This document shows positions 1-64,000 of a stretch of 64,000 bases of DNA, in pieces (within the stretch, counting starts at the first letter, position 1; each line of letters opens with the position of its first letter). The notes beneath the pieces were generated by a model that had not been told where the DNA came from, did not search any database, and saw only the letters and a program-made list of their open reading frames with translations. The translations under genes and the position numbers were made by a program. Source of the DNA: a virus; IMG/VR virus record IMGVR_UViG_3300017991_000009, positions 1 to 64,000 of that record, one strand, 5' to 3'.

Positions 1-2
1 AG

Positions 3-596
3 TCGCGAGTGGTTTGCTGGGCCGAGGCTGATGAGTACAATCTGCGGGTGGTGCACCGAGGCTGGACGATGCCCGGATACGGATACCTGCACTGGTACTA
101 TACCCTCGCCGGCGAGATCGATACCTATTACCCCGACAGAGATCCGAAGCCAGTGGTAGTGGGCGCCGGCAGGTTCCGCTACGAGTGGTACGACCCGATC
201 GGCCCGTGGCAACATAGCGACAACACTTGGGCATATGGTGTCGCGGGGCTCTCCTACGATGAGACCACCACGTTGGTCTACTACCTCAACGCACCAGTGG
301 TACCTACCAACACCGATGCCTGGAACTGGATGGCCAACCACCGGCGCAGGTGGAGCCAGTACAGCGGGAAGCAGTACCGTGCGAAGCTTGTCCTGGAGTC
401 CCGGACTAGTGGTCACATGGAGTACCGAGGTACGCTGCGGGATGTCTACTACACCAACCATCACACGCAGCACTTCGCACTCTTCAAGGTGGGATCGGAT
501 TGGTGGGCGCACATGGCGGGGGGTCTCCTGTTTCCCTGGAATGGTGCGCGTAACTGGTTCATTTACACATCCTGGGATTCCGCAGGTGGAGGTTAA
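3..596 (+). CDS. Tail-region structural protein, 5' partial
   Basis: The frame is open to the window edge, so the gene is probably cut at its 5' end; the first usable start inside is GTG at 9. The visible 195 residues are rich in Trp and Tyr (many W/Y pairs), as in extracellular beta-rich tail or fibre proteins, and no catalytic motif is visible. It ends three bases before the next tail gene, which has the AGGTGGAGG ribosome site. A virion role is inferred only from position and composition. Confidence 0.6.
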   Translation, partial: SRVVCWAEADEYNLRVVHRGWTMPGYGYLHWYYTLAGEIDTYYPDRDPKPVVVGAGRFRYEWYDPIGPWQHSDNTWAYGVAGLSYDETTTLVYYLNAPVVPTNTDAWNWMANHRRRWSQYSGKQYRAKLVLESRTSGHMEYRGTLRDVYYTNHHTQHFALFKVGSDWWAHMAGGLLFPWNGARNWFIYTSWDSAGGG

Positions 597-598
597 TC

Positions 599-1870
599 AT
601 GGCTAGTCGTTGGATGAGAAGGTTGTCCTTCAGTGTTGTACGCCTCAACGCCGCGTCGAAACAGGGGTGGCCGGCGAAGGCCATCGCGTGTTTTATGCAA
701 CACGTGTTGGGTTTCACTTTCCAGTCAGAGAACTGGTCGGGGGGTGGCAGTTTCACCGATGCCGTAAAGTCGGGCTCCGATGGCGCGCTCACCAACTCTG
801 ACTGGACCTTCACCGACAGCGTGGCAGGCTCCTTCGTCCAGGACGACTATCACCGCTGGCTCCTTGTAGCTGACAACAGCAACCCGGGGAACGCTGGTCT
901 ATACCTTATTACTAAGGTAGTCAGCGCGAACCAGATTGAGGTTGACTTCGCCACGTCACCGATAGAGTTCCCAACCTCAGCGTCAGGGCTAAGTTGGTGG
1001 ATTATCGGTGAGGACCAGGACCTCCCTGCTGACGGTGACTATGTACGCTTGCGCTCAAGGCACGCCACCCAGTGGGCTTTGCAGGTGCAGCACACGAGCG
1101 GGTTCTACCATGCGGTGAAGTTCCAGATGAGCCCTGATGGTCAGTGGAGCAGGATCTTGGGGAGCATCGCCGGCGGTGACTGCCCGGCGTTCTCGTATGT
1201 CGAGGCGAACGGTAGTGGGTGGAACAAGATGTATATAGAAGCGGACTACGACGGTGAGTGGTTCCACTTCTGGCGAACCCAACAGGACTGCGGCCTAACG
1301 GAGTATGAACCCAGCCCGGATGGTTTCATCGTGGCCAGGTTGACGGAGACGGAGGCCGGCCGGGAGGAGATCGAGAAGACGGTGTTCTGTGGGCCGGCGG
1401 ATGTCGGCTACGTGGGTACCGGGTACGACTTCTTTGGCCGGGCTTTCGATACCAACGTCCCACCCCAGAAGTACCTCATGGCCCGCTACTGGGATGTGAA
1501 GTCGAATCAGCAGAAGTTGGCTCACATGGTGGACATGAGCTACTACGGTTACGCTGAGGCGTTTGTGGTGGACGTCGACTTCGATCCCGTGCACAACAAC
1601 CGCCGCCTGGGGAACAAGCTCGAGTTGTTTGACGGGACGTACCTCATCACAGACCCGCAGAACGAAATCAATGAGTACGCCCTACTGGGCAAGATGAAGG
1701 GCCACTGGACGATGAGGGCCTTGCCGACCGATCCTTATCTCGACTGGAGATACGAGTACCGCGAGTCCCATTCCCTCATGGTGCTGTCGGTAGGGGGCAC
1801 GAGGAACCGCATGATGGTGCACGACGGGATTGTCGTCAACTGGCCTGGCTTTTCAAACGGAGAGGTGTAA
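599..1870 (+). CDS. Tail/baseplate-associated protein, paralogue of the next gene
   Basis: A 423-residue protein starting at ATG 599 behind AGGTGGAGG. It begins MASRWMR and contains a beta-rich body with the phrases GFTFQSENW, DSVAGSFVQDD, WLLVADNSN and GLSWWII, then a C-terminal block with MVDMSYYGYAE, GTYLITDPQNE and LLGKMKG. The same succession of blocks recurs in the following gene (1872-3812), so the two are diverged tandem paralogues. I recognise no enzyme motif. A baseplate or fibre-chaperone role is inferred from the gpI-like gene downstream. Confidence 0.75.
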   Translation: MASRWMRRLSFSVVRLNAASKQGWPAKAIACFMQHVLGFTFQSENWSGGGSFTDAVKSGSDGALTNSDWTFTDSVAGSFVQDDYHRWLLVADNSNPGNAGLYLITKVVSANQIEVDFATSPIEFPTSASGLSWWIIGEDQDLPADGDYVRLRSRHATQWALQVQHTSGFYHAVKFQMSPDGQWSRILGSIAGGDCPAFSYVEANGSGWNKMYIEADYDGEWFHFWRTQQDCGLTEYEPSPDGFIVARLTETEAGREEIEKTVFCGPADVGYVGTGYDFFGRAFDTNVPPQKYLMARYWDVKSNQQKLAHMVDMSYYGYAEAFVVDVDFDPVHNNRRLGNKLELFDGTYLITDPQNEINEYALLGKMKGHWTMRALPTDPYLDWRYEYRESHSLMVLSVGGTRNRMMVHDGIVVNWPGFSNGEV

Positions 1871-1871
1871 C

Positions 1872-3812
1872 GTGGCTTCCTGCTGGCTAAGAGAAGTGAA
1901 GGATACCAACTCAGGTGAATCGACAGGCACACCGTTCTTCCTCAAGTGTCTGGCCTGGTTCCTGGTTCGGATATGTGGCTTCACCAACTACACCAACGGT
2001 GCTAACGATGAAGACTTCCTGACAAGCGTATCGAGCGGTACGGATGGAGAGTTCAACATCAGCGGTACCGACAAGGACTTCAGGGACACCGTGGCATCGG
2101 GGTTCACTGCTGGTATGGTGAACAACTGGTTGGTCGTAGCGGATGCAAACAGGTTGAACGCTGGCATCTATAAGATCACAGCGTTCATCGACGCCACGAG
2201 AGTCACGCTCGATTTCAGGAGCGGGGCCGCGGAGTATCCCGTGCAGACCACCGGGGTTGATTGGTGGGTGATATCTGCGACGCCGGCGGCGGCCACCGGG
2301 ACGATCTCTGGTAAGGACGGCACCACCGTATCGGACGGTGACTGGGTGCGTGTCGATGACGGTGACTCGATCAATGACGCGAAGGTGGTCATCCTCAGCA
2401 GGGCCGACCCGGGGACGTACACGCCCAACAACTGGCGTGGTGGCGTGCTCCCCGACAACCCCGTAAACGTCAACAACCGCCTGGTGGGGAAGACGGTCAA
2501 CTTCACGGTCGCAGGGTCAGCCAAGTCCTGCACCTTCACTGGTAGCAGCCCACTGCCACTGGCGACCATCGTGAGTCAGATCAACACGGCCGCTGGATCT
2601 ACGGTATGCCACATCGGCACCTCGAGAGGCTACGAGACGACAGGCGGGAAGTACATCATCTGGCGTACCCAGATCGGCGGCGTGTGGGGTAAGCCCAACG
2701 ACCCGCCTGCCTCGGATGGTAATGACATCACGGTGCAGGAATCGGGTAGCACTGCATGGGAGGATCTCGGGTTCTCTGGGGGCGGTGACCGCTCAAACCC
2801 GTACCTGGCCCAGGGGCATCGCACGGTGGATAACAATCCCGATCCTGACTGGGACGATGCCTCCGAAGTCGCGGAGATGATCAAGGATGAGTACAACGGC
2901 CACAACTGGCTGACGGCTAACAGGACGGGGTCGACGGTCAACCTGACCAACACCAAGGATGGGGCCCACGGGAACAAGACGATCGAGTCTGGGGGTATCA
3001 GTACCTCGGGCATGACCGGCGGTTCCCTGGGTACGATGGAGGGTAACTACTTCCGCTGCAGGACGCCGCACGCCAACGGCTGGGAGATCGAGGTGGAGTA
3101 CGTCGGCCTCCCGGAGGCGGGCTCGTATCAGTTCGTCCAGGTCAGGGTGTCCACCAACGGTGACTGGGCTGTCGGTTCGGGTAAGGTGCTCGGCCCCATC
3201 AAGTTCGGTTGCCCGGATAGCCGAGACATGTGGTTCTACGCCTTCGGAGACGACGCCGGCGAGTACGTTACCCTGATGGCCCACAACAACACCGACGGGG
3301 CCTACATCGGCAGCATTGTGGCGAACATCGTCCCGTCTGACGCGGGGCTCTCTACGGCTGAACAGGTGGCGCTGATGGGATGCAAGGACCTGGGCGCATC
3401 TGAACCGACCTACGACCACTTCCTCCGGGACTACAACGACAACCGGCTGGGTCACGGGTACATGTGGTGGGACCGGGTGACTGACCAGGTGGAACTCTAC
3501 ATGGTCGATCTTTCCTACTACGAATATGGGGACTCGCTCACGCAGTGGGGCTCCAGGGAGGTCAACGCGAGGCGGACGAACGCCGCGGGCTTCGATCAGG
3601 AGGACGTGATCGCCGGTACCTACGTCGTGGCCGATCCTGCGAACGAGGACAACCACTACAGCATAGTGGGCAAGCTCTCGGGACTGTATTCGGTGCGGGA
3701 GCAGGTGGGCGCACGGACGACCTTCGATGAAGCATCCTCTGGAGCCCAGGACTTCTTGCACGTGCAGGACGGTCTCGCCTTCGAGTGGCCGGAAGTAACA
3801 CCTCAGCACTAG
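1872..3812 (+). CDS. Tail/baseplate-associated protein, longer paralogue
   Basis: A 646-residue protein. GTG 1872 was chosen because it sits just after the upstream stop with GGAGAGGTG before it and gives MASCW, matching MASRW of the paralogue. Shared blocks are WLVVADANR, GVDWWVI, MVDLSYYEYGD and GTYVVADPANE. Relative to the 599-1870 product it carries an extra central segment (about residues 160-400) containing VNNRLVGKTVNFTVAG, so the family evolves by domain insertion. Likely a virion surface or baseplate component; exact function unknown. Confidence 0.75.
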   Translation: MASCWLREVKDTNSGESTGTPFFLKCLAWFLVRICGFTNYTNGANDEDFLTSVSSGTDGEFNISGTDKDFRDTVASGFTAGMVNNWLVVADANRLNAGIYKITAFIDATRVTLDFRSGAAEYPVQTTGVDWWVISATPAAATGTISGKDGTTVSDGDWVRVDDGDSINDAKVVILSRADPGTYTPNNWRGGVLPDNPVNVNNRLVGKTVNFTVAGSAKSCTFTGSSPLPLATIVSQINTAAGSTVCHIGTSRGYETTGGKYIIWRTQIGGVWGKPNDPPASDGNDITVQESGSTAWEDLGFSGGGDRSNPYLAQGHRTVDNNPDPDWDDASEVAEMIKDEYNGHNWLTANRTGSTVNLTNTKDGAHGNKTIESGGISTSGMTGGSLGTMEGNYFRCRTPHANGWEIEVEYVGLPEAGSYQFVQVRVSTNGDWAVGSGKVLGPIKFGCPDSRDMWFYAFGDDAGEYVTLMAHNNTDGAYIGSIVANIVPSDAGLSTAEQVALMGCKDLGASEPTYDHFLRDYNDNRLGHGYMWWDRVTDQVELYMVDLSYYEYGDSLTQWGSREVNARRTNAAGFDQEDVIAGTYVVADPANEDNHYSIVGKLSGLYSVREQVGARTTFDEASSGAQDFLHVQDGLAFEWPEVTPQH

Positions 3813-3821
3813 GACTAGCTC

Positions 3822-4865
3822 ATGACCTGGACGGGGAAAACAGCCGAATACGAGGTACTCAATGCCGATCGGCAGGGTAGCGTCCCACTGTGGTCAGAGT
3901 ACGTCGAGCCTACGACCGCTGAGAGGTTGCTGGTAGCGGATCTCGATCGGCAGGGTAGCGTCCCACTGTGGTCAGAGGCGGTTGCTGATCCGGTGTCCTT
4001 CTCTATCAGCAAGGCGGAGAAGGTCAACACCACACCATATGTAAAGACAGCGAACCTCAACCCGGCCCCTAGTGAGATCGACGTAGACCCCGTGACGGTG
4101 GTTGTCGGCATTCCTATCGGTGATGTCGTCCCCGAAACCGAGTACGGTGTTGACGCGGCGGGATCGACGATGCCTCACCCGGACACCGAGGGTGTAGGTG
4201 TCTACGACAGCCAGTTGAAGATCTACGTGGACCAGGGGAGCGGGTTTGCGGTCATCTACCAGAACGGTGCGGCGCAGGGTGGTTGGGGGGTATCGAAGCC
4301 TACGAATGATGAATACGGCTTTGACTACGCCTTCACGCCGCCTCCGGGAGGGCTCACCCCCAATCAGTTGATCACAGTGAAGGTGGAGCTATACGACTAC
4401 ACCAACACCTTCACCTGCTACGAGTATACGTTTGAGACAGGATCCTCTGATCCCAATCCGCCGTGGATCATTGATGCCCTGCCTGTGCCGAACTCGAGCA
4501 CCGCGGAGAAGGATGACCCGCTCTCCTTCACGATCGCTGACGACGTGACTGGGGTAGCCCCCGACACGATCGTGATTTACGTGAGGGGCCTGATGGTGTA
4601 CCGCGGGTCCACGGGAGAGCGGCCGACTGGATGGCGCGGGACGATCGTTGCGAACACTCTGAACCTCGGTTTCGATCTGGTGTTCTATCCGGACAGGGAG
4701 TACCAGTGGTACGACGGCGAGGTGGTCAACGTGAGGGCTGTAGCCCGTGACTACGAAGGAAACCTGATGGACACTACGTGGCAGTTCGCAGCCGTGAACA
4801 AACCCTTCAGGACGCGGGTGTATCAGATGCTACTGAGGTCCATCCGCAAGTTCGACGAGAGTTAG
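3822..4865 (+). CDS. Tail protein with Ig-like domain and internal exact repeat
   Basis: A 347-residue product. Residues 16-26 and 42-52 both read DRQGSVPLWSE, encoded by an exact 34-bp DNA repeat (3866-3899 and 3944-3977). The middle and C-terminal parts look like bacterial Ig-like or fibronectin-type beta domains (phrases NPPWIIDALPVPNSS and FTIADDVTGVAPDTI). The stop TAG at 4863 is the first part of a perfect hairpin. Placed next to the gpI-like gene, it is probably a baseplate or tail-spike accessory protein; no enzyme motif was seen. Confidence 0.75.
   Translation: MTWTGKTAEYEVLNADRQGSVPLWSEYVEPTTAERLLVADLDRQGSVPLWSEAVADPVSFSISKAEKVNTTPYVKTANLNPAPSEIDVDPVTVVVGIPIGDVVPETEYGVDAAGSTMPHPDTEGVGVYDSQLKIYVDQGSGFAVIYQNGAAQGGWGVSKPTNDEYGFDYAFTPPPGGLTPNQLITVKVELYDYTNTFTCYEYTFETGSSDPNPPWIIDALPVPNSSTAEKDDPLSFTIADDVTGVAPDTIVIYVRGLMVYRGSTGERPTGWRGTIVANTLNLGFDLVFYPDREYQWYDGEVVNVRAVARDYEGNLMDTTWQFAAVNKPFRTRVYQMLLRSIRKFDES
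3866..3977 (+). repeat. Direct repeat, 34 bp, two copies, period 78 bp
   Basis: The segment starting CGATCGGCAGGGTAGCG at 3866-3899 recurs exactly at 3944-3977. The period is 26 codons, so the reading frame is kept. Identity at synonymous positions argues for a recent duplication rather than selection on the protein alone. Confidence 0.95.
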
Positions 4866-4887
4866 CTTATCGGAGTACGATAAGCTA
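4863..4887 (+). repeat. Stop-codon hairpin family, copy 1
   Basis: TAGCTTATCG (4863-4872) pairs with CGATAAGCTA (4878-4887), giving a 10-bp perfect stem with a 5-nt loop. The first three bases are the TAG stop of the upstream gene. A ribosome site (AGGAGG) follows 3-4 nt later. No U-tract follows, so it is not a classical terminator. Four related copies lie at 21598, 29718, 48159 and 57491. Confidence 0.9.
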
Positions 4888-4900
4888 TTAGGAGGAAGTG

Positions 4901-6490
4901 ATGATTCTCCCAGAAGGCGGCATCCTTGAGAAGGTCTGTTACCTCATCGACAGGGTATGGGAGGACCTCATCTACGATCGCTGCACCGACCTCCCCACCC
5001 TGTTCAAGCCTGACGAGATAGACAAGAAGTGGCTCCCCTACCAGCTACCACTGGTAGGCTTCACGTCCGACCTCCCCTTCGATGCCAACGAAGAGGAGAT
5101 GCGGCGCATGATGGAGAACGCGATCACCTACTGGAACGAGAAGCCCTCCGAGTACGGGGTGATCGATCTAGCCATCAAGATGATCACCGGCAACAATTAC
5201 CGGGTGCGCGGGTACCACGACTTCAGGATGCAGGAGAGCGAGACGTGCTTGACGGAGGAGCTTGCCGGGCTCGACCCCAACGTCCTGGACTTCCCGGCCA
5301 AGAAGTACATAGGCGCGCAGGCTCTCATCACGACGGCCAACACCTTCATGATCGTCGACCTCCCTGGTGGAGGTTTCATCAACCCTGACGACTTCTCGTT
5401 CCTGGTGTTCACCTACGACTCCATCGATCCGAACAACGAGGCTATCTACGAGATCGATTCGTTGAACCCGCCGGCGGCGACCGGCACCATTAAGGGTTCC
5501 TTCAACAGTGTACATATGGGGTACATCAACTGGGAGTTGATGGGGTATATGGACGACTTCGTGTCGGAGGTCAGAATCGTTGATGAGGGAGAGGGAGATC
5601 TCTACTACGACAACCTCGATCCTGGGAACCCCACCTTCTCGGTTGGCGATCAGGTGCACGGCATGACATCAGGCGCGCACGGTGTGATCACCGCGAACCA
5701 GTATGAGGGCGGCCTCGGGTTGATGTCCCTGCGCCATCTCTTCCGCAGGTTCCAGGACGACGAAGTGATCCGGGCAGCGAGCGGGGCCAACGCTACCTCA
5801 AGGGGTAAGCTGCAAGGCATACTCAACCGCGACCTCCTGCGGTTCCTGATGGGTGGTGATACCCAGAAGCCCTTCAGCGAGCGAATCGACGTCGTGTACG
5901 TAGACCTGCTGGATGAGTTCCTGACTGCAGGTGATCTCGACCAGTGGATCATCGGGAACTATGGCGCCGGCGCGGAGCCTTCTGTCCCCTCTCCTGGTGG
6001 CGATCTGCTACTCGACACCGATGCGTGGGTGCTCTTCGATAAGACCCGGGCCTACGAGTGGGAGGACATGATCGCCTCCAGCAAGTGGTACGTCGACACG
6101 GCCGACTGTTATCCCAGGATGCACTTCTGGGTGAACAGCGGCGCGACGGAGGGGTGGTATGTTGGGATCGACTACTCCACCAAGACCCTCCACCTCGGAG
6201 AGTTTAACGTCGCCGGCGTCTCCTTCTCTCACCCGGTACCGTTCGTCAAGGAGCAGGTGCCAGACGTGATCAGGGTCACCGCTCTTCATGAGAGTACGGG
6301 GGTCCGCATCAAGGTGGCGGTGGATGGGGAGGAGTACATCAACCAGTACGTCGCTTCCCCCTATAGTAACGAAGGTTCTGTGGGGGTAAGAGGCGGCGGC
6401 ACGACCCTCGGAACCGATCTCAGTAGGTGCCGACTCATCGAAGCAAACGTGCTACCATCAGAAGGTGATCGGGTTGGACCACTGCCATAG
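4901..6490 (+). CDS. Baseplate protein, gpI-like N-terminus with C-terminal lectin-like domain
   Basis: A 529-residue product starting at ATG 4901 behind GGAGG. Residues about 35-110 (LPYQLPLVGFTSDLP, EEEMRRMMENAITYW, IDLAIKMITG) resemble the phage P2 gpI / tail-protein-I family, which joins the baseplate wedge. The C-terminal third (about 360-500), with LLLDTDAWVLFD and RLYVG-type beta strands, looks like a concanavalin/LamG-like fold. The family match suggests a contractile or complex siphovirus baseplate. The stem-loop at 4863-4887 separates it from the gene before. Confidence 0.7.
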   Translation: MILPEGGILEKVCYLIDRVWEDLIYDRCTDLPTLFKPDEIDKKWLPYQLPLVGFTSDLPFDANEEEMRRMMENAITYWNEKPSEYGVIDLAIKMITGNNYRVRGYHDFRMQESETCLTEELAGLDPNVLDFPAKKYIGAQALITTANTFMIVDLPGGGFINPDDFSFLVFTYDSIDPNNEAIYEIDSLNPPAATGTIKGSFNSVHMGYINWELMGYMDDFVSEVRIVDEGEGDLYYDNLDPGNPTFSVGDQVHGMTSGAHGVITANQYEGGLGLMSLRHLFRRFQDDEVIRAASGANATSRGKLQGILNRDLLRFLMGGDTQKPFSERIDVVYVDLLDEFLTAGDLDQWIIGNYGAGAEPSVPSPGGDLLLDTDAWVLFDKTRAYEWEDMIASSKWYVDTADCYPRMHFWVNSGATEGWYVGIDYSTKTLHLGEFNVAGVSFSHPVPFVKEQVPDVIRVTALHESTGVRIKVAVDGEEYINQYVASPYSNEGSVGVRGGGTTLGTDLSRCRLIEANVLPSEGDRVGPLP

Positions 6491-6502
6491 TAGGAGCGAA
6501 CG

Positions 6503-9025
6503 ATGCCAACGAACGACCGCAAGATCAATATCTACGAAAAGAGGCTGTTTAGCCTCACCGCCATCAAGACCAACTTCCTCGACTTCTTGTCGGACGAGTT
6601 GGACGAGGTGGTGTCGGCTATCTTCCAGGGGACAGCGGGCGTCCTGGATGACGAAGAGATCGGGCTCCTGGTCGACGGGGCTAACAACATCTTCAAGCTG
6701 GACCTGACGAACGCGAGCCGAGTGGTGGTAGGGACGGGGCAGATCATTGACCTGTCCCAGATCACCGGCAGCAGTATCACCGAAGGCATCCAGTGGGAGG
6801 ATGACGGTAGCTCACCGTACTACGTTGGCATCAAGTTCATGGAAATGCCTGACGGTATCGAGACCAACCCGCGGTCAGGGGACCCGGAGTACCCATCCCT
6901 CAAACAGACCTACGGCGAGGTTGATTACCCCGACTCGGTGACCGACAACACCACCTATATTCGCCTCATTATCAACTCCATCACGGAGAGCGGAGTTGAT
7001 CACAGCGGGCGGACGATCAGGGTGTGGTTGGTCGATCCGGTGAGCCACACGGAGGCGGTCGCTTACTTCGAGGGGACCTCTGGCTACGCCGGCGGCAACA
7101 ACTACGTCGACATCCCCTACAGCGGCGCGAACGGCCCGCTCGGCCAGGACACCAGCGTGAACCCGCCTAGCACGACCGCAGTCGACTACAAGGTGGCGAT
7201 CGAGGGTGCCACGTGGAGGAAGAACACCGACCTGCGAACCGACAGCGACTATGCTTTCATCGGTATCATGAACAGCACGGGTGGGGTGCCGACCTTCAAT
7301 CTCTCGGACCAGATCCCGATCTTCATCAACACCCTAGACCGCGCTTACGACGGTGCGACCGGCAGTGGCTCCGGCCGTAGGATCTGGGTGGACGGTGGCG
7401 CGGTAGAACTTAGAACTACTAGCGGGGCGTCTGGCGATAACATGAGAGGCCAGTTAAGATTAACAAGGGATGGTAGCACTGAAGATTCACAGTTTATGCT
7501 CCAGATGATAATGGAGGATGAGACCACTATCCCTATTGCAGTACTTGAACCATTGAGAGACGGGTCTGCACTACAGGAATTGGAGCCAGTGATCTTTAGC
7601 GGATCCTCCGTTGTATTTACACGCGGTGGTATTGATCTTGAGGACCTTGGCCTTAGAGTTAATCCGAATATACACTTGTTGTTAATAAGTAGTGCTGACG
7701 ATTCATCTGACGATGGTTTGTACTTAATTAATAGTGTTGCCTCATCTAGTGTTATTGGTGTAAGGGACCTTGATGGGAACGCCTTCTTCTTTACGGCAAC
7801 AACTGGGCAAGCGACTATTTTACACCCGGCACTCGTTGTTACAAACTCTGTACCTAACTCCCTTGTAGGAAGTGGGGTACTTGATTATTGGACTGGCTTC
7901 CTGTTCACCCTACGTGATGGTCAAAAGAATGATCGTACAATGCGCGTCCTACCGGAAAAAGGCGGGACAATTATTGTTTATGACCATGGGCATAGCAGTC
8001 CGTCAACCTACCCTGATGACATCCGGCCAAGAGAACTCATCGTGATCGATCCCGATGCGGTAGGGCAAGACCTCGAGTGGCCTATTATCTTTAAGCGGAG
8101 TGTGTTGATTAATGGTGGTCTGGCCTCGGGCGCAACTGGGGAAGAGAGTTATTACGCTAGGGACGGTCTCCGTATTTACAACAGCGGCAGCGCTTATGAT
8201 GACCGAGACCCCACCTTTGGTTTCGTAATGGATTATGGATGGCCCGAGAACGTCCCCACCCTACATACCTGGCCGTCTTTCGCTATAGATACGAGTGGCG
8301 GAGTGTGTAGGGGGCACAACTTCAGGGATGACTTCCTAGAGTACCCGCATGACGTATCGGGATCCTTGACTAGTCTCGGCCCGTATCTTTTCGCGTCGAG
8401 TGGCGGTGTAGGTGCTCTCACCGTGCCCGATATCCGAGATGGTGCGGGGTACGGTCACGGTTGTGTCGAGATCGCAACGCCGGCAGTGGCTGGCGCCTCC
8501 GCCGAGTTGTACCAGTCCTGTGTCTCCTATAACCTTGACACCAACTACGACTTCCGCTGGTCTTACAGGTCACGTGTGAAGTTGATGGATAGCGCCGATG
8601 TAAAGTACGCCCATGGGTTCTTCCAGTACAGGGGAGGATCACCCGCCGATACCCGGCGATTCTTCTTCTTGATGAACGACGATGGCAACTGGTACGGCGT
8701 ATGGGAGGAGGGCACGTCGCAGTATATGACTAGCGCGATTTGTGGGTTTGACGTAGGGGAGTACCAGTGGTTTGGGATATCTATATCCCCCATCTCGGCG
8801 ACCTTCGTTATCGCAAGTAAGGACAACGGGGCCAACCGTAGCGGCAGCGAGTATGCCAGCATTGCCAGCATGGGTGGGGCTGTTGGTGCGATGGGCCTCA
8901 GTGCTTACGCCATAACCGTAGGAGTGGCAGTGGAAAAGTCCATGGTGCTGGACTACTGGGAGGTGTGGGACAAGGAGGTTTTGTACGGACGCTTTGGTAC
9001 TAGCCACAACCAGCAGCACCCATAG
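6503..9025 (+). CDS. Tail fibre / receptor-binding protein with mosaic middle
   Basis: An 840-residue protein, ATG 6503 after GGAGCGAACG. The N-terminus (IYEKRLFSLTAIKTNFLDFLSDE) looks like a baseplate-attachment region; the rest is beta-rich, with the last 200 residues again lectin-like. From about 7390 to 8240 the codons become markedly AT-rich (TTA, ATT, AGT, ACT), unlike both flanks, which suggests a domain acquired by recombination. It is the largest tail gene here and the best candidate for host recognition, an inference from size, position and mosaicism. Confidence 0.7.
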   Translation: MPTNDRKINIYEKRLFSLTAIKTNFLDFLSDELDEVVSAIFQGTAGVLDDEEIGLLVDGANNIFKLDLTNASRVVVGTGQIIDLSQITGSSITEGIQWEDDGSSPYYVGIKFMEMPDGIETNPRSGDPEYPSLKQTYGEVDYPDSVTDNTTYIRLIINSITESGVDHSGRTIRVWLVDPVSHTEAVAYFEGTSGYAGGNNYVDIPYSGANGPLGQDTSVNPPSTTAVDYKVAIEGATWRKNTDLRTDSDYAFIGIMNSTGGVPTFNLSDQIPIFINTLDRAYDGATGSGSGRRIWVDGGAVELRTTSGASGDNMRGQLRLTRDGSTEDSQFMLQMIMEDETTIPIAVLEPLRDGSALQELEPVIFSGSSVVFTRGGIDLEDLGLRVNPNIHLLLISSADDSSDDGLYLINSVASSSVIGVRDLDGNAFFFTATTGQATILHPALVVTNSVPNSLVGSGVLDYWTGFLFTLRDGQKNDRTMRVLPEKGGTIIVYDHGHSSPSTYPDDIRPRELIVIDPDAVGQDLEWPIIFKRSVLINGGLASGATGEESYYARDGLRIYNSGSAYDDRDPTFGFVMDYGWPENVPTLHTWPSFAIDTSGGVCRGHNFRDDFLEYPHDVSGSLTSLGPYLFASSGGVGALTVPDIRDGAGYGHGCVEIATPAVAGASAELYQSCVSYNLDTNYDFRWSYRSRVKLMDSADVKYAHGFFQYRGGSPADTRRFFFLMNDDGNWYGVWEEGTSQYMTSAICGFDVGEYQWFGISISPISATFVIASKDNGANRSGSEYASIASMGGAVGAMGLSAYAITVGVAVEKSMVLDYWEVWDKEVLYGRFGTSHNQQHP
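7390..8240 (+). other. AT-rich mosaic segment inside the fibre gene
   Basis: Codon choice shifts abruptly from C/G-ending codons to A/T-ending ones for about 280 codons, then returns. The frame is intact throughout. The boundaries were placed by eye and could be off by 50 bp or so. Domain swapping in receptor-binding proteins is well known and is the simplest reading. Confidence 0.65.
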
Positions 9026-9034
9026 GAGGAAGTG

Positions 9035-9259
9035 ATGGCAACGTTCGAGATTCAGTGCACAGGGCACACCTTTGAGTTGACGCTAGACGCGGAGACCGAG
9101 CGGGTTGTGCAGGGTAGCAGGAGTGGTTACCTGCACGGTGTGAAGTGCCCCACCTGCAACACCAGGTATAAACTGGACCTGGCCGACCTGGCCGTTGGTA
9201 CGGTAACCGCAGTGGAGGCTGATCCATCAAGCTCGGTGTCCTTGCCACGCGCAACATAG
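9035..9259 (+). CDS. Small CxxC protein, unknown function
   Basis: A 74-residue product, ATG 9035 behind AGGAGGAAGTG. A single CPTC pair near residue 39 in the phrase HGVKCPTCNTRYKL resembles half a zinc ribbon. It sits between the fibre gene and the lysis cassette. No family is recognised. Confidence 0.6.
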   Translation: MATFEIQCTGHTFELTLDAETERVVQGSRSGYLHGVKCPTCNTRYKLDLADLAVGTVTAVEADPSSSVSLPRAT

Positions 9260-9319
9260 CTGACGCCCCTAGCTGGACGTGATAGAGTACGAGATACAAC
9301 GAGAGAAAGGGAGAGTTTC

Positions 9320-9850
9320 ATGCACATGCACCGCAAAGCCCTATTGCTAGTAGGCTGCCTGTCCTTGCTGTTGATAGCGGGACAGGTGAACGCTGCTCTG
9401 GATGCGGGGCTGCCCCAGACTGACGCGAAGGTCACAGTACCTGCCAAAGTAGACACCACCCCAACCGCGCAGCCTGCTGACCCGACGATGCCGACAGACG
9501 TGCCGAAGGATGGTAGTGCCGCCCTGGACAAAGGAAAGGAGGTGGTGGAGTTAGCGAAGGCAAAGAGGTGGTTCGCTATGTCGGCCGGTGTGATTTGGCT
9601 CCTCTTGTTCCTGCTGAAAGTGGGGAGGAAGACGTTGGACTTCCTCAAGGGCATGCACCGCAGGTGGTTGTACGTCATCGTATGCGTATTATCGATCGCC
9701 GCCATGGTCCTGGCGAAGCTACAGGGTGACCTATCGTGGGGAGCGGCGGTGAACGTTTTACTCAGCGGGCCTGCGGCAGCGTACCTCAACGACCTCTTCA
9801 AGAGGGGCATCTTCGGGAAGGAGCCAACGCCTAACGGCGGAGGTGGGTGA
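9320..9850 (+). CDS. Membrane protein, candidate holin
   Basis: A 176-residue product starting at ATG 9320 behind AAAGGGAGAG. It has an N-terminal signal peptide or membrane segment (residues about 6-24, LLLVGCLSLLLIAGQVNA with an ANA-like cleavage site). After a Pro/Asp-rich linker there are two or three further hydrophobic segments (about 95-105 and 118-135, plus a weaker one at 143-158). Short proteins with this layout next to Rz-like coiled-coil proteins are typical holins. The ending overlaps the next start (TGATG). The function is inferred from topology and neighbours. Confidence 0.55.
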   Translation: MHMHRKALLLVGCLSLLLIAGQVNAALDAGLPQTDAKVTVPAKVDTTPTAQPADPTMPTDVPKDGSAALDKGKEVVELAKAKRWFAMSAGVIWLLLFLLKVGRKTLDFLKGMHRRWLYVIVCVLSIAAMVLAKLQGDLSWGAAVNVLLSGPAAAYLNDLFKRGIFGKEPTPNGGGG

Positions 9851-10242
9851 TGCCGGGGTGGGGATGGTTCCTCATTGGGCTAGGGGGCGCCCTGGTTGTG
9901 GTGCTCATCCTCTGGCTCCTCTTTAGGTCGAAAGGCGGCGCTAATACCGCTGCCCTGAAGGAGTCAGAGGCCCAGAGGCTCCGCGATGAACTCGAGGCCG
10001 AACGCAAAGCGAAGGAGGCCGTTACCGAGGAGCTAAAGGCCCTTGCCGAGGAGAAGAGGCGGATCGATTCGTGGTATAATCAGGTAATGAATCAAATCAA
10101 CGAGGAGGCGAAAGATGAGTACAAGAGGTTGGCGACGGATACTGCTGCCCTTGATGCTAAGCTTGATAGCCTCCTCGGCGTTCGCCCAGCCGAAGACGAA
10201 GACACCGACCCCGACGGAGAAGGCCCGCCTGCAGAAGGGTAA
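9850..10242 (+). CDS. Membrane-anchored coiled-coil protein, candidate i-spanin (Rz-like)
   Basis: A 130-residue product with one N-terminal transmembrane helix (residues about 5-26, WFLIGLGGALVVVLILWLLF), followed by a charged heptad-like helix up to residue about 100 (SEAQRLRDELEAERKAKEAV) and an acidic tail. This is the layout of inner-membrane spanin subunits. ATG 9850 overlaps the preceding stop. Its last 128 bp are shared out of frame with the gene starting at 10115. Confidence 0.55.
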   Translation: MPGWGWFLIGLGGALVVVLILWLLFRSKGGANTAALKESEAQRLRDELEAERKAKEAVTEELKALAEEKRRIDSWYNQVMNQINEEAKDEYKRLATDTAALDAKLDSLLGVRPAEDEDTDPDGEGPPAEG

Positions 10243-10582
10243 GAAGGCCCCCTTCGCTGGGGTGCTCCTCACCGACGCCGCCTTAGCTCGTATCATTACC
10301 GGCTACGAGAAAAAGCTGAAGGAGCAAGCGGCTACGATCGAAAAGCTCAAGAGGGGGCACGCGGCCGAGAAGAAGTCGGCCGACGCGATTTGTGCGGTGA
10401 AGGTGATCAAGGAGCAGGCGAAGTACCAGGCCTGTACACTGGACCGTGAACGCCAACGAGAGATCTACCGCAAGGCACTTGACTCCAAGAAGTGCCCACA
10501 CCCCGCCTGGAACTACGTCTCGTTCATCGCAGGAAACATCGTAGCAGGTGGCATCTGCGCCGCCATAGATAGGACCAGATAG
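10115..10582 (+). CDS. Exported protein overlapping the Rz-like gene out of frame
   Basis: A 155-residue product beginning inside the preceding gene at ATG 10115, with a strong GAGGAGG site 8 nt upstream that supports the start. It has a signal peptide (residues about 8-24, LLPLMLSLIASSAFA, AFA cleavage), a coiled-coil stretch (about 60-110), and a hydrophobic C-terminus (YVSFIAGNIVAGGICAAI). The overlap recalls nested Rz/Rz1 pairs, but no lipobox Cys is present, so it is not a standard o-spanin lipoprotein. Probably part of the lysis cassette. Confidence 0.6.
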   Translation: MSTRGWRRILLPLMLSLIASSAFAQPKTKTPTPTEKARLQKGKKAPFAGVLLTDAALARIITGYEKKLKEQAATIEKLKRGHAAEKKSADAICAVKVIKEQAKYQACTLDRERQREIYRKALDSKKCPHPAWNYVSFIAGNIVAGGICAAIDRTR

Positions 10583-11158
10583 ATGACGATTCATGGAATG
10601 ATGATGGCCCCTGGTGGTGGCGCAGGAGGTGGTGGAGGGAGCGACGATAGCAACAACAAGAAACCTAACCCCGAGGCTCCGAGGCGGCCGTCAGGCACAG
10701 CCTACCCAATGGTAAGCCCGGACGACTCGGTGCCGCACACCCCTATAGTGAAGAAGGAAGAGGATGAAGTCATGGTGCCTATGCCTGTCGTATTAGCAAA
10801 GGGCACCTTCATGAAGTTCGCCTTCCTGTTACTGGGGTCGTTGTTGGTAAGCGTGTCGGCGATTCTAGCGTTCTACTGGAAGCATCACTTTGAGTTCAAG
10901 ACCCACATCGGTGACCAGACCATTCACCTGACGAGCGGAGAGCGCGCTACTCTGGAAACGAAGAGTGAGGCGCAAGCAAACCGCAAGATGATGGTGGAGC
11001 AGGTGAAGCGGGAAGTTGAGTACAAGCACCGCGAAATTGTGTTGAAACAGAAGGAGCAGATCCAGAAGATTGGCGAGGAGCTACAATCCTCACAAGAAAA
11101 GAAGCTGAATAGCATCCTCAACGAAGTTAGGCGCACGCGCCGCGCAGTTAGTAACTAA
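10583..11158 (+). CDS. Single-pass membrane protein with long coiled coil
   Basis: A 191-residue product starting at the base after the previous stop. Gly-rich low-complexity residues 10-20, a transmembrane helix at about 74-93 (FMKFAFLLLGSLLVSVSAIL), then Lys/Glu-rich heptads to the end. Topology suggests a spanin-like or host-envelope role. It ends the lysis block, and a probable promoter region follows. No family is recognised. Confidence 0.55.
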   Translation: MTIHGMMMAPGGGAGGGGGSDDSNNKKPNPEAPRRPSGTAYPMVSPDDSVPHTPIVKKEEDEVMVPMPVVLAKGTFMKFAFLLLGSLLVSVSAILAFYWKHHFEFKTHIGDQTIHLTSGERATLETKSEAQANRKMMVEQVKREVEYKHREIVLKQKEQIQKIGEELQSSQEKKLNSILNEVRRTRRAVSN

Positions 11159-11189
11159 CCCACCTTTGACGCGCACGTGACGCGGTAAA

Positions 11190-11248
11190 AATACCTTGCA
11201 ACCAACTTGATCCTATTATAGACATGTTGCAGTTATTTTCGACTGCAC
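11190..11248 (+). promoter_or_regulatory. Probable promoter region with TGCAGT/ACTGCA operator
   Basis: Between the lysis block and the helicase lies TTGCAA (11196-11201), a TATTAT box (11214-11219), then the inverted repeat TGCAGT (11228-11233), 8 nt, ACTGCA (11242-11247), ending at the ATG (11249). The -35/-10 spacing is not standard, so the promoter call is weak. The inverted repeat shares its core with the 14-bp operator in front of the minus-strand RHH repressor. Confidence 0.45.
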
Positions 11249-13510
11249 ATGAGGGACAGACAGTTGGTAAGGTTATTCATCGAAAGCGGCATTCGAATCA
11301 GGTGTAGGGAGCTACCCAAGGAAGTTCTGAAGGAGCTTGCACGCAAAACCACCTACACCGACCCCGTTTACATCAAACGCAGGAAGATGCACCAGGACAC
11401 GGGTGACCTCACCCTGAGAATCAAGACCCACCAGAAGGACCAGCAGTACATCTGGTTTTGGAGGGGCGCCCTGGGCAAGGTTGTGAGGGTTCTGAAGTCC
11501 CACGGCCTCAAGTACGAGGTGGTTGACCAGCGGCTTTGGCTGCCGAAAGTCGACCTCGCGTGCAGCGTAAAGCTCCGCGACTACCAGGAAGCACCTGTTG
11601 CTAAGATGGTTCGCCGGCACCAGACGATCGGCAGGGGCCCGGCCGGGAGCGGTAAGACAGAGATGCTCCTGTCTGTTATCTCCCACTTCAAGCAACCAGC
11701 CTTGGTGCTGGTGTGGAAGGAGAGCCAGCAACGCACCTGGTTGGAGCGCATCCCGAAGTACTTCGATATCGAGCCTGGTGGGATTGGTGGTGCGTTCACT
11801 GGCAAGCCCAAGTTCTCCGAGATCACTGTAGGGATGATTCAGTCGGTACGCACCAGGCTGGAGGAGGTGAAGTACAGGTTCGGCACGGTGGTGTGTGACG
11901 AGGTCTCGAGGTTCGCGGCCCCCACGCTCAGGGAGGTAGTCAACAACATGCCGGCCGCGGTCAGGCTGGGGGCCAGCGATGACGAGCGCAGGTCGGACGA
12001 GAGGGAGTTCCTGCTGTACGACACCTTTGGCCCTAGGGGGTGGAGGCTAGCCGAAGGCAGCGGGCAGTGTGACGTGGAGGTCCTTGCCTACCCCACCAAC
12101 TTTATCTTCGAGGGTGACTACTTCTGGCCCGACCTCATCAAACAATTAACCACCAACAGAGCAAGAAACCAGACCATCATAAGCTTGGCCTGCAACGAGG
12201 CACAGGCGGGTCATCGTGTATTGATATGGAGTGATCGCACCACACACTGCAGGTACCTGAAGGAGGAGATTGAGGCCGCGGGGTTCAAGGCGGGCCTGCT
12301 GTTGGGCGGTCCTACGAACAAGAAGGAGGCGAAGGCAACAGAGAAAGGATTGAGCGACGGAACAGTAGAGATAGGCATCGGCACTTCAGTTGCCGAAGAT
12401 TCGATCAACATCCCACCCCTCGACCGGGGGATCATGACCTGTGCCTCTGCGGACAGGAAGCTGTACCGCTTCAAGCAAATGAGGGGCAGGTTGGCCAGGC
12501 CGTTTGAGGGCAAGCACAGCAGGTTGTATTATCTCTGGGACCGGCGAGTGCCGGTGCTCAAGAGAAAGCTACCACCCATCAGGAAGAGGTACGGTGCAAA
12601 GATACTGTGCCCAACAAAGGAGATGAACATGGCAGAACAAGTAGCAGTGACAACGGAATCCCTCACCAAAGGCTGCAAGGACCTGGGACTGAAGATCCCG
12701 AAGGGTGCGACCCAGCGTACCCTGGAGAAGATCATCCGGCAGGCCTTGAGCAAAGACAAGACCTATGGGTCCTATAGTTGCGGCGCGTGCCGGCGTGACA
12801 TTGTGGACAAGCTGAAGGTCTGCCCCTTCTGCCAGGCAAAGTTCAAGTTCGCCGGCGAGGAGGAGCCCGAAGAGGAGTACGAAGAGGAAGAAGAGGTGAT
12901 GGAGGAGGAAGAGTTCGAGGAGGAGGGCGAGTACGAAGAGGAGCCCGAGGAGGAAGAGGAGCCGGAAGAGGAAGAGGAGCCCGAGGAGGAAGAGGAGGAA
13001 GAAGAGGAAGAGGAGCCCGAGGAAGAGGAGTACGAGGAGGAAGAGGAGGAAGAGGAGGAGCCCGAAGAGCCCGAAGAGGAAGAGGAGGAGGAGTTCGAGG
13101 AGGAGGTAGAGGAGGACGAGTTCGGGGAAGAGCCCGAAGAGGAAGAGGAGGAGCCCGAGCCCCCCAAGAAGGCCCGCAAGAAGCCCACTAAGGCCGCGGC
13201 GAAGCGGAAGAAGGTCTCGGAGGCCGATAAGGCCGCGAAGCGCGAGGAGATCAAGGCGGGGCTCCCCTATAGCAGGGCGCAACTCGAGGAGATGTCTAGA
13301 CCCACGCTGGTGATGATCGCCTCGATCTTGGGCTTCAAGGCCCCGATCAAGCTGGGCTCGAACGAGAAGGTCATCGCCGCGATCCTGAAGGTGGAGGCAA
13401 AGAAGTTCCCCAAGAAGACCGCTGCCAAGAAAGCACCAGCTAAGAAGAAGGCCCCCGCCAAGAAGGCCCCTACCCCCCGGAGGAAGAAGGTTCGCCGTCG
13501 CAGTAGTTAG
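11249..13510 (+). CDS. SF2 DNA helicase with acidic linker and H1-like tail
   Basis: A 753-residue product. Residues 128-137 hold Walker A (GRGPAGSGKT). The Walker B/DEAD-box equivalent reads CDEVSRF near residue 215. Motif VI is about 410 (QMRGRLARPF). A zinc ribbon follows near 510-530 (CGAC, CPFC). This is the UvsW/XPB-like helicase layout, used in recombination or replication restart. Unusual additions are an almost pure Glu stretch (about residues 537-640), a SAP-like segment, and a terminal AKKAPAKK-type basic tail like histone H1. No clear ribosome site precedes ATG 11249, so translation may rely on the untranslated region. Confidence 0.85.
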   Translation: MRDRQLVRLFIESGIRIRCRELPKEVLKELARKTTYTDPVYIKRRKMHQDTGDLTLRIKTHQKDQQYIWFWRGALGKVVRVLKSHGLKYEVVDQRLWLPKVDLACSVKLRDYQEAPVAKMVRRHQTIGRGPAGSGKTEMLLSVISHFKQPALVLVWKESQQRTWLERIPKYFDIEPGGIGGAFTGKPKFSEITVGMIQSVRTRLEEVKYRFGTVVCDEVSRFAAPTLREVVNNMPAAVRLGASDDERRSDEREFLLYDTFGPRGWRLAEGSGQCDVEVLAYPTNFIFEGDYFWPDLIKQLTTNRARNQTIISLACNEAQAGHRVLIWSDRTTHCRYLKEEIEAAGFKAGLLLGGPTNKKEAKATEKGLSDGTVEIGIGTSVAEDSINIPPLDRGIMTCASADRKLYRFKQMRGRLARPFEGKHSRLYYLWDRRVPVLKRKLPPIRKRYGAKILCPTKEMNMAEQVAVTTESLTKGCKDLGLKIPKGATQRTLEKIIRQALSKDKTYGSYSCGACRRDIVDKLKVCPFCQAKFKFAGEEEPEEEYEEEEEVMEEEEFEEEGEYEEEPEEEEEPEEEEEPEEEEEEEEEEEPEEEEYEEEEEEEEEPEEPEEEEEEEFEEEVEEDEFGEEPEEEEEEPEPPKKARKKPTKAAAKRKKVSEADKAAKREEIKAGLPYSRAQLEEMSRPTLVMIASILGFKAPIKLGSNEKVIAAILKVEAKKFPKKTAAKKAPAKKKAPAKKAPTPRRKKVRRRSS
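12858..13165 (+). repeat. Glu-rich low-complexity coding tract
   Basis: About 300 bp of GAG/GAA codons interrupted by CCC, TAC and TTC codons, encoding an acidic linker of about 100 residues in the helicase. Its near-repetitive DNA is prone to slippage, so length may vary between relatives. Confidence 0.9.
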
Positions 13511-13533
13511 TGCTCCTCGACTGTAGTATTACC

Positions 13534-13571
13534 CGAGGGGCAGGGCTGTTATGGCTCTGCCCCTCGCTTTT
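13534..13571 (+). terminator. Rho-independent terminator after the helicase
   Basis: A stem of about 13 bp: CGAGGGGCAGGGC (13534-13546) pairs with GCTCTGCCCCTCG (13554-13566), with one wobble and a 7-nt loop, followed by CTTTT. The stem is GC-rich and the tract follows immediately. Confidence 0.85.
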
Positions 13572-13585
13572 AGTAGGAGCCGCAG

Positions 13586-15343
13586 ATGGAAATCTTGCCC
13601 GAGTTGAAGCAGTATATTTTGCGAAAGAAGTGGAAGTACCGAAACATTAGTGGTGGTAATCTGGCGATCCAGACCTGCCCCTTCTGCGGTAAGTCGAAGT
13701 GGAAGTTCTACATCCACGCCCAGCGTACTATCTATCGGTGCTGGAACTGTGACGCACGGGGCAACCTGTACCGGCTGAAGCGGGAACTAGGGGACCTCCA
13801 GCAGGTGGTGTCGGCAGCCCAGGCCGCTGGCGAGGAGGGTGCTAAGGGCGGGAAGCCGGTACCAATGAAGTACGTGGAGAAGTGGCACCAGCAACTCCTC
13901 CGGAACGAGAGAGCCCTCGAGTATTGCGATAGGAGAGGCTTCGAGTTACAGACCATCAAGAAGTTCAAGCTGGGTCTGCAGAAGAAGCACGGCATTTACT
14001 GGTTAGCGATCCCCCACATCAACGACGGCGTGTGCCACAACGTGAAGTTCAGGAGCTTACCCCCAGCCGAGAAGTCTTTCAGGCGGGTGAAGGGAGCGGC
14101 CTCTGTTCTGTTCAACGCTGACTGCTTGGCGGACTTTGATACGGTGGTGGTCACCGAGTCGGAGACCGACGCGATAGCCCTCTGGCAGGCAGGTGTGCAC
14201 AACGTCATAGGGCTCACAGGAGGAGCAGAAACATTCTTGCCCGAGTGGTACGACGTGTTGGCTGATAAGGAGGATATCACCATTTGCTTGGACGCTGATG
14301 CAGTAGGGCAGAACGGGGCCCGTGCACTAGCCCGTAGGATGGGCTTCGATAAGTGTTACAACGTCCTACTCCCAATGCACGACGCCAACGAGGTGCTGAA
14401 GGTGATGGGCGGGCCGGAGCTAGCCAGGGCGGTACAGCAACGCGAGCAGTTCGAGGTGCACGGGGTGGTTACGGCCGCGGATGCAATGCTCCAGTGCCGC
14501 ACCAGGGCAGAGTTAGGTGACGAGGGCTTCACAACACCCTGGGAGTCCGTGAATCGTCTCCTCGGTCCAGGGTGGCAACCTGGTGACCTGGTGATTCTGA
14601 GTGCCAAGGTGAAGATAGGGAAGACCACGTGGGCACTTAACCAAGGGATACACCTGGCCAAGTTGGGGGAGCCGAGCTTGGTCTACTGCCTGGAGATGAG
14701 CGTAGACAGGTTGGCGGAGAAAGTTGCCGCGGTACTCAGGAAGAAGCCGGTGGACGAGCTTAACCACCTGGACTTCTCCCTGGCGCGGTATAAGCTACGC
14801 CGGCTGCCCCTCTACTTCGTCGAGCCCGACTGGGGCGGCTCCCTAAAGGTTGATGCTGTGTTCGATCGTATCAAGGAGAGCGTGAAGCGGTACGGTATCA
14901 AGTTCCTGATATTCGATCACCTCCACTTCTTGTGCAGGTCGTTGCAATACCTTACGGCCGAGGTAGGCCAAGTAACCAGGGCATTCAAGTTGTTGGCCCA
15001 GGAGATGAATATCGTGGTGTTACTGATCGCCCAGCCGAAGAAGATTCAAGGCGACCGGGTGATCAAGTACGACGACATTAAGGACAGTAGCTCCATCCCA
15101 GCCGACGCCGACCAGATTATCCTGCTGCATAGGCAGGCCCGCCCCGCGTCCCTTGCTGATGGTGGCGATGTATCCAACGAGGACGACAACGAAGTACTAG
15201 ACCCCAAGACGTTAGTACGAATTGACGCCGCACGCTTCCGAGGTGGAGGTCAATCAGTGCTATGGTACGATGGGGCCGGTGCAACGTTTTACTCGATGGA
15301 CGATCGCCCCGGGGCAAAGAAGGAACGCCCGCCCGCTGGATAG
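13586..15343 (+). CDS. DNA primase-helicase (T7 gp4 / Twinkle type)
   Basis: A 585-residue product, ATG 13586 after TAGGAGCC. An N-terminal zinc finger (C31, C34, C52, C55) is followed by a TOPRIM domain (TESETDAIAL near 190; CLDADAVG near 230) for primer synthesis. A RecA-type DnaB helicase domain from about 310 holds a Walker A-like AKVKIGKTT, in which the first Gly is replaced, a Walker B (FLIFDHLHF) and a Gln-containing H4 (LLIAQPKK). It unwinds DNA and primes the lagging strand. A single protein of this kind is usual in phages lacking separate primase and helicase genes. Confidence 0.9.
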   Translation: MEILPELKQYILRKKWKYRNISGGNLAIQTCPFCGKSKWKFYIHAQRTIYRCWNCDARGNLYRLKRELGDLQQVVSAAQAAGEEGAKGGKPVPMKYVEKWHQQLLRNERALEYCDRRGFELQTIKKFKLGLQKKHGIYWLAIPHINDGVCHNVKFRSLPPAEKSFRRVKGAASVLFNADCLADFDTVVVTESETDAIALWQAGVHNVIGLTGGAETFLPEWYDVLADKEDITICLDADAVGQNGARALARRMGFDKCYNVLLPMHDANEVLKVMGGPELARAVQQREQFEVHGVVTAADAMLQCRTRAELGDEGFTTPWESVNRLLGPGWQPGDLVILSAKVKIGKTTWALNQGIHLAKLGEPSLVYCLEMSVDRLAEKVAAVLRKKPVDELNHLDFSLARYKLRRLPLYFVEPDWGGSLKVDAVFDRIKESVKRYGIKFLIFDHLHFLCRSLQYLTAEVGQVTRAFKLLAQEMNIVVLLIAQPKKIQGDRVIKYDDIKDSSSIPADADQIILLHRQARPASLADGGDVSNEDDNEVLDPKTLVRIDAARFRGGGQSVLWYDGAGATFYSMDDRPGAKKERPPAG

Positions 15344-15463
15344 CACACCGAGGGATCGTATCGCATCCTCACAGCCCTGTATGTAAGTAGCATGACATTC
15401 CGACAGCATCCTCCGACCGTCCTCGCCATCGAGTAGCCTCAAATCAGCCTAACTAATTGAAAG

Positions 15464-15486
15464 TGCAGTGGAACTTTTTCACTGCA
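15464..15486 (+). promoter_or_regulatory. TGCAGT/ACTGCA operator-like inverted repeat
   Basis: TGCAGTG (15464-15470) and CACTGCA (15480-15486) form a 7-bp inverted repeat just upstream of a promoter-like pair. The core matches the sites at 11228-11247 and 51426-51472. Confidence 0.5.
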
Positions 15487-15501
15487 TATGCAACGAACTT
15501 C

Positions 15502-15529
15502 TTGCATTCTGAGTAACCTTCCGTAAAAT
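15502..15529 (+). promoter_or_regulatory. Sigma70-like promoter for the 16-22 kb operon
   Basis: TTGCAT (15502-15507), 16 nt, TAAAAT (15524-15529). It directs transcription rightwards through the structured region into the MoxR-VWA operon. It is a prediction from consensus similarity only. Confidence 0.45.
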
Positions 15530-15911
15530 AGAATATGGATGCAATACATACCGACATCATGGCAAATAAGGCCCCTCAGCAAGCAAGTGAAACATTGCTT
15601 GGTGGTGTCGCGGGATTCAATGAAATCCCAAGAGAAGGCTCCCGGATACAAGCAATCTTCCGCAATGGCGCATTGTAGCTCCGGGTTGGAATCAAGCTTA
15701 CTTAGCTCTGCTCGCTTTCGATAGCAAGCAGAGCTAGATCGATCATCAAGATCGATTGCTCGAGTGATTCGCGATTCCAAAAAGCTAGATCAAAGCGATT
15801 TAGCGCCGACGGCCAGCAGGTGAAATGATCTGCAAAGCGTAAGCTATGTCTCGCGCTTTTTCTTTGTCTGAATTCCAGACAAGCTCCCAGATTGAAACAC
15901 CGGGAAGGAAG

Positions 15912-15972
15912 TTCACTGAATCGTGAGGAGGTGGTTCCCACGATTCAGTGAACGCACATATGTCACCACCTC
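15912..15972 (+). promoter_or_regulatory. 14-bp hairpin with SD-like loop and adjacent anti-SD
   Basis: TTCACTGAATCGTG (15912-15925) pairs perfectly with CACGATTCAGTGAA (15939-15952). The loop holds AGGAGGTGG. The following ACCACCTC (15965-15972) is complementary to GAGGTGGT in the loop (15928-15935), so a pseudoknot can form. TGTCACC (15961-15967) is also complementary to GGTGACA (16082-16088), the ribosome site of the first gene of the operon. Two exclusive pairings for the same strand look like a switch; this is inference. Confidence 0.55.
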
Positions 15973-15977
15973 ATGGT

Positions 15978-16089
15978 TTGTTGGTGGGGCAGGCGAGGAG
16001 CTTTCGGGTTGTTCGCCTGTCCCTTGATGCCCTTTCGAGTAGAGGGCATCAAGGGGCAATGGAGCCCCCAACAACGTCAGAGGTGACAA
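15978..16089 (+). promoter_or_regulatory. Structured leader A of the multi-copy family
   Basis: Outer stem TTGTTG (15978-15983) with CAACAA (16069-16074). Arms: GGGGCAGGCGA (15986-15996) with TCGCCTGTCCC (16013-16023); TTGATGCCCT (16024-16033) with AGGGCATCAA (16043-16052); GGGGC (16053-16057) with GCCCC (16064-16068) around the hexaloop AATGGA. GAGGTGACA and ATG 16090 follow. The last arm is GGGGC/GCCCC where other copies have GGAGC/GCTCC, a compensatory change. Confidence 0.7.
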
Positions 16090-16305
16090 ATGAAGAACGA
16101 CCCCTTCGATACGACAGGAAAGAAAGCTTGCTCGCACTGCAACGGTTACGGATCTTCGCTCAAGGAGCCTGGCAATCGCTGTTCGGTTTGCAATGGCACG
16201 GGCCTGGTTCCGGATTACGAGCACTGCAAGATCTGCAAGGGCGTGCTTGCTGCCGACCCCGAGAGCGGCGAATTGTACTGCACCGAGTGCGGGAGGGTGC
16301 AGTGA
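16090..16305 (+). CDS. DnaJ-like double zinc-finger protein
   Basis: A 71-residue product, ATG 16090 behind GAGGTGACA of leader A. The Cys pattern CSHCNGYGS, CSVCNGTG, CKICKG, CTECG forms two zinc centres of the CxxCxGxG type seen in DnaJ and in many small phage proteins. It may bind RNA, DNA or a protein partner. First gene of the leader-bearing operon; its stop overlaps the next start (TGATG). Confidence 0.75.
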   Translation: MKNDPFDTTGKKACSHCNGYGSSLKEPGNRCSVCNGTGLVPDYEHCKICKGVLAADPESGELYCTECGRVQ

Positions 16306-16406
16306 TGGATAAGGATAAAGACAAGCTGGACTTTGCGGATTTCATCGGTATCTATATCTCGATCGTGATTCTCATCACGATCGCCGGTCTGCTACGCGGC
16401 TGTTGA
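16305..16406 (+). CDS. 33-residue membrane protein
   Basis: A short gene coupled to the preceding stop. The sequence starts MDKDKDKLDFADF, followed by one hydrophobic helix (IGIYISIVILITIAGLL) and RGC at the end. A single transmembrane span with a charged N-terminus is clear. Its stop is followed directly by leader B. Function unknown; its place beside a MoxR ATPase suggests a membrane anchor or small regulator. Confidence 0.6.
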   Translation: MDKDKDKLDFADFIGIYISIVILITIAGLLRGC

Positions 16407-16478
16407 TTGTTGCTAGGGCTCACCCACTGGGTGGGTCCACTGGAGCAATCAAGCTCCCAACAACGAATGAGGTGACAC
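16407..16478 (+). promoter_or_regulatory. Structured leader B
   Basis: Outer stem TTGTTG (16407-16412) with CAACAA (16458-16463). Variable arm ACCCAC (16422-16427) with GTGGGT (16431-16436). Conserved arm GGAGC (16442-16446) with GCTCC (16453-16457), loop AATCAA. The ribosome site GAGGTGACA leads to ATG 16479. The element starts right after the upstream stop. Confidence 0.75.
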
Positions 16479-17660
16479 ATGACGACAAGAGTGAAGAAGC
16501 AACGCAAGCCCGCTCCCAAGCTGTCGGTGCAGGACAAGCTGACCAAGCTCCGCGAGGAGATGAACGAGGCGCTGGTGGAGAGGACGGACGAGGTAGACGG
16601 CCTCTTGGTGGCCCTGCTGGCCCGGGAGCATATGCTCCTGTTGGGCCCTCCAGGGACGGCTAAGACGCTGATGGTGGAGCTTGCCAGCAAGGCGATCGAC
16701 GGGTCGTCGTATTTTTACTGGTTGATGTCGAGGTTCACGGTGCCCGAAGAGTTGTTCGGGTCGTTCAGCCTGAAGGCCCTCAAGCAGGACAAGCACGAGA
16801 GGGTCACCGGCGGCAAGCTCCCCGAAGCCTCGATCGCGTTCTTGGACGAGGTGTTCAAAGCTAACTCGGCAATCCTTAACAACCTGTTGACGCTGATCAA
16901 CGAGCGAAAATTCCACAACGGCGGCCAGGCACTCGACGTCCCCCTGGAGACGATGGTTGGGGCGAGCAACGAGCTACCAGAATCAGGCGAGTTGGACGCC
17001 CTCTACGATCGCTTCCTGCTGCGCTACTGGACTTCGTACATATCAGACCGCGGGGCGTTCAAGGATATGTTGATGAACGGCGAGCCGATGATCTCCACAA
17101 CGCTGACGATGGCGGAGCTACAGGCTGCGCAGGAAGAGGCCGACCAGGTGGTCATCACCGAGGACATCCTCGACCTTCTGGTTGAGGTAAAGCAGGCTAT
17201 CGAGAAGGCGGGCTTTCTATGCAGTGACAGGCGATGGGTCAAGTGCTTGTGCCTGCTGCAGGCACACGCTTACCTGAACGGTCGGAGCGAGGTGACGGAA
17301 GAGGACCTGATGCTACTTCGTCACATCCTCTGGAAGGAGCCGAAGGACAGAGGGGAACTGGGACGGGTGATCGCGAAGGTAGCTAACCCGCTGGCGCACG
17401 AGTGCCAGGTTATCCTGGATGCGTGCAAGGAGACGTACAGGGAGATCCCCTTCAACGAGCAAGTGGAGGAAAGCAGGTCGGCAGAGGTCTTCACCCAGGT
17501 AGTGGAGGCCAACGGGCAGTTCAAGCAGGCGGTGGAGAAGTTGAAGAAGCTTGCTAACGGCAAGCGGAGCGGGGTGGTGGAGAGTGCGGTTGACGAGATC
17601 GAAACCATGATGACCGAGGCCGGCCGGTTTGCTGGCAAGGTCAGCGGGCTTTCTATCTAG
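16479..17660 (+). CDS. MoxR/RavA-type AAA+ ATPase
   Basis: A 393-residue product. Walker A GPPGTAKT is at 56-63, Walker B FLDEVF at 121-126, sensor-1 Asn at 164 (GASNE), and arginine-finger-like YDRF near 176-179. These are hallmarks of the MoxR branch, whose hexamers remodel protein targets together with a VWA-domain partner. Such a partner is encoded two genes downstream (18973). The N-terminal 12 residues are basic. Lys/Arg-rich helices after residue 280 probably form the lid and partner contact. Translation is probably governed by leader B. Confidence 0.9.
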   Translation: MTTRVKKQRKPAPKLSVQDKLTKLREEMNEALVERTDEVDGLLVALLAREHMLLLGPPGTAKTLMVELASKAIDGSSYFYWLMSRFTVPEELFGSFSLKALKQDKHERVTGGKLPEASIAFLDEVFKANSAILNNLLTLINERKFHNGGQALDVPLETMVGASNELPESGELDALYDRFLLRYWTSYISDRGAFKDMLMNGEPMISTTLTMAELQAAQEEADQVVITEDILDLLVEVKQAIEKAGFLCSDRRWVKCLCLLQAHAYLNGRSEVTEEDLMLLRHILWKEPKDRGELGRVIAKVANPLAHECQVILDACKETYREIPFNEQVEESRSAEVFTQVVEANGQFKQAVEKLKKLANGKRSGVVESAVDEIETMMTEAGRFAGKVSGLSI

Positions 17661-17667
17661 GTACCAA

Positions 17668-17743
17668 TGTTGCAACCTGGCCCTTCAGAAGAGGGGCCAG
17701 TGTGGAGCAGTGGTGCTCCAACCAACCCAACAGGAGGTGACAC
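17668..17743 (+). promoter_or_regulatory. Structured leader C
   Basis: Outer TGTTG (17668-17672) can pair with CAACA (17728-17732) or a nearer CAAC. Variable arm CTGGCCCTTC (17677-17686) with GAGGGGCCAG (17691-17700), loop AGAA, with one G-T pair. Conserved arm GGAGC (17704-17708) with GCTCC (17715-17719), loop AGTGGT. AGGAGGTGACAC leads to ATG 17744. Confidence 0.7.
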
Positions 17744-18895
17744 ATGGCAACGAAAGCACAGTCAGAGATCAACCGTATCGCGAAGGCTATGGCCAGCACG
17801 GACGCGCCCCACATCGGCAGTATCTGTATGTGGACGCTTACGGGCTGCAGGATCAACCGAGACGACTTGATCAAGCTGTACAAGAAGCACGGCCTGGACG
17901 AGGCTTGGTTGCCCCCAGAGATTGAGGGCAGCGTGGCCTTCACTAAGGCTTTGCGATGGGCGCAGCGTGGCGATCGGCAGGGCTACATGATTCGGCCGAT
18001 CGACGACACCAAAGAGGCAATCATCGTGGGCATTGTGAAGGAGGACGTGGACAAGCCGAAGGAAGACCTGGCCTACGGCGTCGAGGCGAAAGTGAAGTAC
18101 AACAAGGAGCACGAGTCGGTGCAGGTAACTGATTCAAAGCACCCCCTGGCAGGTCGCATCAAGGCCTTGTTCACGGAGATGCAGGAGGCGTACATCGGCC
18201 GGGACTTCACGAGGATGCTCACCAGGAACATTGCCAAGCGGATGGGGTCTATCTGTTTGCGGCACACGGGTGGCGTCTACTTCGTTCCTGTACATCACAC
18301 CGAGACACTGCTGAAACACAGGGCGGTGATGTCGGAAATCGGCGCCGAGTTCTCGGTGCTGCCGGTATATGGGAACGACCTCTCCAAGGAGGACCTGGGG
18401 AAGCAGGCGCGACGCGCGTTGGAAGAGGAGATCAAAGAGGTGGAGGCGGAGATCCAGAAGTTCAAGGAGACCGCCCCGCGCGGCGATACCCTCAAACGCC
18501 GGCTGGAGGAGTTCAAGGAGTTGAAGAAGCGGGCGCAAATGTACGCCCAACTTCTCCAGATCAAAGTGGTCGACATCAACCAGGGGCTGGGGGACTGCGA
18601 AAAGCAGATCAAGGCAATCCTGGGTGTAGTCGAGAAGGAGAAGGGTGAGAAGAAGGGCCGCCGGCGTAAGACGGAGAAGAAGGATACGGAAGCGGTGCCG
18701 AAGGTCAAGAACGTAGTGAAGTCCAGGAAGAAGGCTCCAGCGAAGAAGGCAACGAAGAAAACCCCCGCCAAGAAAGCACCGGCAAAGAAGGCGCCGAAGA
18801 AGAAAGTCCCCGCCAAGAAGAAGGCGCCAGCCAAGGCCAAGGAAGAAGTGATCTCTGATACCGGCAAGGTGAAGATCGTGAAGGTGAAGAAGTAG
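17744..18895 (+). CDS. Lysine-tailed protein between MoxR and VWA genes
   Basis: A 383-residue product. Residues 1-210 form a mixed alpha/beta domain (ICMWTLTGCRINRDDL, FVPVHHTETLLKH) that I do not firmly recognise; it recalls phage proteins annotated as DUF6744. Residues about 215-285 are a coiled coil. Residues about 300-370 are an AKKAPAKK-type basic tail like histone H1, similar to the tail of the helicase at 11249. Its position between the ATPase and its VWA partner, under leader C, suggests it is a substrate or third subunit of that complex; this is inference. Confidence 0.65.
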   Translation: MATKAQSEINRIAKAMASTDAPHIGSICMWTLTGCRINRDDLIKLYKKHGLDEAWLPPEIEGSVAFTKALRWAQRGDRQGYMIRPIDDTKEAIIVGIVKEDVDKPKEDLAYGVEAKVKYNKEHESVQVTDSKHPLAGRIKALFTEMQEAYIGRDFTRMLTRNIAKRMGSICLRHTGGVYFVPVHHTETLLKHRAVMSEIGAEFSVLPVYGNDLSKEDLGKQARRALEEEIKEVEAEIQKFKETAPRGDTLKRRLEEFKELKKRAQMYAQLLQIKVVDINQGLGDCEKQIKAILGVVEKEKGEKKGRRRKTEKKDTEAVPKVKNVVKSRKKAPAKKATKKTPAKKAPAKKAPKKKVPAKKKAPAKAKEEVISDTGKVKIVKVKK

Positions 18896-18901
18896 CTTGA
18901 G

Positions 18902-18972
18902 TGTTGCTAGAGGGCACCATCTCTGGTGCCCTCACTGGAGCAATCAAGCTCCCAACAACCAGAGGTGACAAT
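18902..18972 (+). promoter_or_regulatory. Structured leader D
   Basis: Outer stem TGTTG (18902-18906) with CAACA (18953-18957). Variable arm GAGGGCACCA (18910-18919) with TGGTGCCCTC (18924-18933), loop TCTC. Conserved arm GGAGC (18937-18941) with GCTCC (18948-18952), loop AATCAA. AGAGGTGACA leads to ATG 18973. A very clean copy: every stem is perfectly paired. Confidence 0.8.
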
Positions 18973-20424
18973 ATGGGCAAATTATCTAGAGAGGACCTGG
19001 TGTACAAGGTATCTCGTTGGCAGCGGTACCTGTACGACAGTGAGCGGGATCATAACAAGGGCCTGCAAGCTGCGGAGAAGGATGGCAGGGGCCGGGCGAA
19101 TCGGTACCCCGACTATCAGCGGGAGTTGTTCTCTAGGCTTTACAACCCGCGCACCAAGAAGTTGGACGAGCCCGCGGCCGACAGTGAGTGGGCCCAGAAG
19201 CTTCACGGGACGGCCGAGGGGGTGCCGGAGTTCAAGGTGCTGCAGGACAGGTGCAAGGGCGACGAGGTTTGGTCTGGGATGGCCACCACCACCCTGAGTA
19301 AGCAGGTGTCGGCCACGATGGAAAAGAGGCAGTCGAAGGAGGACATCCCCGACCTGGAGCGGCGAGTGCAAGGGCTCTCCGACCTGATGTCAAAAGGGGT
19401 GCAGGTGGGTAAGAGGCTGAAGGCTGCCCAGAAGCGGTTGGAGAAGGCGAAGGCTGAGGCACAGGAGATGGCCGAAGGTCTTGACCCGGTAGCTTTGAGG
19501 CAGGCCATCAGGAAGGGGTGCGAGCAGGCGCAGGAAGAGATCGGAGAGATGGATAAGGCAGTTGAGTCGTTCAGCTACGGTACGGAGCCTGGGGCGCCGG
19601 CGAGGCTGGGCAACGCAGAGGCAAAGCGGAAGCTTGCCAAGCGGATCAAGGCGAGCCCCAAGCTTTCCAAGATAGCGGAGCTTGCAGGGCGACTCAGGCG
19701 GGTGGCAGCGGAGAAGCAACGCAGCAAGGCGAGTGACAGCAGGAGCGAGGTCACTGATATTGAGCAGGGCAACGAGATCGATCGCCTGCTCCCCAGCGAG
19801 TTGATGGACTTGCTCAACGGGGGCGGGGGCGAGAGGGAGTTGATGTTCTATTCCCGCTTCTTGGATCGGCAGTGCTTGCAGTACAAGCTGTCGGGCAAGG
19901 AGAAAGAAGGTAGAGGGCCGATCGTCATCTGTATGGACGAGTCGGGCAGCATGGGTGGTGACCGAGAGGTGTGGGCCAAGGCGGTGGCGTTGGCCCTGCT
20001 CGAGGTCGCTAACAGGCAAAAGAGAACGTGGGCGTTTGTTCACTTCGACACCAGAGTGACCCGCACCGATGTGGTGCCCCATGGGAAGATCGACACCGCG
20101 GCCCTGATGGACTGTATGGAGCACTTCAGCGGGGGCGGTACAAGCTTTCAGGCACCGCTAGATCAGGCGGTAGAGATCATCAGAGGCGATAGTGAGATGA
20201 AGAAGGCAGACGTTCTCCTGGTTACCGATGGTTACTGCTCAACCAGCGACGACTGGGACAAGACGTTCGCCAGGAAGAAGGAGGAGTTGTCGTTCCAAGT
20301 GTTCAGCGTGATGGTGGCCATGGGTGGCGGCAGCTATGGGTCGGTGGAGAAGTGGAGCAACCAGATCTTCCCGATCAACGAGTTGCTGGAGGACAAGTTC
20401 CACGATGTGATGTTCAGTGTTTGA
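18973..20424 (+). CDS. VWA-domain protein, ViaA/CoxE-like partner of MoxR
   Basis: A 483-residue product; ATG 18973 chosen because of the leader and ribosome site. The N-terminal 300 residues are helical, with a basic LAGRLRRVAAEKQRSK segment like that of ViaA proteins. The C-terminal VWA domain has a full metal site: D322-E-S-G-S326, T390 (GGGTS) and D419 (VTDG). In characterised systems such as RavA-ViaA the VWA protein couples the ATPase to a client. Paired with 16479 it forms a phage-encoded MoxR-VWA module. Confidence 0.88.
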   Translation: MGKLSREDLVYKVSRWQRYLYDSERDHNKGLQAAEKDGRGRANRYPDYQRELFSRLYNPRTKKLDEPAADSEWAQKLHGTAEGVPEFKVLQDRCKGDEVWSGMATTTLSKQVSATMEKRQSKEDIPDLERRVQGLSDLMSKGVQVGKRLKAAQKRLEKAKAEAQEMAEGLDPVALRQAIRKGCEQAQEEIGEMDKAVESFSYGTEPGAPARLGNAEAKRKLAKRIKASPKLSKIAELAGRLRRVAAEKQRSKASDSRSEVTDIEQGNEIDRLLPSELMDLLNGGGGERELMFYSRFLDRQCLQYKLSGKEKEGRGPIVICMDESGSMGGDREVWAKAVALALLEVANRQKRTWAFVHFDTRVTRTDVVPHGKIDTAALMDCMEHFSGGGTSFQAPLDQAVEIIRGDSEMKKADVLLVTDGYCSTSDDWDKTFARKKEELSFQVFSVMVAMGGGSYGSVEKWSNQIFPINELLEDKFHDVMFSV

Positions 20425-20499
20425 TTGTTGCACCCCTGGCCACCACTAGCTGGTGGCCAGTATGGAGCAATCAAGCTCCCGCAAACAGGAGGTGACGAT
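20425..20499 (+). promoter_or_regulatory. Structured leader E
   Basis: Variable arm CTGGCCACCA (20436-20445) with TGGTGGCCAG (20451-20460), loop CTAGC. Conserved arm GGAGC (20464-20468) with GCTCC (20475-20479), loop AATCAA. The outer stem differs: TTGC (20428-20431) with GCAA (20481-20484), or GTTTG (20419-20423) with CAAAC (20482-20486). AGGAGGTGACGAT leads to ATG 20500. Confidence 0.72.
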
Positions 20500-21105
20500 A
20501 TGATGCACCCAACACACAAAGGGTACGTGGTCAACAATTACACTGCACTTGTCAACGAAAAGGGACAAGCGCAGGTAACGCTCCCGAAGGGAAGCCACTT
20601 CGATCTTGAGAAGGGGCAGATCTTCGGGCTCACTGGGGCAATGGCAATCTGGAACGGTGAGCCACCGCCTTGGTGCGCCTCAGTGGTCAGGGTCAAGGGC
20701 GCAACCGAGCCCTGGGCTGATCTGCCGAAGCGGGCCAAGACCGTCCTGTGGTGCAGGGAGGAGCTTCCTGATTCGCTTGCACGCGAGTTGGATTCCCTCT
20801 CAAGGTTCTTTGGGGATGCATGCTTTGACCTGGCGGACAAGTGGACCTACCCGGAGAAGTGGGCAGAGTTGAAAAAGGCTGGTGTGAGGGACATCAAGGG
20901 AGCCCTGGCCGATGAAATCTACAACGACGTGAATGCGGCGGAGGACCTCTTGGGGGACCAAATGCACAACGCCTTCTACTCTTCAGGGAACAAGGACAAG
21001 CTGAACCTCTTGTGGAACAAGGCAGCGAGGTATGTTGCCGACACGCTCCCGCATATCAAGGGCCTGTTTGCTCGCCTCGCTCAAGGGGAGGTGTGCAATG
21101 CCTAG
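20500..21105 (+). CDS. Unknown protein of the MoxR-VWA operon
   Basis: A 201-residue product starting MMHPTHKGYVV; ATG 20500 chosen by the AGGAGG spacing. The N-terminal half is beta-rich (VTLPKGSHFDLEKGQIFGL); the C-terminal half is helical (CREELPDSLARELDSLSRFF). No catalytic motif or membrane segment was seen. It carries leader E, so it shares the regulation of the ATPase and VWA genes and probably belongs to the same process. Confidence 0.65.
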   Translation: MMHPTHKGYVVNNYTALVNEKGQAQVTLPKGSHFDLEKGQIFGLTGAMAIWNGEPPPWCASVVRVKGATEPWADLPKRAKTVLWCREELPDSLARELDSLSRFFGDACFDLADKWTYPEKWAELKKAGVRDIKGALADEIYNDVNAAEDLLGDQMHNAFYSSGNKDKLNLLWNKAARYVADTLPHIKGLFARLAQGEVCNA

Positions 21106-21391
21106 CCGACGATATGTTCCACTGCACGAACACCTTGCGATTGAGTACGCCAAGAACGACCTCGGATATTCCAGCCCGGAGGTCTATGGGAACCAGCTTG
21201 ACCCGCAGGTGAGGGAGATCTCGGCGGTGTGGTTGAGGGATCAAGACAATCCCGACTACGACATTGGGTTGATAGTTCACACCAAGGACGGAGTACTGGA
21301 GGAGTTTGACCCAGCTATCGACGGGAAGCCCGGTGAGTTACAATCAGGTAGTAACTGCGACTTATCGCGGATGCGGATGGAGGTATACTAA
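21098..21391 (+). CDS. Small unknown protein
   Basis: A 97-residue product overlapping the preceding gene by 8 bp, with AGGGGAGGTG before ATG 21098. A mixed alpha/beta sequence with no recognised motif. Its end overlaps the next start (TAATG), so the three genes 20500-21582 are translationally coupled. Confidence 0.6.
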   Translation: MPSRRYVPLHEHLAIEYAKNDLGYSSPEVYGNQLDPQVREISAVWLRDQDNPDYDIGLIVHTKDGVLEEFDPAIDGKPGELQSGSNCDLSRMRMEVY

Positions 21392-21582
21392 TGGATCCGG
21401 ATGCGAACCTGAAGGAGCAGTTACAACTTGCTGCCGCGCTTGAGGACGTGGACTACGATCAACTGGACGAGAACTCGAAGGAGGCGGCCATCTCAGATGC
21501 CTGCCGCTTGGCCGAGCTTGTCCTGGCCCTCGACGAGTGGATCTCAAAGGGTGGGTTCCTGCCCAAGCTTTGGAGTAGGTGA
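21391..21582 (+). CDS. Small acidic helical protein
   Basis: A 63-residue product, ATG 21391 sharing its first base with the preceding TAA. Asp/Glu/Leu-rich and probably a helical bundle (KEQLQLAAALEDVDYDQL). No family is recognised. Leader F begins directly after its stop. Confidence 0.6.
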   Translation: MDPDANLKEQLQLAAALEDVDYDQLDENSKEAAISDACRLAELVLALDEWISKGGFLPKLWSR

Positions 21583-21583
21583 G

Positions 21584-21672
21584 TGTTGCTCGAGGTCGTT
21601 AGCTTATCGTACTCTGATAAGCTAACGGTCTCCCTGGAGCACTTACGCTCCCAACAACGAAAGAGGTGGCAT
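21584..21672 (+). promoter_or_regulatory. Structured leader F, which contains the stop-codon hairpin
   Basis: Outer stem TGTTG (21584-21588) with CAACA (21652-21656). The variable arm is long: 21592-21608 with 21616-21632, and its inner part is the TTAGCTTATC/GATAAGCTAA hairpin found at four other loci. Conserved arm GGAGC (21636-21640) with GCTCC (21647-21651), loop ACTTAC. AGAGGTGGC leads to ATG 21673. Two repeat families meet in this copy. Confidence 0.75.
21598..21626 (+). repeat. Stop-codon hairpin family, copy 2 (inside leader F)
   Basis: GTTAGCTTATC (21598-21608) pairs with GATAAGCTAAC (21616-21626), loop of 7 nt. This is the only copy not placed on a stop codon; the upstream stop is 16 nt earlier. 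Confidence 0.85.
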
Positions 21673-21963
21673 ATGGTAACGATCAGAGTGCAGGGCAACC
21701 TAAAGGAGTGCAACGGCGATCACATCCTGGAGTTCATCACGTTCCTGAACAACAGGCAGGTGGTTCTCTTGGTCAGCAAGCTGGATGAAGATGGGGTCAC
21801 CCTGAACCTGTTCCGCGGTGTGCTAAGGCTGGCGTTCAACGTCGCGGCGTCAGAGCAGGACCTCCCGATCACCTCGGGTGAGGTAGAGGGCCTCTTGGGC
21901 GCCTGGGTTGACAAGGCAGCAACGGAGGGCCGGCCGTTGTGGAAGTATGAGGTGCTCTCATGA
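21673..21963 (+). CDS. Small unknown protein downstream of leader F
   Basis: A 96-residue product. Alternating strands (VTIRVQGNLKEC, VVLLVSKLDEDGVTLNL) and a C-terminal helix. No known motif. Its stop overlaps the next start (ATGA). Confidence 0.6.
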   Translation: MVTIRVQGNLKECNGDHILEFITFLNNRQVVLLVSKLDEDGVTLNLFRGVLRLAFNVAASEQDLPITSGEVEGLLGAWVDKAATEGRPLWKYEVLS

Positions 21964-22166
21964 AGGGCGAAGTGATCTACAGGGCCCCTGAAGGCGGAGG
22001 GGTCTGCCCCTCCTGTGAGGCTGTGATGGAGGTGTACTTCACCTTCAAACCTGGTACCACGCACAAGTCGATCAAACAGTTTGAGATAGACAACACCATA
22101 CACATGAAAGCGATCGGCGAGGTGGCGAGGTGCAGGAACTGCGGGTACTCCGAGAGGCGAGGGTAG
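21960..22166 (+). CDS. Small zinc-ribbon protein
   Basis: A 68-residue product coupled to the previous gene. Two CxxC pairs (CPSC near residue 16, CRNC near residue 58) would bind one zinc. Last gene before a terminator-like hairpin, so it probably closes the MoxR-VWA operon. Confidence 0.65.
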   Translation: MKGEVIYRAPEGGGVCPSCEAVMEVYFTFKPGTTHKSIKQFEIDNTIHMKAIGEVARCRNCGYSERRG

Positions 22167-22167
22167 C

Positions 22168-22223
22168 CAGCACTGCTTGATCTCCTGAGTGAGTAGGCTC
22201 GGGGGATCGCTGGAGTGCTGGGC
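22168..22223 (+). other. Long imperfect hairpin after the operon
   Basis: CCAGCACT just after the stop pairs with AGTGCTGG near 22212-22219. Inside, CCTGAG and CTCGGG also pair. It precedes the terminator-like hairpin below and may be an RNA-processing or 3'-protecting structure. Confidence 0.45.
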
Positions 22224-22247
22224 CCGTCACCTCCCCGGCAGACTCCC

Positions 22248-22298
22248 AGCAACCCCAGGAAACGGTAATGGTGTACGCCCTGGGGTTGCTGTATTTTG
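22248..22298 (+). terminator. Probable transcription terminator
   Basis: AGCAACCCCAGG (22248-22259) pairs perfectly with CCTGGGGTTGCT (22279-22290), then GTATTTTG. The 19-nt loop is long and the U-tract is short, but the GC-rich stem at the end of an operon fits termination. Confidence 0.65.
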
Positions 22299-22301
22299 CC
22301 T

Positions 22302-22545
22302 GTATATACAGAGGTGAAATCCTGCAAACCAAGCACACGACCTAAGTTATCGAAAAGTATAAACAAAAACTGCTGACAATCTATTATCTGGTATATAGCA
22401 CATAGAACATTGATCTTAGATCTTTGATCTTTCCTTCTTTTTATTTGTAAAGAAGAAAAGAAAATATAAGGAAGAAAATATAAAGATACATAGCAATAGA
22501 ATATATACGGTTACGTGTATATACACCAAACCCAGGAGGTGACGA
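22302..22545 (+). promoter_or_regulatory. AT-rich island flanked by GTATATACA motifs
   Basis: About 200 bp of roughly 70% A+T in a GC-rich genome, with no gene. GTATATACA occurs at 22302-22310 and 22517-22525, one at each side. Inside are two TTGATCTT repeats (near 22410 and 22424) and a CTTCTTT/AAAGAAG hairpin (22434-22455). It ends in AGGAGGTGACGA before ATG 22546. It could be a strong promoter region or a replication origin with an unwinding element. Confidence 0.5.
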
Positions 22546-22962
22546 ATGAAAGTGAGCACAGCATACAACCACAGGGAGCGTGCACTGCAAAGCCTGGCGG
22601 AGATGTATCAGCACGCTAGGATGTTCGGCATGACCGCGCAGGCGATGAACGAGAGGCGGGTCGAGATCCTAAAATCGATCAACCACTGCCCAGGATGGGT
22701 GCTCTCGTACATCTCAGGATGGGAGAGGGCGATCTCGGCAGAGGTCTACCGTGAGCAGGTCTTCTTCTACACGATGCCCGATGGTTCCCTGGTGAGCAGT
22801 CACAGAGATCGTGACGACTACTACGAGAAGAAAGGCTGGGGCCCGAGGGAGGTCTACGAGCAGGCAATCGAGTGCGGGCACTACTGGATCATCAACGGCA
22901 AACCGAAGCCGTATTCGGTTAGCCCTAACGAGTACAAGAAGGAGGTGGCGAATGCTGGATAG
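22546..22962 (+). CDS. Unknown protein, 138 residues
   Basis: ATG 22546 behind AGGAGGTGACGA. The sequence has an N-terminal helical part (RALQSLAEMYQHARMFGM) and a charged C-terminus (KPYSVSPNEYKKE). No motif is recognised. It is the first gene after the AT-rich island and is probably expressed from it. Confidence 0.6.
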   Translation: MKVSTAYNHRERALQSLAEMYQHARMFGMTAQAMNERRVEILKSINHCPGWVLSYISGWERAISAEVYREQVFFYTMPDGSLVSSHRDRDDYYEKKGWGPREVYEQAIECGHYWIINGKPKPYSVSPNEYKKEVANAG

Positions 22963-23407
22963 GAAAGCGGGATGCAAGTCCCGATCATCGTGCGAGATGC
23001 GTGAGTGGCTAGACAGTCTCCGGGACGAGTTGGAGAGGTCGTCCGCTCTCGCTTCAGGTGTGCACAAGTTGGCAAGGCAGACGCTTGCCATCATGGACTT
23101 CATCCGCGGGGTGGAGCACAAGGAGGAACTCGGTGGGGCTCACCCCGACCTGCTTGACTTGAAGATGAAGTACGCACACAAGAACGAGCAGGGCCAGGTC
23201 GAAGGTGTGGAACTCGATCTCAGTGAGGCCGGGCTGTCCATGATGGTGGCCCTTGAGATCCTGATGCCGATGTTCGTCTTCCTCATGGACTCGCTGCAGG
23301 AGTGTGACGCCCAGGCTCAAGACCTCTACCGGGCGGTGGAGAAGTTCAAGGTGGTGAAGCAACACATGGCCTCACCAGAGGCGGACCCGGAAGACCGCCC
23401 TAACTGA
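22952..23407 (+). CDS. Unknown helical protein, 151 residues
   Basis: ATG 22952 behind AAGGAGGTGGCGA, overlapping the previous gene by 11 bp. Almost wholly helical (LRDELERSSALASGVHKLA, LMDSLQECDAQAQDLYRAV). A strong terminator follows. No family is recognised. Confidence 0.6.
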   Translation: MLDRKAGCKSRSSCEMREWLDSLRDELERSSALASGVHKLARQTLAIMDFIRGVEHKEELGGAHPDLLDLKMKYAHKNEQGQVEGVELDLSEAGLSMMVALEILMPMFVFLMDSLQECDAQAQDLYRAVEKFKVVKQHMASPEADPEDRPN

Positions 23408-23440
23408 TCGCCCAGGTGGTGACATCGTGTGCACCAGATT

Positions 23441-23479
23441 GCCCCCGGCCTTCCTTCGTGGAGGGTCGGGGGCTTTTTT
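23441..23479 (+). terminator. Strong rho-independent terminator
   Basis: GCCCCCGGCCTTCC (23441-23454) pairs with GGAGGGTCGGGGGC (23460-23473) with two wobbles around a TTCG-type loop, followed by six T (23474-23479). A textbook intrinsic terminator. Confidence 0.92.
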
Positions 23480-23805
23480 GCGTTTGGAGTGGTAAGATTA
23501 GATCACGGTGGTTGGTGCGAAGGTCTGGCACTTTGGGAGAGCCCTCCAGCCCTGTCCCTCGTTGTCGGTACTCTCCGACGCACCAGCGGGGCTCTCCTTT
23601 CCCTTGAGAAAATAAAGCTTGCATTTGCTTTAAGGCCATGATATCCAAGGCGCTGGTGATGTTATGAAACAGCGATCATCAATACATAATTCCAGCATTC
23701 GAGCGAACCAATCAGGGAGCGTTACACATCCCCGTAGCTGTGTTCATCGCATCACCAGCCTTGGTTGGTTCGCTCGAATGCTGGAGATCATAGCGGAGCG
23801 ACTGT
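23480..23805 (+). other. Structured non-coding segment upstream of the polymerase
   Basis: No gene is visible. Paired segments are: GGAGAGCCC (23536-23544) with GGGCTCTCC (23589-23597), which encloses GTCGG/CCGAC (23564-23579); a 21-bp perfect inverted repeat, 23691-23711 with 23765-23785; and GCTGGTGATG (23652-23661) with CATCACCAGC (23750-23759), which would cross the 21-bp stem as a pseudoknot. It directly precedes the replicative polymerase, so it may be a replication origin or a regulatory RNA. Confidence 0.55.
23691..23785 (+). repeat. 21-bp perfect inverted repeat
   Basis: TCCAGCATTCGAGCGAACCA begins the left arm (23691-23711). The right arm (23765-23785) is its exact reverse complement; the spacer is 53 nt. 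It lies 20 bp upstream of the polymerase start. Confidence 0.95.
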
Positions 23806-26487
23806 GTGGCAAATGTGAAAGTGAAAGCGAAGGCTCAGCCAGAGCCGACAATCCAACGGCCCCTGAAGAGAAACCCCGACTGCACGCGATGCAAGCTCGG
23901 AGAGACGAGTCAAACTGTTTGCTGCAGGTCAGTAGGCCCCAAGCGCCCAGATATCATGTTGGTCGGAGAGGCCCTTGGAGCGAACGAGGAGATTCATTGC
24001 AGGCCTTTTGTTGGTGACGCCGGCCGCAAGCTGAACTACCTGTTGTCGAAGGCGAAGCTTAGACGCAAACGCCTCCGCATACGCAACACGGTTAGTTGCC
24101 GACCCCCAGGCAACGCTGCCCCCTCAAAGACGATCATCGAAGCGTGTTACCCGTACCTTTGGCACGACATCCTGGTTTCCAAGCCGAAGGTGATCGTTGC
24201 CTTGGGAAGCGTTGCTTACCGCGCCCTGGGTGCCTCGGTAGATGTGAAGGGTAAGCTCAAGATGGACACGCGCGGGGTCACTGACTGGCGCGGGTTCTAC
24301 GAGCAACGAACCATCATGTGGGACGCCCCGAACGGGAAGCACTACGAGCACACGTTCTGGATCGTCCCCACCTTCCATCCATCGGCCTGCCTTCGCAACT
24401 GGGAGAAGGACGACCTCCTCGTCCACGACCTGAAGATCGCCAAGGACCTCTCCGAGGGAAAGCAACCGCTGAAGTATCCAGACACCAAGGTAACCGTCAT
24501 CAAGACCAAGGAGGAGGCTATCCGCTTCCTGCGCCACCTGCGGAAGGTTGGTGCATTCGTAGTTGACTTAGAGACTGCAGGCTCCCCTGCTCGGCCGCAG
24601 GAAGCCCTCGACCCGCACCGTGCAAAGATCATGTGTGCGGGTTTTTGCTATCGGGATGGGCACGCGACTATCCTCCCCTTCTACCGGCAGAACCTGAAAC
24701 CCTACTGGACGCCGCGGGAGCGGAACGAGATCATCGAGGAGTTCACTGGGCTACTGGAGCACGCCAAGCTCTACGGGCAGAACATCAAGTTCGACATCAA
24801 ACACCTCCGAAAGCTCACCGGCTTGGTCGACTACAAGATCGGCTTTGACACGATGATCGCTCATCACGTGGTGGATGAGAACAAGCCGCATAACCTAACC
24901 TTCCTCTGCCAGTGGTACCTTCGTTGGTGGAAGTACGACTCGGCCCTCGACCAGTTCAAGTTCAGCAAGGGCAAGAAGACCATGTTCCGAGTCGACCTGG
25001 TCCCCGACCAGATGTTGTGGAACTACTGCGGGTATGACGTCGATGGCACCTGGAGACTCAGGCGCAAGCTGATCCCCCTCATCAACGAGGAGAAGGTAGC
25101 CAAGCCCTTTAGGGTGGAGCTTGACCTCACCGTCCCGCTGGCCGACGTGGAGTTCCGCGGGCTGCAGGGTGACAGGGCAAGGCTCCTGCAGTTGTCCGCG
25201 GTGTACCGCAAGCAGTCAGCGGCGATCGTCAAGAAGCTCCAGACGAGCGCGGTGAAGCTTCTGGGGGTGCGTAAGGTGAAGGGCAAGATAGAGCCCTTCA
25301 ACCCCAACAGCCCCAAGCAACTCACCGAGCTACTCAAGACCGCCGGCGCCGATCTCAGGAAGACCACCAAAGGGGGGAGCCTCGCCGTTGACAAGTACGT
25401 CCTAGCTGCACTTGCACTGAAGAAGAACAAGGCAGGCACTATCGCCAAGAACGTGCAGGAGCTACGCCGCTTGGGGAAGTACATCTCTACCTACCTGGAT
25501 GGCAAGGACGGTGACGAGGGGTTCCTGCAGTACATGGGAGAAGGTGACCGTTGGCACCCGACCTACAATATCACCAACGCTAGGACGCCCAGGCTGTCCG
25601 CTGATGACCCGGCGATCCAGACCGTCCCGCGTCTAATGGTGCTGCGGTCGATGGTTATCCCTGACAACGAGGAGTGCATGCTCATCGCGGTGGATTACGA
25701 GAAGATCGAGTTGTGCGTCATGTCGTGGTTGGCCAACGATGAGGTAATGGTGCAGGAGCTACTCGATAGGGTTGACCTGCACACCAAGATGGGCGTCACG
25801 GCGCGGTTGATGCGGAACCCCACGGACGAGGAGTTCAAGCGGATCGCTCCGATGATAAGTAAGGACGAGCGGGCCGTTGCAAAGGGCGTGAACTTCGGTA
25901 TTCCATATGGCCGCGGTGCTTATGCTATCGCCGAGGCGAACCCTGACGCCTTCCCAGGCACGATGCCAAAGAACGAGCGAACCGAGACGGTACAGAAGGT
26001 GATCAACGCCTTCTTTGAGAAGTACTGGGGCATCACGGAATACCGGGAGCGGGTTGTCCAACGGCTTGAGGACAACGGGCAACTCCGAGAGTACATGTTC
26101 CATCGGCTGCGCCGGTTACCGGCTGTCGATTGGTACAACTCGAAGTGGGGGATGGACACCGACCGCAGGGATGCTGACTTCGGGCACCTGAAGAGGGAGG
26201 CCCTCAACTTCGAGATTCAGGCATTGGCCACGCAGATACTGAACATGAAAACGAAGGTGGTCTATGATGGTATCCAAAAGGTGCGGATACCTGGCCTGCG
26301 TATCAACCAGAGCCTTCACGATGCTTTGATGTTCAACTGTAACCGCGCATACACCGACGAGGCCGTGCACCACATTACGGAGTGGATGGAGACGTCCTTG
26401 CCGAAAGATCGCAGGCACAAGTTTGAGATGCCCCTGAAGGTAGAGGCGCTGGTTCAGAACTACTGGGGAGAGGAATACTCCGCATAA
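23806..26487 (+). CDS. DNA polymerase: UDG-like domain, 3'-5' exonuclease, family A polymerase
   Basis: An 893-residue product from GTG 23806. Residues 20-215 match family-4 uracil-DNA glycosylase: iron-sulphur Cys C26, C29, C98, C114; GEALG at 54-58; GRPFVG-like RPFVGDAG at 66-73; HPS at 191-193. A DEDD exonuclease starts at D254/E256 (VVDLETAG). Polymerase motifs follow: A (DYEKIELCVMSW), B (RAVAKGVNFGIPYGR), C (QSLHDALMF, with Ala where HDE has Glu). SPO1-group polymerases also carry an N-terminal UDG-like domain, and they copy DNA with modified thymine. Whether this domain is active is not shown by sequence alone. Confidence 0.9.
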   Translation: MANVKVKAKAQPEPTIQRPLKRNPDCTRCKLGETSQTVCCRSVGPKRPDIMLVGEALGANEEIHCRPFVGDAGRKLNYLLSKAKLRRKRLRIRNTVSCRPPGNAAPSKTIIEACYPYLWHDILVSKPKVIVALGSVAYRALGASVDVKGKLKMDTRGVTDWRGFYEQRTIMWDAPNGKHYEHTFWIVPTFHPSACLRNWEKDDLLVHDLKIAKDLSEGKQPLKYPDTKVTVIKTKEEAIRFLRHLRKVGAFVVDLETAGSPARPQEALDPHRAKIMCAGFCYRDGHATILPFYRQNLKPYWTPRERNEIIEEFTGLLEHAKLYGQNIKFDIKHLRKLTGLVDYKIGFDTMIAHHVVDENKPHNLTFLCQWYLRWWKYDSALDQFKFSKGKKTMFRVDLVPDQMLWNYCGYDVDGTWRLRRKLIPLINEEKVAKPFRVELDLTVPLADVEFRGLQGDRARLLQLSAVYRKQSAAIVKKLQTSAVKLLGVRKVKGKIEPFNPNSPKQLTELLKTAGADLRKTTKGGSLAVDKYVLAALALKKNKAGTIAKNVQELRRLGKYISTYLDGKDGDEGFLQYMGEGDRWHPTYNITNARTPRLSADDPAIQTVPRLMVLRSMVIPDNEECMLIAVDYEKIELCVMSWLANDEVMVQELLDRVDLHTKMGVTARLMRNPTDEEFKRIAPMISKDERAVAKGVNFGIPYGRGAYAIAEANPDAFPGTMPKNERTETVQKVINAFFEKYWGITEYRERVVQRLEDNGQLREYMFHRLRRLPAVDWYNSKWGMDTDRRDADFGHLKREALNFEIQALATQILNMKTKVVYDGIQKVRIPGLRINQSLHDALMFNCNRAYTDEAVHHITEWMETSLPKDRRHKFEMPLKVEALVQNYWGEEYSA

Positions 26488-26500
26488 AAGGAGAGCGAAA

Positions 26501-26986
26501 GTGGTTGACCATAAAACCGCGATAGCAGACGAACTGGCGATCAGTGCCGACCTCAACCACGAGTTCAGCAAGCAGGCTGGCTCCTTTGCGCACTATGCGT
26601 TCTTGCTGGCGCGTGCCGAGGACTTAGTGAGACAACTGGAGGAGAAGGCCGAGCTACTGTTTGCCAAGCACTACCGGATCTACAGGCAGAAGAACCCCAA
26701 GGACAGCAAGGAGAACGACTGTAAGTCGTATATCCGCAGGACCCGCGAGTACCAGGAAGCGGTGAACGCCCTGCACAAGGCGAAGTACAACAGGGATATC
26801 CTGAAGGCTGGTGTGCGTGCCTTTGAGATGAGGCGCGACATGCTGATCCAACTCGGGGCGATGTTCCGCATGGAGTTGGATGGGACAGACCTGAAAACAC
26901 GTTCACTTCAATCGAAGGTCAAGAAGGCCACGAGGGTGGTCAGGAAGACCGCACGGACACCCCGCAGAAGGCGGAAAGGAGAGTAG
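26501..26986 (+). CDS. Unknown replication-region protein with basic tail
   Basis: A 161-residue product, GTG 26501 behind AAAAGGAGAGCGAAA. Long helices (LARAEDLVRQLEEKAELLF, KAKYNRDILKAGVRAFEMR) end in a strongly basic tail (RTPRRRRKGE). Size, helicity and place next to the SSB gene recall recombination mediators such as UvsY, but no sequence signature supports that firmly. Confidence 0.5.
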   Translation: MVDHKTAIADELAISADLNHEFSKQAGSFAHYAFLLARAEDLVRQLEEKAELLFAKHYRIYRQKNPKDSKENDCKSYIRRTREYQEAVNALHKAKYNRDILKAGVRAFEMRRDMLIQLGAMFRMELDGTDLKTRSLQSKVKKATRVVRKTARTPRRRRKGE

Positions 26987-26991
26987 TAGCT

Positions 26992-28041
26992 ATGGCAACA
27001 CGGAGAAGGCCGGTCAAGAGGGAGGCCGCACGGAGATCGAGCAGTAAGCCAAAGTCGAGCCGCCGACGCCTGAATATGGATAAGGCGCGAAAGAAGCAGG
27101 AGGAGATTGACTCCAGGTCGAGTAGTTCCTTCCACGAGATCAAGGAGGGGTGGAACTACTTCTTCGTCATGCCCCCGTGGGATGACGACGTTGATGTGAT
27201 CTGGAAGGAGGTGCAGCAACACCGCTTCTTGGTGTGCCCCAGGCACGCAACGGAAGGCAAGAAGGACTGTATGATCTGCACCGAGCTACGGAAGACCAAA
27301 TCGTCCGAGTTCTCGGAGCAGTACGCCCTGAAGTCCCGCGGCTTCTTCAATGCCATCCGGAAGGCTGATATCAAGAAGAAGGACCCCGACACCGTTGGCA
27401 TCCTGGCGCTGAGTAGCGCGATCTTCCGCGAGGTGATCGACTACATCAACGATGAGGATAAGGACATCTCGGACCCCGAGGCCGCGATCCCCATCGGCAT
27501 CCACCGCCGTGGCAAGGGCCTGCGCACGCGCTACAAGATCAAGTTCGGTGAGGCGGTCAACATCTCGGCCTACCTGACTGACAAGATCATGGACGCCCTG
27601 CACAACCTGGACGACATGAAAGCGGCGCAGCCGGCCAGCGTGAAGGACATGCGCAAGGCAATCCGCGGCGCGGCCGACGATGACGACGACTTCGAGGATG
27701 ACGATCTCGACGGCGAGGAGGAGATCGATAGCGACGAGGAGTTTGACGGCGAGGACCTCGCGGAAGAGGATGACCTGCTCTCGGAGCCGGAAGAGGAAGA
27801 GCCCGAGGAGGAAGAGATCGAGGAAGAGGAAGAAGAATATGAGTTAGAAGACGATGGGGAGGAGCCCGAGGAAGAGGCAGAGGAGGAAGAGATTGAGGAA
27901 GAGGAAGATGAGTTCGAGCCGGAAGAAGAAGAGCCCCCGAGGCGGCGCAAGGCCAAGCCTGCTGGACGAGGGCGGGTACGCAAAAATAGTCGTGAACGCC
28001 CTGCCACCAAGCGGCGGAAGGTCAAGCGTAGGAGAGCTTAA
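26992..28041 (+). CDS. Single-stranded DNA-binding protein, gp32-like, with acidic and basic tails
   Basis: A 349-residue product. Residues 45-110 include a zinc site (C and H in FLVCPRHATEGKKDCMICTEL) in an OB-fold-like region (GWNYFFVMPPW), as in gp32-type SSBs of phages. From about residue 225 comes a long acidic tract; gp32 and SSB proteins use acidic tails to recruit partners. Unusually, a basic RRRKAKPAGRGRVRK-type end follows. Lies between the polymerase and the 5'-3' exonuclease, as expected for a replication gene. Confidence 0.8.
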   Translation: MATRRRPVKREAARRSSSKPKSSRRRLNMDKARKKQEEIDSRSSSSFHEIKEGWNYFFVMPPWDDDVDVIWKEVQQHRFLVCPRHATEGKKDCMICTELRKTKSSEFSEQYALKSRGFFNAIRKADIKKKDPDTVGILALSSAIFREVIDYINDEDKDISDPEAAIPIGIHRRGKGLRTRYKIKFGEAVNISAYLTDKIMDALHNLDDMKAAQPASVKDMRKAIRGAADDDDDFEDDDLDGEEEIDSDEEFDGEDLAEEDDLLSEPEEEEPEEEEIEEEEEEYELEDDGEEPEEEAEEEEIEEEEDEFEPEEEEPPRRRKAKPAGRGRVRKNSRERPATKRRKVKRRRA

Positions 28042-28189
28042 CTACTGTACGTGGTGTGACGAGAAGATCACCAACTTCTGTATCGCTAGGACCGCTGAGT
28101 TTGACGGCCAGCGGCAGCGGATGGGGTTTTGCTCCTACAACTGTTTCACCGCGTGGTGCCACGCTAATGGAAGGAGGGCTTTCAAATGA
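27992..28189 (+). CDS. Small zinc-finger protein overlapping the SSB gene
   Basis: About 65 residues, ending ATGA into the exonuclease gene. A treble-clef-like Cys set is clear: CTWC, FC, then GFCSYNCF. No ATG is available; GTG 27992 inside the SSB gene is the nearest standard start and lacks a ribosome site, so the true start is uncertain. It may bind zinc as an FCS-type finger. Confidence 0.55.
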   Translation: MNALPPSGGRSSVGELNYCTWCDEKITNFCIARTAEFDGQRQRMGFCSYNCFTAWCHANGRRAFK

Positions 28190-29721
28190 GACGCAGGCTT
28201 CTCGTCGACGTGTCGGGGCTAGCCTACGCGGCGGCTTACAAGGTGGACCTCTCCTACAAGGGGAAGAAGGTCAACGTCGTGTACGGCGTCCTGCGCACCC
28301 TGGAGAAGCTAGCCGAGAGCCTGGAACCCGAGGAGATGATCCTGTGCTTTGATGGTGGGAGTGAACTGCGGAAGGAGATCTATCCCGAGTACAAAGAGAA
28401 CAGGAAGAAGAATCCCAAGCATGAAGAGATGCGTCGAGAGGTCGCCCGGCAGCTACCCGTACTGCGGGGCATCCTCGACGCGCTCCCCGTGCTCCAGGTG
28501 CAGAAGGACGGATACGAGGCTGACGACCTAGTAGAGGCGATAGCCTCGTTCCTGCACCTGGAGCACGTGGGCATCGTGACAAAGGACCAGGACCTCTACC
28601 AGCTAGCAGAACCACCGAGGTGCGTCATATTCAACAAAGAGGGGGGCGAGGAGAAGTTGGCCCTGCGCCCCAAGCAATACATCACCTACAAGGTCTTGGT
28701 GGGTGACACGTCCGACAACATCAAGGGCGTGGATCAGATCGGCCCTGTCAACGCAGGGAAGCTGATCAAGCGGTTCAAGACCCTCAAGGGCATCATGGCT
28801 CATGCGAAGGAAGAGGGGAAGCTAGGGGCGATGCCTTACAAACAGGCCCTTACGAGAGTGCGGCGGAACCTCAAGCTTGTGCGGCTTGGTGACATCTTGA
28901 CAGGCGACGATCGGTCCTCAGTCGTGAAGAGTTATGCTCGGGCCCGCCTACTCAGGGGGACCAACAAAAAGTTACTGAGGGAGAGGCTGTTAGAGGTGGG
29001 TTTCTCCTCGTTCGTGTCGCGACTGTCGCGACTGATCACAACCTTCAAGTGCATGGAACGCACACCCAGGACGGCGCCTAATGAAGCGAAAGCGGACCAC
29101 CACAATAGTGAGGAACGTGGTGAGCGAAAGCGAAAAGCGGTATCCCATCGTCAGGAAGGTGGAGGGTACACCAGGATCATCGTTAAGGTGGTCGAAAGCA
29201 AAAGAAGCTGCCGAGAGGATCAAGGGTCTAAGCGAAGACCCGCCCAGGGCCCGCGCTACGCTCGCCGTATACGAAAGAAAGCACCTGTGGGCATGGCTCC
29301 ATCAGGCAAGCGACGAGGTGATAAGAGAGCTACTCGATCAGATAGCGGGGAAGGATCAGACGGCAGCGACAAGCGAGCTACGGTGGAAAAATGGCGTTGC
29401 AGAACTAAGGCATTTGCTAAGCGACTATCTTCTTCGCCGGAAGTACTACAGCGAGGGGAGCTACGGCGCCGGCAAGCCCTGTTCCTTCTGCAAGCTTTTC
29501 ACCAAAACGACGAAGGATGGGGATGGCTCCGACGACAATCAAGAAGGCGACTCGAGTTCGTGAGTTCGATGATCTCGGCGCTCGATAGCGATCCGGAGTA
29601 CGCCCCCGACAAGAAGGCGCTTGCCTTCCTGGAGAAGTTGAAGAACGACTACGCTTCTGAGATGCCTGATTGGATGCTAACCGACGAGGAGATCGAGGAG
29701 CGGCACGTAGATAGCCGATAG
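28186..29721 (+). CDS. 5'-3' exonuclease (FEN/PIN type); reading frame runs on past the domain
   Basis: A 511-codon frame. Residues 1-290 are a FEN/T4 RNaseH-type nuclease: LLVDVSGLAY (first Asp), FDGG, YEADDLVEAIA, TKDQDLYQL, GDTSDNIKGV and a helix-hairpin-helix, ending near GFSSFV. It removes primers or degrades host DNA. After about residue 297 the frame runs through the gene at 29081-29563, where its codons look unlike coding (many CGA, AGC), yet no stop appears until 29721. Either the protein has a long odd tail or a frameshift ends it at TAA 29079-29081. Confidence 0.75.
   Translation: MRRRLLVDVSGLAYAAAYKVDLSYKGKKVNVVYGVLRTLEKLAESLEPEEMILCFDGGSELRKEIYPEYKENRKKNPKHEEMRREVARQLPVLRGILDALPVLQVQKDGYEADDLVEAIASFLHLEHVGIVTKDQDLYQLAEPPRCVIFNKEGGEEKLALRPKQYITYKVLVGDTSDNIKGVDQIGPVNAGKLIKRFKTLKGIMAHAKEEGKLGAMPYKQALTRVRRNLKLVRLGDILTGDDRSSVVKSYARARLLRGTNKKLLRERLLEVGFSSFVSRLSRLITTFKCMERTPRTAPNEAKADHHNSEERGERKRKAVSHRQEGGGYTRIIVKVVESKRSCREDQGSKRRPAQGPRYARRIRKKAPVGMAPSGKRRGDKRATRSDSGEGSDGSDKRATVEKWRCRTKAFAKRLSSSPEVLQRGELRRRQALFLLQAFHQNDEGWGWLRRQSRRRLEFVSSMISALDSDPEYAPDKKALAFLEKLKNDYASEMPDWMLTDEEIEERHVDSR
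29081..29563 (+). CDS. Unknown 160-residue protein in an alternate frame
   Basis: ATG 29081 lies in TAATG. Codon choice (AGG, AAG, GAG, CTA) resembles the rest of the genome better than the overlapping exonuclease frame. The middle is helical (KEAAERIKGLSEDPPRARA, LDQIAGKD). A CSFC pair is near residue 140. Ends Ser/Asp-rich. No family is recognised. Confidence 0.65.
   Translation: MKRKRTTTIVRNVVSESEKRYPIVRKVEGTPGSSLRWSKAKEAAERIKGLSEDPPRARATLAVYERKHLWAWLHQASDEVIRELLDQIAGKDQTAATSELRWKNGVAELRHLLSDYLLRRKYYSEGSYGAGKPCSFCKLFTKTTKDGDGSDDNQEGDSSS
29569..29721 (+). CDS. Possible 50-residue protein
   Basis: ATG 29569 in the exonuclease frame begins MISALDSDPEYAPDKK and the codons regain coding character to the stop at 29721. 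It may be a separate small gene or the true C-terminus of a read-through exonuclease. The ribosome site is poor. A stop-codon hairpin sits on its end. Confidence 0.4.
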   Translation: MISALDSDPEYAPDKKALAFLEKLKNDYASEMPDWMLTDEEIEERHVDSR

Positions 29722-29744
29722 CTTATCGGACTCCGATAAGCTAT
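29718..29744 (+). repeat. Stop-codon hairpin family, copy 3
   Basis: ATAGCTTATCGG (29718-29729) pairs with CCGATAAGCTAT (29733-29744), a 12-bp stem with a 3-nt loop, covering the TAG stop at 29719. The next ribosome site starts 7 nt later. Confidence 0.92.
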
Positions 29745-29761
29745 CCCAGTAGGAGCGAAAG

Positions 29762-29941
29762 ATGAGAGCAATCAAACCGAAAGTGGAGCTACTGCAGATC
29801 ACCCCCAACGGCGCGGAGGTGATCGGGTCCATCCTCTCGCAGGAGTGCCCCGCGGTGTTTGACCCGGAGAAGTACGCGGTGGACGTGCCGGGTCAAGCTT
29901 ACGTCACCTACTGCCAGGGTGAGGTGACTGATGGTTCGTAA
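29762..29941 (+). CDS. 59-residue protein, possibly a ThyX N-terminal remnant
   Basis: ATG 29762 behind TAGGAGCGAAAG. The start (VELLQITPNGAEVIGSIL) resembles the first strand and helix of flavin-dependent thymidylate synthase (ThyX), but nothing of the catalytic part follows, so any homology would be a fragment. It could equally be an unrelated small protein. The stop overlaps the RecA-like start. Confidence 0.5.
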   Translation: MRAIKPKVELLQITPNGAEVIGSILSQECPAVFDPEKYAVDVPGQAYVTYCQGEVTDGS

Positions 29942-30854
29942 GTACAAAGGCCGTATCGTGCGAGAGGTGGAGCCTTCGAGCCAGATCGATCAGATAGTCG
30001 GGGCCCTCTCGAAGGTGTTGGGCTCCGACGCTGTCCACAAGGCTCGGGACTCTGACCTGGGAGAGCCCCGCATGTTTGTTCCTTCAGGCGTCCCCGACCT
30101 CGACCTGGTGTTAGACCGGGAGGGGCGAGGGTGGCCCGGGGGGCGTATCGTGGAGGTGTTCGGCGGAGAGGCTACCTGTAAGACCGGGCTTGGCTACGCC
30201 CTGATCGCCCAGGTGCAGAAGATGGGTGGTGACGGCATCCTCTACCCGGCTGAGGGCAACTGGGATGAGTGGCTGGCCGACCAGTACGGTATCGACCTGG
30301 ACAAGCTGGTGCTGGGTGATGACGAGACGGTAGAGGGTATCTTCGGCTCCTTCCACCGGAGCCTGCGTGTGATCGGCCGCAGGGGGCTCCTGGTTGGGAT
30401 GATCGATTCTGTTGCAGGCATGGCTACCCGCGACGAGTTGAAGGAGATAGAGGAGAAGGGGGAGATCAAACGGGACCGCGCGGCACAGATTCGGGCGTTG
30501 ATGTTGAGCGCTGCTCTCCGGAAGATGGGTGCACTAGTACCGAGAACCAACGCAATCCTATTCTGCGTGAACCAGGTGCGGGAGAACACCGACGTTACCT
30601 TCGGCGAGAAGACCAAGCCGCCAGGCGGCCGGGCCCTCAAGTTCTATGCGAGCATACGCCTCAAACTGGAGTCCCTCGGCAAGATCAAGCGCACGCGCCA
30701 GGGAAAGCAGTACGTCGCAGGGTTCAAGATCAGGATCACCGCGGTGAAGAACAGGTTGGCGCGGCCGTACCAGCAGGCGGAGATCGTCTTGGACTTCGAG
30801 CGTGGGTTACTCTCACTCGAGGAGGCCTCCAAGAGGAGCAGGAAGCGAAAGTGA
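29931..30854 (+). CDS. RecA/UvsX-like recombinase
   Basis: A 307-residue product, ATG 29931 behind GAGGTGA. The RecA core is present: Walker A GGEATCKT (78-85), Walker B LLVGMIDSVAGM near 160, and NAILFCVNQVREN near 205. Cys83 replaces the Gly before Lys in the usual GKT, a rare change for an ATPase. It would form filaments on single-stranded DNA for strand exchange, working with SSB, SbcCD and the RuvC-like protein in this region. Confidence 0.88.
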   Translation: MVRKYKGRIVREVEPSSQIDQIVGALSKVLGSDAVHKARDSDLGEPRMFVPSGVPDLDLVLDREGRGWPGGRIVEVFGGEATCKTGLGYALIAQVQKMGGDGILYPAEGNWDEWLADQYGIDLDKLVLGDDETVEGIFGSFHRSLRVIGRRGLLVGMIDSVAGMATRDELKEIEEKGEIKRDRAAQIRALMLSAALRKMGALVPRTNAILFCVNQVRENTDVTFGEKTKPPGGRALKFYASIRLKLESLGKIKRTRQGKQYVAGFKIRITAVKNRLARPYQQAEIVLDFERGLLSLEEASKRSRKRK

Positions 30855-31150
30855 AAGAAGAGGACGACAAATCAGGCGCCCTGCGGAGGGTGCGCGGTCT
30901 TGCATCGATAGCTGGGGCGACGAGAAACCCCGCTATCAGGAGAGCTATGGCCGCGCGGATGTACTTCGAGGAGATGATCATCAAGTTCAGGCTCCTGGGG
31001 TACACCCAGGAAGAGATCGACGCCATCCTAGAAGAGGTGAGGCATCTCGGGCGGACTACTGTTCACAGCCCGCAAGCTTGGCTAAAGCAGGCGTTGATTG
31101 AAGCCAGTGAGGCCGCGGGGCGAGGAGAGAAGAGGAAGCCGTGGAAGTAG
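30851..31150 (+). CDS. Unknown 99-residue basic protein
   Basis: GTG 30851 overlaps the recombinase stop. Helical (YFEEMIIKFRLLGYTQEEI) with a KRKPWK end. No family is recognised. Tightly coupled to the recombinase gene. Confidence 0.55.
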   Translation: MKEEDDKSGALRRVRGLASIAGATRNPAIRRAMAARMYFEEMIIKFRLLGYTQEEIDAILEEVRHLGRTTVHSPQAWLKQALIEASEAAGRGEKRKPWK

Positions 31151-31776
31151 GAGATCAAGCAGTCATAGTCAAGCTGAAAGGTGCAGAGCAAAAGCCCGGG
31201 GCGGAGTTAGAGGACCAGCTACGCGCATCGCTCGGGCAGCCCACACTCCCTGGCGGGTTCGAGGTGACGTACAAAGGCCCAGGCCGATCCTTTGGTGCAG
31301 AGGGCAAGACCTTTCAGCGGGGCGTCACGGTGCAGATTGGTGACGTCAACCTTGCTGCACGCCTAACTAAGACGAAGGGGTTCCAGGTCATCATGTCGGG
31401 CAGGAAAGCGGAGGTGAAGGCTGGCCGCATCCTGACGATCTATGCGCGGCAGGAACACGCCCTGATGTTCCACGAGAACATGTTCGATGGCGGTATATCG
31501 TCAACGGAGGTGGATACCAAGGAGTTCATCGACAGCTACTTGATCTGCACTGTTGATGGGTTGGTGGCCGAGGCTGCTGAGGTCCGCCCACCAACGAAGG
31601 AGGAGGCGAAGGAGCTAGAAGCTGAGGAACTCAACCAGGTGATGTCTGGCAAGGTCCCATACCGCAAGAAGTTGGTCCCCAAGGGTAAGGGGAGGTGGGG
31701 CGTGCCCGAGCCCGAGAAAGAGTACGTGGTACCTGTTGAGATGCGGAACATGGGCCACAAGAAGGGAGGATGGTGA
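31141..31776 (+). CDS. Unknown 211-residue protein
   Basis: GTG 31141, overlapping the previous gene by 10 bp. N-terminal beta-rich part (GFEVTYKGPGRSF), then a helix and a Pro/Lys-rich tail. No motif is recognised. Its end overlaps the next start. Confidence 0.55.
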   Translation: MEVGDQAVIVKLKGAEQKPGAELEDQLRASLGQPTLPGGFEVTYKGPGRSFGAEGKTFQRGVTVQIGDVNLAARLTKTKGFQVIMSGRKAEVKAGRILTIYARQEHALMFHENMFDGGISSTEVDTKEFIDSYLICTVDGLVAEAAEVRPPTKEEAKELEAEELNQVMSGKVPYRKKLVPKGKGRWGVPEPEKEYVVPVEMRNMGHKKGGW

Positions 31777-32051
31777 TGCCGGATCGACCTGGCCCAGGTT
31801 TCGAGGAGGTGATCATATCCTCTGTCCGTATGACAGAAAACATCGTGACCTCGTACTGGCGCAGGTTCTACGCTGGTGCAGCCTGCACACTTTGCGGTAA
31901 CTCCGGTGTGATCGATAGTCGAGGGCGCGCGATGACCGCGGTTGGGGTGGCTGTCGGCAGGCTCAACTACTGCATTTGCCCTAATGGTATGGTGCTGCGC
32001 CGGAATAGGGCCAACCCGGAAGATCACTTGGACGAGCGGAGAAGAAGATGA
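31776..32051 (+). CDS. Small conserved phage zinc protein
   Basis: A 91-residue product; ATG 31776 chosen by GGGAGG spacing and the TGATG overlap. The pattern CTLCGNSG, SRG, then NYCICPNGMVLR is a recurrent phage hypothetical family whose Cys residues probably bind zinc. Function unknown. Confidence 0.65.
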   Translation: MPDRPGPGFEEVIISSVRMTENIVTSYWRRFYAGAACTLCGNSGVIDSRGRAMTAVGVAVGRLNYCICPNGMVLRRNRANPEDHLDERRRR

Positions 32052-32254
32052 GCAGTAGAGACCCTGTGTACCTGGATGAGTGTGAGTGCCTCAAAGAAAC
32101 CGACAAGGCTCTCCTGGTGGAGATACCCGACCTGGGTGATGAGATCTGGATCCCCAAGTCCTGCGTGCATGATGACAGCGAGGTATACCGAGAAGACGAC
32201 CGTGGCACGCTTGCCGTCGTACAGTGGTGGGCAGACCAAGAGGGGCTGGGATGA
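32048..32254 (+). CDS. Small acidic protein
   Basis: A 68-residue product in a tight ATGA-coupled chain. The sequence LVEIPDLGDEIWIPKSC resembles a small beta-barrel; many phages encode such proteins next to recombination genes. Function unknown. Confidence 0.6.
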   Translation: MSSRDPVYLDECECLKETDKALLVEIPDLGDEIWIPKSCVHDDSEVYREDDRGTLAVVQWWADQEGLG

Positions 32255-32436
32255 GAGCCCGTTGGATACGAGTGCAGGTATGGGCCTGCTCAAACTGCAA
32301 GGGCTTGATCCACCTCCCTGAAGGCGAGGACCCCATGACGGTGTGCCCCACGTGCCGGCGCTGCGGTACAGTGATGAGGGAGACCTCCCAGCTATACAGC
32401 GATAGCAGCACCAAGAAGAAGTGGGGGCACTCATGA
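32251..32436 (+). CDS. Small zinc-ribbon protein
   Basis: A 61-residue product. CSNC and CPTCRRC give a zinc ribbon (WACSNCKGLIHLP, CPTCRRCGTVM). ATGA coupling joins it to both neighbours. Confidence 0.65.
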   Translation: MRARWIRVQVWACSNCKGLIHLPEGEDPMTVCPTCRRCGTVMRETSQLYSDSSTKKKWGHS

Positions 32437-33584
32437 GGATCGCGGCGATCGGAGACCTCCACCTCGGTCGTGCTCTGTACGGGTACGACCTGACCCCTCA
32501 TGTCAGGGACAAGATGTATCGGTTCTTTGACCTGTGCGTCAACAAGGATGTGAGGACCGCTGTCGTGCTGGGTGACGTATTCGATCGCCCGACGCCTCCC
32601 GAGCACCTCCGCAAGATGGTGGTGCAGTGGTTCAACGAGTTCGAGAGGGCCCGTATCAACCTGTTCGTGCTGGTTGGGAACCACGATGTGATGAGCAACC
32701 CAGAGTCACCGTCTGCCCTCGAGTCGTTGCGGGTGGTGGACTGGGACTATGTGCAGGTGGTGGATCGCCCCATCCAGTTCCTGCGCCGGCTGTTCTTCGT
32801 ACCGTTCCCTTCTCCTGGCCTGTACGAGACGATAGACGAGTGGTTTGGGGAAGTAGCAGATGTGCAGGAGGTCCTCAAGCCCGGCGCTGTAGCTTTCACT
32901 CACCTGGGCGTGGAGGGCGCGAAGGTGGGAGAGCAGGAGTTCCCATACCGAGGCAGCGACTACAACATCCCAGAGGTGATGTTGACCGACGACCATATCG
33001 AGAAGATCGTGTGCGGGCACGTGCACAAGCCCCAGGATGTGGGCAAGGTGGTCATCTCTGGTGCGGCCGAGCGGTTGCGGTTCGATGAGCGAGGAGATCG
33101 CCGTGCGTTCATCCTGATCAACTTGCAGCGCCGGCTCACTGTGGCCAGGGTGCCATACGGCTCGAAGGCCCTCACGCTGCGCCAGATAGAGCTTGACGCA
33201 TCAGGCTGGGCTCATGGCGGCACACCGCCGACCACCCAGGAGATGATCACCACGATAGGCCCCACCGATGTTCGGCAGGCGATCGTGAAGGTGCGGCCCT
33301 TCGTTGATGAGTACAGCACTGTGGACTGGTCTGTTATCGAGGCTGAGTTCTATCGGAAGCAGGCCCTCATGGTGTTCGTCGCTCCACCCATTAGGACAAA
33401 GCGGGAGCGAAAGCAGAAGCACGAGACCAAGGCTACCTCGTCGAAGGTAACCGCTCAGCGGTTCATCAGGGCGCGGATAGCCGACAAGAACGAGCGTGTG
33501 CGTGTCACGCGGTTGTTCGAGAACTTGCGGAAGCGGATAGAGGATGATGGCAAAAGTGAAAGTAGTATTCCAGGTGTGGGATGA
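32433..33584 (+). CDS. sbcD: SbcD/Mre11-like nuclease (gp47 type)
   Basis: A 383-residue product; ATG 32433 overlaps the preceding stop. Metallophosphoesterase motifs are complete: GDLHLG (7-12), LGDVFDR near 50, GNHD near 90, and FTHLG and CGHVHKP later. With the SbcC-like ATPase at 34260 it should process DNA ends and recombination intermediates in an ATP-dependent complex. Two small genes lie between the two subunits. Confidence 0.9.
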   Translation: MRIAAIGDLHLGRALYGYDLTPHVRDKMYRFFDLCVNKDVRTAVVLGDVFDRPTPPEHLRKMVVQWFNEFERARINLFVLVGNHDVMSNPESPSALESLRVVDWDYVQVVDRPIQFLRRLFFVPFPSPGLYETIDEWFGEVADVQEVLKPGAVAFTHLGVEGAKVGEQEFPYRGSDYNIPEVMLTDDHIEKIVCGHVHKPQDVGKVVISGAAERLRFDERGDRRAFILINLQRRLTVARVPYGSKALTLRQIELDASGWAHGGTPPTTQEMITTIGPTDVRQAIVKVRPFVDEYSTVDWSVIEAEFYRKQALMVFVAPPIRTKRERKQKHETKATSSKVTAQRFIRARIADKNERVRVTRLFENLRKRIEDDGKSESSIPGVG

Positions 33585-33792
33585 TCGAACCAAGCTCATC
33601 GACGTGAGCGAGGAGATCGAGGTATCCCCAATTAGGCTGGCCGGTCAGGTTACCCGGTGGCAAGCAATCGCTACTATCGATAAGGAGGCGGGTGACGATC
33701 ATCTTGTCGGTGTTGGTTACCGGCCTGTTAAAGCAATCACTAGTTGGTTGGACGAAAAAGTTACGGCGAAGGTGCGATCATGCCTGCAGTGA
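33547..33792 (+). CDS. Small beta-rich protein
   Basis: An 81-residue product overlapping the nuclease end by 38 bp. ATG 33547 follows AGAGGA. Strands VKVVFQVWD and ATIDKEA. No motif is recognised. Confidence 0.55.
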   Translation: MAKVKVVFQVWDDRTKLIDVSEEIEVSPIRLAGQVTRWQAIATIDKEAGDDHLVGVGYRPVKAITSWLDEKVTAKVRSCLQ

Positions 33793-34259
33793 GAATCAAG
33801 CATAGGGATGTCACCGCGGCCCGTGACCAACTCTACGACGAGATCTTGGATGAGGGGTGCTACTGCCCCTGCTGTGATCGGTACGCACGGGCCTACGCCA
33901 GGGCAATCAACCACACGATGGCGCGGGCTCTAATCTGGTTGTGCAGGGAGTACCGGCGCACGGGTGAATGGGTCGACGTGCCGAAGACCGCGCCGCGGTG
34001 GCTAGTTAGGTCCAACCAGCTTCCTACCTTGAAGTATTGGGGCTTGGTGCAGCGGAAGCCCAACAACGACCCTGCCAAGAAGTGTAGTGGGCTATGGCGC
34101 CCTACTCCGCGTGGCCGCAGGTTCGCTGGGAGCAGGATCAGGCTGAGGAAGAAAGCATTGGTCTACAACGATCGCGTGCTTGAGTACCAGGGAGAGTTTA
34201 TCTCGGTTGTCGATGCACTTGCACACCACTTCGACTACCGCGAGTTGTGGGAGGGGTAG
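33780..34259 (+). CDS. Phage protein with CxxC, possible winged helix
   Basis: A 159-residue product. CYCPCC near residue 27 in a Tyr/Arg-rich helix (DRYARAYARAINHTMARAL), followed by a winged-helix-like part (WGLVQRKP, PTPRGRRFAG). The type is frequent among phage hypothetical proteins. DNA binding is inferred. Confidence 0.55.
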   Translation: MPAVRIKHRDVTAARDQLYDEILDEGCYCPCCDRYARAYARAINHTMARALIWLCREYRRTGEWVDVPKTAPRWLVRSNQLPTLKYWGLVQRKPNNDPAKKCSGLWRPTPRGRRFAGSRIRLRKKALVYNDRVLEYQGEFISVVDALAHHFDYRELWEG

Positions 34260-36041
34260 ATGATCGTCGAGTCACTGGCACTGAAGAACTTCCTCGGGTA
34301 CCGGCGTCAACTTTCCCTGCAGCTAGGCGACAAGTCAGCAATTGGGATTGTTGGTGGCAACGAATCCGGAAAATCGAGCATCTTGCAGGCGGTGTCCTAC
34401 GGTATCTACGGCCGCACTCGTGCGGAGCGTGAGCTACAACTGATCAACGACAACGCCCGCAGCGATCTTCTGGTGGAGATATGCTTGCGCTTTGCTGACG
34501 CCACTACCCTCGATATCACCAGGGGCCGCAGCAAGAAGAACGAGCGTATACTCAGGGTGGGGCAGTTGAAGGGTGACGAGGCGCAAGAGGCCATCGCTGA
34601 GAAGGTAGGCGTGTGCTACGACGACTTCATCGCCCTTTCGTATTTCATGCAAGGGGACATCCACCAATTCATGACGGGGAACAAGCGGGCCTACTTTCAA
34701 CGGTGGACCTCAAGCTTGCGGTATTGGGATGCTCTAGCAGAAGAGGCGAAGGCCTGGGCCGGGGACGTGGAGGCAAAGCGCCACCTGCTGCAGGTGAAGA
34801 TCGATAACGCCCGAGATACGATAAACTCAGCGAAGGACCTGCGGCGGAAGGTTGAACTGGCGGCCGACGCGGTGGCCAAGTATGAGGAGCAGGTGCGTAT
34901 CAGGACGGAGCAGGTAGCCACGCTCCAGGTGCAGATGAAGGAGGAGAAGGGCACCTCGGACCTGGACGAAGAGTTGGCCCGACTGCAGAGTGACCTAGGT
35001 GACTACCACGACCAGGAGCGTGACCTCTCTCACCGTATCACTAGGAGGAGACAGGAAGCAAAGGAGATCAGTACCGGTAAGTGCCCCCTGCTCGGCTGTT
35101 ACTGTAAGCCGCTTGAGGCGAAAGGTGTGAAGGCTAGGGAAGAGACCGACAAGGAGGTCAAGCAATTGGTTCGCCGGCGGCGATCTATGAAGGAGAAGGT
35201 CGCGGCTATACGAGAACGTGTGGACGCACTCGAGGAGAGGGTGGAGCGGCAAGGGCGACCTCTCCGCGGCATACAGACCGCCTTAGCAGAAGCCCGCAGC
35301 CAACTTAGGACAGTGCAGGAAGCGCTCAACCGCGCCCTGCAGTATCAGGCGACGGCCAAGGTTAGATACGAAGAGGTAGGCAAGGCTAAGGCCCTGTTGA
35401 ACCGGGCGAAGAAGGAAGACGCGGCGTGGGCTATAAAACTCCGCCGGTTGAACTTTCTCCGATTCATGTGCGGTAAGTCTGGTGTACCTGCCCAACTTAT
35501 CGAGGAGGAACTAGAGAGAGTTGAGGACAAGTGTAACTGGGTTCTAGACCGGCTTGACTACCCAAAGCAGATCAAGTTCAGCGCCTTTAAGGAGCTTGCA
35601 AAGTATGAGGCGGTGTGCCCGTCTTGTGGTGGGGAGGTCTGGCGTGGCGGGTTATGCAAGGGATGCGGTAACGCCCGGCCCCGCGCTCGAAGGGAGGAGC
35701 CCACCGTCACCGTCATCGATGGAGGCGTGACGCGCCCTTTTGCCCTTGAAAGTGGGGGCGCCCAGGTATTACAGTCGTTCGCTGTTCGTCTTGCGGGTAG
35801 CCTCTTCGTAGCATCCATGATGGGAGTGAAGGTCAGCTTGGTGATGCTCGACGAGGTGTTTGCAATGCTGGACGCGAGCAACAGGCAGAAGCTAATGAGT
35901 CTGGTGATAGATAAGTTGAAGTCTGAGTTTGGGTTGAAGCAACAGTTAATTGTGAGCCACCAGGAAGATGTCATCAGCACAGTGGAGCACCTCCTGGTGG
36001 TGCGCAGGGAGCGAGGTGGCTCCGTAGCAACGTGGGCATGA
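34260..36041 (+). CDS. sbcC: SbcC/Rad50-like ATPase (gp46 type)
   Basis: A 593-residue product. Walker A GGNESGKSS is at 32-40. A long coiled coil (150-430) is centred on a hook-like CPLLGCYC near residue 280. A second Cys cluster (CPSCGG, CKGCG) lies near 460. The signature LESGGAQVLQSF and Walker B LVMLDEVFAMLD are near the end. Partner of the nuclease at 32433. The extra zinc ribbon just before the signature is an unusual insertion. Confidence 0.9.
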   Translation: MIVESLALKNFLGYRRQLSLQLGDKSAIGIVGGNESGKSSILQAVSYGIYGRTRAERELQLINDNARSDLLVEICLRFADATTLDITRGRSKKNERILRVGQLKGDEAQEAIAEKVGVCYDDFIALSYFMQGDIHQFMTGNKRAYFQRWTSSLRYWDALAEEAKAWAGDVEAKRHLLQVKIDNARDTINSAKDLRRKVELAADAVAKYEEQVRIRTEQVATLQVQMKEEKGTSDLDEELARLQSDLGDYHDQERDLSHRITRRRQEAKEISTGKCPLLGCYCKPLEAKGVKAREETDKEVKQLVRRRRSMKEKVAAIRERVDALEERVERQGRPLRGIQTALAEARSQLRTVQEALNRALQYQATAKVRYEEVGKAKALLNRAKKEDAAWAIKLRRLNFLRFMCGKSGVPAQLIEEELERVEDKCNWVLDRLDYPKQIKFSAFKELAKYEAVCPSCGGEVWRGGLCKGCGNARPRARREEPTVTVIDGGVTRPFALESGGAQVLQSFAVRLAGSLFVASMMGVKVSLVMLDEVFAMLDASNRQKLMSLVIDKLKSEFGLKQQLIVSHQEDVISTVEHLLVVRRERGGSVATWA

Positions 36042-36060
36042 AAGCCCAAGGAGGAATCCA

Positions 36061-37428
36061 ATGGAAGCGAACGTGAAGGTAGTACTGCTCGATCCCAAGT
36101 CGATCAAGGTAGGCTGGCGGGTCAGGAAAGACTACGGCGATCTGAAGGAGCTTGCCGACTCTATCAGCGAAATAGGCCAGCTACAGCCCGCGGTGGTCAG
36201 GCAGAACGCAAAAGGTGAGTATGTGATTATCGCCGGCCTGCGGCGGGTCAGGGCTTGCCGGATGTTGGGCATCAAGGTCCGCGTGACGGTGATGGCTCCC
36301 GAGAGCGAGGAGCACAACCTGGTCATGCAGTTGGCCGAGAACGTCAAGCGGAAGGGCTTCGATAAGCTCGAGGTGGCCGAGGGTCTCAAGAGGTACCAGC
36401 GGGTGTACGCGAAGATGCACCCAGAGACGGCGTCTGGGGCCACCGGCCGCGGCCGGGCGAAGTCCAAGGATGCGGCGCCGCGCTTCACCCTGGTGGCGGC
36501 GAGGCAACTCGGCGTGTCCGAAACGGTGGTGATGGACCTCATGGGGATCGCCAATCTGCCAGCGGACGAGAAGAAGGAGGTAGAGAAGGCCAGCACTACC
36601 AGGGAGCGCAACGTCGCCGCTACCAAGGCCCTCAGCAAGGTCAGGTACACCCGCAAGGTGCAAAAGCTGGAGGATGAGGGTGAGAAGAAGGCCAAGGCGC
36701 GAGCAAAGAAGGCCAAGGCGAAGGGTAAGCCCGCGCCGAAGGCCCCTCCCGTGTCCTTCTTCCTGGGTGCGTGGGAGGGCAAGATCAAAGACCTCGAACC
36801 GGAGTCGGTTGACCTTGTGCTCACTGATCCTCAGTACAACCTCGAACGGAGTTTGATTGCTCACGCGGAGCGGTCAAGCATCAACGAGGATGTAGACTGG
36901 GACAAGTTGGACGTTGGGTGGGTGTCGGCCATTGCCGATTCTGGCGTGCTTGCAAAGAACTCGACTATCGTTGCTCACTGTCCCCTGGAGGCAATCGGAG
37001 ACTACAAGTGGGTGATGGGGAAGGCGGGGCTGAAGTATCGCGGTGCACTCATCTGGCACAAGACAAACCCCGGCACCGCGCACCGTAACACCTACTTGTC
37101 CTCTTGCGAGGCTATCGTGTGGGCCACCAAGGGCAAGGGAGGTACCTTTGTTCCCTTCAGCAACGCGGGAGTGAAGGACGCCCACAACTTCATCGAGGGG
37201 CCGATCTGCGGCGGTAACGAGAGGCTGAAACACCCTGCCCAGAAGCCGCTGTGGTTGATTCGCAAGCTCCTCAAGCGCCACTCTCAGAAGGGCGATGTGG
37301 TGCTTGATCTCTTTGCTGGCACGGGGACGACCTTGGTTGCTTGCAGGGAGATGAAGTTGCAGTGCATCGGGATCGAGAAGTCCCGCAAGTACGCCCGGCT
37401 CCTGCGGGCGCGACTCGAGGTGATGTAG
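36061..37428 (+). CDS. ParB-domain / DNA methyltransferase fusion
   Basis: A 455-residue product. Residues 10-100 are ParB/Srx-like (KELADSISEIGQLQPAVV, YVIIAGLRRVRA), followed by a helix-turn-helix part and a Lys-rich linker (about 200-230). The C-terminal methyltransferase has motif IV TDPQYNL near 255 and motif I DLFAGTGTT near 416, the beta-class order of N4-cytosine/N6-adenine enzymes. Motif IV reads DPQY rather than DPPY. It may both bind specific sites and methylate them. Confidence 0.85.
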   Translation: MEANVKVVLLDPKSIKVGWRVRKDYGDLKELADSISEIGQLQPAVVRQNAKGEYVIIAGLRRVRACRMLGIKVRVTVMAPESEEHNLVMQLAENVKRKGFDKLEVAEGLKRYQRVYAKMHPETASGATGRGRAKSKDAAPRFTLVAARQLGVSETVVMDLMGIANLPADEKKEVEKASTTRERNVAATKALSKVRYTRKVQKLEDEGEKKAKARAKKAKAKGKPAPKAPPVSFFLGAWEGKIKDLEPESVDLVLTDPQYNLERSLIAHAERSSINEDVDWDKLDVGWVSAIADSGVLAKNSTIVAHCPLEAIGDYKWVMGKAGLKYRGALIWHKTNPGTAHRNTYLSSCEAIVWATKGKGGTFVPFSNAGVKDAHNFIEGPICGGNERLKHPAQKPLWLIRKLLKRHSQKGDVVLDLFAGTGTTLVACREMKLQCIGIEKSRKYARLLRARLEVM

Positions 37429-37429
37429 G

Positions 37430-37654
37430 GTGGATAGTATCGACGAGATCTTGGCCCAAATGAGGGCTGGGATCATCACGGTAGACGATATGCCTGCAGG
37501 TGTCTTGATCATTGAGAATTACTTGATGATCAATGTCGGTGGGCCTTCACCTGATTGGGTGAACGAGCTTGCCGCGTCACCTGTAGGCGAACGTCTCCTC
37601 CGCCGGATACTCGCCGGCATCGTGAGAAGGAGCAAGGTGACAGGTGCATACTAG
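37430..37654 (+). CDS. Unknown 74-residue protein
   Basis: GTG 37430 with GAGGTGA 6 nt before it. Helical with a basic end (RLLRRILAGIVRRSK). Overlaps the RuvC-like gene by 11 bp. No motif is recognised. Confidence 0.5.
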   Translation: MDSIDEILAQMRAGIITVDDMPAGVLIIENYLMINVGGPSPDWVNELAASPVGERLLRRILAGIVRRSKVTGAY

Positions 37655-38426
37655 GATTATACGCAACGTCGTTACACTAAGGAGACCAACAGCGATAGTT
37701 GGGATTGACCCGTCTCTCCGCGGCCACGCCATGGCGCTTGTCCTCAACGACCGAGTGAAGGCGGTTATGGGGTGGACTGACAAGAAGACGTTACAGAGGA
37801 GGAACCCCGACACGCTCTGTTGGTTCAAGATGAGGGTGAACACGGACAGGGATCAGCAACACAGGTGCGCCCTCCTGTCCCGTTGGACGATCGCTAACAT
37901 CGCCGAGCTAGTCGGCGACTGTGTGGTGCACGTTGCGATGGAGGGTTACGCCTTCTCTAAGAACGACCGAGGGAACACCGGCATCCACGAGTTGTGTGGT
38001 GCGATCAAGCTGGGGCTATGGCACATGGGCATCCCTCTCCGAATCTACGACCCCTTGTCGGTCAAGTTGGCCTGGACCAACAACGGCCACGCAGACAAGG
38101 AAGAGATGAAGGAGGCATGCCTCAAGCTGTTCGGTTGGGACTTCGAGCGGCAGGGCTCCGCCGGCGCGGACCTGGCCGACGCGGTGTTGATAGCCAACTT
38201 ACTGCACGTGGAGCTAGAAGTGAGGGCAGGGAGGATTCAACTAGAAGAACTGCGGCCGAGCCTCAGACGGGTGCTACTCCGGGTTACCAAGAGTGAGCCC
38301 GAGGCGTTGATCACGCGGCCGTTTATCCATCCTGATGAAGTGGAACCCCCCGCGCCGATCTTGGGCGGGCCGGCCGAAAGTCGACTGCTAGGGCCAAGCT
38401 TTGGTACGATACCTGGCAGGAGGTAA
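37644..38426 (+). CDS. RuvC-like Holliday junction resolvase
   Basis: A 260-residue product from GTG 37644. The RNase H-fold acidic residues are in the expected order: D22 (VGIDPSLRG), E100 (HVAMEGYAF) and D176/D179 (GADLADA). It would resolve recombination or packaging junctions made by the RecA-like protein and SbcCD. The C-terminal 70 residues, Pro/Arg-rich, are extra to a minimal RuvC. Confidence 0.85.
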   Translation: MHTRIIRNVVTLRRPTAIVGIDPSLRGHAMALVLNDRVKAVMGWTDKKTLQRRNPDTLCWFKMRVNTDRDQQHRCALLSRWTIANIAELVGDCVVHVAMEGYAFSKNDRGNTGIHELCGAIKLGLWHMGIPLRIYDPLSVKLAWTNNGHADKEEMKEACLKLFGWDFERQGSAGADLADAVLIANLLHVELEVRAGRIQLEELRPSLRRVLLRVTKSEPEALITRPFIHPDEVEPPAPILGGPAESRLLGPSFGTIPGRR

Positions 38427-38433
38427 CAAGGCC

Positions 38434-38835
38434 ATGCAAGTGATAGCAGGTGACCGTACAAACATGCACCAAGAGATGGTGCGGAGCGGAGTACACGAGA
38501 TGACTCAGGCAGAAGGAGCGTCGAGACTGAGGGGCTTACTCCTTGATGTAGTGAAGGAGTTGGTAGACAGGCCCGACAAAGTGGAGGTCACGCAGACCGT
38601 GTCCGACGGTGGCAACACAGTAGTGCTCACCGTTCGCACGGCCGATGGCGAGGTCGGGAAGGTGATCGGCCGCGGCGGTCGCAACGCGCAGGCTCTCCGT
38701 ATCCTGTTCGAGGCGATTGCCGCCAAGTACAAGCAACGTGTGGTGCTCGAGATCGCTGACTCAGACAATCCCCGCAGAAGGAGAAACAATGGATCGAAAG
38801 GCTCTAGAGGGCGCAATTCAGTGCGCGGTTCGTAG
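38434..38835 (+). CDS. KH-domain RNA-binding protein
   Basis: A 133-residue product, ATG 38434 behind GGCAGGAGGTAAC. A type II KH domain with GKVIGRGGRNAQALR near 85-100 and a basic tail (RRRRNNGSKGSRGR), as in KhpA. Single-stranded RNA or DNA binding is expected. It is the only dedicated RNA-binding protein seen here, so it is a candidate ligand for the structured leaders, though nothing links them directly. Confidence 0.8.
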   Translation: MQVIAGDRTNMHQEMVRSGVHEMTQAEGASRLRGLLLDVVKELVDRPDKVEVTQTVSDGGNTVVLTVRTADGEVGKVIGRGGRNAQALRILFEAIAAKYKQRVVLEIADSDNPRRRRNNGSKGSRGRNSVRGS

Positions 38836-39583
38836 CGGTATCTTCGTCGACAAGCGAGACGAGATGCCTAGGGGTAAGGGCGCATGGCCCGAGCGGGAGT
38901 GCGAGGATATTCTCGGCCAGTGTGCGCACCAAAACGGGTCGGCTAACTTCAACCGCCCCAAAGACACCGCTGGATACCATACCGGTGAGGACAACCACAT
39001 TACCCCTGGCACGGGGTTGCCCACGACCGTCTATCACATGATGTTTCCTGACCTGCCAGGTCCAGGGTGGTTGGTCACTGACCTGCTTGCCCGTACCTAT
39101 GGCCAGGGAGCCAGTGACAGAGGTGGCTACCCCGGAGATGAGAACACCCACTTGATCGCAATGCTGATCATGGGTGGGTACAAAGGCCCTGGGTACAAGG
39201 GCTACAAAGACAGGCCATCACCACACCAGATGTCAAACTTTTGGAAAGCCACTGCGTGGCTGCAACACGTATTCGGTTACGGTGATGAAGGTCTGTTCGG
39301 GCACTACCACTTCGGCAAGTCGGCATGCCCTGGTTATTACGTGATGGACAAGATTGAGGGCAAGCGAGCCGAAGCACCTGACCTCAAGACGGATAAGGAC
39401 TGGCAGGAGTCCCTGTTGCGGTGGGATGCTGATTGCCTGCCGCAGTTTGGTGCGGACGGCTGGTGGGGCAATGAAAGCAAGGCTGCCCTGCGACGATTCC
39501 AGTGCGCGATGAAGTTGCGGCAAACCGCATTGCAGGACCCCTTTTCAGAACTCGTGCTGTTAAAGAACTACCCACCTAATTAG
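38789..39583 (+). CDS. Endolysin, N-acetylmuramoyl-L-alanine amidase-like
   Basis: A 264-residue product, ATG 38789 behind GAAGGAGAAACA, overlapping the KH gene by 47 bp. Residues about 35-190 look like an amidase_2-type domain (YHTGEDNHI, GLPTTVYHMMF, and a late SACPG with H nearby). The last 60 residues (WDADCLPQFGADGWWGNESKAALRRFQ) match a peptidoglycan-binding domain of the WGxxTxxAv type. It lies far from the membrane-protein lysis cassette. Confidence 0.75.
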   Translation: MDRKALEGAIQCAVRSGIFVDKRDEMPRGKGAWPERECEDILGQCAHQNGSANFNRPKDTAGYHTGEDNHITPGTGLPTTVYHMMFPDLPGPGWLVTDLLARTYGQGASDRGGYPGDENTHLIAMLIMGGYKGPGYKGYKDRPSPHQMSNFWKATAWLQHVFGYGDEGLFGHYHFGKSACPGYYVMDKIEGKRAEAPDLKTDKDWQESLLRWDADCLPQFGADGWWGNESKAALRRFQCAMKLRQTALQDPFSELVLLKNYPPN

Positions 39584-39602
39584 TGGGGTGAGGAGGTGTG
39601 TT

Positions 39603-40058
39603 ATGCAGGATACTAATGTTCAGCCACTTAGAGTTTCTCACCACATGGACGGAGTTGTGAGGTCAGCCGATAGGCTATCAGACCTCGGCTTTTTGGAACG
39701 GCTGGTGAGGAAGGCGGCGAAAGCGGCTAACATGCGTGTCCTCAACATGACTACCTCTTGTATTGAGGAAGACCTCGCTAAGTTACGGATCACGCCCTTC
39801 GCGGATGAGGGAGGGTATTCAATCCTTTGTCTCATCTCTACCTCTCACATCGCACTTCACGTTTGGCCAGCCCGGCGGTGTTTCATGTTTGATGCCGTTA
39901 GCTGCCGGCCCTTTGAGCCGAAGGACGTGCATGATTTGATCAAGCGAGAACTGGAAGTGACTGGGATAAGTTACTGCGAAACCTACAGAGGGGATTATGA
40001 GTATCGTGATCGTTCGCCTGCTGTTGACGTTGGCGCTTGGCGACCCAGCGGGACTTAA
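39603..40058 (+). CDS. SpeD-like S-adenosylmethionine decarboxylase
   Basis: A 151-residue product; ATG 39603 after GAGGAGG. The block ILCLISTSHIALHVWPARR followed by MFDAVSC corresponds to the bacterial SpeD core with SESH and HTWPE. Self-cleavage normally occurs at Glu-Ser; here the pair is T80-S81, so maturation to the pyruvoyl enzyme is uncertain. If active it would feed polyamine synthesis, which can neutralise packaged DNA. Confidence 0.75.
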   Translation: MQDTNVQPLRVSHHMDGVVRSADRLSDLGFLERLVRKAAKAANMRVLNMTTSCIEEDLAKLRITPFADEGGYSILCLISTSHIALHVWPARRCFMFDAVSCRPFEPKDVHDLIKRELEVTGISYCETYRGDYEYRDRSPAVDVGAWRPSGT

Positions 40059-40554
40059 CGCCGTCCACGTAGATAAAGGTATCGCGTCACTCTACCGGCC
40101 GTGGAAGAAGAGTCGGTGGGTGCCATATGCGCGCTACCCAGGTAACTGGGGCGTCAAGCCCACGCCTCAAGATCTGGTGTGCGCTCACCGAACTCTACCC
40201 TTCGGTACGATTCTTAGACTGACGACAAGCAAGGGATCACCACCGGCTGTTTGCGTGGTGCTCGATCGCGGGCCTTTCGGCTACTGCTTACGAAAGCAGG
40301 GAAGCGGGGTGAAGTACTCGCCGCAGTGCCCGCGAGGATATCAGTATGTCGTGGCCGCTGGCGGTAAGGCTACGGTGCGAAAGTGGGAGAAGAAGGATGG
40401 ATTCTATCGAGGAATAATAGATGCTACACCAGCAGTGCATAAGTTAATGAGGTCAAAAGGGTGGACAGTCGTTCGAGTAGACAGACTCACCGGATTAGGA
40501 AGGTGGATGCACGTGCTAAGGCTGACAGACTTAGAACCAGACTTGTTCCTGTAG
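39997..40554 (+). CDS. RlpA-like exported protein (double-psi beta-barrel)
   Basis: A 185-residue product overlapping the SpeD-like gene by 62 bp. A short hydrophobic N-terminus (IVIVRLLLTLALG) suggests export. The motifs GIASLY, AHRTLPFGTILRLT, VVLDRGPFG and IIDATPAVHKLM are those of RlpA-type lytic transglycosylases. The catalytic Asp of LDRGPF is present. It may act in lysis, or in the virion during entry. Confidence 0.75.
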   Translation: MSIVIVRLLLTLALGDPAGLNAVHVDKGIASLYRPWKKSRWVPYARYPGNWGVKPTPQDLVCAHRTLPFGTILRLTTSKGSPPAVCVVLDRGPFGYCLRKQGSGVKYSPQCPRGYQYVVAAGGKATVRKWEKKDGFYRGIIDATPAVHKLMRSKGWTVVRVDRLTGLGRWMHVLRLTDLEPDLFL

Positions 40555-41144
40555 CAGGGTTGCAGCCTTGGCCGTGTGAACTCGAGGCAGCCTTTTACTG
40601 CCCCGAGAACGCTAGTGCATATCGTTTGCTCTGGTGCCCTAACTATGACGACTGCTTAGATATAGCCGCGATGGCGGACTGGTGCAGCTTCACCTGCAGG
40701 GCGTGCCCGGTGTATATGCTATTCGCCGACGATGCGCCACGGATAATCAGGAGAGTGAAAGATGAGCAACAGCACGAAGAACCCAAACCCAAAGGACGTA
40801 CAAAAAGCAGTAGGCGGAAACGGGGCCGGCAACGTGGTCCCTATGCGCGTGCCCCTCGTGGGCGGGAGAAGGAAGGAGCCGCCCATCCCACCAAAGGTCA
40901 AACGCCAGATGTTGGCCGAGTTCAAGAGATGGAAGAAGCACCTTCACGACTTGATCGATCGGGGCTCTCAGCTTCAGGTCAACGCGCAAACCTTCGAGTA
41001 CCAGTTTATCCTGCCCACGCAGTTGGTGAAGCTGGTGTGGGGAACCACGATGAAGGAGCGCATCAAGGCAGAGCAGGCGAACGGGTTGGAGAAGGAAGAG
41101 GCAGAGAAGGAGGCGGTGCGAAAGCTAAGGCAGGAGATGGATGA
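40461..41144 (+). CDS. Cys-rich small protein with overlong frame
   Basis: From GTG 40461 (AGGT about 8 nt upstream). Residues about 45-95 look real: FYCPEN, WCPNYDDC, WCSFTCRACPVY. After about 40760 the same frame continues to 41144 across the next gene with improbable Gly/Arg/Glu composition. As with the exonuclease gene, an expected stop is missing. The authentic product is probably the Cys-rich part plus an unknown tail. Confidence 0.45.
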   Translation: MDSRSSRQTHRIRKVDARAKADRLRTRLVPVAGLQPWPCELEAAFYCPENASAYRLLWCPNYDDCLDIAAMADWCSFTCRACPVYMLFADDAPRIIRRVKDEQQHEEPKPKGRTKSSRRKRGRQRGPYARAPRGREKEGAAHPTKGQTPDVGRVQEMEEAPSRLDRSGLSASGQRANLRVPVYPAHAVGEAGVGNHDEGAHQGRAGERVGEGRGREGGGAKAKAGDG

Positions 41145-41307
41145 GGGCCAGCAACTGATGATGGAGAAGGGCGCAGTAGAGCAGAGTGCGAGAGCGGAAG
41201 TTGATGAGGAAGAAGAAGCAAAACGAAACGAAGAAGCGGAAGCCCAGGCTAAAGCCAACCTCGAAAAATTCAGGGCGGACCTCATCTCAGGGAAAGCGTT
41301 CAAGTAG
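40762..41307 (+). CDS. Unknown protein with C-terminal coiled coil
   Basis: A 181-residue product, ATG 40762 behind GGAGAGTGAAAG. A Pro/Lys-rich N-terminus, then a helical region and a Glu/Lys/Ala coiled coil (KEEAEKEAVRKLRQEMDEG). No catalytic motif. A scaffold-like or structural role cannot be excluded. Confidence 0.6.
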   Translation: MSNSTKNPNPKDVQKAVGGNGAGNVVPMRVPLVGGRRKEPPIPPKVKRQMLAEFKRWKKHLHDLIDRGSQLQVNAQTFEYQFILPTQLVKLVWGTTMKERIKAEQANGLEKEEAEKEAVRKLRQEMDEGQQLMMEKGAVEQSARAEVDEEEEAKRNEEAEAQAKANLEKFRADLISGKAFK

Positions 41308-41554
41308 TAAGGGTTACTACTGGCGCAACGTAGTATGTGAAGGATGCCCGAGGAGATGCCGATACGCTGACTTCCGGTTGTTCGATGGCAACGCCTACCA
41401 GGAGATGCTTGCTTCTCTTTGGGACGAAAGCCCGGACCCCGCTGACTGGAAGTACAAGACACGCGGTGTGATCTTGGGTAAGCTTCACGAGTACAAACGC
41501 AAAGCCTGGGAGGAACATATCAACAAGTGCCCTGAGTGGAGGAACAGCGAGTGA
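41204..41554 (+). CDS. Basic Cys-containing protein
   Basis: About 116 residues from ATG 41204, which lies within the previous gene; the start is uncertain. A very basic N-terminus (KKKQNETKKRKPRLK) is followed by CEGCPRRCRY and a helical end with a late CPEW. It may be a small zinc protein of nucleic-acid type. Confidence 0.5.
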   Translation: MRKKKQNETKKRKPRLKPTSKNSGRTSSQGKRSSSKGYYWRNVVCEGCPRRCRYADFRLFDGNAYQEMLASLWDESPDPADWKYKTRGVILGKLHEYKRKAWEEHINKCPEWRNSE

Positions 41555-42186
41555 TTGATATCATCAAGTCACACCCGTGGACGTTTGCAGTCAGCATGCT
41601 CATCTCCCTAGTGGCCATCGCCGGCGTGATCTACGGAGTGATCACCAAGGGCCGGTGGAAGGACTACGGGCTCATGGTGCGCAATGGTTACAAGCTCCAC
41701 ATCAACCCGGCCGAGCTACCCATCCTGGTGTTCATGCACTCCAACGTCCCCAACTGGATCGCCGTCCTCTTCAACCAGGTGAGGGAAGAACTCAACAACA
41801 AGGTCGGCTTTGTCATGATGGGCAAGGCTGACGTGATACTGGTCCAGGGCTTGGACCTGGACAAGCTCCCCAAGGGCCACCTGGGCGTAGTCATGGGAGA
41901 AGACGAGAAGCACGGCCAGACCTACCACCGCTACGACAAGCGGACAGGAGAGATACTCTCCACCAAGATCACCCTGCCGCCCCTTGAACCCCTGGGCAAT
42001 CGTGATCTCCTGATGAAGGTAATCATGCACGAGGTTGGCCATGTATTCGGCCTGGCCCACGATGAGCGCAGGGACAGTATCATGCATCCCAGCATCCAAC
42101 ACAGGGCGCAGGCGTTCACCGAAGGCGACATCAACCTGTTGAGGGAAACCTACAACAAGAGAGGAGAGCAATCATGGAAGGCATGA
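41551..42186 (+). CDS. Membrane-anchored metzincin protease (matrixin-like)
   Basis: A 211-residue product; GTG 41551 overlaps the upstream stop. One transmembrane helix at 11-32 (TFAVSMLISLVAIAGVIYGV). The zinc site HEVGHVFGLAHD is at 160-171 (H160, H164, H170 ligands, E161 base), with a Met-turn SIMHP at M178. This is the complete metzincin signature of matrixin-type peptidases. Phage genes of this kind are uncommon. Possible targets are host envelope or defence proteins, or virion maturation; this is inference. Confidence 0.85.
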   Translation: MIDIIKSHPWTFAVSMLISLVAIAGVIYGVITKGRWKDYGLMVRNGYKLHINPAELPILVFMHSNVPNWIAVLFNQVREELNNKVGFVMMGKADVILVQGLDLDKLPKGHLGVVMGEDEKHGQTYHRYDKRTGEILSTKITLPPLEPLGNRDLLMKVIMHEVGHVFGLAHDERRDSIMHPSIQHRAQAFTEGDINLLRETYNKRGEQSWKA

Positions 42187-42359
42187 GCCACGGCGTGGAA
42201 GTACCCATCGGTTTCATCAAACGTAAAGACACCAAGGGAGCCGAGGTACTCACCCCCAGGAACATCATACCCCTGACTGTTGACACCGTGTCTTTACAGG
42301 AGGACAATGAATGTAAAGACAAAGAAGGAGTAGACAGGCGGTACGTGAGCGAAAGATGA
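42174..42359 (+). CDS. Small unknown protein carrying three motif copies
   Basis: A 61-residue product, ATG 42174 after GAGAGGAGAG. No domain is recognised. Its DNA contains the 9-mer GTAAAGACA at 42223 and 42313 and its reverse complement at 42289; the sites may be operators rather than coding constraints. Confidence 0.5.
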   Translation: MEGMSHGVEVPIGFIKRKDTKGAEVLTPRNIIPLTVDTVSLQEDNECKDKEGVDRRYVSER

Positions 42360-42592
42360 ACATCCCCTCCCTCGTAGAAGCAAAGTGCAGTCACTGTGAC
42401 AGCGGGAAGGTAGATGTCGGCTCAATCCTCGGCCCCCAGGCGTGCTCTAGCTGCCTGGGTAGTGGATTTACCCTGGTCCAGCTTCCGACGCCTCCTGCAG
42501 CGGCTCAGAAGGCCAGGCGATGTCCCAAGTGTGGTGCATACACACGCAACTCTCTCCTCGCCCGCCTGTACCACGTATTTACCTGCAGATAG
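42356..42592 (+). CDS. Zinc-finger protein, DnaJ-like Cys pattern
   Basis: A 78-residue product coupled by ATGA. CSHCDSG, CSSCLGSG and CPKCG plus a terminal C suggest two zinc sites. Similar in style to the 16090 protein. Confidence 0.65.
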   Translation: MNIPSLVEAKCSHCDSGKVDVGSILGPQACSSCLGSGFTLVQLPTPPAAAQKARRCPKCGAYTRNSLLARLYHVFTCR

Positions 42593-42601
42593 GACAAGAA
42601 G

Positions 42602-43570
42602 ATGCCCAACAAACGCCTCCCCGCGGAGAAGCGGAAGCCAACCAAGTACAGTAAGCGTACCCTGATCAAAGCCCGCCGGCAGATCATCCTAAAGTTACAC
42701 ACCGAAGGCAAAACCAACATACAGATAGCGGAAGCGGTAGCCATTAACCCAGCTTTGGTACAAAGGGAGATAGACCTGGCTACCGAGGAGTTTCTCCGCT
42801 CTTGGGCAGAGCAAGGACCAGAGCACACGTTCGTCCGGTACGCTTCCTTCCAACTGAACATCGTGCGTAAGCTCCAAGCCGCCCACGACCGCTTCCTGAA
42901 GGACAAGCACAACAAGCAGTACAACGCGGCTATCTCTGCCCTCCGTGCCCAATCTGATATCTACGACAAGGTATTAGACAAGGGTATTACCTTTGGTGTC
43001 ATCGAACAAACGAAAGCAAAGGACCACATCCGCCAATCTTCAGGAGAGATACGTATCAGACTACAGAAAGAAGTACGTGTCCTCTCCCGCCTCCTAGAAG
43101 AGGTAGACAACCCACCTGGCCCGCCCCCTAAACAGCTTACCCTCCCCCCATCCACTGGTACTGATGATCTACAATCCGCTAGCACCCTTTACCCGATAAT
43201 CGTCAACCCCCTCATGGGTCCCCTAGGTGTAATCCGCGACATCCCAGATTGGAGATTGCGCAAACTTTCCCCCTCGCGTAAAGACAAATCCCCACCCCCT
43301 GTACCTACCTCAGAAGAGGAGAAGTTAGCTGCCCAGGCAACGTATTTACAGGCAGAGCTTGACCGTATCTCTTACCTGCAGGAAGAAGCTACCTCCCACC
43401 GTAAAGACACCAACATCATTGATATCGATCCCCAGGATGTAAATACAATAACCAATTCCCCGCCCCCAGGTAATAACAAACCTAACCCCGCTTCTAAGGA
43501 TAAGAGCAAGCAACCCAATCACCAGCAAGATACACAGGCAGGATGGTTGGTAAAGCCTATGAGAGGGTAG
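42602..43570 (+). CDS. Helix-turn-helix protein, possibly terminase small subunit-like
   Basis: A 322-residue product. Residues 30-75 form a helix-turn-helix region (KTNIQIAEAVAINPALVQREI) followed by long helices, a layout shared with terminase small subunits and with other phage DNA-binding proteins. The C-terminal 150 residues are Pro/Lys/Asp-rich and probably disordered. Five motif-like sites (GTAAAGACA, GTAAATACA and a variant) lie within its 3' half. Lies about 9 kb from the large terminase, which weakens the TerS reading. Confidence 0.5.
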   Translation: MPNKRLPAEKRKPTKYSKRTLIKARRQIILKLHTEGKTNIQIAEAVAINPALVQREIDLATEEFLRSWAEQGPEHTFVRYASFQLNIVRKLQAAHDRFLKDKHNKQYNAAISALRAQSDIYDKVLDKGITFGVIEQTKAKDHIRQSSGEIRIRLQKEVRVLSRLLEEVDNPPGPPPKQLTLPPSTGTDDLQSASTLYPIIVNPLMGPLGVIRDIPDWRLRKLSPSRKDKSPPPVPTSEEEKLAAQATYLQAELDRISYLQEEATSHRKDTNIIDIDPQDVNTITNSPPPGNNKPNPASKDKSKQPNHQQDTQAGWLVKPMRG

Positions 43571-44048
43571 TATATACACACTACCTTCCCCAGGAAGTAA
43601 ATCCTACCAGTATCTGTTGAATAACCCCCCTTGTATGTCACAAGCACGCCCGTAGCTAGCCCAGTCCCCAGGAATCCCCACAACCACCAGGAGTGTACAT
43701 ACACCACCATTACCAGTAACAGCCTCCCTCCTAACATACCGGGGGGAGGTTAGATTACTGCTATGTGGGTAGAGGTGGGCCGGGGTTCCTACAATACACA
43801 AATGCCGCCAACTTCTGAGTAATCCATGTATATACACCACATACATACAAACAGGTAACAGGGGGAGCCCCGCATCTCACTGCTCTTGCCTCCATGGTGT
43901 ATATACAGTCCATATCTCCCACCCCTATCTCCTAGTTACACGCTCCCTCCTGTATATACAAGCCAGGGGAATCTCAGATGTATTTACGTGTTGACATCCA
44001 TCCCTTCCTGATGTAAATACAGACGTAGGATATCAGGGAGGTAAATAC
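43571..44048 (+). promoter_or_regulatory. Intergenic operator region upstream of the RHH gene
   Basis: This 478-bp stretch has no credible gene. It is C/A-rich and holds eight copies of the GTAWAKACA motif in roughly 50-130 bp steps, closer together near the RHH start. It probably contains the promoter and operators of the following operon. Confidence 0.6.
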
Positions 44049-44255
44049 ATGAGCGACGTAAAGACAAGGGAGGAAAACAGGAAGGCAGTTAATTTCAGGC
44101 TGCCACTCATCACCATCAGGAATCTGGGGAGGGAGGCACGACTGGGGAAGACAACGAGGACCAACGTGGTGGTGGAGGCGTTGGGGATGTACTTCAAGTG
44201 GAAGCAAAAGCGGAGGGACAAGGTAAGTACGGCAAGGAGGGAAAGAGGGAGGTAA
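44049..44255 (+). CDS. Ribbon-helix-helix regulator (Arc/CopG type)
   Basis: A 68-residue product, ATG 44049 behind GGGAGGTAAATAC. A strand (AVNFRLPLI), helix (RNLGREARL) and second helix (RTNVVVEALGMYFK) give the RHH fold, with a basic C-terminus. RHH dimers bind short repeated sites side by side. The start codon is embedded in one motif copy, so autoregulation is likely. The first gene of a run of small genes to 46.7 kb. Confidence 0.75.
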   Translation: MSDVKTREENRKAVNFRLPLITIRNLGREARLGKTTRTNVVVEALGMYFKWKQKRRDKVSTARRERGR

Positions 44256-44262
44256 ATACAAG

Positions 44263-44577
44263 ATGAAGAAGAGCACGGGCGACAACTACCTATCCAGTTA
44301 CTGCAACCAGTACCACGAGAAGGCCACAGGGAAACCGATTGACCACGAGTGCAGGGTGATCCCACCGGCGGCGTTAGAGGCAGAGCGAGTCGGAGATACC
44401 GACTTGGCAATCCGGATACTGGAGCGGTGTGGGAAGTGCAGCAACTGCAAGAAGCTGGCGAGGGTACAACGAGCAGTGCTGAGGTGCTGCAACTCCCCCT
44501 TTAGTCACGCGGACCAGGACGTGATTGATTTATGGAACGCTGAGTTGGAGAGGTTGCCCTGTACTGGTAGGAGGTGA
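44263..44577 (+). CDS. Cys-rich unknown protein
   Basis: A 104-residue product just after a motif copy (44252). Eight Cys, including CGKCSNC near residue 56 and a CC pair near 71. No family is recognised; zinc binding is likely. Confidence 0.55.
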   Translation: MKKSTGDNYLSSYCNQYHEKATGKPIDHECRVIPPAALEAERVGDTDLAIRILERCGKCSNCKKLARVQRAVLRCCNSPFSHADQDVIDLWNAELERLPCTGRR

Positions 44578-44580
44578 ACA

Positions 44581-44841
44581 GTGAAAGAGAAAGCGGAGCA
44601 GGAAGCAATAGAGCAGATGAGGCAGTCGCCTTACAACTTTGATGATACGAGGTGGGCCGCGTATCAGAACCGGGCGCTGGATAGCGCGGGGCTGGGGCAC
44701 CTACAGTTCCTAGCGGTGGGCCCCAGGAACACGTACAAGGAGAAGCCGCCGCAGTTCCCGGACACGGCGCAAGGCGTGGGCTGGAAGTACAGGTTCGTTG
44801 GTTGGGTGGATCTGGGGACGGGGGAGATTCATGCTGACTGA
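44581..44841 (+). CDS. Unknown 86-residue protein
   Basis: GTG 44581 behind GGAGGTGAACA. Compact, with FVGWVDLGTGEIHAD at the end overlapping the next start. No motif is recognised. Confidence 0.55.
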   Translation: MKEKAEQEAIEQMRQSPYNFDDTRWAAYQNRALDSAGLGHLQFLAVGPRNTYKEKPPQFPDTAQGVGWKYRFVGWVDLGTGEIHAD

Positions 44842-45499
44842 CACGGGCTCCCAGTTTCTGAGGTGGATAGACACCGCCCACTCCCTCTCTCACTTACCGT
44901 GGTACTCGAGGTTCAGGGTGGTCATCGACCTGTTCTACTTCGCAGTGCTCAGGGAGGAGCAGCAGTACATGCAGGCGGTGGAGGAGGCGGGGAAGCAGGC
45001 TACCAGGGACGCGCCGGAGTGGATGGCAAAGCTCATGATGGAGATGCACGCCAACCCCAGCGACCACCTGGGGAGCATCTACCAGGAAGCGTCGGTCAAC
45101 GACAAGAAGCGGCTGGCCCAGTACTTCACCCCGGATGGGGTAGCGGCAGCGATGGCCGCGATGACTCTCGCCGACATCCACGAGGAGCAGTTCACCAAGG
45201 CTGGTGGGTTGAAGATTCACGAGCCCTCCTGTGGGACGGGAGTTATGTGCATTCACGCTGCAAGGCTGATCAACGAGGAGTTCGGTCAGTGGGGGCTGAA
45301 CAGGACCAGCTTCACCCTGGTGGACAAGGACATCCTCTGTTGCAAGATAGCCCTCCTGCAGATGTTGTGGTTGCCGTACCCGGTGGCGGAGGTGGTGGTG
45401 ATGCACGGCGATAGCCTGCGCCGGGAGGTATGGATGGAGGCCAGGTTCGGAAGAGGGACGCCACCCTCCCACACCAGGATTGTGAGGAAGACCCAATGA
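44831..45499 (+). CDS. N6-adenine methyltransferase-like protein, catalytic motif missing
   Basis: A 222-residue product; ATG 44831 overlaps the upstream stop. RLAQYFTPDGVAAAMA and HEPSCGTGVMCIHAA match the SAM-binding region (motif X and motif I) of HsdM-type methylases. The chain ends soon after MHGDSL, before any NPPY/NPPF motif IV. It could bind SAM and DNA without methylating, perhaps as a decoy or anti-restriction factor, or be a decayed enzyme. Confidence 0.7.
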   Translation: MLTDTGSQFLRWIDTAHSLSHLPWYSRFRVVIDLFYFAVLREEQQYMQAVEEAGKQATRDAPEWMAKLMMEMHANPSDHLGSIYQEASVNDKKRLAQYFTPDGVAAAMAAMTLADIHEEQFTKAGGLKIHEPSCGTGVMCIHAARLINEEFGQWGLNRTSFTLVDKDILCCKIALLQMLWLPYPVAEVVVMHGDSLRREVWMEARFGRGTPPSHTRIVRKTQ

Positions 45500-45939
45500 A
45501 GAAGAAAGAAGCCCAGCCGATGGCCGCGGTTGATGACAGCCACCACCTGCTCCGCACCATGATGGACCTGGCAGTCAGCCTCCGCCTGCTGGAGATGGAG
45601 AACAGGGACCCACCGGACATGTACGAGGAGATCACCTGCTTGGAGTGCCGAGGTTTGTGCAACGGCTGCGCCACCTGTGGAGACCACGGGAAGATGCCCA
45701 GGCACCTGGCGTATGCTCACTACCTGGGGGCCCACGGTGATGACCTGCTGTACCGATCAAAGAAGAAGGGAGAGACGGCGAAGGTGTTCAACCTGGTGGC
45801 GGAGATGCTGGCCGGGCTGGCCTTCCAACCAGGCGGGGTGACCTTCGCCGGCACCCACTACGAGGTGAAGCCCAAAGAGAAGCTATACCCAATCATTAGA
45901 AACGTGGAAGGGGGCGGGTATGAAAATGGTAATGCTTAG
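45496..45939 (+). CDS. Unknown protein with Cys cluster
   Basis: A 147-residue product, coupled by ATGA. CLECRGLCNGCATCGDHG near residue 50 is a dense Cys group of possible zinc type. The C-terminus is mixed alpha/beta. No family is recognised. Confidence 0.55.
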   Translation: MKKKEAQPMAAVDDSHHLLRTMMDLAVSLRLLEMENRDPPDMYEEITCLECRGLCNGCATCGDHGKMPRHLAYAHYLGAHGDDLLYRSKKKGETAKVFNLVAEMLAGLAFQPGGVTFAGTHYEVKPKEKLYPIIRNVEGGGYENGNA

Positions 45940-46129
45940 GTTGATTTTATTGGTGGCCCTATTGGTGAACTGCTGTGCTCATGGTGAGTTTAGGGAGGTT
46001 GTATCAAATACTAAGTGTGTCGAGAATGTGATCTTTGTCTTTGATGGTAAAGAGTGGTCTTGGTATACGGATTGTTCGTTGGTAGGTAGGGCGTGTTATG
46101 AAACGCATGATGGCGCACGGTGTTTATAA
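45920..46129 (+). CDS. Small exported Cys-rich protein, AT-rich codons
   Basis: A 69-residue product overlapping the previous gene by 20 bp. Signal peptide (LRLILLVALLVNCC; the Cys pair is close to a lipobox, but Asn precedes it). Four further Cys could form disulphides. Codons are unusually AT-rich compared with neighbours, suggesting recent acquisition. It resembles small secreted effectors or superinfection-exclusion proteins, by inference only. Confidence 0.55.
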   Translation: MKMVMLRLILLVALLVNCCAHGEFREVVSNTKCVENVIFVFDGKEWSWYTDCSLVGRACYETHDGARCL

Positions 46130-46139
46130 GGAGGTAGAG

Positions 46140-46370
46140 ATGGATAACCCAACCAAGCAGTGGGTAGACAGGCTGGCAAAGAAGCTGGGCTACGAGGTGG
46201 TCTGGTCGCCGGTGAATCAGGCCTTCTTCATCACTGAGAAGCCAATCCGACTTCCACATGCCGCGTGGTCTGGTCCTATCCGGTCTGAGCCCAAGGTGAT
46301 GGCAGTGAAGCACGACCTGGTGGACGTTGCGAACTGGTTGGAGGATAAGCGGAGTGAGGCGGTCGGCTGA
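46140..46370 (+). CDS. Unknown 76-residue protein
   Basis: ATG 46140 after AAGGAGGTAGAG. Mixed alpha/beta (DRLAKKLGYEVVW). No motif is recognised. Confidence 0.55.
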   Translation: MDNPTKQWVDRLAKKLGYEVVWSPVNQAFFITEKPIRLPHAAWSGPIRSEPKVMAVKHDLVDVANWLEDKRSEAVG

Positions 46371-46441
46371 CCTGTGGAGATCACCCCGCTGTGTATGGCC
46401 TGTGTGACGAAGCGGATAACCATAAAGAGAGGTAACGAGTG

Positions 46442-46543
46442 ATGACGAGACAAGAGATCGACGCTTGGTGGGGCTTGCTCTTGAGCATTAGTGGTTTTGT
46501 GATCGGGTGGGTGCTGCGAGGCCTTTGGATCGGAGGGGTGTGA
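46442..46543 (+). CDS. 33-residue membrane protein
   Basis: ATG 46442 behind AGAGAGGTAACGAGTG. The sequence begins MTRQEIDAWWG, with one membrane helix (LLLSISGFVIGWVLRGLWI). Its stop overlaps the next start (TGATG). A second tiny single-span protein, like the one at 16305. Confidence 0.5.
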   Translation: MTRQEIDAWWGLLLSISGFVIGWVLRGLWIGGV

Positions 46544-46752
46544 TGGTGAAGCCTGGGTTTTGGCAGATACAGGCGAGGGTGTCTTACCGCAAGCCTAACG
46601 GGTGGACCGAGGAAGCCCAGCTTCCGACCTTCTATCTTGATCCTGACGTGCAAGCTATTCGTTCTGCAGAGCATGCCGAAAGCATAGCGGAGAAGATCAT
46701 CGACCCGTTCGGGCTGTACCAGGTGTGCCCGTTGGCCGCCCATGTTGAGTGA
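46543..46752 (+). CDS. Unknown 69-residue protein
   Basis: ATG 46543 overlaps the tiny membrane gene. Beta-rich start (FWQIQARVSYRKP) and helical end. No motif is recognised; overlaps the next gene. Confidence 0.5.
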   Translation: MVKPGFWQIQARVSYRKPNGWTEEAQLPTFYLDPDVQAIRSAEHAESIAEKIIDPFGLYQVCPLAAHVE

Positions 46753-47041
46753 GCACCGATTCTCGGTCTACGTCGTGCGGGATAGGAAGGACCGCCTGTA
46801 CACGGGGATCTCCACCCACCCGAAGGCGCGTGTGCATGCACACAACAACTACAAGAACGGAGCGAAGTGCTTGAGGGGCACTCGGCCAGTGACGCTGGTC
46901 TGGGTGTCTACCATCAAGTTCACCAGAAGCGAGGCGCTCCGCATCGAGGCAGCGATCAAGCGGATGAACAAACAAGAGAAGGAGGACTTCATCGTATCCA
47001 CCACGTGCGGTGGTGAGATGGGGCTCCTTGGCGGGGAGTGA
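46742..47041 (+). CDS. GIY-YIG nuclease-domain protein
   Basis: A 99-residue product. The core is short: FSVYVVRDRKDRLYTGISTHP, R29 and H31 nearby (KARVHAHN), and a late RIEAAIK with the conserved Glu. The small size fits UPF0213/YhbQ-type or a free-standing GIY-YIG domain. It may nick DNA or be a homing-type remnant. Confidence 0.75.
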   Translation: MLSEHRFSVYVVRDRKDRLYTGISTHPKARVHAHNNYKNGAKCLRGTRPVTLVWVSTIKFTRSEALRIEAAIKRMNKQEKEDFIVSTTCGGEMGLLGGE

Positions 47042-47043
47042 AA

Positions 47044-47478
47044 GTGAACCGGCGTAGTCCTAATATCTCCAAGTGGATCAACGGGAAGGTAGCGTACATC
47101 CCGAGAGTGCTTGAAGGTTGTATAGAAGAGGAGCTTGATGCCCGCGCACCCCAGTGGCGCCAAGTGTTACAGGCTGACGTGGAGTTGGAGTTCCACGGGT
47201 ACTTGCAAGATCCTGTCACGGATAGGCTGGCTGACTACGAGAAACTAAAGCACGTAGTGCGGGAGGCCCTCAGCACGTTGAATCCTCGTGAGCAGTGGAT
47301 CCTTGAGTGTAGATTTGGCCTGGGTGTTGAGTCGGGTATGGCGTGGACGCTAGAGGAGATCGCGGCGTACCTTGGTAGATCAGTAGAGCGTATTAGGCAG
47401 GTGCAGAACAGAGGGTTGCGGAAGCTACGACATCCGAGCCGTACAAAAGGCACTAAGGCATTTTATTTGTACTATTGA
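47044..47478 (+). CDS. Sigma-70 region 4-like protein
   Basis: A 144-residue product; GTG 47044 suits GGGGAG, GTG 47038 is the alternative. Residues 75-130 (LSTLNPREQWILECRFGL, TLEEIAAYLGRSVERIRQVQNRGLRKLR) are a typical sigma region 4 helix-turn-helix that binds -35 elements. Regions 2 and 3 are absent. It may redirect host RNA polymerase to late promoters or bind the beta-flap as an appropriator; this is inference. Confidence 0.8.
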   Translation: MNRRSPNISKWINGKVAYIPRVLEGCIEEELDARAPQWRQVLQADVELEFHGYLQDPVTDRLADYEKLKHVVREALSTLNPREQWILECRFGLGVESGMAWTLEEIAAYLGRSVERIRQVQNRGLRKLRHPSRTKGTKAFYLYY

Positions 47479-47502
47479 CCCGAGCAGAAGAGGAGCGAGT
47501 GA

Positions 47503-48162
47503 ATGAACGAGCTACAGTTACAGCAGGCCCTGAACGACTACAACAAGGCGCGGATAGAGAAGATCCAGCAGTGGTCCGAGTCGCATGACGCTATCACCGT
47601 GGGGTGTAGCCAGTGCAGTATCACCCCCTACTGCTGCTACCAGATGGTGATGACACCGATCATGGAGGGGGTAGTGATCGCCCAGTACGCTAAGGAGGAG
47701 TGCCCCGATAGGATGGCGAAGGTGATCGCCCAGGGGAAGACCCAGGCGTACCTTCTTGCCCAGAGATTGGGCAAGACCCCGGCCGAGCTAGTAGTGGGCA
47801 CCTCCCAGGAAGAGTTAGAGCAATACCAGGACCTCTTCGATGACGCGGCTCACGCTTGGTACAACATGAGCGAGCCCTGCGGCTTCCTGGATGGGCACAA
47901 CCAGTGCTCGATCTACTCCCGCCGGCCGACGATGTGCGCGGCGTACTACGCTTGCGATACCTGCACGCGAAAGATCGGCACGCACGAGGAGGTAGCGGTG
48001 TGGGACCACCGGGAGATCGTCGGGCTGACGCTCCAGGTGTCGATGTTAGCGGTTATGGATCTGTTTGGTATTGATGGGGAGGACACTCGGTACTTTCTCC
48101 CTATGCCGCTGGGTGCGGCTGTAGCGTTGGCGGATGAGGTGTTGTTGCCGCACGTGCGATAG
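47503..48162 (+). CDS. YkgJ-family Cys-cluster protein
   Basis: A 219-residue product. CSQCSITPYCC (near 35-45), then CGFLDGHNQCSIYSRRPTMCAAYYAC (near 125-150) match the YkgJ/Fe-S or zinc-chelating family, in which eight Cys bind metal. Role in phages unknown. Its TAG stop lies inside copy 4 of the stop-codon hairpin. Confidence 0.7.
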   Translation: MNELQLQQALNDYNKARIEKIQQWSESHDAITVGCSQCSITPYCCYQMVMTPIMEGVVIAQYAKEECPDRMAKVIAQGKTQAYLLAQRLGKTPAELVVGTSQEELEQYQDLFDDAAHAWYNMSEPCGFLDGHNQCSIYSRRPTMCAAYYACDTCTRKIGTHEEVAVWDHREIVGLTLQVSMLAVMDLFGIDGEDTRYFLPMPLGAAVALADEVLLPHVR

Positions 48163-48185
48163 GTTATCGGATTCTGATAACCTAT
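48159..48185 (+). repeat. Stop-codon hairpin family, copy 4
   Basis: ATAGGTTATC (48159-48168) pairs with GATAACCTAT (48176-48185). Compared with other copies, AGCTTATC is AGGTTATC and the partner is changed to match (GATAACCT), a compensatory substitution that keeps the stem. Confidence 0.9.
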
Positions 48186-48205
48186 AACCTAATGGAGGAG
48201 TGGCT

Positions 48206-48397
48206 GTGCACAGTACTAACAGGGCAGACTTAGAGATGCGCGACACTTGCAGGAACTACGGAGAGGTGGAACTCATGATAGGCAACCGGCCCCGCCGCGT
48301 GTCGCTTTGTTACTTGACTGACGAGTCGCACCCGCGGTGCACTCGGTGTACCCACTGGACACCCAGGGATCACGCGATCCAGGTCAGCACAGGATAG
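48206..48397 (+). CDS. Small Cys-containing protein
   Basis: A 63-residue product; GTG 48206 suits GGAGGAG. CTRCTHW near residue 50 and an earlier C. No family is recognised. Confidence 0.5.
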   Translation: MHSTNRADLEMRDTCRNYGEVELMIGNRPRRVSLCYLTDESHPRCTRCTHWTPRDHAIQVSTG

Positions 48398-48406
48398 GAG
48401 CAGGTG

Positions 48407-48958
48407 ATGAAGAAAACGGAGAACAAGTTCAGCGTGTCGATCAACACTGGTGCTGTCGACCGCATCGTAGAAGAGATGCGGGTTGATATGCTGAAGGCGG
48501 GATTGACCAAGGAGCAAACCGACGGCATATTCCAGCAGGCCCACGACCAATACCGCACCTGCCGCGACGCGGGGAACTACTGGGATCATGTTAAGCGGTG
48601 TGCGGAGCAGGCGCTTGCTGCCTTGCCTCGCTGCGAGGAGTGCAAACGGGTGGTGCAGTATGAGGATGCGCCCGTGTGCCCCGAGTGTAGGAAGGGAGAG
48701 GTCAAGGTAGAAGTGGAGGGAGTAGTCAACGAAGGTGTCAACCCCGTGCACCCGACCAAGCCCTGGCGCAAGGAGGTGGGGCAGTTCTCCTTCCAGTTCG
48801 ACCATGCGGATGGGGGAGTCAGTACCTATTGTGCCCCCGTCTTCATCGAAGCGGAGGCGATGTACGAGCAAGCCCACAAGATCCTCACCAGAGTGGTGGA
48901 GGCTGGGGATAACCTGAAGCTAGCCGAGCTAGTGATGAAGTTCTTCGGTCAAGAGTAG
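48407..48958 (+). CDS. Unknown protein with central zinc ribbon
   Basis: A 183-residue product, ATG 48407 after AGGAGCAGGTG. CEECKR and CPECRK near 80-100 form a zinc ribbon between a helical N-terminal part and a mixed C-terminal part. No family is recognised. Confidence 0.55.
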   Translation: MKKTENKFSVSINTGAVDRIVEEMRVDMLKAGLTKEQTDGIFQQAHDQYRTCRDAGNYWDHVKRCAEQALAALPRCEECKRVVQYEDAPVCPECRKGEVKVEVEGVVNEGVNPVHPTKPWRKEVGQFSFQFDHADGGVSTYCAPVFIEAEAMYEQAHKILTRVVEAGDNLKLAELVMKFFGQE

Positions 48959-48967
48959 GAGGCAGCC

Positions 48968-49546
48968 ATGAAAGAGAGCAAGAGGACGGCCACCAACCAG
49001 CGCCCGCTCCTGAAGCGGCAGGAGGAGATCACCTCCTGGCTTGTGGGTAGGCTAGAGGCGATCAGGCAGGCGCGCAAGACGCGCTCTGTTGACCTGGGGA
49101 TTGCCCAGGCTCGGGTGGCCGCGCACGCGGCGCAGGCTGACGGGTTGGCGGAGAAGAAGGGGCAGTGTCAGGACAAGATCGCTTCCCTGGTGGAACAGAT
49201 CACCACCTGCAATCTTCAGATCGCCGCCCTCAAGAAGGAGATCGCCAGCGTGGAGGAGCAGCAGGATCGGGTGAGTGGTCATATGGCGAAGGCAGAGCAG
49301 AACGTCAGGCGTGTGCGACTGCATCACGTCGGCGTTATGCGGAAGCTGCAGGATGGGAAAGTTCGCCGTAAGCGTCGCGAACTCGCGAAGGTGGTCCGCC
49401 GGTTGGAGGCGAAGGAGCGCCGCCGGCGGGAGTCGGAGGAGTTGCCGAGGTTGGCGCCCCATGAGTTTCCTTTCATGACGCCGAAGATGAAGGCCGAGCA
49501 GATGAAGAAAGCCGAAGAGGAGAAGAAGGAGGCTACCAATGGCTGA
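48968..49546 (+). CDS. Long coiled-coil basic protein
   Basis: A 192-residue product, almost wholly coiled coil with heptads (EKKGQCQDKIASLVEQIT) and a basic region near 125-150 (RRKRRELAKVVRRLEAKER). No catalytic motif. May be a scaffold or nucleic-acid binding protein. Confidence 0.55.
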   Translation: MKESKRTATNQRPLLKRQEEITSWLVGRLEAIRQARKTRSVDLGIAQARVAAHAAQADGLAEKKGQCQDKIASLVEQITTCNLQIAALKKEIASVEEQQDRVSGHMAKAEQNVRRVRLHHVGVMRKLQDGKVRRKRRELAKVVRRLEAKERRRRESEELPRLAPHEFPFMTPKMKAEQMKKAEEEKKEATNG

Positions 49547-49796
49547 CGAAGTGAACGAGGTGAAGAACCTATCCGGTCTCAAGATCTTCGAGCTAGAGGA
49601 GATCAGAATCAATGAGTACCACCCGCAGGACGATGGCAAAGGGCTGCCTACTGAAGTGCACATGGCCCTGCGGTTGATGGGTGCCCCTCCCAACATGTTG
49701 ATGGTGATGCGGCTGAAGTCGCGCCGCGCGGTGGATGACCTGGTGACGGCTTTGTGTCGGCATCGGGACAACGTGTGGCCGGAGAGGGGATCCTGA
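49539..49796 (+). CDS. Unknown 85-residue protein
   Basis: Overlaps the coiled-coil gene by 8 bp. N-terminal acidic helix and a short beta region (MVMRLKSRRAVDDL). No motif is recognised. Confidence 0.5.
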   Translation: MADEVNEVKNLSGLKIFELEEIRINEYHPQDDGKGLPTEVHMALRLMGAPPNMLMVMRLKSRRAVDDLVTALCRHRDNVWPERGS

Positions 49797-50236
49797 TGTC
49801 GTATGTGAAGACCTTCACGCCTCGGCTTGCCTCCGTGCTGGGGCACATCTCGGAGGGGTGGATGAGTATCTACGACCTGTCGGAGAAGACAGGAGCCCAT
49901 CCCTCCTACATCAAGCGGTGCCTTCCCCTCCTGGATGAACTCGGCCTTGTGACCCGCGACACCGCGGCTGTCGCCGACACTGTGTCGGTGCGGTTAACTG
50001 CGAATGGTGAGCGGGCTATCAGATCCTTGTGGGGGGCTTTGCGATACCCGGCTGACGGTTCGCCTCCTCGCAACCCACGCAAGAAGAAGCAACTCAAGAA
50101 CGCAGTCAAACGCCCCTGCGGAAGATGCGGCGGCCAACCCGCCAAGGTGGACGGTGGTTGGTGCAAGGCATGTGCTGGCCAGGGCTACATCGTAGTGAAC
50201 GAAGGAAAGGTGAAAGATGGAACTCGCAGAGGCTAG
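49796..50236 (+). CDS. Winged-helix protein with C-terminal zinc ribbon
   Basis: A 146-residue product, coupled by TGATG. Residues 10-80 look like a winged helix (SIYDLSEKTGAHPSYIKRCL, LGLVTRD). CGRCGG and CKACAG form a zinc site near 108-130. A candidate transcription regulator; target unknown. Confidence 0.6.
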   Translation: MSYVKTFTPRLASVLGHISEGWMSIYDLSEKTGAHPSYIKRCLPLLDELGLVTRDTAAVADTVSVRLTANGERAIRSLWGALRYPADGSPPRNPRKKKQLKNAVKRPCGRCGGQPAKVDGGWCKACAGQGYIVVNEGKVKDGTRRG

Positions 50237-50678
50237 AGCGGTATTTAAGGAGAAGTTGGCTGGGGATGAGGGTACGTACCTCGCCTACCTTAGCCAGGTC
50301 GCTTGTGTCTTGATGGATGAACTCGACGTCACCAACAAGGCGGAGCGCAACGGGGTGGCGGAGCAGGTCCTCAAGGCGTTGTTCTGGGAGCCCGGTGAAC
50401 AGTCGCCCGGTGTACCGGAGGTCATGCTCGACAAGCCTACCAAGGAGCCTGACATGGTGAATCACCCGCCCCACTACCAGTCGGGGTCGATGGAGGTGAT
50501 CGAAGTCATCGAGGCGTTCAACCTCAACTTCCACCTGGGCAACGTGGTGAAGTACACCTTGCGCGCGGGGAAGAAGGCCGATCCCCAGGTCGATCTGGAG
50601 AAGGCGAAGTGGTACCTGGATCGGATGCTCAAGAGGATGGGTGGAGTAGCGGAGGAGGTAGTTGATGGATCCGAGTAG
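50217..50678 (+). CDS. DUF3310-family protein
   Basis: A 153-residue product. The C-terminal block VNHPPHYQSGSMEVIEVIE, KYTLRAGKK, DLEKAKWYLDR is the DUF3310 (SaV-like) signature, common in phages and sometimes annotated as nucleotide kinase without proof. The N-terminal 75 residues are an extra helical part. Confidence 0.8.
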   Translation: MELAEARAVFKEKLAGDEGTYLAYLSQVACVLMDELDVTNKAERNGVAEQVLKALFWEPGEQSPGVPEVMLDKPTKEPDMVNHPPHYQSGSMEVIEVIEAFNLNFHLGNVVKYTLRAGKKADPQVDLEKAKWYLDRMLKRMGGVAEEVVDGSE

Positions 50679-50949
50679 CGGTAAGTTCTACCGAGAACTG
50701 AACGATGACGAGGCGGCCGAGTCACGAGGGCAGTTGGATGCCCTGCGCCATAGGTTCATCGAGAAGGGTGGCGAGGTCATCCCCGTACCCGATGACTTCA
50801 TCCCCTTTGAGACAGGCGAGCGTATCCCCATCAAGGGTTACTTCTTCAAGCTCGTCGAGATCGATACCATCAACCACACCATTAAGCTCAAGTTTGAGGG
50901 CCCCACCAAATCGACCCAGCGCAAGGCGAAGAAGAAAGGGAGGAAGTGA
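50665..50949 (+). CDS. Small beta-rich protein
   Basis: A 94-residue product, ATG 50665 after GGAGGAGG. Beta strands (YFFKLVEIDTINHTIKLKFEG) and a basic end. No family is recognised. A 16-codon frame (50949-50999) overlaps its stop but is too short to call. Confidence 0.5.
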   Translation: MDPSSGKFYRELNDDEAAESRGQLDALRHRFIEKGGEVIPVPDDFIPFETGERIPIKGYFFKLVEIDTINHTIKLKFEGPTKSTQRKAKKKGRK

Positions 50950-51008
50950 TGAAGGTAGGCTATATAGCCGGTTCACTCACAGGAAACTGGATCTCCTGAA
51001 CATCAAAC

Positions 51009-51026
51009 CAAAATGGAGTCATTTTG
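51009..51026. terminator. Possible bidirectional terminator between convergent genes
   Basis: CAAAATG (51009-51015) and CATTTTG (51020-51026) pair with a 4-nt loop between the rightward 50665 gene and the leftward repressor. The stem is AT-rich, so support is modest. Confidence 0.35.
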
Positions 51027-51040
51027 TAGAGCAGCCCCAG

Positions 51041-51391
51041 TTACCGGGACCTTTTGTGGAGGGCGGCCCTCTTCCGGGCAAGCATGTTGAGGCACGCATC
51101 TAACAACCAGATGGTGCGGGGGATGTCCTTCTCGTCACACCGTGTGTTGATCTCGTCTATGAGGTCGCCTTCTACCCGCGCCATTAAGGTGACTTTATGG
51201 GCTAGCATCTTCTCCGCGGACACCAATACCTCCCGCGGCCTCCTCATCCTCAAGTAGATCCGAAAGGCGCGGGTCATCCACTGGTTCCTGCTTATCCCGC
51301 TTCGTTCTACTGCGCGATCTACTTGAGCTAGGAGGTCAGTGCCTAGCCGAAATTGTATCGGGTACTTGTCAGGGGCTCGCTCTTGTGCCAT
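51041..51391 (-). CDS. Tandem ribbon-helix-helix repressor
   Basis: A 116-residue product and the only clear minus-strand gene. Start at 51391 (ATG on the minus strand) behind GGAGAG. Two RHH units are visible: YPIQFRLGTDLLAQVDRAV with SRNQWMTRAFRIYL, then HKVTLMARVEGDLIDEI with PRTIWLLDACLNML. Reversed orientation and a perfect inverted repeat in its upstream gap mark it as a phage regulator, probably autorepressing. Confidence 0.8.
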   Translation of the reverse strand: MAQERAPDKYPIQFRLGTDLLAQVDRAVERSGISRNQWMTRAFRIYLRMRRPREVLVSAEKMLAHKVTLMARVEGDLIDEINTRCDEKDIPRTIWLLDACLNMLARKRAALHKRSR

Positions 51392-51425
51392 GACTACTCT
51401 CCTTGGGACCCTTGGGATGTACCAT

Positions 51426-51472
51426 ACAAAACGACTGCACTTCAAGCCTTTTGCAATATGCAGTCGTTTTGT
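51426..51472. promoter_or_regulatory. Operator: 14-bp inverted repeat in the divergent promoter gap
   Basis: ACAAAACGACTGCA (51426-51439) and TGCAGTCGTTTTGT (51459-51472) are exact inverted copies with a 19-nt spacer (centre-to-centre 33 bp, about three helical turns). TTGCAA (51451-51456) lies between the arms as a possible -35 with TGTAAA (51475-51480) 18 nt away. It sits between the leftward repressor and the rightward 51509 gene. Confidence 0.75.
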
Positions 51473-51508
51473 GTTGTAAATCGAATCTGAAAGTGGTAGG
51501 AGATTGGT

Positions 51509-51715
51509 ATGAGAGTAACCCAGGTACACGAGCTAAAGACGGCGAGGGATGTCCTGCGGTTTTGCAGGACGTTGGTCCGTCTGAAAAACGAGTCGCCGCG
51601 GTCTTTGACTTTCACGGTCGCGGTAACAGCGGAGCAGCAGGTGAAGGTGGTCCGGCCGACGGGTCGGAAGGTGAATGGGAACTACTTGGAGGATACCCTT
51701 GAGCGCCTTGGTTGA
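51509..51715 (+). CDS. Small unknown protein under the divergent promoter
   Basis: A 68-residue product, ATG 51509 after GGTAGGAGATTGGT. Beta-rich middle (SLTFTVAVTAEQQVKVV). First rightward gene after the operator, so it is likely controlled by the repressor. Function unknown. Confidence 0.6.
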   Translation: MRVTQVHELKTARDVLRFCRTLVRLKNESPRSLTFTVAVTAEQQVKVVRPTGRKVNGNYLEDTLERLG

Positions 51716-52313
51716 TCACAAGTTTGGGTACACCACCATGCGCTGTATGGCAGGTGGGCGGTTAGACCAGCTATGCGCGGAACTGAAGCAGGAGTTCCCC
51801 AAGCTGCGGATGCAGGAGAAACGAAGGCACTGGTACTGGAGGGTATTGCGTTACCTGATTCTCGTGCTTACCTTCGGTGGGAACCGCAGGTTTCTGGGCG
51901 GGTTCACAACAACGATCAGGCAGACGATCGCTTGGAGTGATGAGAAGTGGGAGAAGATAGATAGGAGGCTTGACAGTAACTGGGAGGACCGAGTGTGGTC
52001 TACCCTCATGCACGAAAGGGAACACCTCCGGCAGTTCAAGAGGTACACCACGATCGGGATGTCGTTGCTGTACTTGCTGGTCTTCTTCCCAGTGGGGCTA
52101 TCATGGTTTAGGGCACGCTTCGAAAGAGAAGGCTATCTCCAGACACTGAGGTGTTGGTACGCCCTAGATCCGAGTTGGGCTCGGCACCCCAAAGCAAAGA
52201 GATGGTGGGTCGACCAGTTCACTGGTCCGAACTACGCCTGGTGCTGGATCTTCAGAGGTCAAGTGGAGGGGTGGTACGATCGCGAATTGTTTATGCTAGA
52301 GGCAGCAGCTTGA
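51699..52313 (+). CDS. Membrane-associated HExxH protein
   Basis: A 204-residue product; TTG 51699 fits GGAGG at 51688-51692. HEREH at 105-109 is a zincin zinc site, with a candidate third ligand Glu in FEREGY near 142-144. A hydrophobic hairpin lies at about 120-137 (MSLLYLLVFFPVGLSW), and another near 50-60. A second probable metalloprotease in the window, unrelated in sequence to the metzincin at 41551. Function unknown. Confidence 0.6.
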   Translation: MSALVDHKFGYTTMRCMAGGRLDQLCAELKQEFPKLRMQEKRRHWYWRVLRYLILVLTFGGNRRFLGGFTTTIRQTIAWSDEKWEKIDRRLDSNWEDRVWSTLMHEREHLRQFKRYTTIGMSLLYLLVFFPVGLSWFRARFEREGYLQTLRCWYALDPSWARHPKAKRWWVDQFTGPNYAWCWIFRGQVEGWYDRELFMLEAAA

Positions 52314-52741
52314 CCGATGAAGAGGACCTGTCGATTGAGCAAGTTGATCAAATCCTCCTCTCGTGGGGGATTGATCCTGTCGGCTTCAGGGAGTTCGCGA
52401 GAGAAGTGGTGGGACAAGAAGTGGCGCAACCTCTGCACGACAAGCCCTACACCCAACGAATCATCGCCCTGCGTGAGCGGGTTGACGTCCTCATCGGATG
52501 GCTCAAGAAGGCCGGGGCCAAACCGGAGGACCTCGCCTCTGTTTTGGAGGGAGTGATTAGTGGCCTCTACCAAGAAACCCACCAGTTTAGGGAAGGGCAT
52601 AGCGCGAAAAGGAACCAGCAGGAAGGCGCCAAAGAGGTGCGTGAAGCAAAGCCCCGGCGCTTCTACAGAGTTTGCCGAGCCGACCTCCAAGTCAAAGAAG
52701 CCCAAACGGCTCCTCCGTCCAAAAGGTTCAAGGGGCGGTAA
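52310..52741 (+). CDS. Protein directly upstream of TerL, candidate small terminase
   Basis: About 143 residues; TTG 52310 overlaps the previous stop with AGAGG before it. Helical (SIEQVDQILLSWGIDPVGF, KPYTQRIIALRERVDVLIGW). The last 182 bp are shared out of frame with the terminase start, so the C-terminal 60 residues may be dispensable. Its place suggests a terminase small subunit, but no helix-turn-helix is clear. Confidence 0.5.
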   Translation: MTDEEDLSIEQVDQILLSWGIDPVGFREFAREVVGQEVAQPLHDKPYTQRIIALRERVDVLIGWLKKAGAKPEDLASVLEGVISGLYQETHQFREGHSAKRNQQEGAKEVREAKPRRFYRVCRADLQVKEAQTAPPSKRFKGR

Positions 52742-54161
52742 GTACGGCACGGGGACTCACCCCAAGGGCGTAAGCCGCCACACCCAGATCGCCAGGTACG
52801 AAGCTAGCCGCGAAGCCACCAACGATATGCTTCGTAAGTTGGTGATCGAACACGATCGGATGGATATCTTCTGCGAGTTTATTATGGGTGGGGATCCGCC
52901 CATGTGGTTCCACACTGAGATGATGGAGTTCCAGGACGAGCACGACGAGGCTCTCATCTTAGCCTTCGCCGGCGCACGGAAGACCCAACACTGTACTGTG
53001 GCGCGGGCTATCAAGGAGATCATCAAGAACCCAGATGTCCGCATCCTCCTCGTAGCGGACGCCGCTGATCAGGCGAAGACCTTCCTGCGTGGTGTAAAGT
53101 CCCACTTCGAGAACAACGAGAAGTTGAAGGAGGTGTTCGGCGACTTCTATACCGGTGCCGATAAGTGGACCGACTCCGAGATCATCGTGAACAAGCGCAC
53201 TGCGGTTGGGCTCAGGGAACCTACCATTATGTGTGCCGGCGTGGATACCTCCTTGATCGGGCGCCACTTCGAGATCATCGTATCGGACGACCTGGTGACG
53301 GAGGAGAACTCTGCTACCGACAACCAGCGGCAGAAGATCAAGAACTACTTCTATAAGACCCTCCTCCCGCGCCTCACACCTGATGGCCGGCTCTGGATCA
53401 TTGGCACCAGGTGGCACGACGAGGACCTCTACGGCTGGTTGGCCAAGAACGACTACAAGGACTCCACCTACGTCCTGGGTATCATCGATGAGGCGACCGA
53501 TGAGTCGATCTGGGAGGATGTGTTCTCTACTGAGAGGATGCACCGCCTGCGGAAGGGTAACCTCGCAGCCTTCGAGTTACAGTGGCTATGCCGCAGTGGT
53601 GTCGCTTTGGGCGGCATCTTCAATGAGGACCACTTCCGGACATACGAAGACCTGCCCCCCAACATCTTCAAGTGGCAGGGCGTTGACCTCGCGGCCGGCC
53701 AGAAGGCCCGCAACGACTTCTTTGCTCACGTGACGATCGGAGTGGAGAAGACCCACCGAGATATCTATCTCGTGCACTTCAGGGAGGCGAAGCTCACCTT
53801 CCCCAAGCAACTCGAGCTAGTGAATCAGCGGTTTAGGGATCACCCTGACACCGTGCGGGTGGGCATCGAGGCGAACGCCTACCAGATCGTCATGACTCAG
53901 CAGGTGAGGGATCAGTACCCCGACATCCCGGTGGTGCCGCGGTATACCCTGAAGGATAAGGTTGCACGTGCACAGCAAATGGCGACCCTTGCGACGGACA
54001 AGCCGATCTACGTTCGGCCGCAGCACCACAAGTTCGTTAGGCGCTTGTGTGCTTTCCCTAATGGCCCCAAGGACGTGTTTGATGCCTTCGATATCGCCGT
54101 GGGGATGGGGCTCAAAGGAGTGAAGAAACGGGGTAGGAAGCAGTCGATTGGTTTGATTTGA
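52560..54161 (+). CDS. Terminase large subunit
   Basis: A 533-residue product from GTG 52560. Walker A-like AGARKT at 137-142, which departs from GxxxxGKT; Walker B IIVSDD near 238; nuclease Asp in GVDLAAG near 375; late DAFDIAVGMG near 515. It packages DNA into the prohead and cuts the concatemer. The first 80 residues form a Lys/Arg-rich extension beyond the usual family start. Confidence 0.9.
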   Translation: MASTKKPTSLGKGIARKGTSRKAPKRCVKQSPGASTEFAEPTSKSKKPKRLLRPKGSRGGKYGTGTHPKGVSRHTQIARYEASREATNDMLRKLVIEHDRMDIFCEFIMGGDPPMWFHTEMMEFQDEHDEALILAFAGARKTQHCTVARAIKEIIKNPDVRILLVADAADQAKTFLRGVKSHFENNEKLKEVFGDFYTGADKWTDSEIIVNKRTAVGLREPTIMCAGVDTSLIGRHFEIIVSDDLVTEENSATDNQRQKIKNYFYKTLLPRLTPDGRLWIIGTRWHDEDLYGWLAKNDYKDSTYVLGIIDEATDESIWEDVFSTERMHRLRKGNLAAFELQWLCRSGVALGGIFNEDHFRTYEDLPPNIFKWQGVDLAAGQKARNDFFAHVTIGVEKTHRDIYLVHFREAKLTFPKQLELVNQRFRDHPDTVRVGIEANAYQIVMTQQVRDQYPDIPVVPRYTLKDKVARAQQMATLATDKPIYVRPQHHKFVRRLCAFPNGPKDVFDAFDIAVGMGLKGVKKRGRKQSIGLI

Positions 54162-54225
54162 CTTCAGACTGCGTGTTATCCTACAGTTCAATCGTTGAAA
54201 TGACCCATTTTAAGGAGGAAACACA

Positions 54226-54552
54226 ATGTCAAGTTCCACAGGTGCTCGTTACAAGGCGGGCAGCATCGTCGCCACGAACGCGGAACTCCTGGTCCAGACC
54301 GTGGGATTCGTCCCGCAGAAGATCAGAGTCCACAACGAGGACAACAACGTGATGGTCGAGTGGTTCGAGAGCCTGGCCGCCGGCAAGAACGTCAAGCACG
54401 CGGCTGACGGGACCCGTTCCGTCCTCGCCTCGGGCGGCGTCGAGCCCTACAGCTTCGACGACGGCGACGGGAACCCCGGCATCAAGATCCCGCAGTTGGC
54501 CGACGTCAACGACACCACCACCGAGACCCTGCACTGGGAAGCCTGGGGCTAA
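54226..54552 (+). CDS. Small virion protein, candidate head decoration or stabilising protein
   Basis: A 108-residue product, ATG 54226 after AAGGAGGAAACACA. Beta-rich and acidic (ATNAELLVQTVGFVPQKI), no enzyme motif. The strong ribosome site and place between terminase and portal suggest an abundant structural protein. Confidence 0.55.
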   Translation: MSSSTGARYKAGSIVATNAELLVQTVGFVPQKIRVHNEDNNVMVEWFESLAAGKNVKHAADGTRSVLASGGVEPYSFDDGDGNPGIKIPQLADVNDTTTETLHWEAWG

Positions 54553-54600
54553 TCGCCGCTTAGCGGGTGACGATCAAGCAACCCTGGCAAAGGAGGAACA

Positions 54601-55113
54601 ATGCAAGTCGGAAACATCCCCGAAAGGCACTTTGACGGGCAATCGAACGTCACCCGTGCCTCTAAGAAGGAGGCCGCAGATCTGCACCTGGCGGAACTGC
54701 TGGATCTCATGCAACTCCACCGCGTCCCTTCCAATGTCGAGGCGGCAGCTTTCACGGCCGCGGCTAACGACACCTGGGAGGACGTTGACGTTGTGACACT
54801 CCTCAACGCGGCCCTCTCGTCCGACAGTATCCGGACAGGTGAGGCGGTTATGCTTCTCTGCACCCTGGAGGTGATCAACGGGGAAGCGGCCGTCAACAAC
54901 ATCAAGTATGGGCACGGCGAGATGCCGGACAACGACGATACCGTGAGGACATTCGCTATGGCGGGCGCGGTTGGTTCGGAGTTCATCCAGGGCGTCTGGC
55001 TGATGACCGACGACGACGGCCAGATCAAGTTCGAGACGGACGATACCACCAACGTGACGGTCAAGATCCATCTCGAGGGCTTCCAGTACATCAGGAAGTC
55101 AGCCACTTCCTAG
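54601..55113 (+). CDS. Virion structural protein
   Basis: A 170-residue product, ATG 54601 after AAGGAGGAACA. Acidic, mixed fold (GVWLMTDDDGQIKF, VTVKIHLEGFQYIRK). Probably expressed at high level, as is its neighbour. No family is recognised; a structural role is inferred from position. Confidence 0.55.
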   Translation: MQVGNIPERHFDGQSNVTRASKKEAADLHLAELLDLMQLHRVPSNVEAAAFTAAANDTWEDVDVVTLLNAALSSDSIRTGEAVMLLCTLEVINGEAAVNNIKYGHGEMPDNDDTVRTFAMAGAVGSEFIQGVWLMTDDDGQIKFETDDTTNVTVKIHLEGFQYIRKSATS

Positions 55114-55166
55114 TCGTGGGCTACATCTAGGGCGCGGTCACCCACCTCGCCCTTGAGGAGGGTGGC

Positions 55167-56837
55167 ATGACCACAAAACGCAAACGTGCTGCCCGCACGG
55201 CTAAAACCCCGGCGGACGCCGATCGTATCCAACTAGAGGCGATCGACAAGAAGGGGCAGCGGCGGTCGGTTACTCTGAAGGCCACGATAATTGACGGGCC
55301 CGAGGATGAGCCTCCGCGCCTGGACGAGGGGCCCACTAGCGCCGCTGACGAGCGAGACCCCTTCAAGAGCCAGTCGTTGGGTAAGCACCGCATCATTGAT
55401 CCACCCTACAACCAGCGGAACCTCCTCACCCTGAAGGAGAAGTCCAACGTGTTAACGTCGTGCGTGAACAGCATGGTGACTAACACAGTGGGCTTTGGCT
55501 GGCGACTCAGGGAACGCATCATGCCCGATGATCTCCGGCGGAAGTTCGAGTCCGAGATCATACGGGAGAAAATGTCCCTCCTCACGTGGCTTGAATCGGT
55601 GCATCCTACCGAGTCGTTTACCGCGTTGCGTGAGCAGGCGAAGGATGACCAGCACTCCTGCGGCAACGGTTACCTCGAGTTGATCGAGAATAAGGCAGGA
55701 CGCCTGGTCGGACTGAACCACGTACACGGCCACTGCATCAGGTTGTGTGAACGGCAGAAACGCGCCGTGAAGGTAGACGTACCGCGCATCCGGCCGGATA
55801 AGAACTTCATGATCGAGGACGTCGCTATGTGGCACCGCTTCAGGAAGTTCGTCATGATGGTCGGCACCAAGCCTCTCTTCTTTAAAGAGGCAGGCGATCC
55901 AAGGATGTTGGATCGCTACACCGGGGAGTACGGCAAGGACATCCCGTTCAACTGCCGCGCTACCTCACTCCTCCACTTTAAGAACTACTTCGCGGCATAT
56001 GCCTACGGCCTCCCTGTCTGGATCGGAGACACCCTCTCCGTAGTGGGGAGCCGCGAGGCGGAGGAAGTAAACTACGCCACTCTCCGCAACAACTCGATCC
56101 CATCGATGTTTGTCATAGTGGAGAACGGGTCACTTACCCAGGAATCGGTTGACCGCCTGCGGGAGTGGACGGAGCAGCAAATCCAGCGGTCGGCGAACCG
56201 ATCGAAGTTCATCATCCTGGAGGGTGAGACTTCTGACGAGGGGATCATTAATCCCACCGACTTCAAGATCAAAGTCGAGCCCTTGAAGCAACTCCAGCAA
56301 GAGGACCAACTCTACCAGGAACTCGACAAGAACAACCGAGACAAGGTGCGGCAGGCTTTCCGTCTGCCGCCCATCTTTGTTGGTCGGGCCGACGACTACA
56401 CTAGGGCCACGGCCGACACCAGCCGCGATATCGCAGACGAGCAGGTGTTTGCCCCGGAGCGGAACGGTGATGACTTCAAGACCAACCGCTTCATCCTCTT
56501 GCCCCTGGGTTCTCGGTTCCACGTGTTCCGATCGAACCATCCGAACATCACTGACGACATCGAGTTGATCCGCCTGATGGGCATCGCCGAGAAGTCTGGC
56601 GGTATGACCCCGCGGCGTGCCGACCGAATCATCCGTGATGTGTTCGGTGATGATATAGGGCCGATGCCCACCGGCATTGACCTGGACAAGCCCTTTACTA
56701 TCACGTTCGCCGAGGCTCAGCAGGGCGGTACACTTGCGCAAGGCAACGCGAACGCAGACCGAGTTATTGACGGCCTGCTCAACTTGCGTGAGAAGATAGA
56801 GGAGGAGCTTGAAGAAAGGTTGTACCACGAGGAGTAA
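55167..56837 (+). CDS. Portal protein
   Basis: A 556-residue product, ATG 55167 after GAGGAGGGTGGC. Portal-like blocks: FTALREQAKDDQHSCGNGYLEL, LLHFKNYFAAYAYGLPVW, and FRLPPIFVGRADDYTRATA near 410. The last is typical of phage portal families that bind the terminase and the MuF protein. Length fits. The portal forms the DNA gateway of the capsid. Confidence 0.88.
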   Translation: MTTKRKRAARTAKTPADADRIQLEAIDKKGQRRSVTLKATIIDGPEDEPPRLDEGPTSAADERDPFKSQSLGKHRIIDPPYNQRNLLTLKEKSNVLTSCVNSMVTNTVGFGWRLRERIMPDDLRRKFESEIIREKMSLLTWLESVHPTESFTALREQAKDDQHSCGNGYLELIENKAGRLVGLNHVHGHCIRLCERQKRAVKVDVPRIRPDKNFMIEDVAMWHRFRKFVMMVGTKPLFFKEAGDPRMLDRYTGEYGKDIPFNCRATSLLHFKNYFAAYAYGLPVWIGDTLSVVGSREAEEVNYATLRNNSIPSMFVIVENGSLTQESVDRLREWTEQQIQRSANRSKFIILEGETSDEGIINPTDFKIKVEPLKQLQQEDQLYQELDKNNRDKVRQAFRLPPIFVGRADDYTRATADTSRDIADEQVFAPERNGDDFKTNRFILLPLGSRFHVFRSNHPNITDDIELIRLMGIAEKSGGMTPRRADRIIRDVFGDDIGPMPTGIDLDKPFTITFAEAQQGGTLAQGNANADRVIDGLLNLREKIEEELEERLYHEE

Positions 56838-56873
56838 TCCCAGTATCTCTGCCGAAGGGCAAGGAGGTTTCTA

Positions 56874-57494
56874 ATGAGTAGCAAGATCGAAGTACACAAG
56901 GTGGAACTCGTCGATGGCGAGGAACTCATGCAGATGGTGGACAAGGTGATTGCCGCGGTCACCCAGTCCAAAGGCAAACTGAAGAAGTCGCTATCCCTGC
57001 GCGGCATCTTCAAGGACCACGTCGTGGTGCGGGACGCGGAGTCCGGCAAGATGTTCCGGATGAAGATGACCCGCGACGACAAGGGCCAGGTCGCCCTGGA
57101 GGGGATGGAGGAAGTCAAGCAGGTATTTGTCCCGGTTAAGCAAAAGGCTGATGGCGCCGGTGATCATACTTGTGTTTGTGCAAGTTGTGGTTATACGGAG
57201 CAGGCGAAAATAGGTGAGGAGTGTCGGGCAAAAACGTGCCCGAAGTGCGGCGCTAAGATGACAAAGGCGCCAGCTAAGAGTGGGGATAAAGATGAGGACA
57301 AAGACAAGAAGGGTAAAACGGAAAAGTCCGATACCCCTGCTGTCACACTTGTTGCAGTTGATGGTGATGTCGTTGAGACCCCACTTAGCCCGCCTGAGAT
57401 CCTCACCCTCCTGAAGTCGGCCTCCGACGAGCAGGGCGAGATGGTCGAGGTCAAGGTCGAGAAGTCCGACAGTATGTGGGCGGGGGTTATTTAG
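56874..57494 (+). CDS. Head-region protein with inserted zinc ribbon
   Basis: A 206-residue product, ATG 56874 after CAAGGAGGTTTCT. Residues 1-90 are beta-rich (DHVVVRDAESGKMFRMKM), of a type seen beside prohead protease or scaffold genes. Residues 100-125 are a zinc ribbon (C102, C105, C122, C125), followed by a charged linker. From about 57130 to 57400 the codons turn AT-rich, so the ribbon and linker look like an insertion. Function unknown. Confidence 0.65.
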   Translation: MSSKIEVHKVELVDGEELMQMVDKVIAAVTQSKGKLKKSLSLRGIFKDHVVVRDAESGKMFRMKMTRDDKGQVALEGMEEVKQVFVPVKQKADGAGDHTCVCASCGYTEQAKIGEECRAKTCPKCGAKMTKAPAKSGDKDEDKDKKGKTEKSDTPAVTLVAVDGDVVETPLSPPEILTLLKSASDEQGEMVEVKVEKSDSMWAGVI

Positions 57495-57517
57495 CTTATC
57501 GGATTTCGATAAGCTAA
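57491..57517 (+). repeat. Stop-codon hairpin family, copy 5
   Basis: TTAGCTTATCG (57491-57501) pairs with CGATAAGCTAA (57507-57517), an 11-bp stem with a GATTT loop. TAG at 57492 is the stop of the upstream gene. Confidence 0.92.
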
Positions 57518-57536
57518 CTGCCATCAATGGAAGCCC

Positions 57537-58544
57537 GTGGTAGGTCTGAATCCCACAAACCTCACCACCGAGGAGTTGTGTGACCTGGGGAGTGCAATTG
57601 ACTCCACGTTGTGTGTCGTGCTCAAGGTCGCGCCTCGGAGGGAGTCTGAGATCATCGAAGGTCGAATTGCCTCGACCATCGGTAGAGCTTGGAAGTCCAC
57701 GGCGAATGCCGCGACCAACTCCGGCATAGCCAAACTCCTCAAGGGCCCTTTCACTGACCGGCGGATCACCTCCTTCCTGAAGTCCTTGGGTGTGAAGCTG
57801 AAGACCCCCCTCACCAAGACCCAGATCAAGGTGATAGAGAAACGGCTCCAGTCTATCTGGAGGATCGCTAAGAAGTGGGCGGCGAAGGAGGCCAAGATCT
57901 CCTTCTCCTTCTCTCACGTTGATCAGCGAGCAGTCGCCGCGATCAACAGGCACCAGGTGTTCTGGGTAGGTGACTTCTACAACGACAAGTTGTCCCGCAG
58001 GATACGGGCCGTGTCTGAGGATGTCCTCCTTCGGCGCGGCCTCTCGCATAAAGAGGCGGGGGCGGTGCTAAGGAGAACTCTTCGCAGGGAGTTCGGTATC
58101 CTCCCTGGCGGTAAGACTAGGTTCGCGCCCACCGTCCCCGCTCGCTATGCGGGAAACCCCGATCTCTACTTCCGACAGGTAGCGTCAACCGCGGCGCACC
58201 AGTCGAGGACCTTCGGCACGTTGACCGCGTTCAGCGAGGCGGGGGTAACCAGCTACCAGCTTATCAACCCGGATGACGAGCGTACCGGGCAGATCTGTCA
58301 ACAGATGAGCGGGCAGGTTTTCTCCGTACAGACGGGGGTGCGGCAGATGAATCGCATCCTTGGAGCGAAGGACCCGAAGGACGTGAAGAAGATCGCCCCG
58401 TGGTTGTCAGGTGACGACATCGAGGCGGCCCTCGCGGGTGCACGCACAGGCAGCCAGCAGGCTACGGATAGGCTTGCCGCTGCAGGTGCGATCCTTCCGC
58501 CGTTCCACGCTTTGTGCAGGACAGATATTGTGATTCCGAGCTAG
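57537..58544 (+). CDS. MuF-like head morphogenesis protein
   Basis: A 335-residue product from GTG 57537, with only a weak ribosome site (TGGAAG). The C-terminal part has the SPP1 gp7 / Mu gpF pattern: TAAHQSRTFGTLTAF, DDERTGQICQQMSGQVF and PPFHALCRTDIV. It is a minor capsid protein linked to the portal. The N-terminal 120 residues are helical. Confidence 0.85.
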   Translation: MVGLNPTNLTTEELCDLGSAIDSTLCVVLKVAPRRESEIIEGRIASTIGRAWKSTANAATNSGIAKLLKGPFTDRRITSFLKSLGVKLKTPLTKTQIKVIEKRLQSIWRIAKKWAAKEAKISFSFSHVDQRAVAAINRHQVFWVGDFYNDKLSRRIRAVSEDVLLRRGLSHKEAGAVLRRTLRREFGILPGGKTRFAPTVPARYAGNPDLYFRQVASTAAHQSRTFGTLTAFSEAGVTSYQLINPDDERTGQICQQMSGQVFSVQTGVRQMNRILGAKDPKDVKKIAPWLSGDDIEAALAGARTGSQQATDRLAAAGAILPPFHALCRTDIVIPS

Positions 58545-58546
58545 TC

Positions 58547-58888
58547 ATGAAGAAGCGGACTACGATACAAACTCTCATCTTTGACAAGGCAAAGTTTCCT
58601 ACGAGGGACTCGGTACGTAAGTGGATCAAGGCTCATGGATTTCACATCATGCGCCAAAAGGAGAAAGTGACGAAGCCGGGTATTGACGAAACCGCTGGTA
58701 GCTTTAGAGTGCGCCAGAGGGCGCCTAGTGATTTCGTGCGAGGGTCGTTCAGAACGATTAATATTACTGATGGAGTGAAAGCTGTTATCGGAAGGCTGAA
58801 GTCTAGCGTGAAGAAAACGGGCGTAGTACTTGAAGTAAAAGGCCCCTATGACTTGCTGGATATATTGGAGGAGTTATGTGGCGATTAG
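58547..58888 (+). CDS. Small conserved phage head-region protein
   Basis: A 113-residue product, ATG 58547 with no clear ribosome site. FDKAKFPTRDSVRKWIKAHGF, SFRVRQRAPSDF and SFRTINITDGVKAV make a pattern that recurs in phage head operons. AT-rich codons compared with neighbours. Overlaps the QueD start by 13 bp. Confidence 0.6.
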   Translation: MKKRTTIQTLIFDKAKFPTRDSVRKWIKAHGFHIMRQKEKVTKPGIDETAGSFRVRQRAPSDFVRGSFRTINITDGVKAVIGRLKSSVKKTGVVLEVKGPYDLLDILEELCGD

Positions 58889-59241
58889 AGAAAGCGTTCA
58901 AATTTGAGGCAGCACATTCCCTGCCTTATCACCGTGGTAAGTGTAAGCGGGTACACGGCCACTCTTGGCATGGGAAGGTAGTCCTTGAGCGTAACGATCT
59001 TACCGAGGATGGCCCCGAGGCGGGAATGGTCACTGACTTTGGGAAGGTAAAGGAGGTGATTGACCAGGTGTTAGACCAGTACCTCGATCACCTGTTCCTC
59101 AACGAATCTACTGGGATGCGCAACCCCACCTCGGAGCTACTTGCGAAGTGGCTCTACGATCACTTGAAGGTTCGCCTGCCGTACCTCGCGGCGATCGTCA
59201 TCCAGGAGACGGACTCGAGCACCTGCGAGTACCGACCGTAG
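58876..59241 (+). CDS. queD: 6-carboxytetrahydropterin synthase (QueD)
   Basis: A 121-residue product, ATG 58876 behind GGAGGAGTT. Zinc ligands H14, H27 and H29 (AAHSL, CKRVHGHSW) and catalytic C23 are present, as is the late ETDSSTCEY strand. It converts dihydroneopterin triphosphate from FolE to 6-carboxytetrahydropterin, the second step to preQ0. The next genes supply QueE and FolE. Confidence 0.9.
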   Translation: MWRLEKAFKFEAAHSLPYHRGKCKRVHGHSWHGKVVLERNDLTEDGPEAGMVTDFGKVKEVIDQVLDQYLDHLFLNESTGMRNPTSELLAKWLYDHLKVRLPYLAAIVIQETDSSTCEYRP

Positions 59242-59244
59242 GCG

Positions 59245-59847
59245 ATGCTGGGGAAGAGGTACATAGTCAAGGAGATCTTCTACTCCCTACAGGGAGAGGG
59301 GATGCGTGCAGGCGAGGCTAGTGTTTTTGTCCGCTTCGCTGGTTGTAACCTTAACTGTAGGAAGGAGACGCATGGTTTCGACTGTGACACCGACTTCAAG
59401 GGCGGTGTGAAACTGACCGCGGAAGGGGTACTCGAGGCAATCAAGAACGTCAACGAGCACTGTCGCTGGATCGTGCTGACCGGCGGGGAGCCCGCCGTGC
59501 AGTTGGATTCGGCACTCGTTTCTGTTCTGAAGGCCGCTGGCTATAGCCTGGCGATCGAAACCAATGGTACAAAGGCCTTGCCCGAGGGGCTTGACTGGAT
59601 ATCAGTTTCGCCGAAGCCCGGTACCTGCCTGGAGCAAACGAGAGCGATGGAGGTGAAATATGTCCTACGTGCTGGTGACCTTTTGCCTACGCGGTCAGAG
59701 ATTAAGGCCGCTTACTATCTATTGAGCCCCGCCTTTGAGGGAAACACTCTGCCCCAGGATAACCTGCGGCACTGCATCAACCTCTGCCTGGGTAACCCCA
59801 AGTGGATCCTTTCTGTCCAACTACACAAGCTAATAGGTGTGAGATGA
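59245..59847 (+). CDS. queE: 7-carboxy-7-deazaguanine synthase (QueE), radical SAM
   Basis: A 200-residue product, ATG 59245. Blocks YSLQGEG, FVRFAGCNLNC, FDCDTDF, VLTGGEP, ETNGT and VSPKPG are those of QueE. The cluster Cys spacing is C34-x3-C38-x8-C47, longer than CxxxCxxC, which fits the group with an inserted loop before FxCDT. It makes CDG from carboxytetrahydropterin. Its stop overlaps the FolE start. Confidence 0.9.
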   Translation: MLGKRYIVKEIFYSLQGEGMRAGEASVFVRFAGCNLNCRKETHGFDCDTDFKGGVKLTAEGVLEAIKNVNEHCRWIVLTGGEPAVQLDSALVSVLKAAGYSLAIETNGTKALPEGLDWISVSPKPGTCLEQTRAMEVKYVLRAGDLLPTRSEIKAAYYLLSPAFEGNTLPQDNLRHCINLCLGNPKWILSVQLHKLIGVR

Positions 59848-60401
59848 GTGAAGATCTAGTACGAGAGATGATTCTAGCGATTGGTGACGACCCCGACCGA
59901 GAAGGTCTGAAGGAAACACCCAAGCGGGTGGTGAAGTCGTGGGCTGAGTTGTACTCAGGCTACAACGCGGATGCGGCTGAGTACTGCAAGGTGTTCTCCG
60001 CGACCTATGATCAAGTAGTGGTGTTCAAGGACATCGACTACTTTTCAATGTGCGAACACCACATGCTGCCTTTCTTCGGGAAGGTGTATATCGCCTACTT
60101 GCCTGCAACCAACGGCAAGCAGGGGGCCAAGGTGATCGGGGCGTCTAAGATGGCCCGAATCGTGAACGTGTTTGCACGCAGGTTGCAGATACAGGAGCAG
60201 ATGACTCAACAGGTCGCGGAAGCGATCCAGGAGATGATTCACCCGAGGGGGTTGGCAGTCATCGTGGATGGGATGCACCTTTGCATGATGGCAAGAGGCG
60301 TGAGTCAGCAACACGCCACGATGCGAACCAGTGCCATGTGGGGCCTCTATCGAGAGGACCACAGGGCGCAGGCTGAAGCCCTTCGGTTGATGGGGTTTTA
60401 G
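59844..60401 (+). CDS. folE: GTP cyclohydrolase I (FolE)
   Basis: A 185-residue product; ATG 59844 is coupled to QueE. Zinc residues C70, H73 (CEHHMLPFFGK) and C147 (CMMARG) are present, with GASKMARIVNVFARRLQIQE and the HPRG block. It feeds GTP to the preQ0 pathway. A phage copy bypasses the host folate enzyme and its regulation. Confidence 0.92.
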   Translation: MSEDLVREMILAIGDDPDREGLKETPKRVVKSWAELYSGYNADAAEYCKVFSATYDQVVVFKDIDYFSMCEHHMLPFFGKVYIAYLPATNGKQGAKVIGASKMARIVNVFARRLQIQEQMTQQVAEAIQEMIHPRGLAVIVDGMHLCMMARGVSQQHATMRTSAMWGLYREDHRAQAEALRLMGF

Positions 60402-60402
60402 G

Positions 60403-61146
60403 ATGCCAAAGATCATCCTTGCCCCGCACCTAGATGACGAGGTGATCGGCTGCTACTCCATCCTCGGAGAAGTGGACCGAATCGTGTACTTCACAAGCGA
60501 CTATCGTGAAGAGAACCTGCCCGATGATCGCTACGAGAAGTTCAAGGGCACACTGCCCCACGGCATTGCTGAGGCCGACACGGTATTCCTCCCAAGCAGG
60601 TTCGACCACCATCCCTTTCACCGATATGTCCGCAACGTCGGGCTCGGGCTTCCTGGGATCAAGTGGTTCTATAGCGTTGAAATGAACGTACCGTGGTTAG
60701 AAGAGGAAGCGGACCCTGACGGGAAGTGGGCCATGATGGAACGGCTTTACCCGCAGGAGGTACCACGGCTCGTTGATCATAAGTATCGGCTGTTCAAGAG
60801 TATCAAGCCGTTCGACGAAGTGATCCGGGCTAGCGTGAAGATCGTCATTGAAAGGTGGCACCGCTGGCCCGCTGCACCGGAGAAGGTCGCGTTCTTGCGC
60901 AACCTCCACCGCCACTTGTTCCACGTCAACGTGCGCGTTCAGCAGTTCCAAGACGACCGCGACCTTGAATACTTCCTGTTGAGGGAAGAGGTGGGAGAGA
61001 TTGTCAACGGGTTCAAGTGGGAAGAACGCACCAGTTGTGAAATGCTAGCCCTTAGCGTAAAGCGAACATTGGAAATGAGGTACCTCGACCGAATGGTTCA
61101 GGTATCAGTCTATGAGGACAACGAAAACGGATGCGAGGTGGAGTGA
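60403..61146 (+). CDS. PIG-L-type deacetylase / QueD-like fold fusion
   Basis: A 247-residue product. Residues 1-80 carry the PIG-L zinc motif PHLDDE (8-13) and a candidate third ligand in FDHHPFHR. Residues 165-247 (LHRHLFHVNVRVQQFQDDRD, TSCEMLALSVKRTLE, VQVSVYEDNENG) follow the strand and helix order of the QueD/T-fold family but lack the Cys-x3-HGH site. The C-terminal domain may bind a pteridine- or deazaguanine-like substrate for the N-terminal hydrolase. I do not know this fusion. Confidence 0.65.
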   Translation: MPKIILAPHLDDEVIGCYSILGEVDRIVYFTSDYREENLPDDRYEKFKGTLPHGIAEADTVFLPSRFDHHPFHRYVRNVGLGLPGIKWFYSVEMNVPWLEEEADPDGKWAMMERLYPQEVPRLVDHKYRLFKSIKPFDEVIRASVKIVIERWHRWPAAPEKVAFLRNLHRHLFHVNVRVQQFQDDRDLEYFLLREEVGEIVNGFKWEERTSCEMLALSVKRTLEMRYLDRMVQVSVYEDNENGCEVE

Positions 61147-61880
61147 TGAAACACGTAGGCGAAAACAAACACGTAGGCGAAAACATCGTCGATATAGCCA
61201 ATGAGGGCCGCAAGCTCAACCTGTTTCAGGTTGAGGTAACCAACATATGCAACGGCAAGTGTGAATACTGCCCACAGTCGACAATGAAACGAAAGGCGGG
61301 GTATATCTCGCCTATGGTGTACCGCTCGGCGCTTCACGCAATGGAGAACGACGCCTTCCACCTGCATGGGCACGGGGAAACCTTGATGCACAAGCAGGTG
61401 GTTGAGATGGTGGACCTTGCCACCAGCTTGGGTAAGGAGGTCGGGTTTTCAACCAACGGCTCCCTTCTCACGCAGGAGAAACTCGATGCGTTGGCCCAGG
61501 CCGGGTTGAAGTGGCTCCGTCTGCACGTCGGCCCGTTCGGTGTGCGGCTCAACCAGTTCAAGGTACCCGAAGGCTTGATCGCCACCGAGCACCGGGTGGG
61601 CGATAACGGTCCCGAGGAGGTTGAGGACAAAGGGATGACTTCGTGGGGTGGTTGGGTGGATGGTGTCGAGGAAACAGGAGGGGCTGACCGCTGCTCCTTT
61701 TTAGGGTACCCCAACGGCAAGGAGTGGCGGTGCTTGCTCTACGACGGAACGGTAACTTTGTGTTGCGTTGACTACGAAGGTGGTGCTACACAAAGTGACA
61801 TCTGTAGCAAGTGCCGTGGGTTTGTTTTCAGGAGCCCTCGCGATTGGGGAAACTATGACGGCGAAGGCTGGGAATTCTAG
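61146..61880 (+). CDS. Radical SAM enzyme with C-terminal Cys cluster
   Basis: A 244-residue product; ATG 61146 is coupled to the previous stop. Cluster motif C35-x3-C39-x2-C42 (CNGKCEYC), HGHGETLMHK and STNGSLL follow the MoaA/SPASM-type order. Further Cys near the end (CLLYDGTVTLCC, CSKCRGF) would hold an auxiliary cluster. It could carry out a further chemical step on the modified base. The N-terminus has an exact tandem duplication (KHVGEN twice). Confidence 0.8.
   Translation: MKHVGENKHVGENIVDIANEGRKLNLFQVEVTNICNGKCEYCPQSTMKRKAGYISPMVYRSALHAMENDAFHLHGHGETLMHKQVVEMVDLATSLGKEVGFSTNGSLLTQEKLDALAQAGLKWLRLHVGPFGVRLNQFKVPEGLIATEHRVGDNGPEEVEDKGMTSWGGWVDGVEETGGADRCSFLGYPNGKEWRCLLYDGTVTLCCVDYEGGATQSDICSKCRGFVFRSPRDWGNYDGEGWEF
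61149..61184 (+). repeat. 18-bp tandem duplication
   Basis: AAACACGTAGGCGAAAAC is present twice in a row at 61149-61166 and 61167-61184, adding six codons to the radical SAM protein right after its start. Probably a recent slippage event. Confidence 0.95.
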
Positions 61881-61889
61881 GAGCGAATC

Positions 61890-62330
61890 ATGAATACGAA
61901 AGTGCAAGCGGCAAAGCATGTGATTGCGGACGCGATAGCGAAACACGATCACCGAATCTACGTGGCGTACTCAGGCGGCAAGGACAGCCAGGCTCTCCTG
62001 CGGTTGGTGCGCTCGGTCAACCCCCACGCCCTGGTCGTGCACAATGGCTACGAGGGTGAATCGGTCGAAGACGAGTTCGGCATCTTGAAGGTCAAGCCCC
62101 CCAAGGCAGAGACCGTGCCGAAGTTCATGGAGGCGGTTGACCTTGGTGCGCAGTTCGATGCAACGCGCCGCGCCGAGAACAAGCTGGTGTGTATCGACGG
62201 CAAGGAGATCCACCGCAGCAACATGACCGGCCCCTACACCGCAAAAGGTTACTTCGGGCTGGAAGTCTACTTCCCTCTCTGGGACTGGTCAGACGAGGAA
62301 GTGCTGACCTTCTTGGAGGTGAGCGAATGA
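61890..62330 (+). CDS. PP-loop ATPase, PAPS-reductase-like
   Basis: A 146-residue product. SGGKDS at 28-33 (VAYSGGKDSQALL) is the PP-loop; FPLWDWSDEEVLTFLE near the end is typical of the PAPS reductase/DndC family. Shorter than full PAPS reductases. QueC, which turns CDG into preQ0, is also a PP-loop enzyme, but QueC zinc Cys are not seen, so an amide-forming or sulphur-transfer role is possible. Confidence 0.7.
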   Translation: MNTKVQAAKHVIADAIAKHDHRIYVAYSGGKDSQALLRLVRSVNPHALVVHNGYEGESVEDEFGILKVKPPKAETVPKFMEAVDLGAQFDATRRAENKLVCIDGKEIHRSNMTGPYTAKGYFGLEVYFPLWDWSDEEVLTFLEVSE

Positions 62331-62857
62331 AGGTTGACCGCTGCCACTACAGTTATGACGGCGAGGGAGATCTAATCGGTACCAAGACCTTCTTTTGTCA
62401 CTACCCAGGTGAGACCTCAATCGAGCAGTTTGACTTGAGCAAGGTAGGGGCGGTCTTTGTCAATACGGACACCCTTGACGAGACCCTTGGAGGGTGGATC
62501 GACCGTTGCGGTAAGATAGTGACGGTTGAGGTAGACGGGGAGGTGTTGAACACGACGCCCGCCGTAACCATCGACCTTGATGGTGCGAGGCTGTTCGTTG
62601 TCGTGGATCGCTTTTTCCCGCACCTCGTCAACTTCACTGGGTTCGTAAAGGTTAGAGTAATGGCCGAAGCTAACCTCCCTGAGTGCTTGAGGCTGGCAAA
62701 TACCTACGCGATGCAAGGGCGGCAAGTCCTCCTGATGCCCGAGTTTACTGACATCGGGCACAAGGAGGTAGGTGAGGTCATGATGGGGATCTACGATGAG
62801 GTCCACCCGCTGGTGCGGGTCATGCCTCCAGTTCAGTTCCTCTTGGGGGTGAAGTGA
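62327..62857 (+). CDS. Unknown protein, possibly QueE-like without the iron-sulphur site
   Basis: A 176-residue product in the ATGA-coupled chain. The end (HPLVRVMPPVQFLLGVK) and the alternating strands and helices recall the C-terminal half of QueE (WILSVQLHKLIGVR), but no Cys motif is present. It may be a partner subunit or a divergent barrel. Low certainty about its role. Confidence 0.5.
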   Translation: MKVDRCHYSYDGEGDLIGTKTFFCHYPGETSIEQFDLSKVGAVFVNTDTLDETLGGWIDRCGKIVTVEVDGEVLNTTPAVTIDLDGARLFVVVDRFFPHLVNFTGFVKVRVMAEANLPECLRLANTYAMQGRQVLLMPEFTDIGHKEVGEVMMGIYDEVHPLVRVMPPVQFLLGVK

Positions 62858-63924
62858 TGCTCTACTATCTGCCTATCGAACCGCTTGAGGAGAGGTACAC
62901 CGAGCAGTGGTATCGGTGGTTCCCGGAAGAGTTCAAGCGGCAAGGGATTCGCTACCAGACTATCGACGGGGAGACCCTCGTTGATGAGGTTCAGGTAGGG
63001 ACGTTTCTGGACGTGAACTCAACGCTCTATTACAAGGCAGAGCAACTCAGGCGTGTCGCCAAACTCTTTCACCATGGGTTGATCGAGAGTGGTGACAAGT
63101 TCTTTGTGGCGGATGTCGAGTTTTGGGGTATCGAAAGTATCAGGTACCTCGCCACCCTCAACAAGGTGGACGTGGGGATCCTCGGGTTCTGTCACGCAGG
63201 GAGTTACACGGTTGAGGATTTCATGGAACCGTGCGCACCCTTCGCTCACCACTACGAGACCGCTTGGGGATCGGTCTTTGATATGATCTTCGTTGGGAGC
63301 GAGTACCATAAGCGTATGCTGGTGGAAAAGCGGAAGCTGCCCGCTGACAAGCTCATGGTTACCGGCAACCCCTACGATGCGTCAGAAGTGCCTAAGCTGA
63401 ACCTCCCTGTGAACCACACACGGGTCATCCTCACCAATCGCCCTGACCCTGAGAAACGTCCCGAGGTCACACTGAAGGTTTTCGCTCAACTTAAGAAACA
63501 ACACCCCTCTTGGGACTTTCTGGTGACCACTGGCCGCAAACAGTGGGGCTCGGGTGCCGTTAGAAACACCGCCCTTGCCCTGCGGGACCAGGGTGTGATC
63601 ACCATTCACGAAGGTATCTCAAAAGGCGAGTACCTCGAACTGCTAGCAAGTAGCCGCGTCATGACAGGGAACACCATTGAGGAGAACTTCGGGTATTGCG
63701 TCCTGGAGGCCCTTTTGGTTGACACCATCCCTGTTGTGCCGAACGACTTTAGCCACCCTGAACTACTCCAGAATGACGAAAGGTGCCTCTTTGACACTAC
63801 AGGTCGTCAGATGACCTTGATCGAACGTGCAATAGAGGATCCTTTTTCCGTTCTAGGGTATAGTAAGCGGTACGAGGATTCGCTTGCGGCGATAGTGCTA
63901 AGTATCAAGGAGGGCCGACCATGA
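62857..63924 (+). CDS. GT-B glycosyltransferase-like protein
   Basis: A 355-residue product; ATG 62857 is coupled (TGATG). N-terminal Rossmann-like part to about 160, then VILTNRPDPEKRPEVTL, WDFLVTTGRK, the IHEGISKGEYLELLASS loop and ENFGYCVLEALLVDTIPVV with the EXxGxxxxEA-like nucleotide-sugar site. This is the GT4/GT1 pattern. In a modification cassette it may glycosylate DNA or the modified base; a surface glycan role is the alternative. Confidence 0.75.
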   Translation: MLYYLPIEPLEERYTEQWYRWFPEEFKRQGIRYQTIDGETLVDEVQVGTFLDVNSTLYYKAEQLRRVAKLFHHGLIESGDKFFVADVEFWGIESIRYLATLNKVDVGILGFCHAGSYTVEDFMEPCAPFAHHYETAWGSVFDMIFVGSEYHKRMLVEKRKLPADKLMVTGNPYDASEVPKLNLPVNHTRVILTNRPDPEKRPEVTLKVFAQLKKQHPSWDFLVTTGRKQWGSGAVRNTALALRDQGVITIHEGISKGEYLELLASSRVMTGNTIEENFGYCVLEALLVDTIPVVPNDFSHPELLQNDERCLFDTTGRQMTLIERAIEDPFSVLGYSKRYEDSLAAIVLSIKEGRP

Positions 63925-64000
63925 AGTTTTATTTCGTAGCAGGAGCTAACGACTCCGTGAACGTACTGTTGGACGAAAAGGTCCGGTCTATCCTCGTGTC
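63921..64000 (+). CDS. 3' partial gene at window end
   Basis: ATG 63921 overlaps the glycosyltransferase stop. The visible product starts MKFYFVAGANDSVN and VRSILVS. Too short to classify. Next in a modification cassette, a base-exchange enzyme of the TGT/DpdA type would be expected somewhere; this fragment neither proves nor excludes that. Confidence 0.5.
   Translation, partial: MKFYFVAGANDSVNVLLDEKVRSILV

Follow-up and report, generated by a model that had tools for sequence, protein, structure and literature searches.

Many phages carry natural self-cleaving ribozymes, the role of which there is still largely open. The twister-P5 ribozyme (RF02684) combines the core GCAGA..UAAUGC..CAAG..GUCC with a hypervariable hairpin arm, and hammerhead type II (RF02276) carries CUGAUGAG and a GAAA core in a three-way catalytic junction. 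The pistol ribozyme, which has a pseudoknot formed through a hairpin loop and about ten conserved nucleotides and is associated with phages, was discovered thanks to the tendency of ribozymes to lie near phage genes and near one another (PMC4604425). In one study ten further ribozyme-associated motifs have been tested and none of them cleaved (PMC10085705). Among other structures of mRNA, REP elements are palindromic, intergenic and multi-copy, stall ribosomes when they lie at most 15 nt from a stop codon and stabilise the message (PMC12306157). The pseudoknot of T4 gene 32 mRNA is a single leader copy outside the coding sequence that binds gp32 (PMC3014915), and pseudoknots have also been described in initiation that depends on upstream translation (PMC6728339).

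In this work we have analyzed a stretch of 64,000 nucleotides (the window) from a virus record of 95,166 bases, in which one operon carries several copies of an RNA family that resembles each of these systems in part. Like twister-P5, the elements have a hypervariable hairpin arm, are of similar size, lie between a stop codon and a Shine-Dalgarno (SD) site and occur in the same operon of one related phage (G003), but the cores differ and the twister-P5 model does not match the family. Hammerhead type II is found in another phage (G004) directly before an SD site and ATG with the same spacing, whereas the family has neither of the hammerhead motifs named above nor its three-way junction. The pseudoknot, the number of conserved nucleotides and the phage association recall pistol; the order of helices is different, the pairing strand of the element lying 5′ of the arm, and Rfam gives no match. 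Neither an HDV-like nor a permuted-pistol topology fits, as judged by manual comparison. REP elements share the short distance to stop codons, the intergenic position and the copy number, but they conserve sequence, whereas the family has no conserved palindrome and combines arms of free sequence with a conserved non-palindromic loop and a pseudoknot. Unlike the single T4 gene 32 leader, the family consists of many copies at stop codons.

Elements of the window operon

A single operon occupies about 16.0-22.3 kb of the window and encodes a small zinc-ribbon protein, a short ORF, a bpMoxR ATPase, a DUF6744 protein, a VWA protein and several small genes (Table 1). An element is present in every gap that separates non-overlapping genes of this operon and in none of the places where genes overlap. 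The initial annotation had described six structured elements, each with a GGAGC-type hairpin, near-perfectly paired arms of unrelated sequence and an SD site of the GAGGTGAC type, and all of these were seen in each of the elements A-F, which fold better than dinucleotide shuffles (z from -2.3 to -6.8). Their placement between genes holds for B-F, whereas A precedes the first gene.

Table 1 Coordinates of the elements, of selected genes of the window operon and of known ribozymes in related phages
Feature	Position	Strand	Description
Element A	15978..16092	+	two long arms, GGGGC-AATGGA-GCCCC hairpin and CAACAACG..GAGGTGAC leader, ahead of the first gene
Element B	16403..16462	+	covariance model R2, 74.6 bits, E 8e-16
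bpMoxR AAA ATPase gene	16479..17660	+	PF20030, 2e-58; between B and C
Element C	17663..17724	+	H1 ACCAATG/CAGTGGT, one mismatch; R2 E 5e-10
DUF6744 gene	17744..18895	+	PF20529, 4e-26; between C and D
Element D	18897..18957	+	H1 TTGAGTG/CAATCAA, one mismatch; R2 E 8e-16
VWA-domain gene	18973..20424	+	PF05762, PF13519; between D and E
Element E	20421..20484	+	H1 TTGATTG/CAATCAA; R2 E 7e-12
Element F	21579..21656	+	H1 GTGAGTG/CACTTAC, 18-bp arm; R2 E 1.5e-12
Element G	22166..22229	+	new seventh copy; H1 CCAGCAC/GTGCTGG; R2 E 5e-6
Terminator-like hairpin	22247..22297	+	CAGCAACCCCAGG/CCTGGGGTTGCTG, then TATTTT (fold); closes the operon 3′ of element G
Twister-P5 ribozyme 1	G003 operon, L242 11066-11009	-	Rfam gathering score
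Twister-P5 ribozyme 2	G003 operon, L242 10248-10191	-	Rfam gathering score
Hammerhead type II	G004, L538 5287-5355		Rfam gathering score

The hairpin of the GGAGC type had been thought to enclose a free loop of six nucleotides, but these nucleotides actually supply the 3′ side of a helix of 7 bp (H1), the other side being a strand at the 5′ edge of the element, at the upstream stop codon. H1 and a variable arm of about 10 bp (H2, mostly 8-13 bp) flank an internal loop UGC/URGAR, and in most copies the GGAG of this loop pairs across H1 with a CUCC just past it, forming a pseudoknot (H3). In element B the 5′ strand of H1 (16403-16409), which encloses the stop codon TGA (16404-16406), pairs with 16446-16452 as TTGATTG with CAATCAA; H2 is formed by 16416-16425 and 16429-16438, and GGAG and CTCC are located at 16442-16445 and 16454-16457. 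Element C starts 2 nt past the bpMoxR stop codon TAG (17658-17660) and D 1 nt past that of the DUF6744 gene (TAG, 18893-18895), while the stop codon of the VWA gene (TGA, 20422-20424) and that of the gene preceding F (TGA, 21580-21582) lie inside H1 of E and F, respectively. The helix of element G directly follows the stop codon of the last gene (TAG, 22164-22166) and no gene start is found downstream; the hairpin that closes the operon behind it was absent from the list of the terminator scan. The elements themselves were rejected as intrinsic terminators, since they run into CAAC and the SD site and none of A-G is in the terminator-like list.

Element A lacks the H1 strand and is matched by neither of the two covariance models described below, so that five of the six copies named initially belong to the family, A being likened to its 3′ half (z of -6.8) and G having been missed.

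Conserved fold and covariation

The first covariation test was done on 16 members aligned without gaps, with arm H2 excised. Both-sided changes were found in six of the seven H1 pairs and in three of the four GGAG/CUCC pairs of H3, 93.2% of cells were paired, and covariation amounted to 0.567 as compared with 0.07-0.15 for slid partners, none of 500 shuffles being as good. Because some of these members had been chosen by the H1 criterion, the test was repeated on nine copies found without the pseudoknot criterion, among which both sides changed in 5/7 pairs of H1 and 2/4 of H3, with 90.9% of cells paired and again 0/500 shuffles as good. An alignment of 15 copies that included the arm gave both-sided changes in 16 of 17 H1/H2 pairs, with 96.8% of cells pairing and a covariation score of 0.938 (at most 0.16 with partners slid); this alignment had been fitted to the covariance model, which leans towards structure. 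In G004, a distant phage, H1 reads TTAATTA/TAATTAA, with two full replacements of G-C by A-U. The statement of the initial annotation that RNA structure rather than sequence is conserved is thus supported by covariation, which holds in both the 16-member and the 15-copy alignments once homologues are added.

The unpaired core behaves differently from the H2 arms, in which the pairing is common to the copies and the sequence is not. Across 21 copies one side of the internal loop reads U9 (20/21), G10 (21/21) and C11 (19/21), and the other U, G/A, G (21/21), A (20/21) and G/A. The core is therefore near-invariant while the structure is conserved, the combination looked for in a ribozyme. The pairing of H3 is good in the window family, but some copies have a weak H3 or none: it is minimal in element G, and in G005 it is reduced to UGG/CCA or AUAG/CUAU. 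The SD site is unpaired in the conserved fold.

These results bear on the three-way junction first proposed, an intercistronic leader that would be closed by an outer stem TTGTTG/CAACAA and would set the stoichiometry of the gene products. The match to this stem is present in A and B and approximate in D and F, but the stem shows no both-sided change, many members are unpaired (up to 10 of 16 at one pair), and the strongly supported H1 uses an overlapping strand, so that such a leader now appears very improbable. The accompanying statement that no riboswitch or phage RNA with this junction was known was right in that Rfam 15 gives no match, although the junction itself is not the conserved fold.

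Further copies and their position at stop codons

Relatives were first traced by means of sequence patterns, neighbouring proteins and a descriptor of the structure; this loose descriptor gave many chance matches in GC-rich DNA and was therefore replaced by covariance models. With model R1, which derives from B, D and a G004 copy, additional copies emerged in G004, and a further phage, G005, proved to have four. Model R2, built from 15 copies, recognized some 21 copies in the records of seven phages, several per operon: six in the window phage (including G), three in G001, four to five in G003, two in G004, four in G005 and one each in L292 and in the seventh phage, G295. The search for further copies advised at the outset has thus shown that the elements recur in other phages, and the seven genomes range from 36 to 67% GC. 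About 4 Mb of other DNA yielded weak matches only (E about 0.3), and a covariance-model search of host genomes, 284 of one phylum and six others, gave no matches but carries little weight, as its fast filter scores few candidates; DNA patterns like element B in bacterial genomes gave no convincing copy. An additional G003 copy at 33240, with a fully different H3, was found by the descriptor only and is less certain. The G001 gaps at 37854 and 38490 contain a GG..CC hairpin without H1.

The order bpMoxR-DUF6744-VWA is kept in G005, with copies after the DUF6744 and VWA genes as for D and E, and in G001, which likewise contains MoxR-like, VWA-like and DUF6744 genes, the MoxR-like and DUF6744 genes are preceded by copies. 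An obligate MoxR partnership was rejected, as most collected phage MoxR loci have no copy, and so was a partnership with the gene downstream of the G003 element, the relatives of which in other phages lack it.

Among the 21 copies for which an upstream ORF can be assigned, 16 have its stop codon at positions 2-4 of H1, and in the others it lies 0-7 nt before H1; the count of 16 partly reflects shared descent, yet UGA and UAA are both used and the H1 sequences differ. All copies but one (20/21) overlap the assigned stop codon or start no more than 2 nt from it, the remaining one starting 7 nt after. The pair A4-U is invariant across the 21 copies, the constancy of A4 being explained by this placement of the stop codon. 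Arm H2 starts about 9 nt past the stop codon. A start codon follows 14-23 nt past the model end in most copies. It is missing downstream of element G and of the fourth G005 copy, both of which follow the last gene of their operon and are themselves followed by a terminator-like inverted repeat. Since such last-gene copies exist, the element serves as a leader of the next gene no more than as a trailer of the preceding one, and the term leader used in the initial annotation is incomplete. A signal for stop-codon readthrough was rejected, since B, C, D and E, inspected by eye, show no consistent continuity between the frame past the stop codon and the next gene.

The position at the stop codon would also suit a non-catalytic, REP-like element that slows or blocks terminating ribosomes, shields mRNA 3′ ends or does both, and so tunes cistron output. 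The distance of H2 from the stop codon falls within the 15 nt over which REPs stall ribosomes, REPs stabilise mRNA, and copies also stand behind last genes; but the last-gene copy of the window already has a terminator-like hairpin protecting the 3′ end, the near-invariant internal loop exceeds the needs of a roadblock or an exonuclease barrier, and the sharing of slots with ribozymes, shown below, is left unexplained. We regard this explanation as unlikely. Somewhat less probable still is an operator, in which an RNA-binding protein of the phage or its host, or translation of the upstream gene itself, would read the pseudoknot and co-regulate the downstream genes, as the pseudoknot of T4 gene 32 and those in coupled initiation do. 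The grouping of copies in one operon per phage and the AUG located, in most copies, just outside the 30S footprint speak for it; against it stand the two copies with no gene start behind them, the absence of an H1 element from the first gene of the operon and the unpaired SD site.

Known ribozymes in equivalent gaps

In the window no Rfam match reached the gathering score, and the elements compared with Rfam at E up to 5 gave chance microRNA matches only. The family does not reach the gathering score of twister, hammerhead, pistol, hatchet, HDV-like or other Rfam 15 families. The Rfam matches at the element-bearing loci of G001, G003, G004 and G005 all lie outside the elements, and among them are self-cleaving ribozymes in equivalent placement in two sister phages. 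The operon of G003 with two twister-P5 ribozymes also carries the element family, and G004 has a hammerhead (Table 1). Twister 2 begins within a stop codon TAG and twister 1 two bases past a stop; an SD site and then a gene follow both twisters and the hammerhead, the end of the latter being 14 nt from the ATG of its gene. The two twisters have a common core and wholly different arms, as is seen among the element copies. A recognized ribozyme is present in only two of the seven phages, within the stretches scanned, and unclassified hairpins fill other gaps in G003 and in the relative L069, so that any compact structure may simply be accepted in these slots. The base rate is modest as well, given the ten ribozyme-associated motifs that did not cleave, and H3 is weak or absent in some copies; these points count against a ribozyme.

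The family is real and new, with strong covariation, and is absent from Rfam. Its function may be that of an mRNA processing element embedded at the stop codon, most likely an undescribed self-cleaving ribozyme, a candidate reading to which we give a probability of roughly 45%. By its association with known ribozymes, which supports membership but does not define it, the family is a candidate ribozyme class, and the size of about 65 nt, the pseudoknot and the ten or so conserved nucleotides of the loop are in keeping with such a class and favour this reading. Of the functions listed in the initial annotation a processing site is favoured, because the equivalent slots of sister phages hold known self-cleaving ribozymes; that the elements share one role with these twisters and hammerhead is put forward a little more tentatively.

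According to this ribozyme reading, the mRNA carries a copy of one RNA family wherever a stop codon of the operon is not overlapped by the next gene, and the message would be processed at the element, most likely through self-cleavage by a new class of ribozyme, which would separate the cistrons. Each gene would acquire a separate 3′ end at the stop codon and, ahead of the SD site, a structured 5′ leader of its own. Judging from the general size of the ribosome footprint, a terminating ribosome would melt H1, cover H1 and the UGC loop and reach the base of the arm; with the stop codon within H1, folding and action would thus be expected only between ribosomes.

A covarying RNA family, the fold of which incorporates the stop codon, and known ribozymes thus occupy equivalent gaps in phage operons. 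Even if not catalytic, the elements still form a new stop-codon-anchored RNA family missing from Rfam. The candidate ribozyme class comes with about 21 natural variants, and the punctuation of polycistronic mRNA by ribozymes becomes a directly testable idea.

Ribozymes in the sister phages

One type II hammerhead ribozyme in phage G004 and two type-P5 twister ribozymes in phage G003 were found (table below). The hammerhead is followed by a gene start 14 nt downstream. The twisters have an identical core and wholly different arms, one of the two starting inside the stop codon of the preceding gene.

Other structured gaps

In L069, DNA of a relative with the MoxR operon, two long single hairpins (13045-13110 and 13670-13730) lie between a stop codon and a Shine-Dalgarno (SD) site, with arms of differing sequence and preserved pairing; neither matched Rfam, and both were rejected as members of the stop-codon pseudoknot family. 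Short gaps of a further, unclassified structured type, located on the G003 reverse strand near 29112 and 33763 (within L242), end 3' in CCUGGGAAA(C/U)UUAUGA followed by an SD site. A perfect 15-bp inverted repeat, GTTCACTGAATCGTG/CACGATTCAGTGAAC (window 15911-15953), is placed closely 5' of element A, which precedes the first operon gene; the repeat may be an operator or a terminator.

Associated genes

Window 23806-26487 encodes a family A DNA polymerase with a uracil-DNA-glycosylase-superfamily domain (Pfam) near its N terminus. In element-carrying phages the MoxR, DUF6744 and VWA genes were repeatedly found together.

Ribozymes and gene trios
Feature	Position	Strand	Location
Type II hammerhead	L538:5287-5355	+	G004
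Type-P5 twister	L242:11009-11066	-	G003, intergenic
Type-P5 twister	L242:10191-10248	-	G003, intergenic
MoxR/DUF6744/VWA	16479-20424		window
MoxR/DUF6744/VWA	L464:7989-11908		
MoxR/DUF6744/VWA	L064:9839-13365	-
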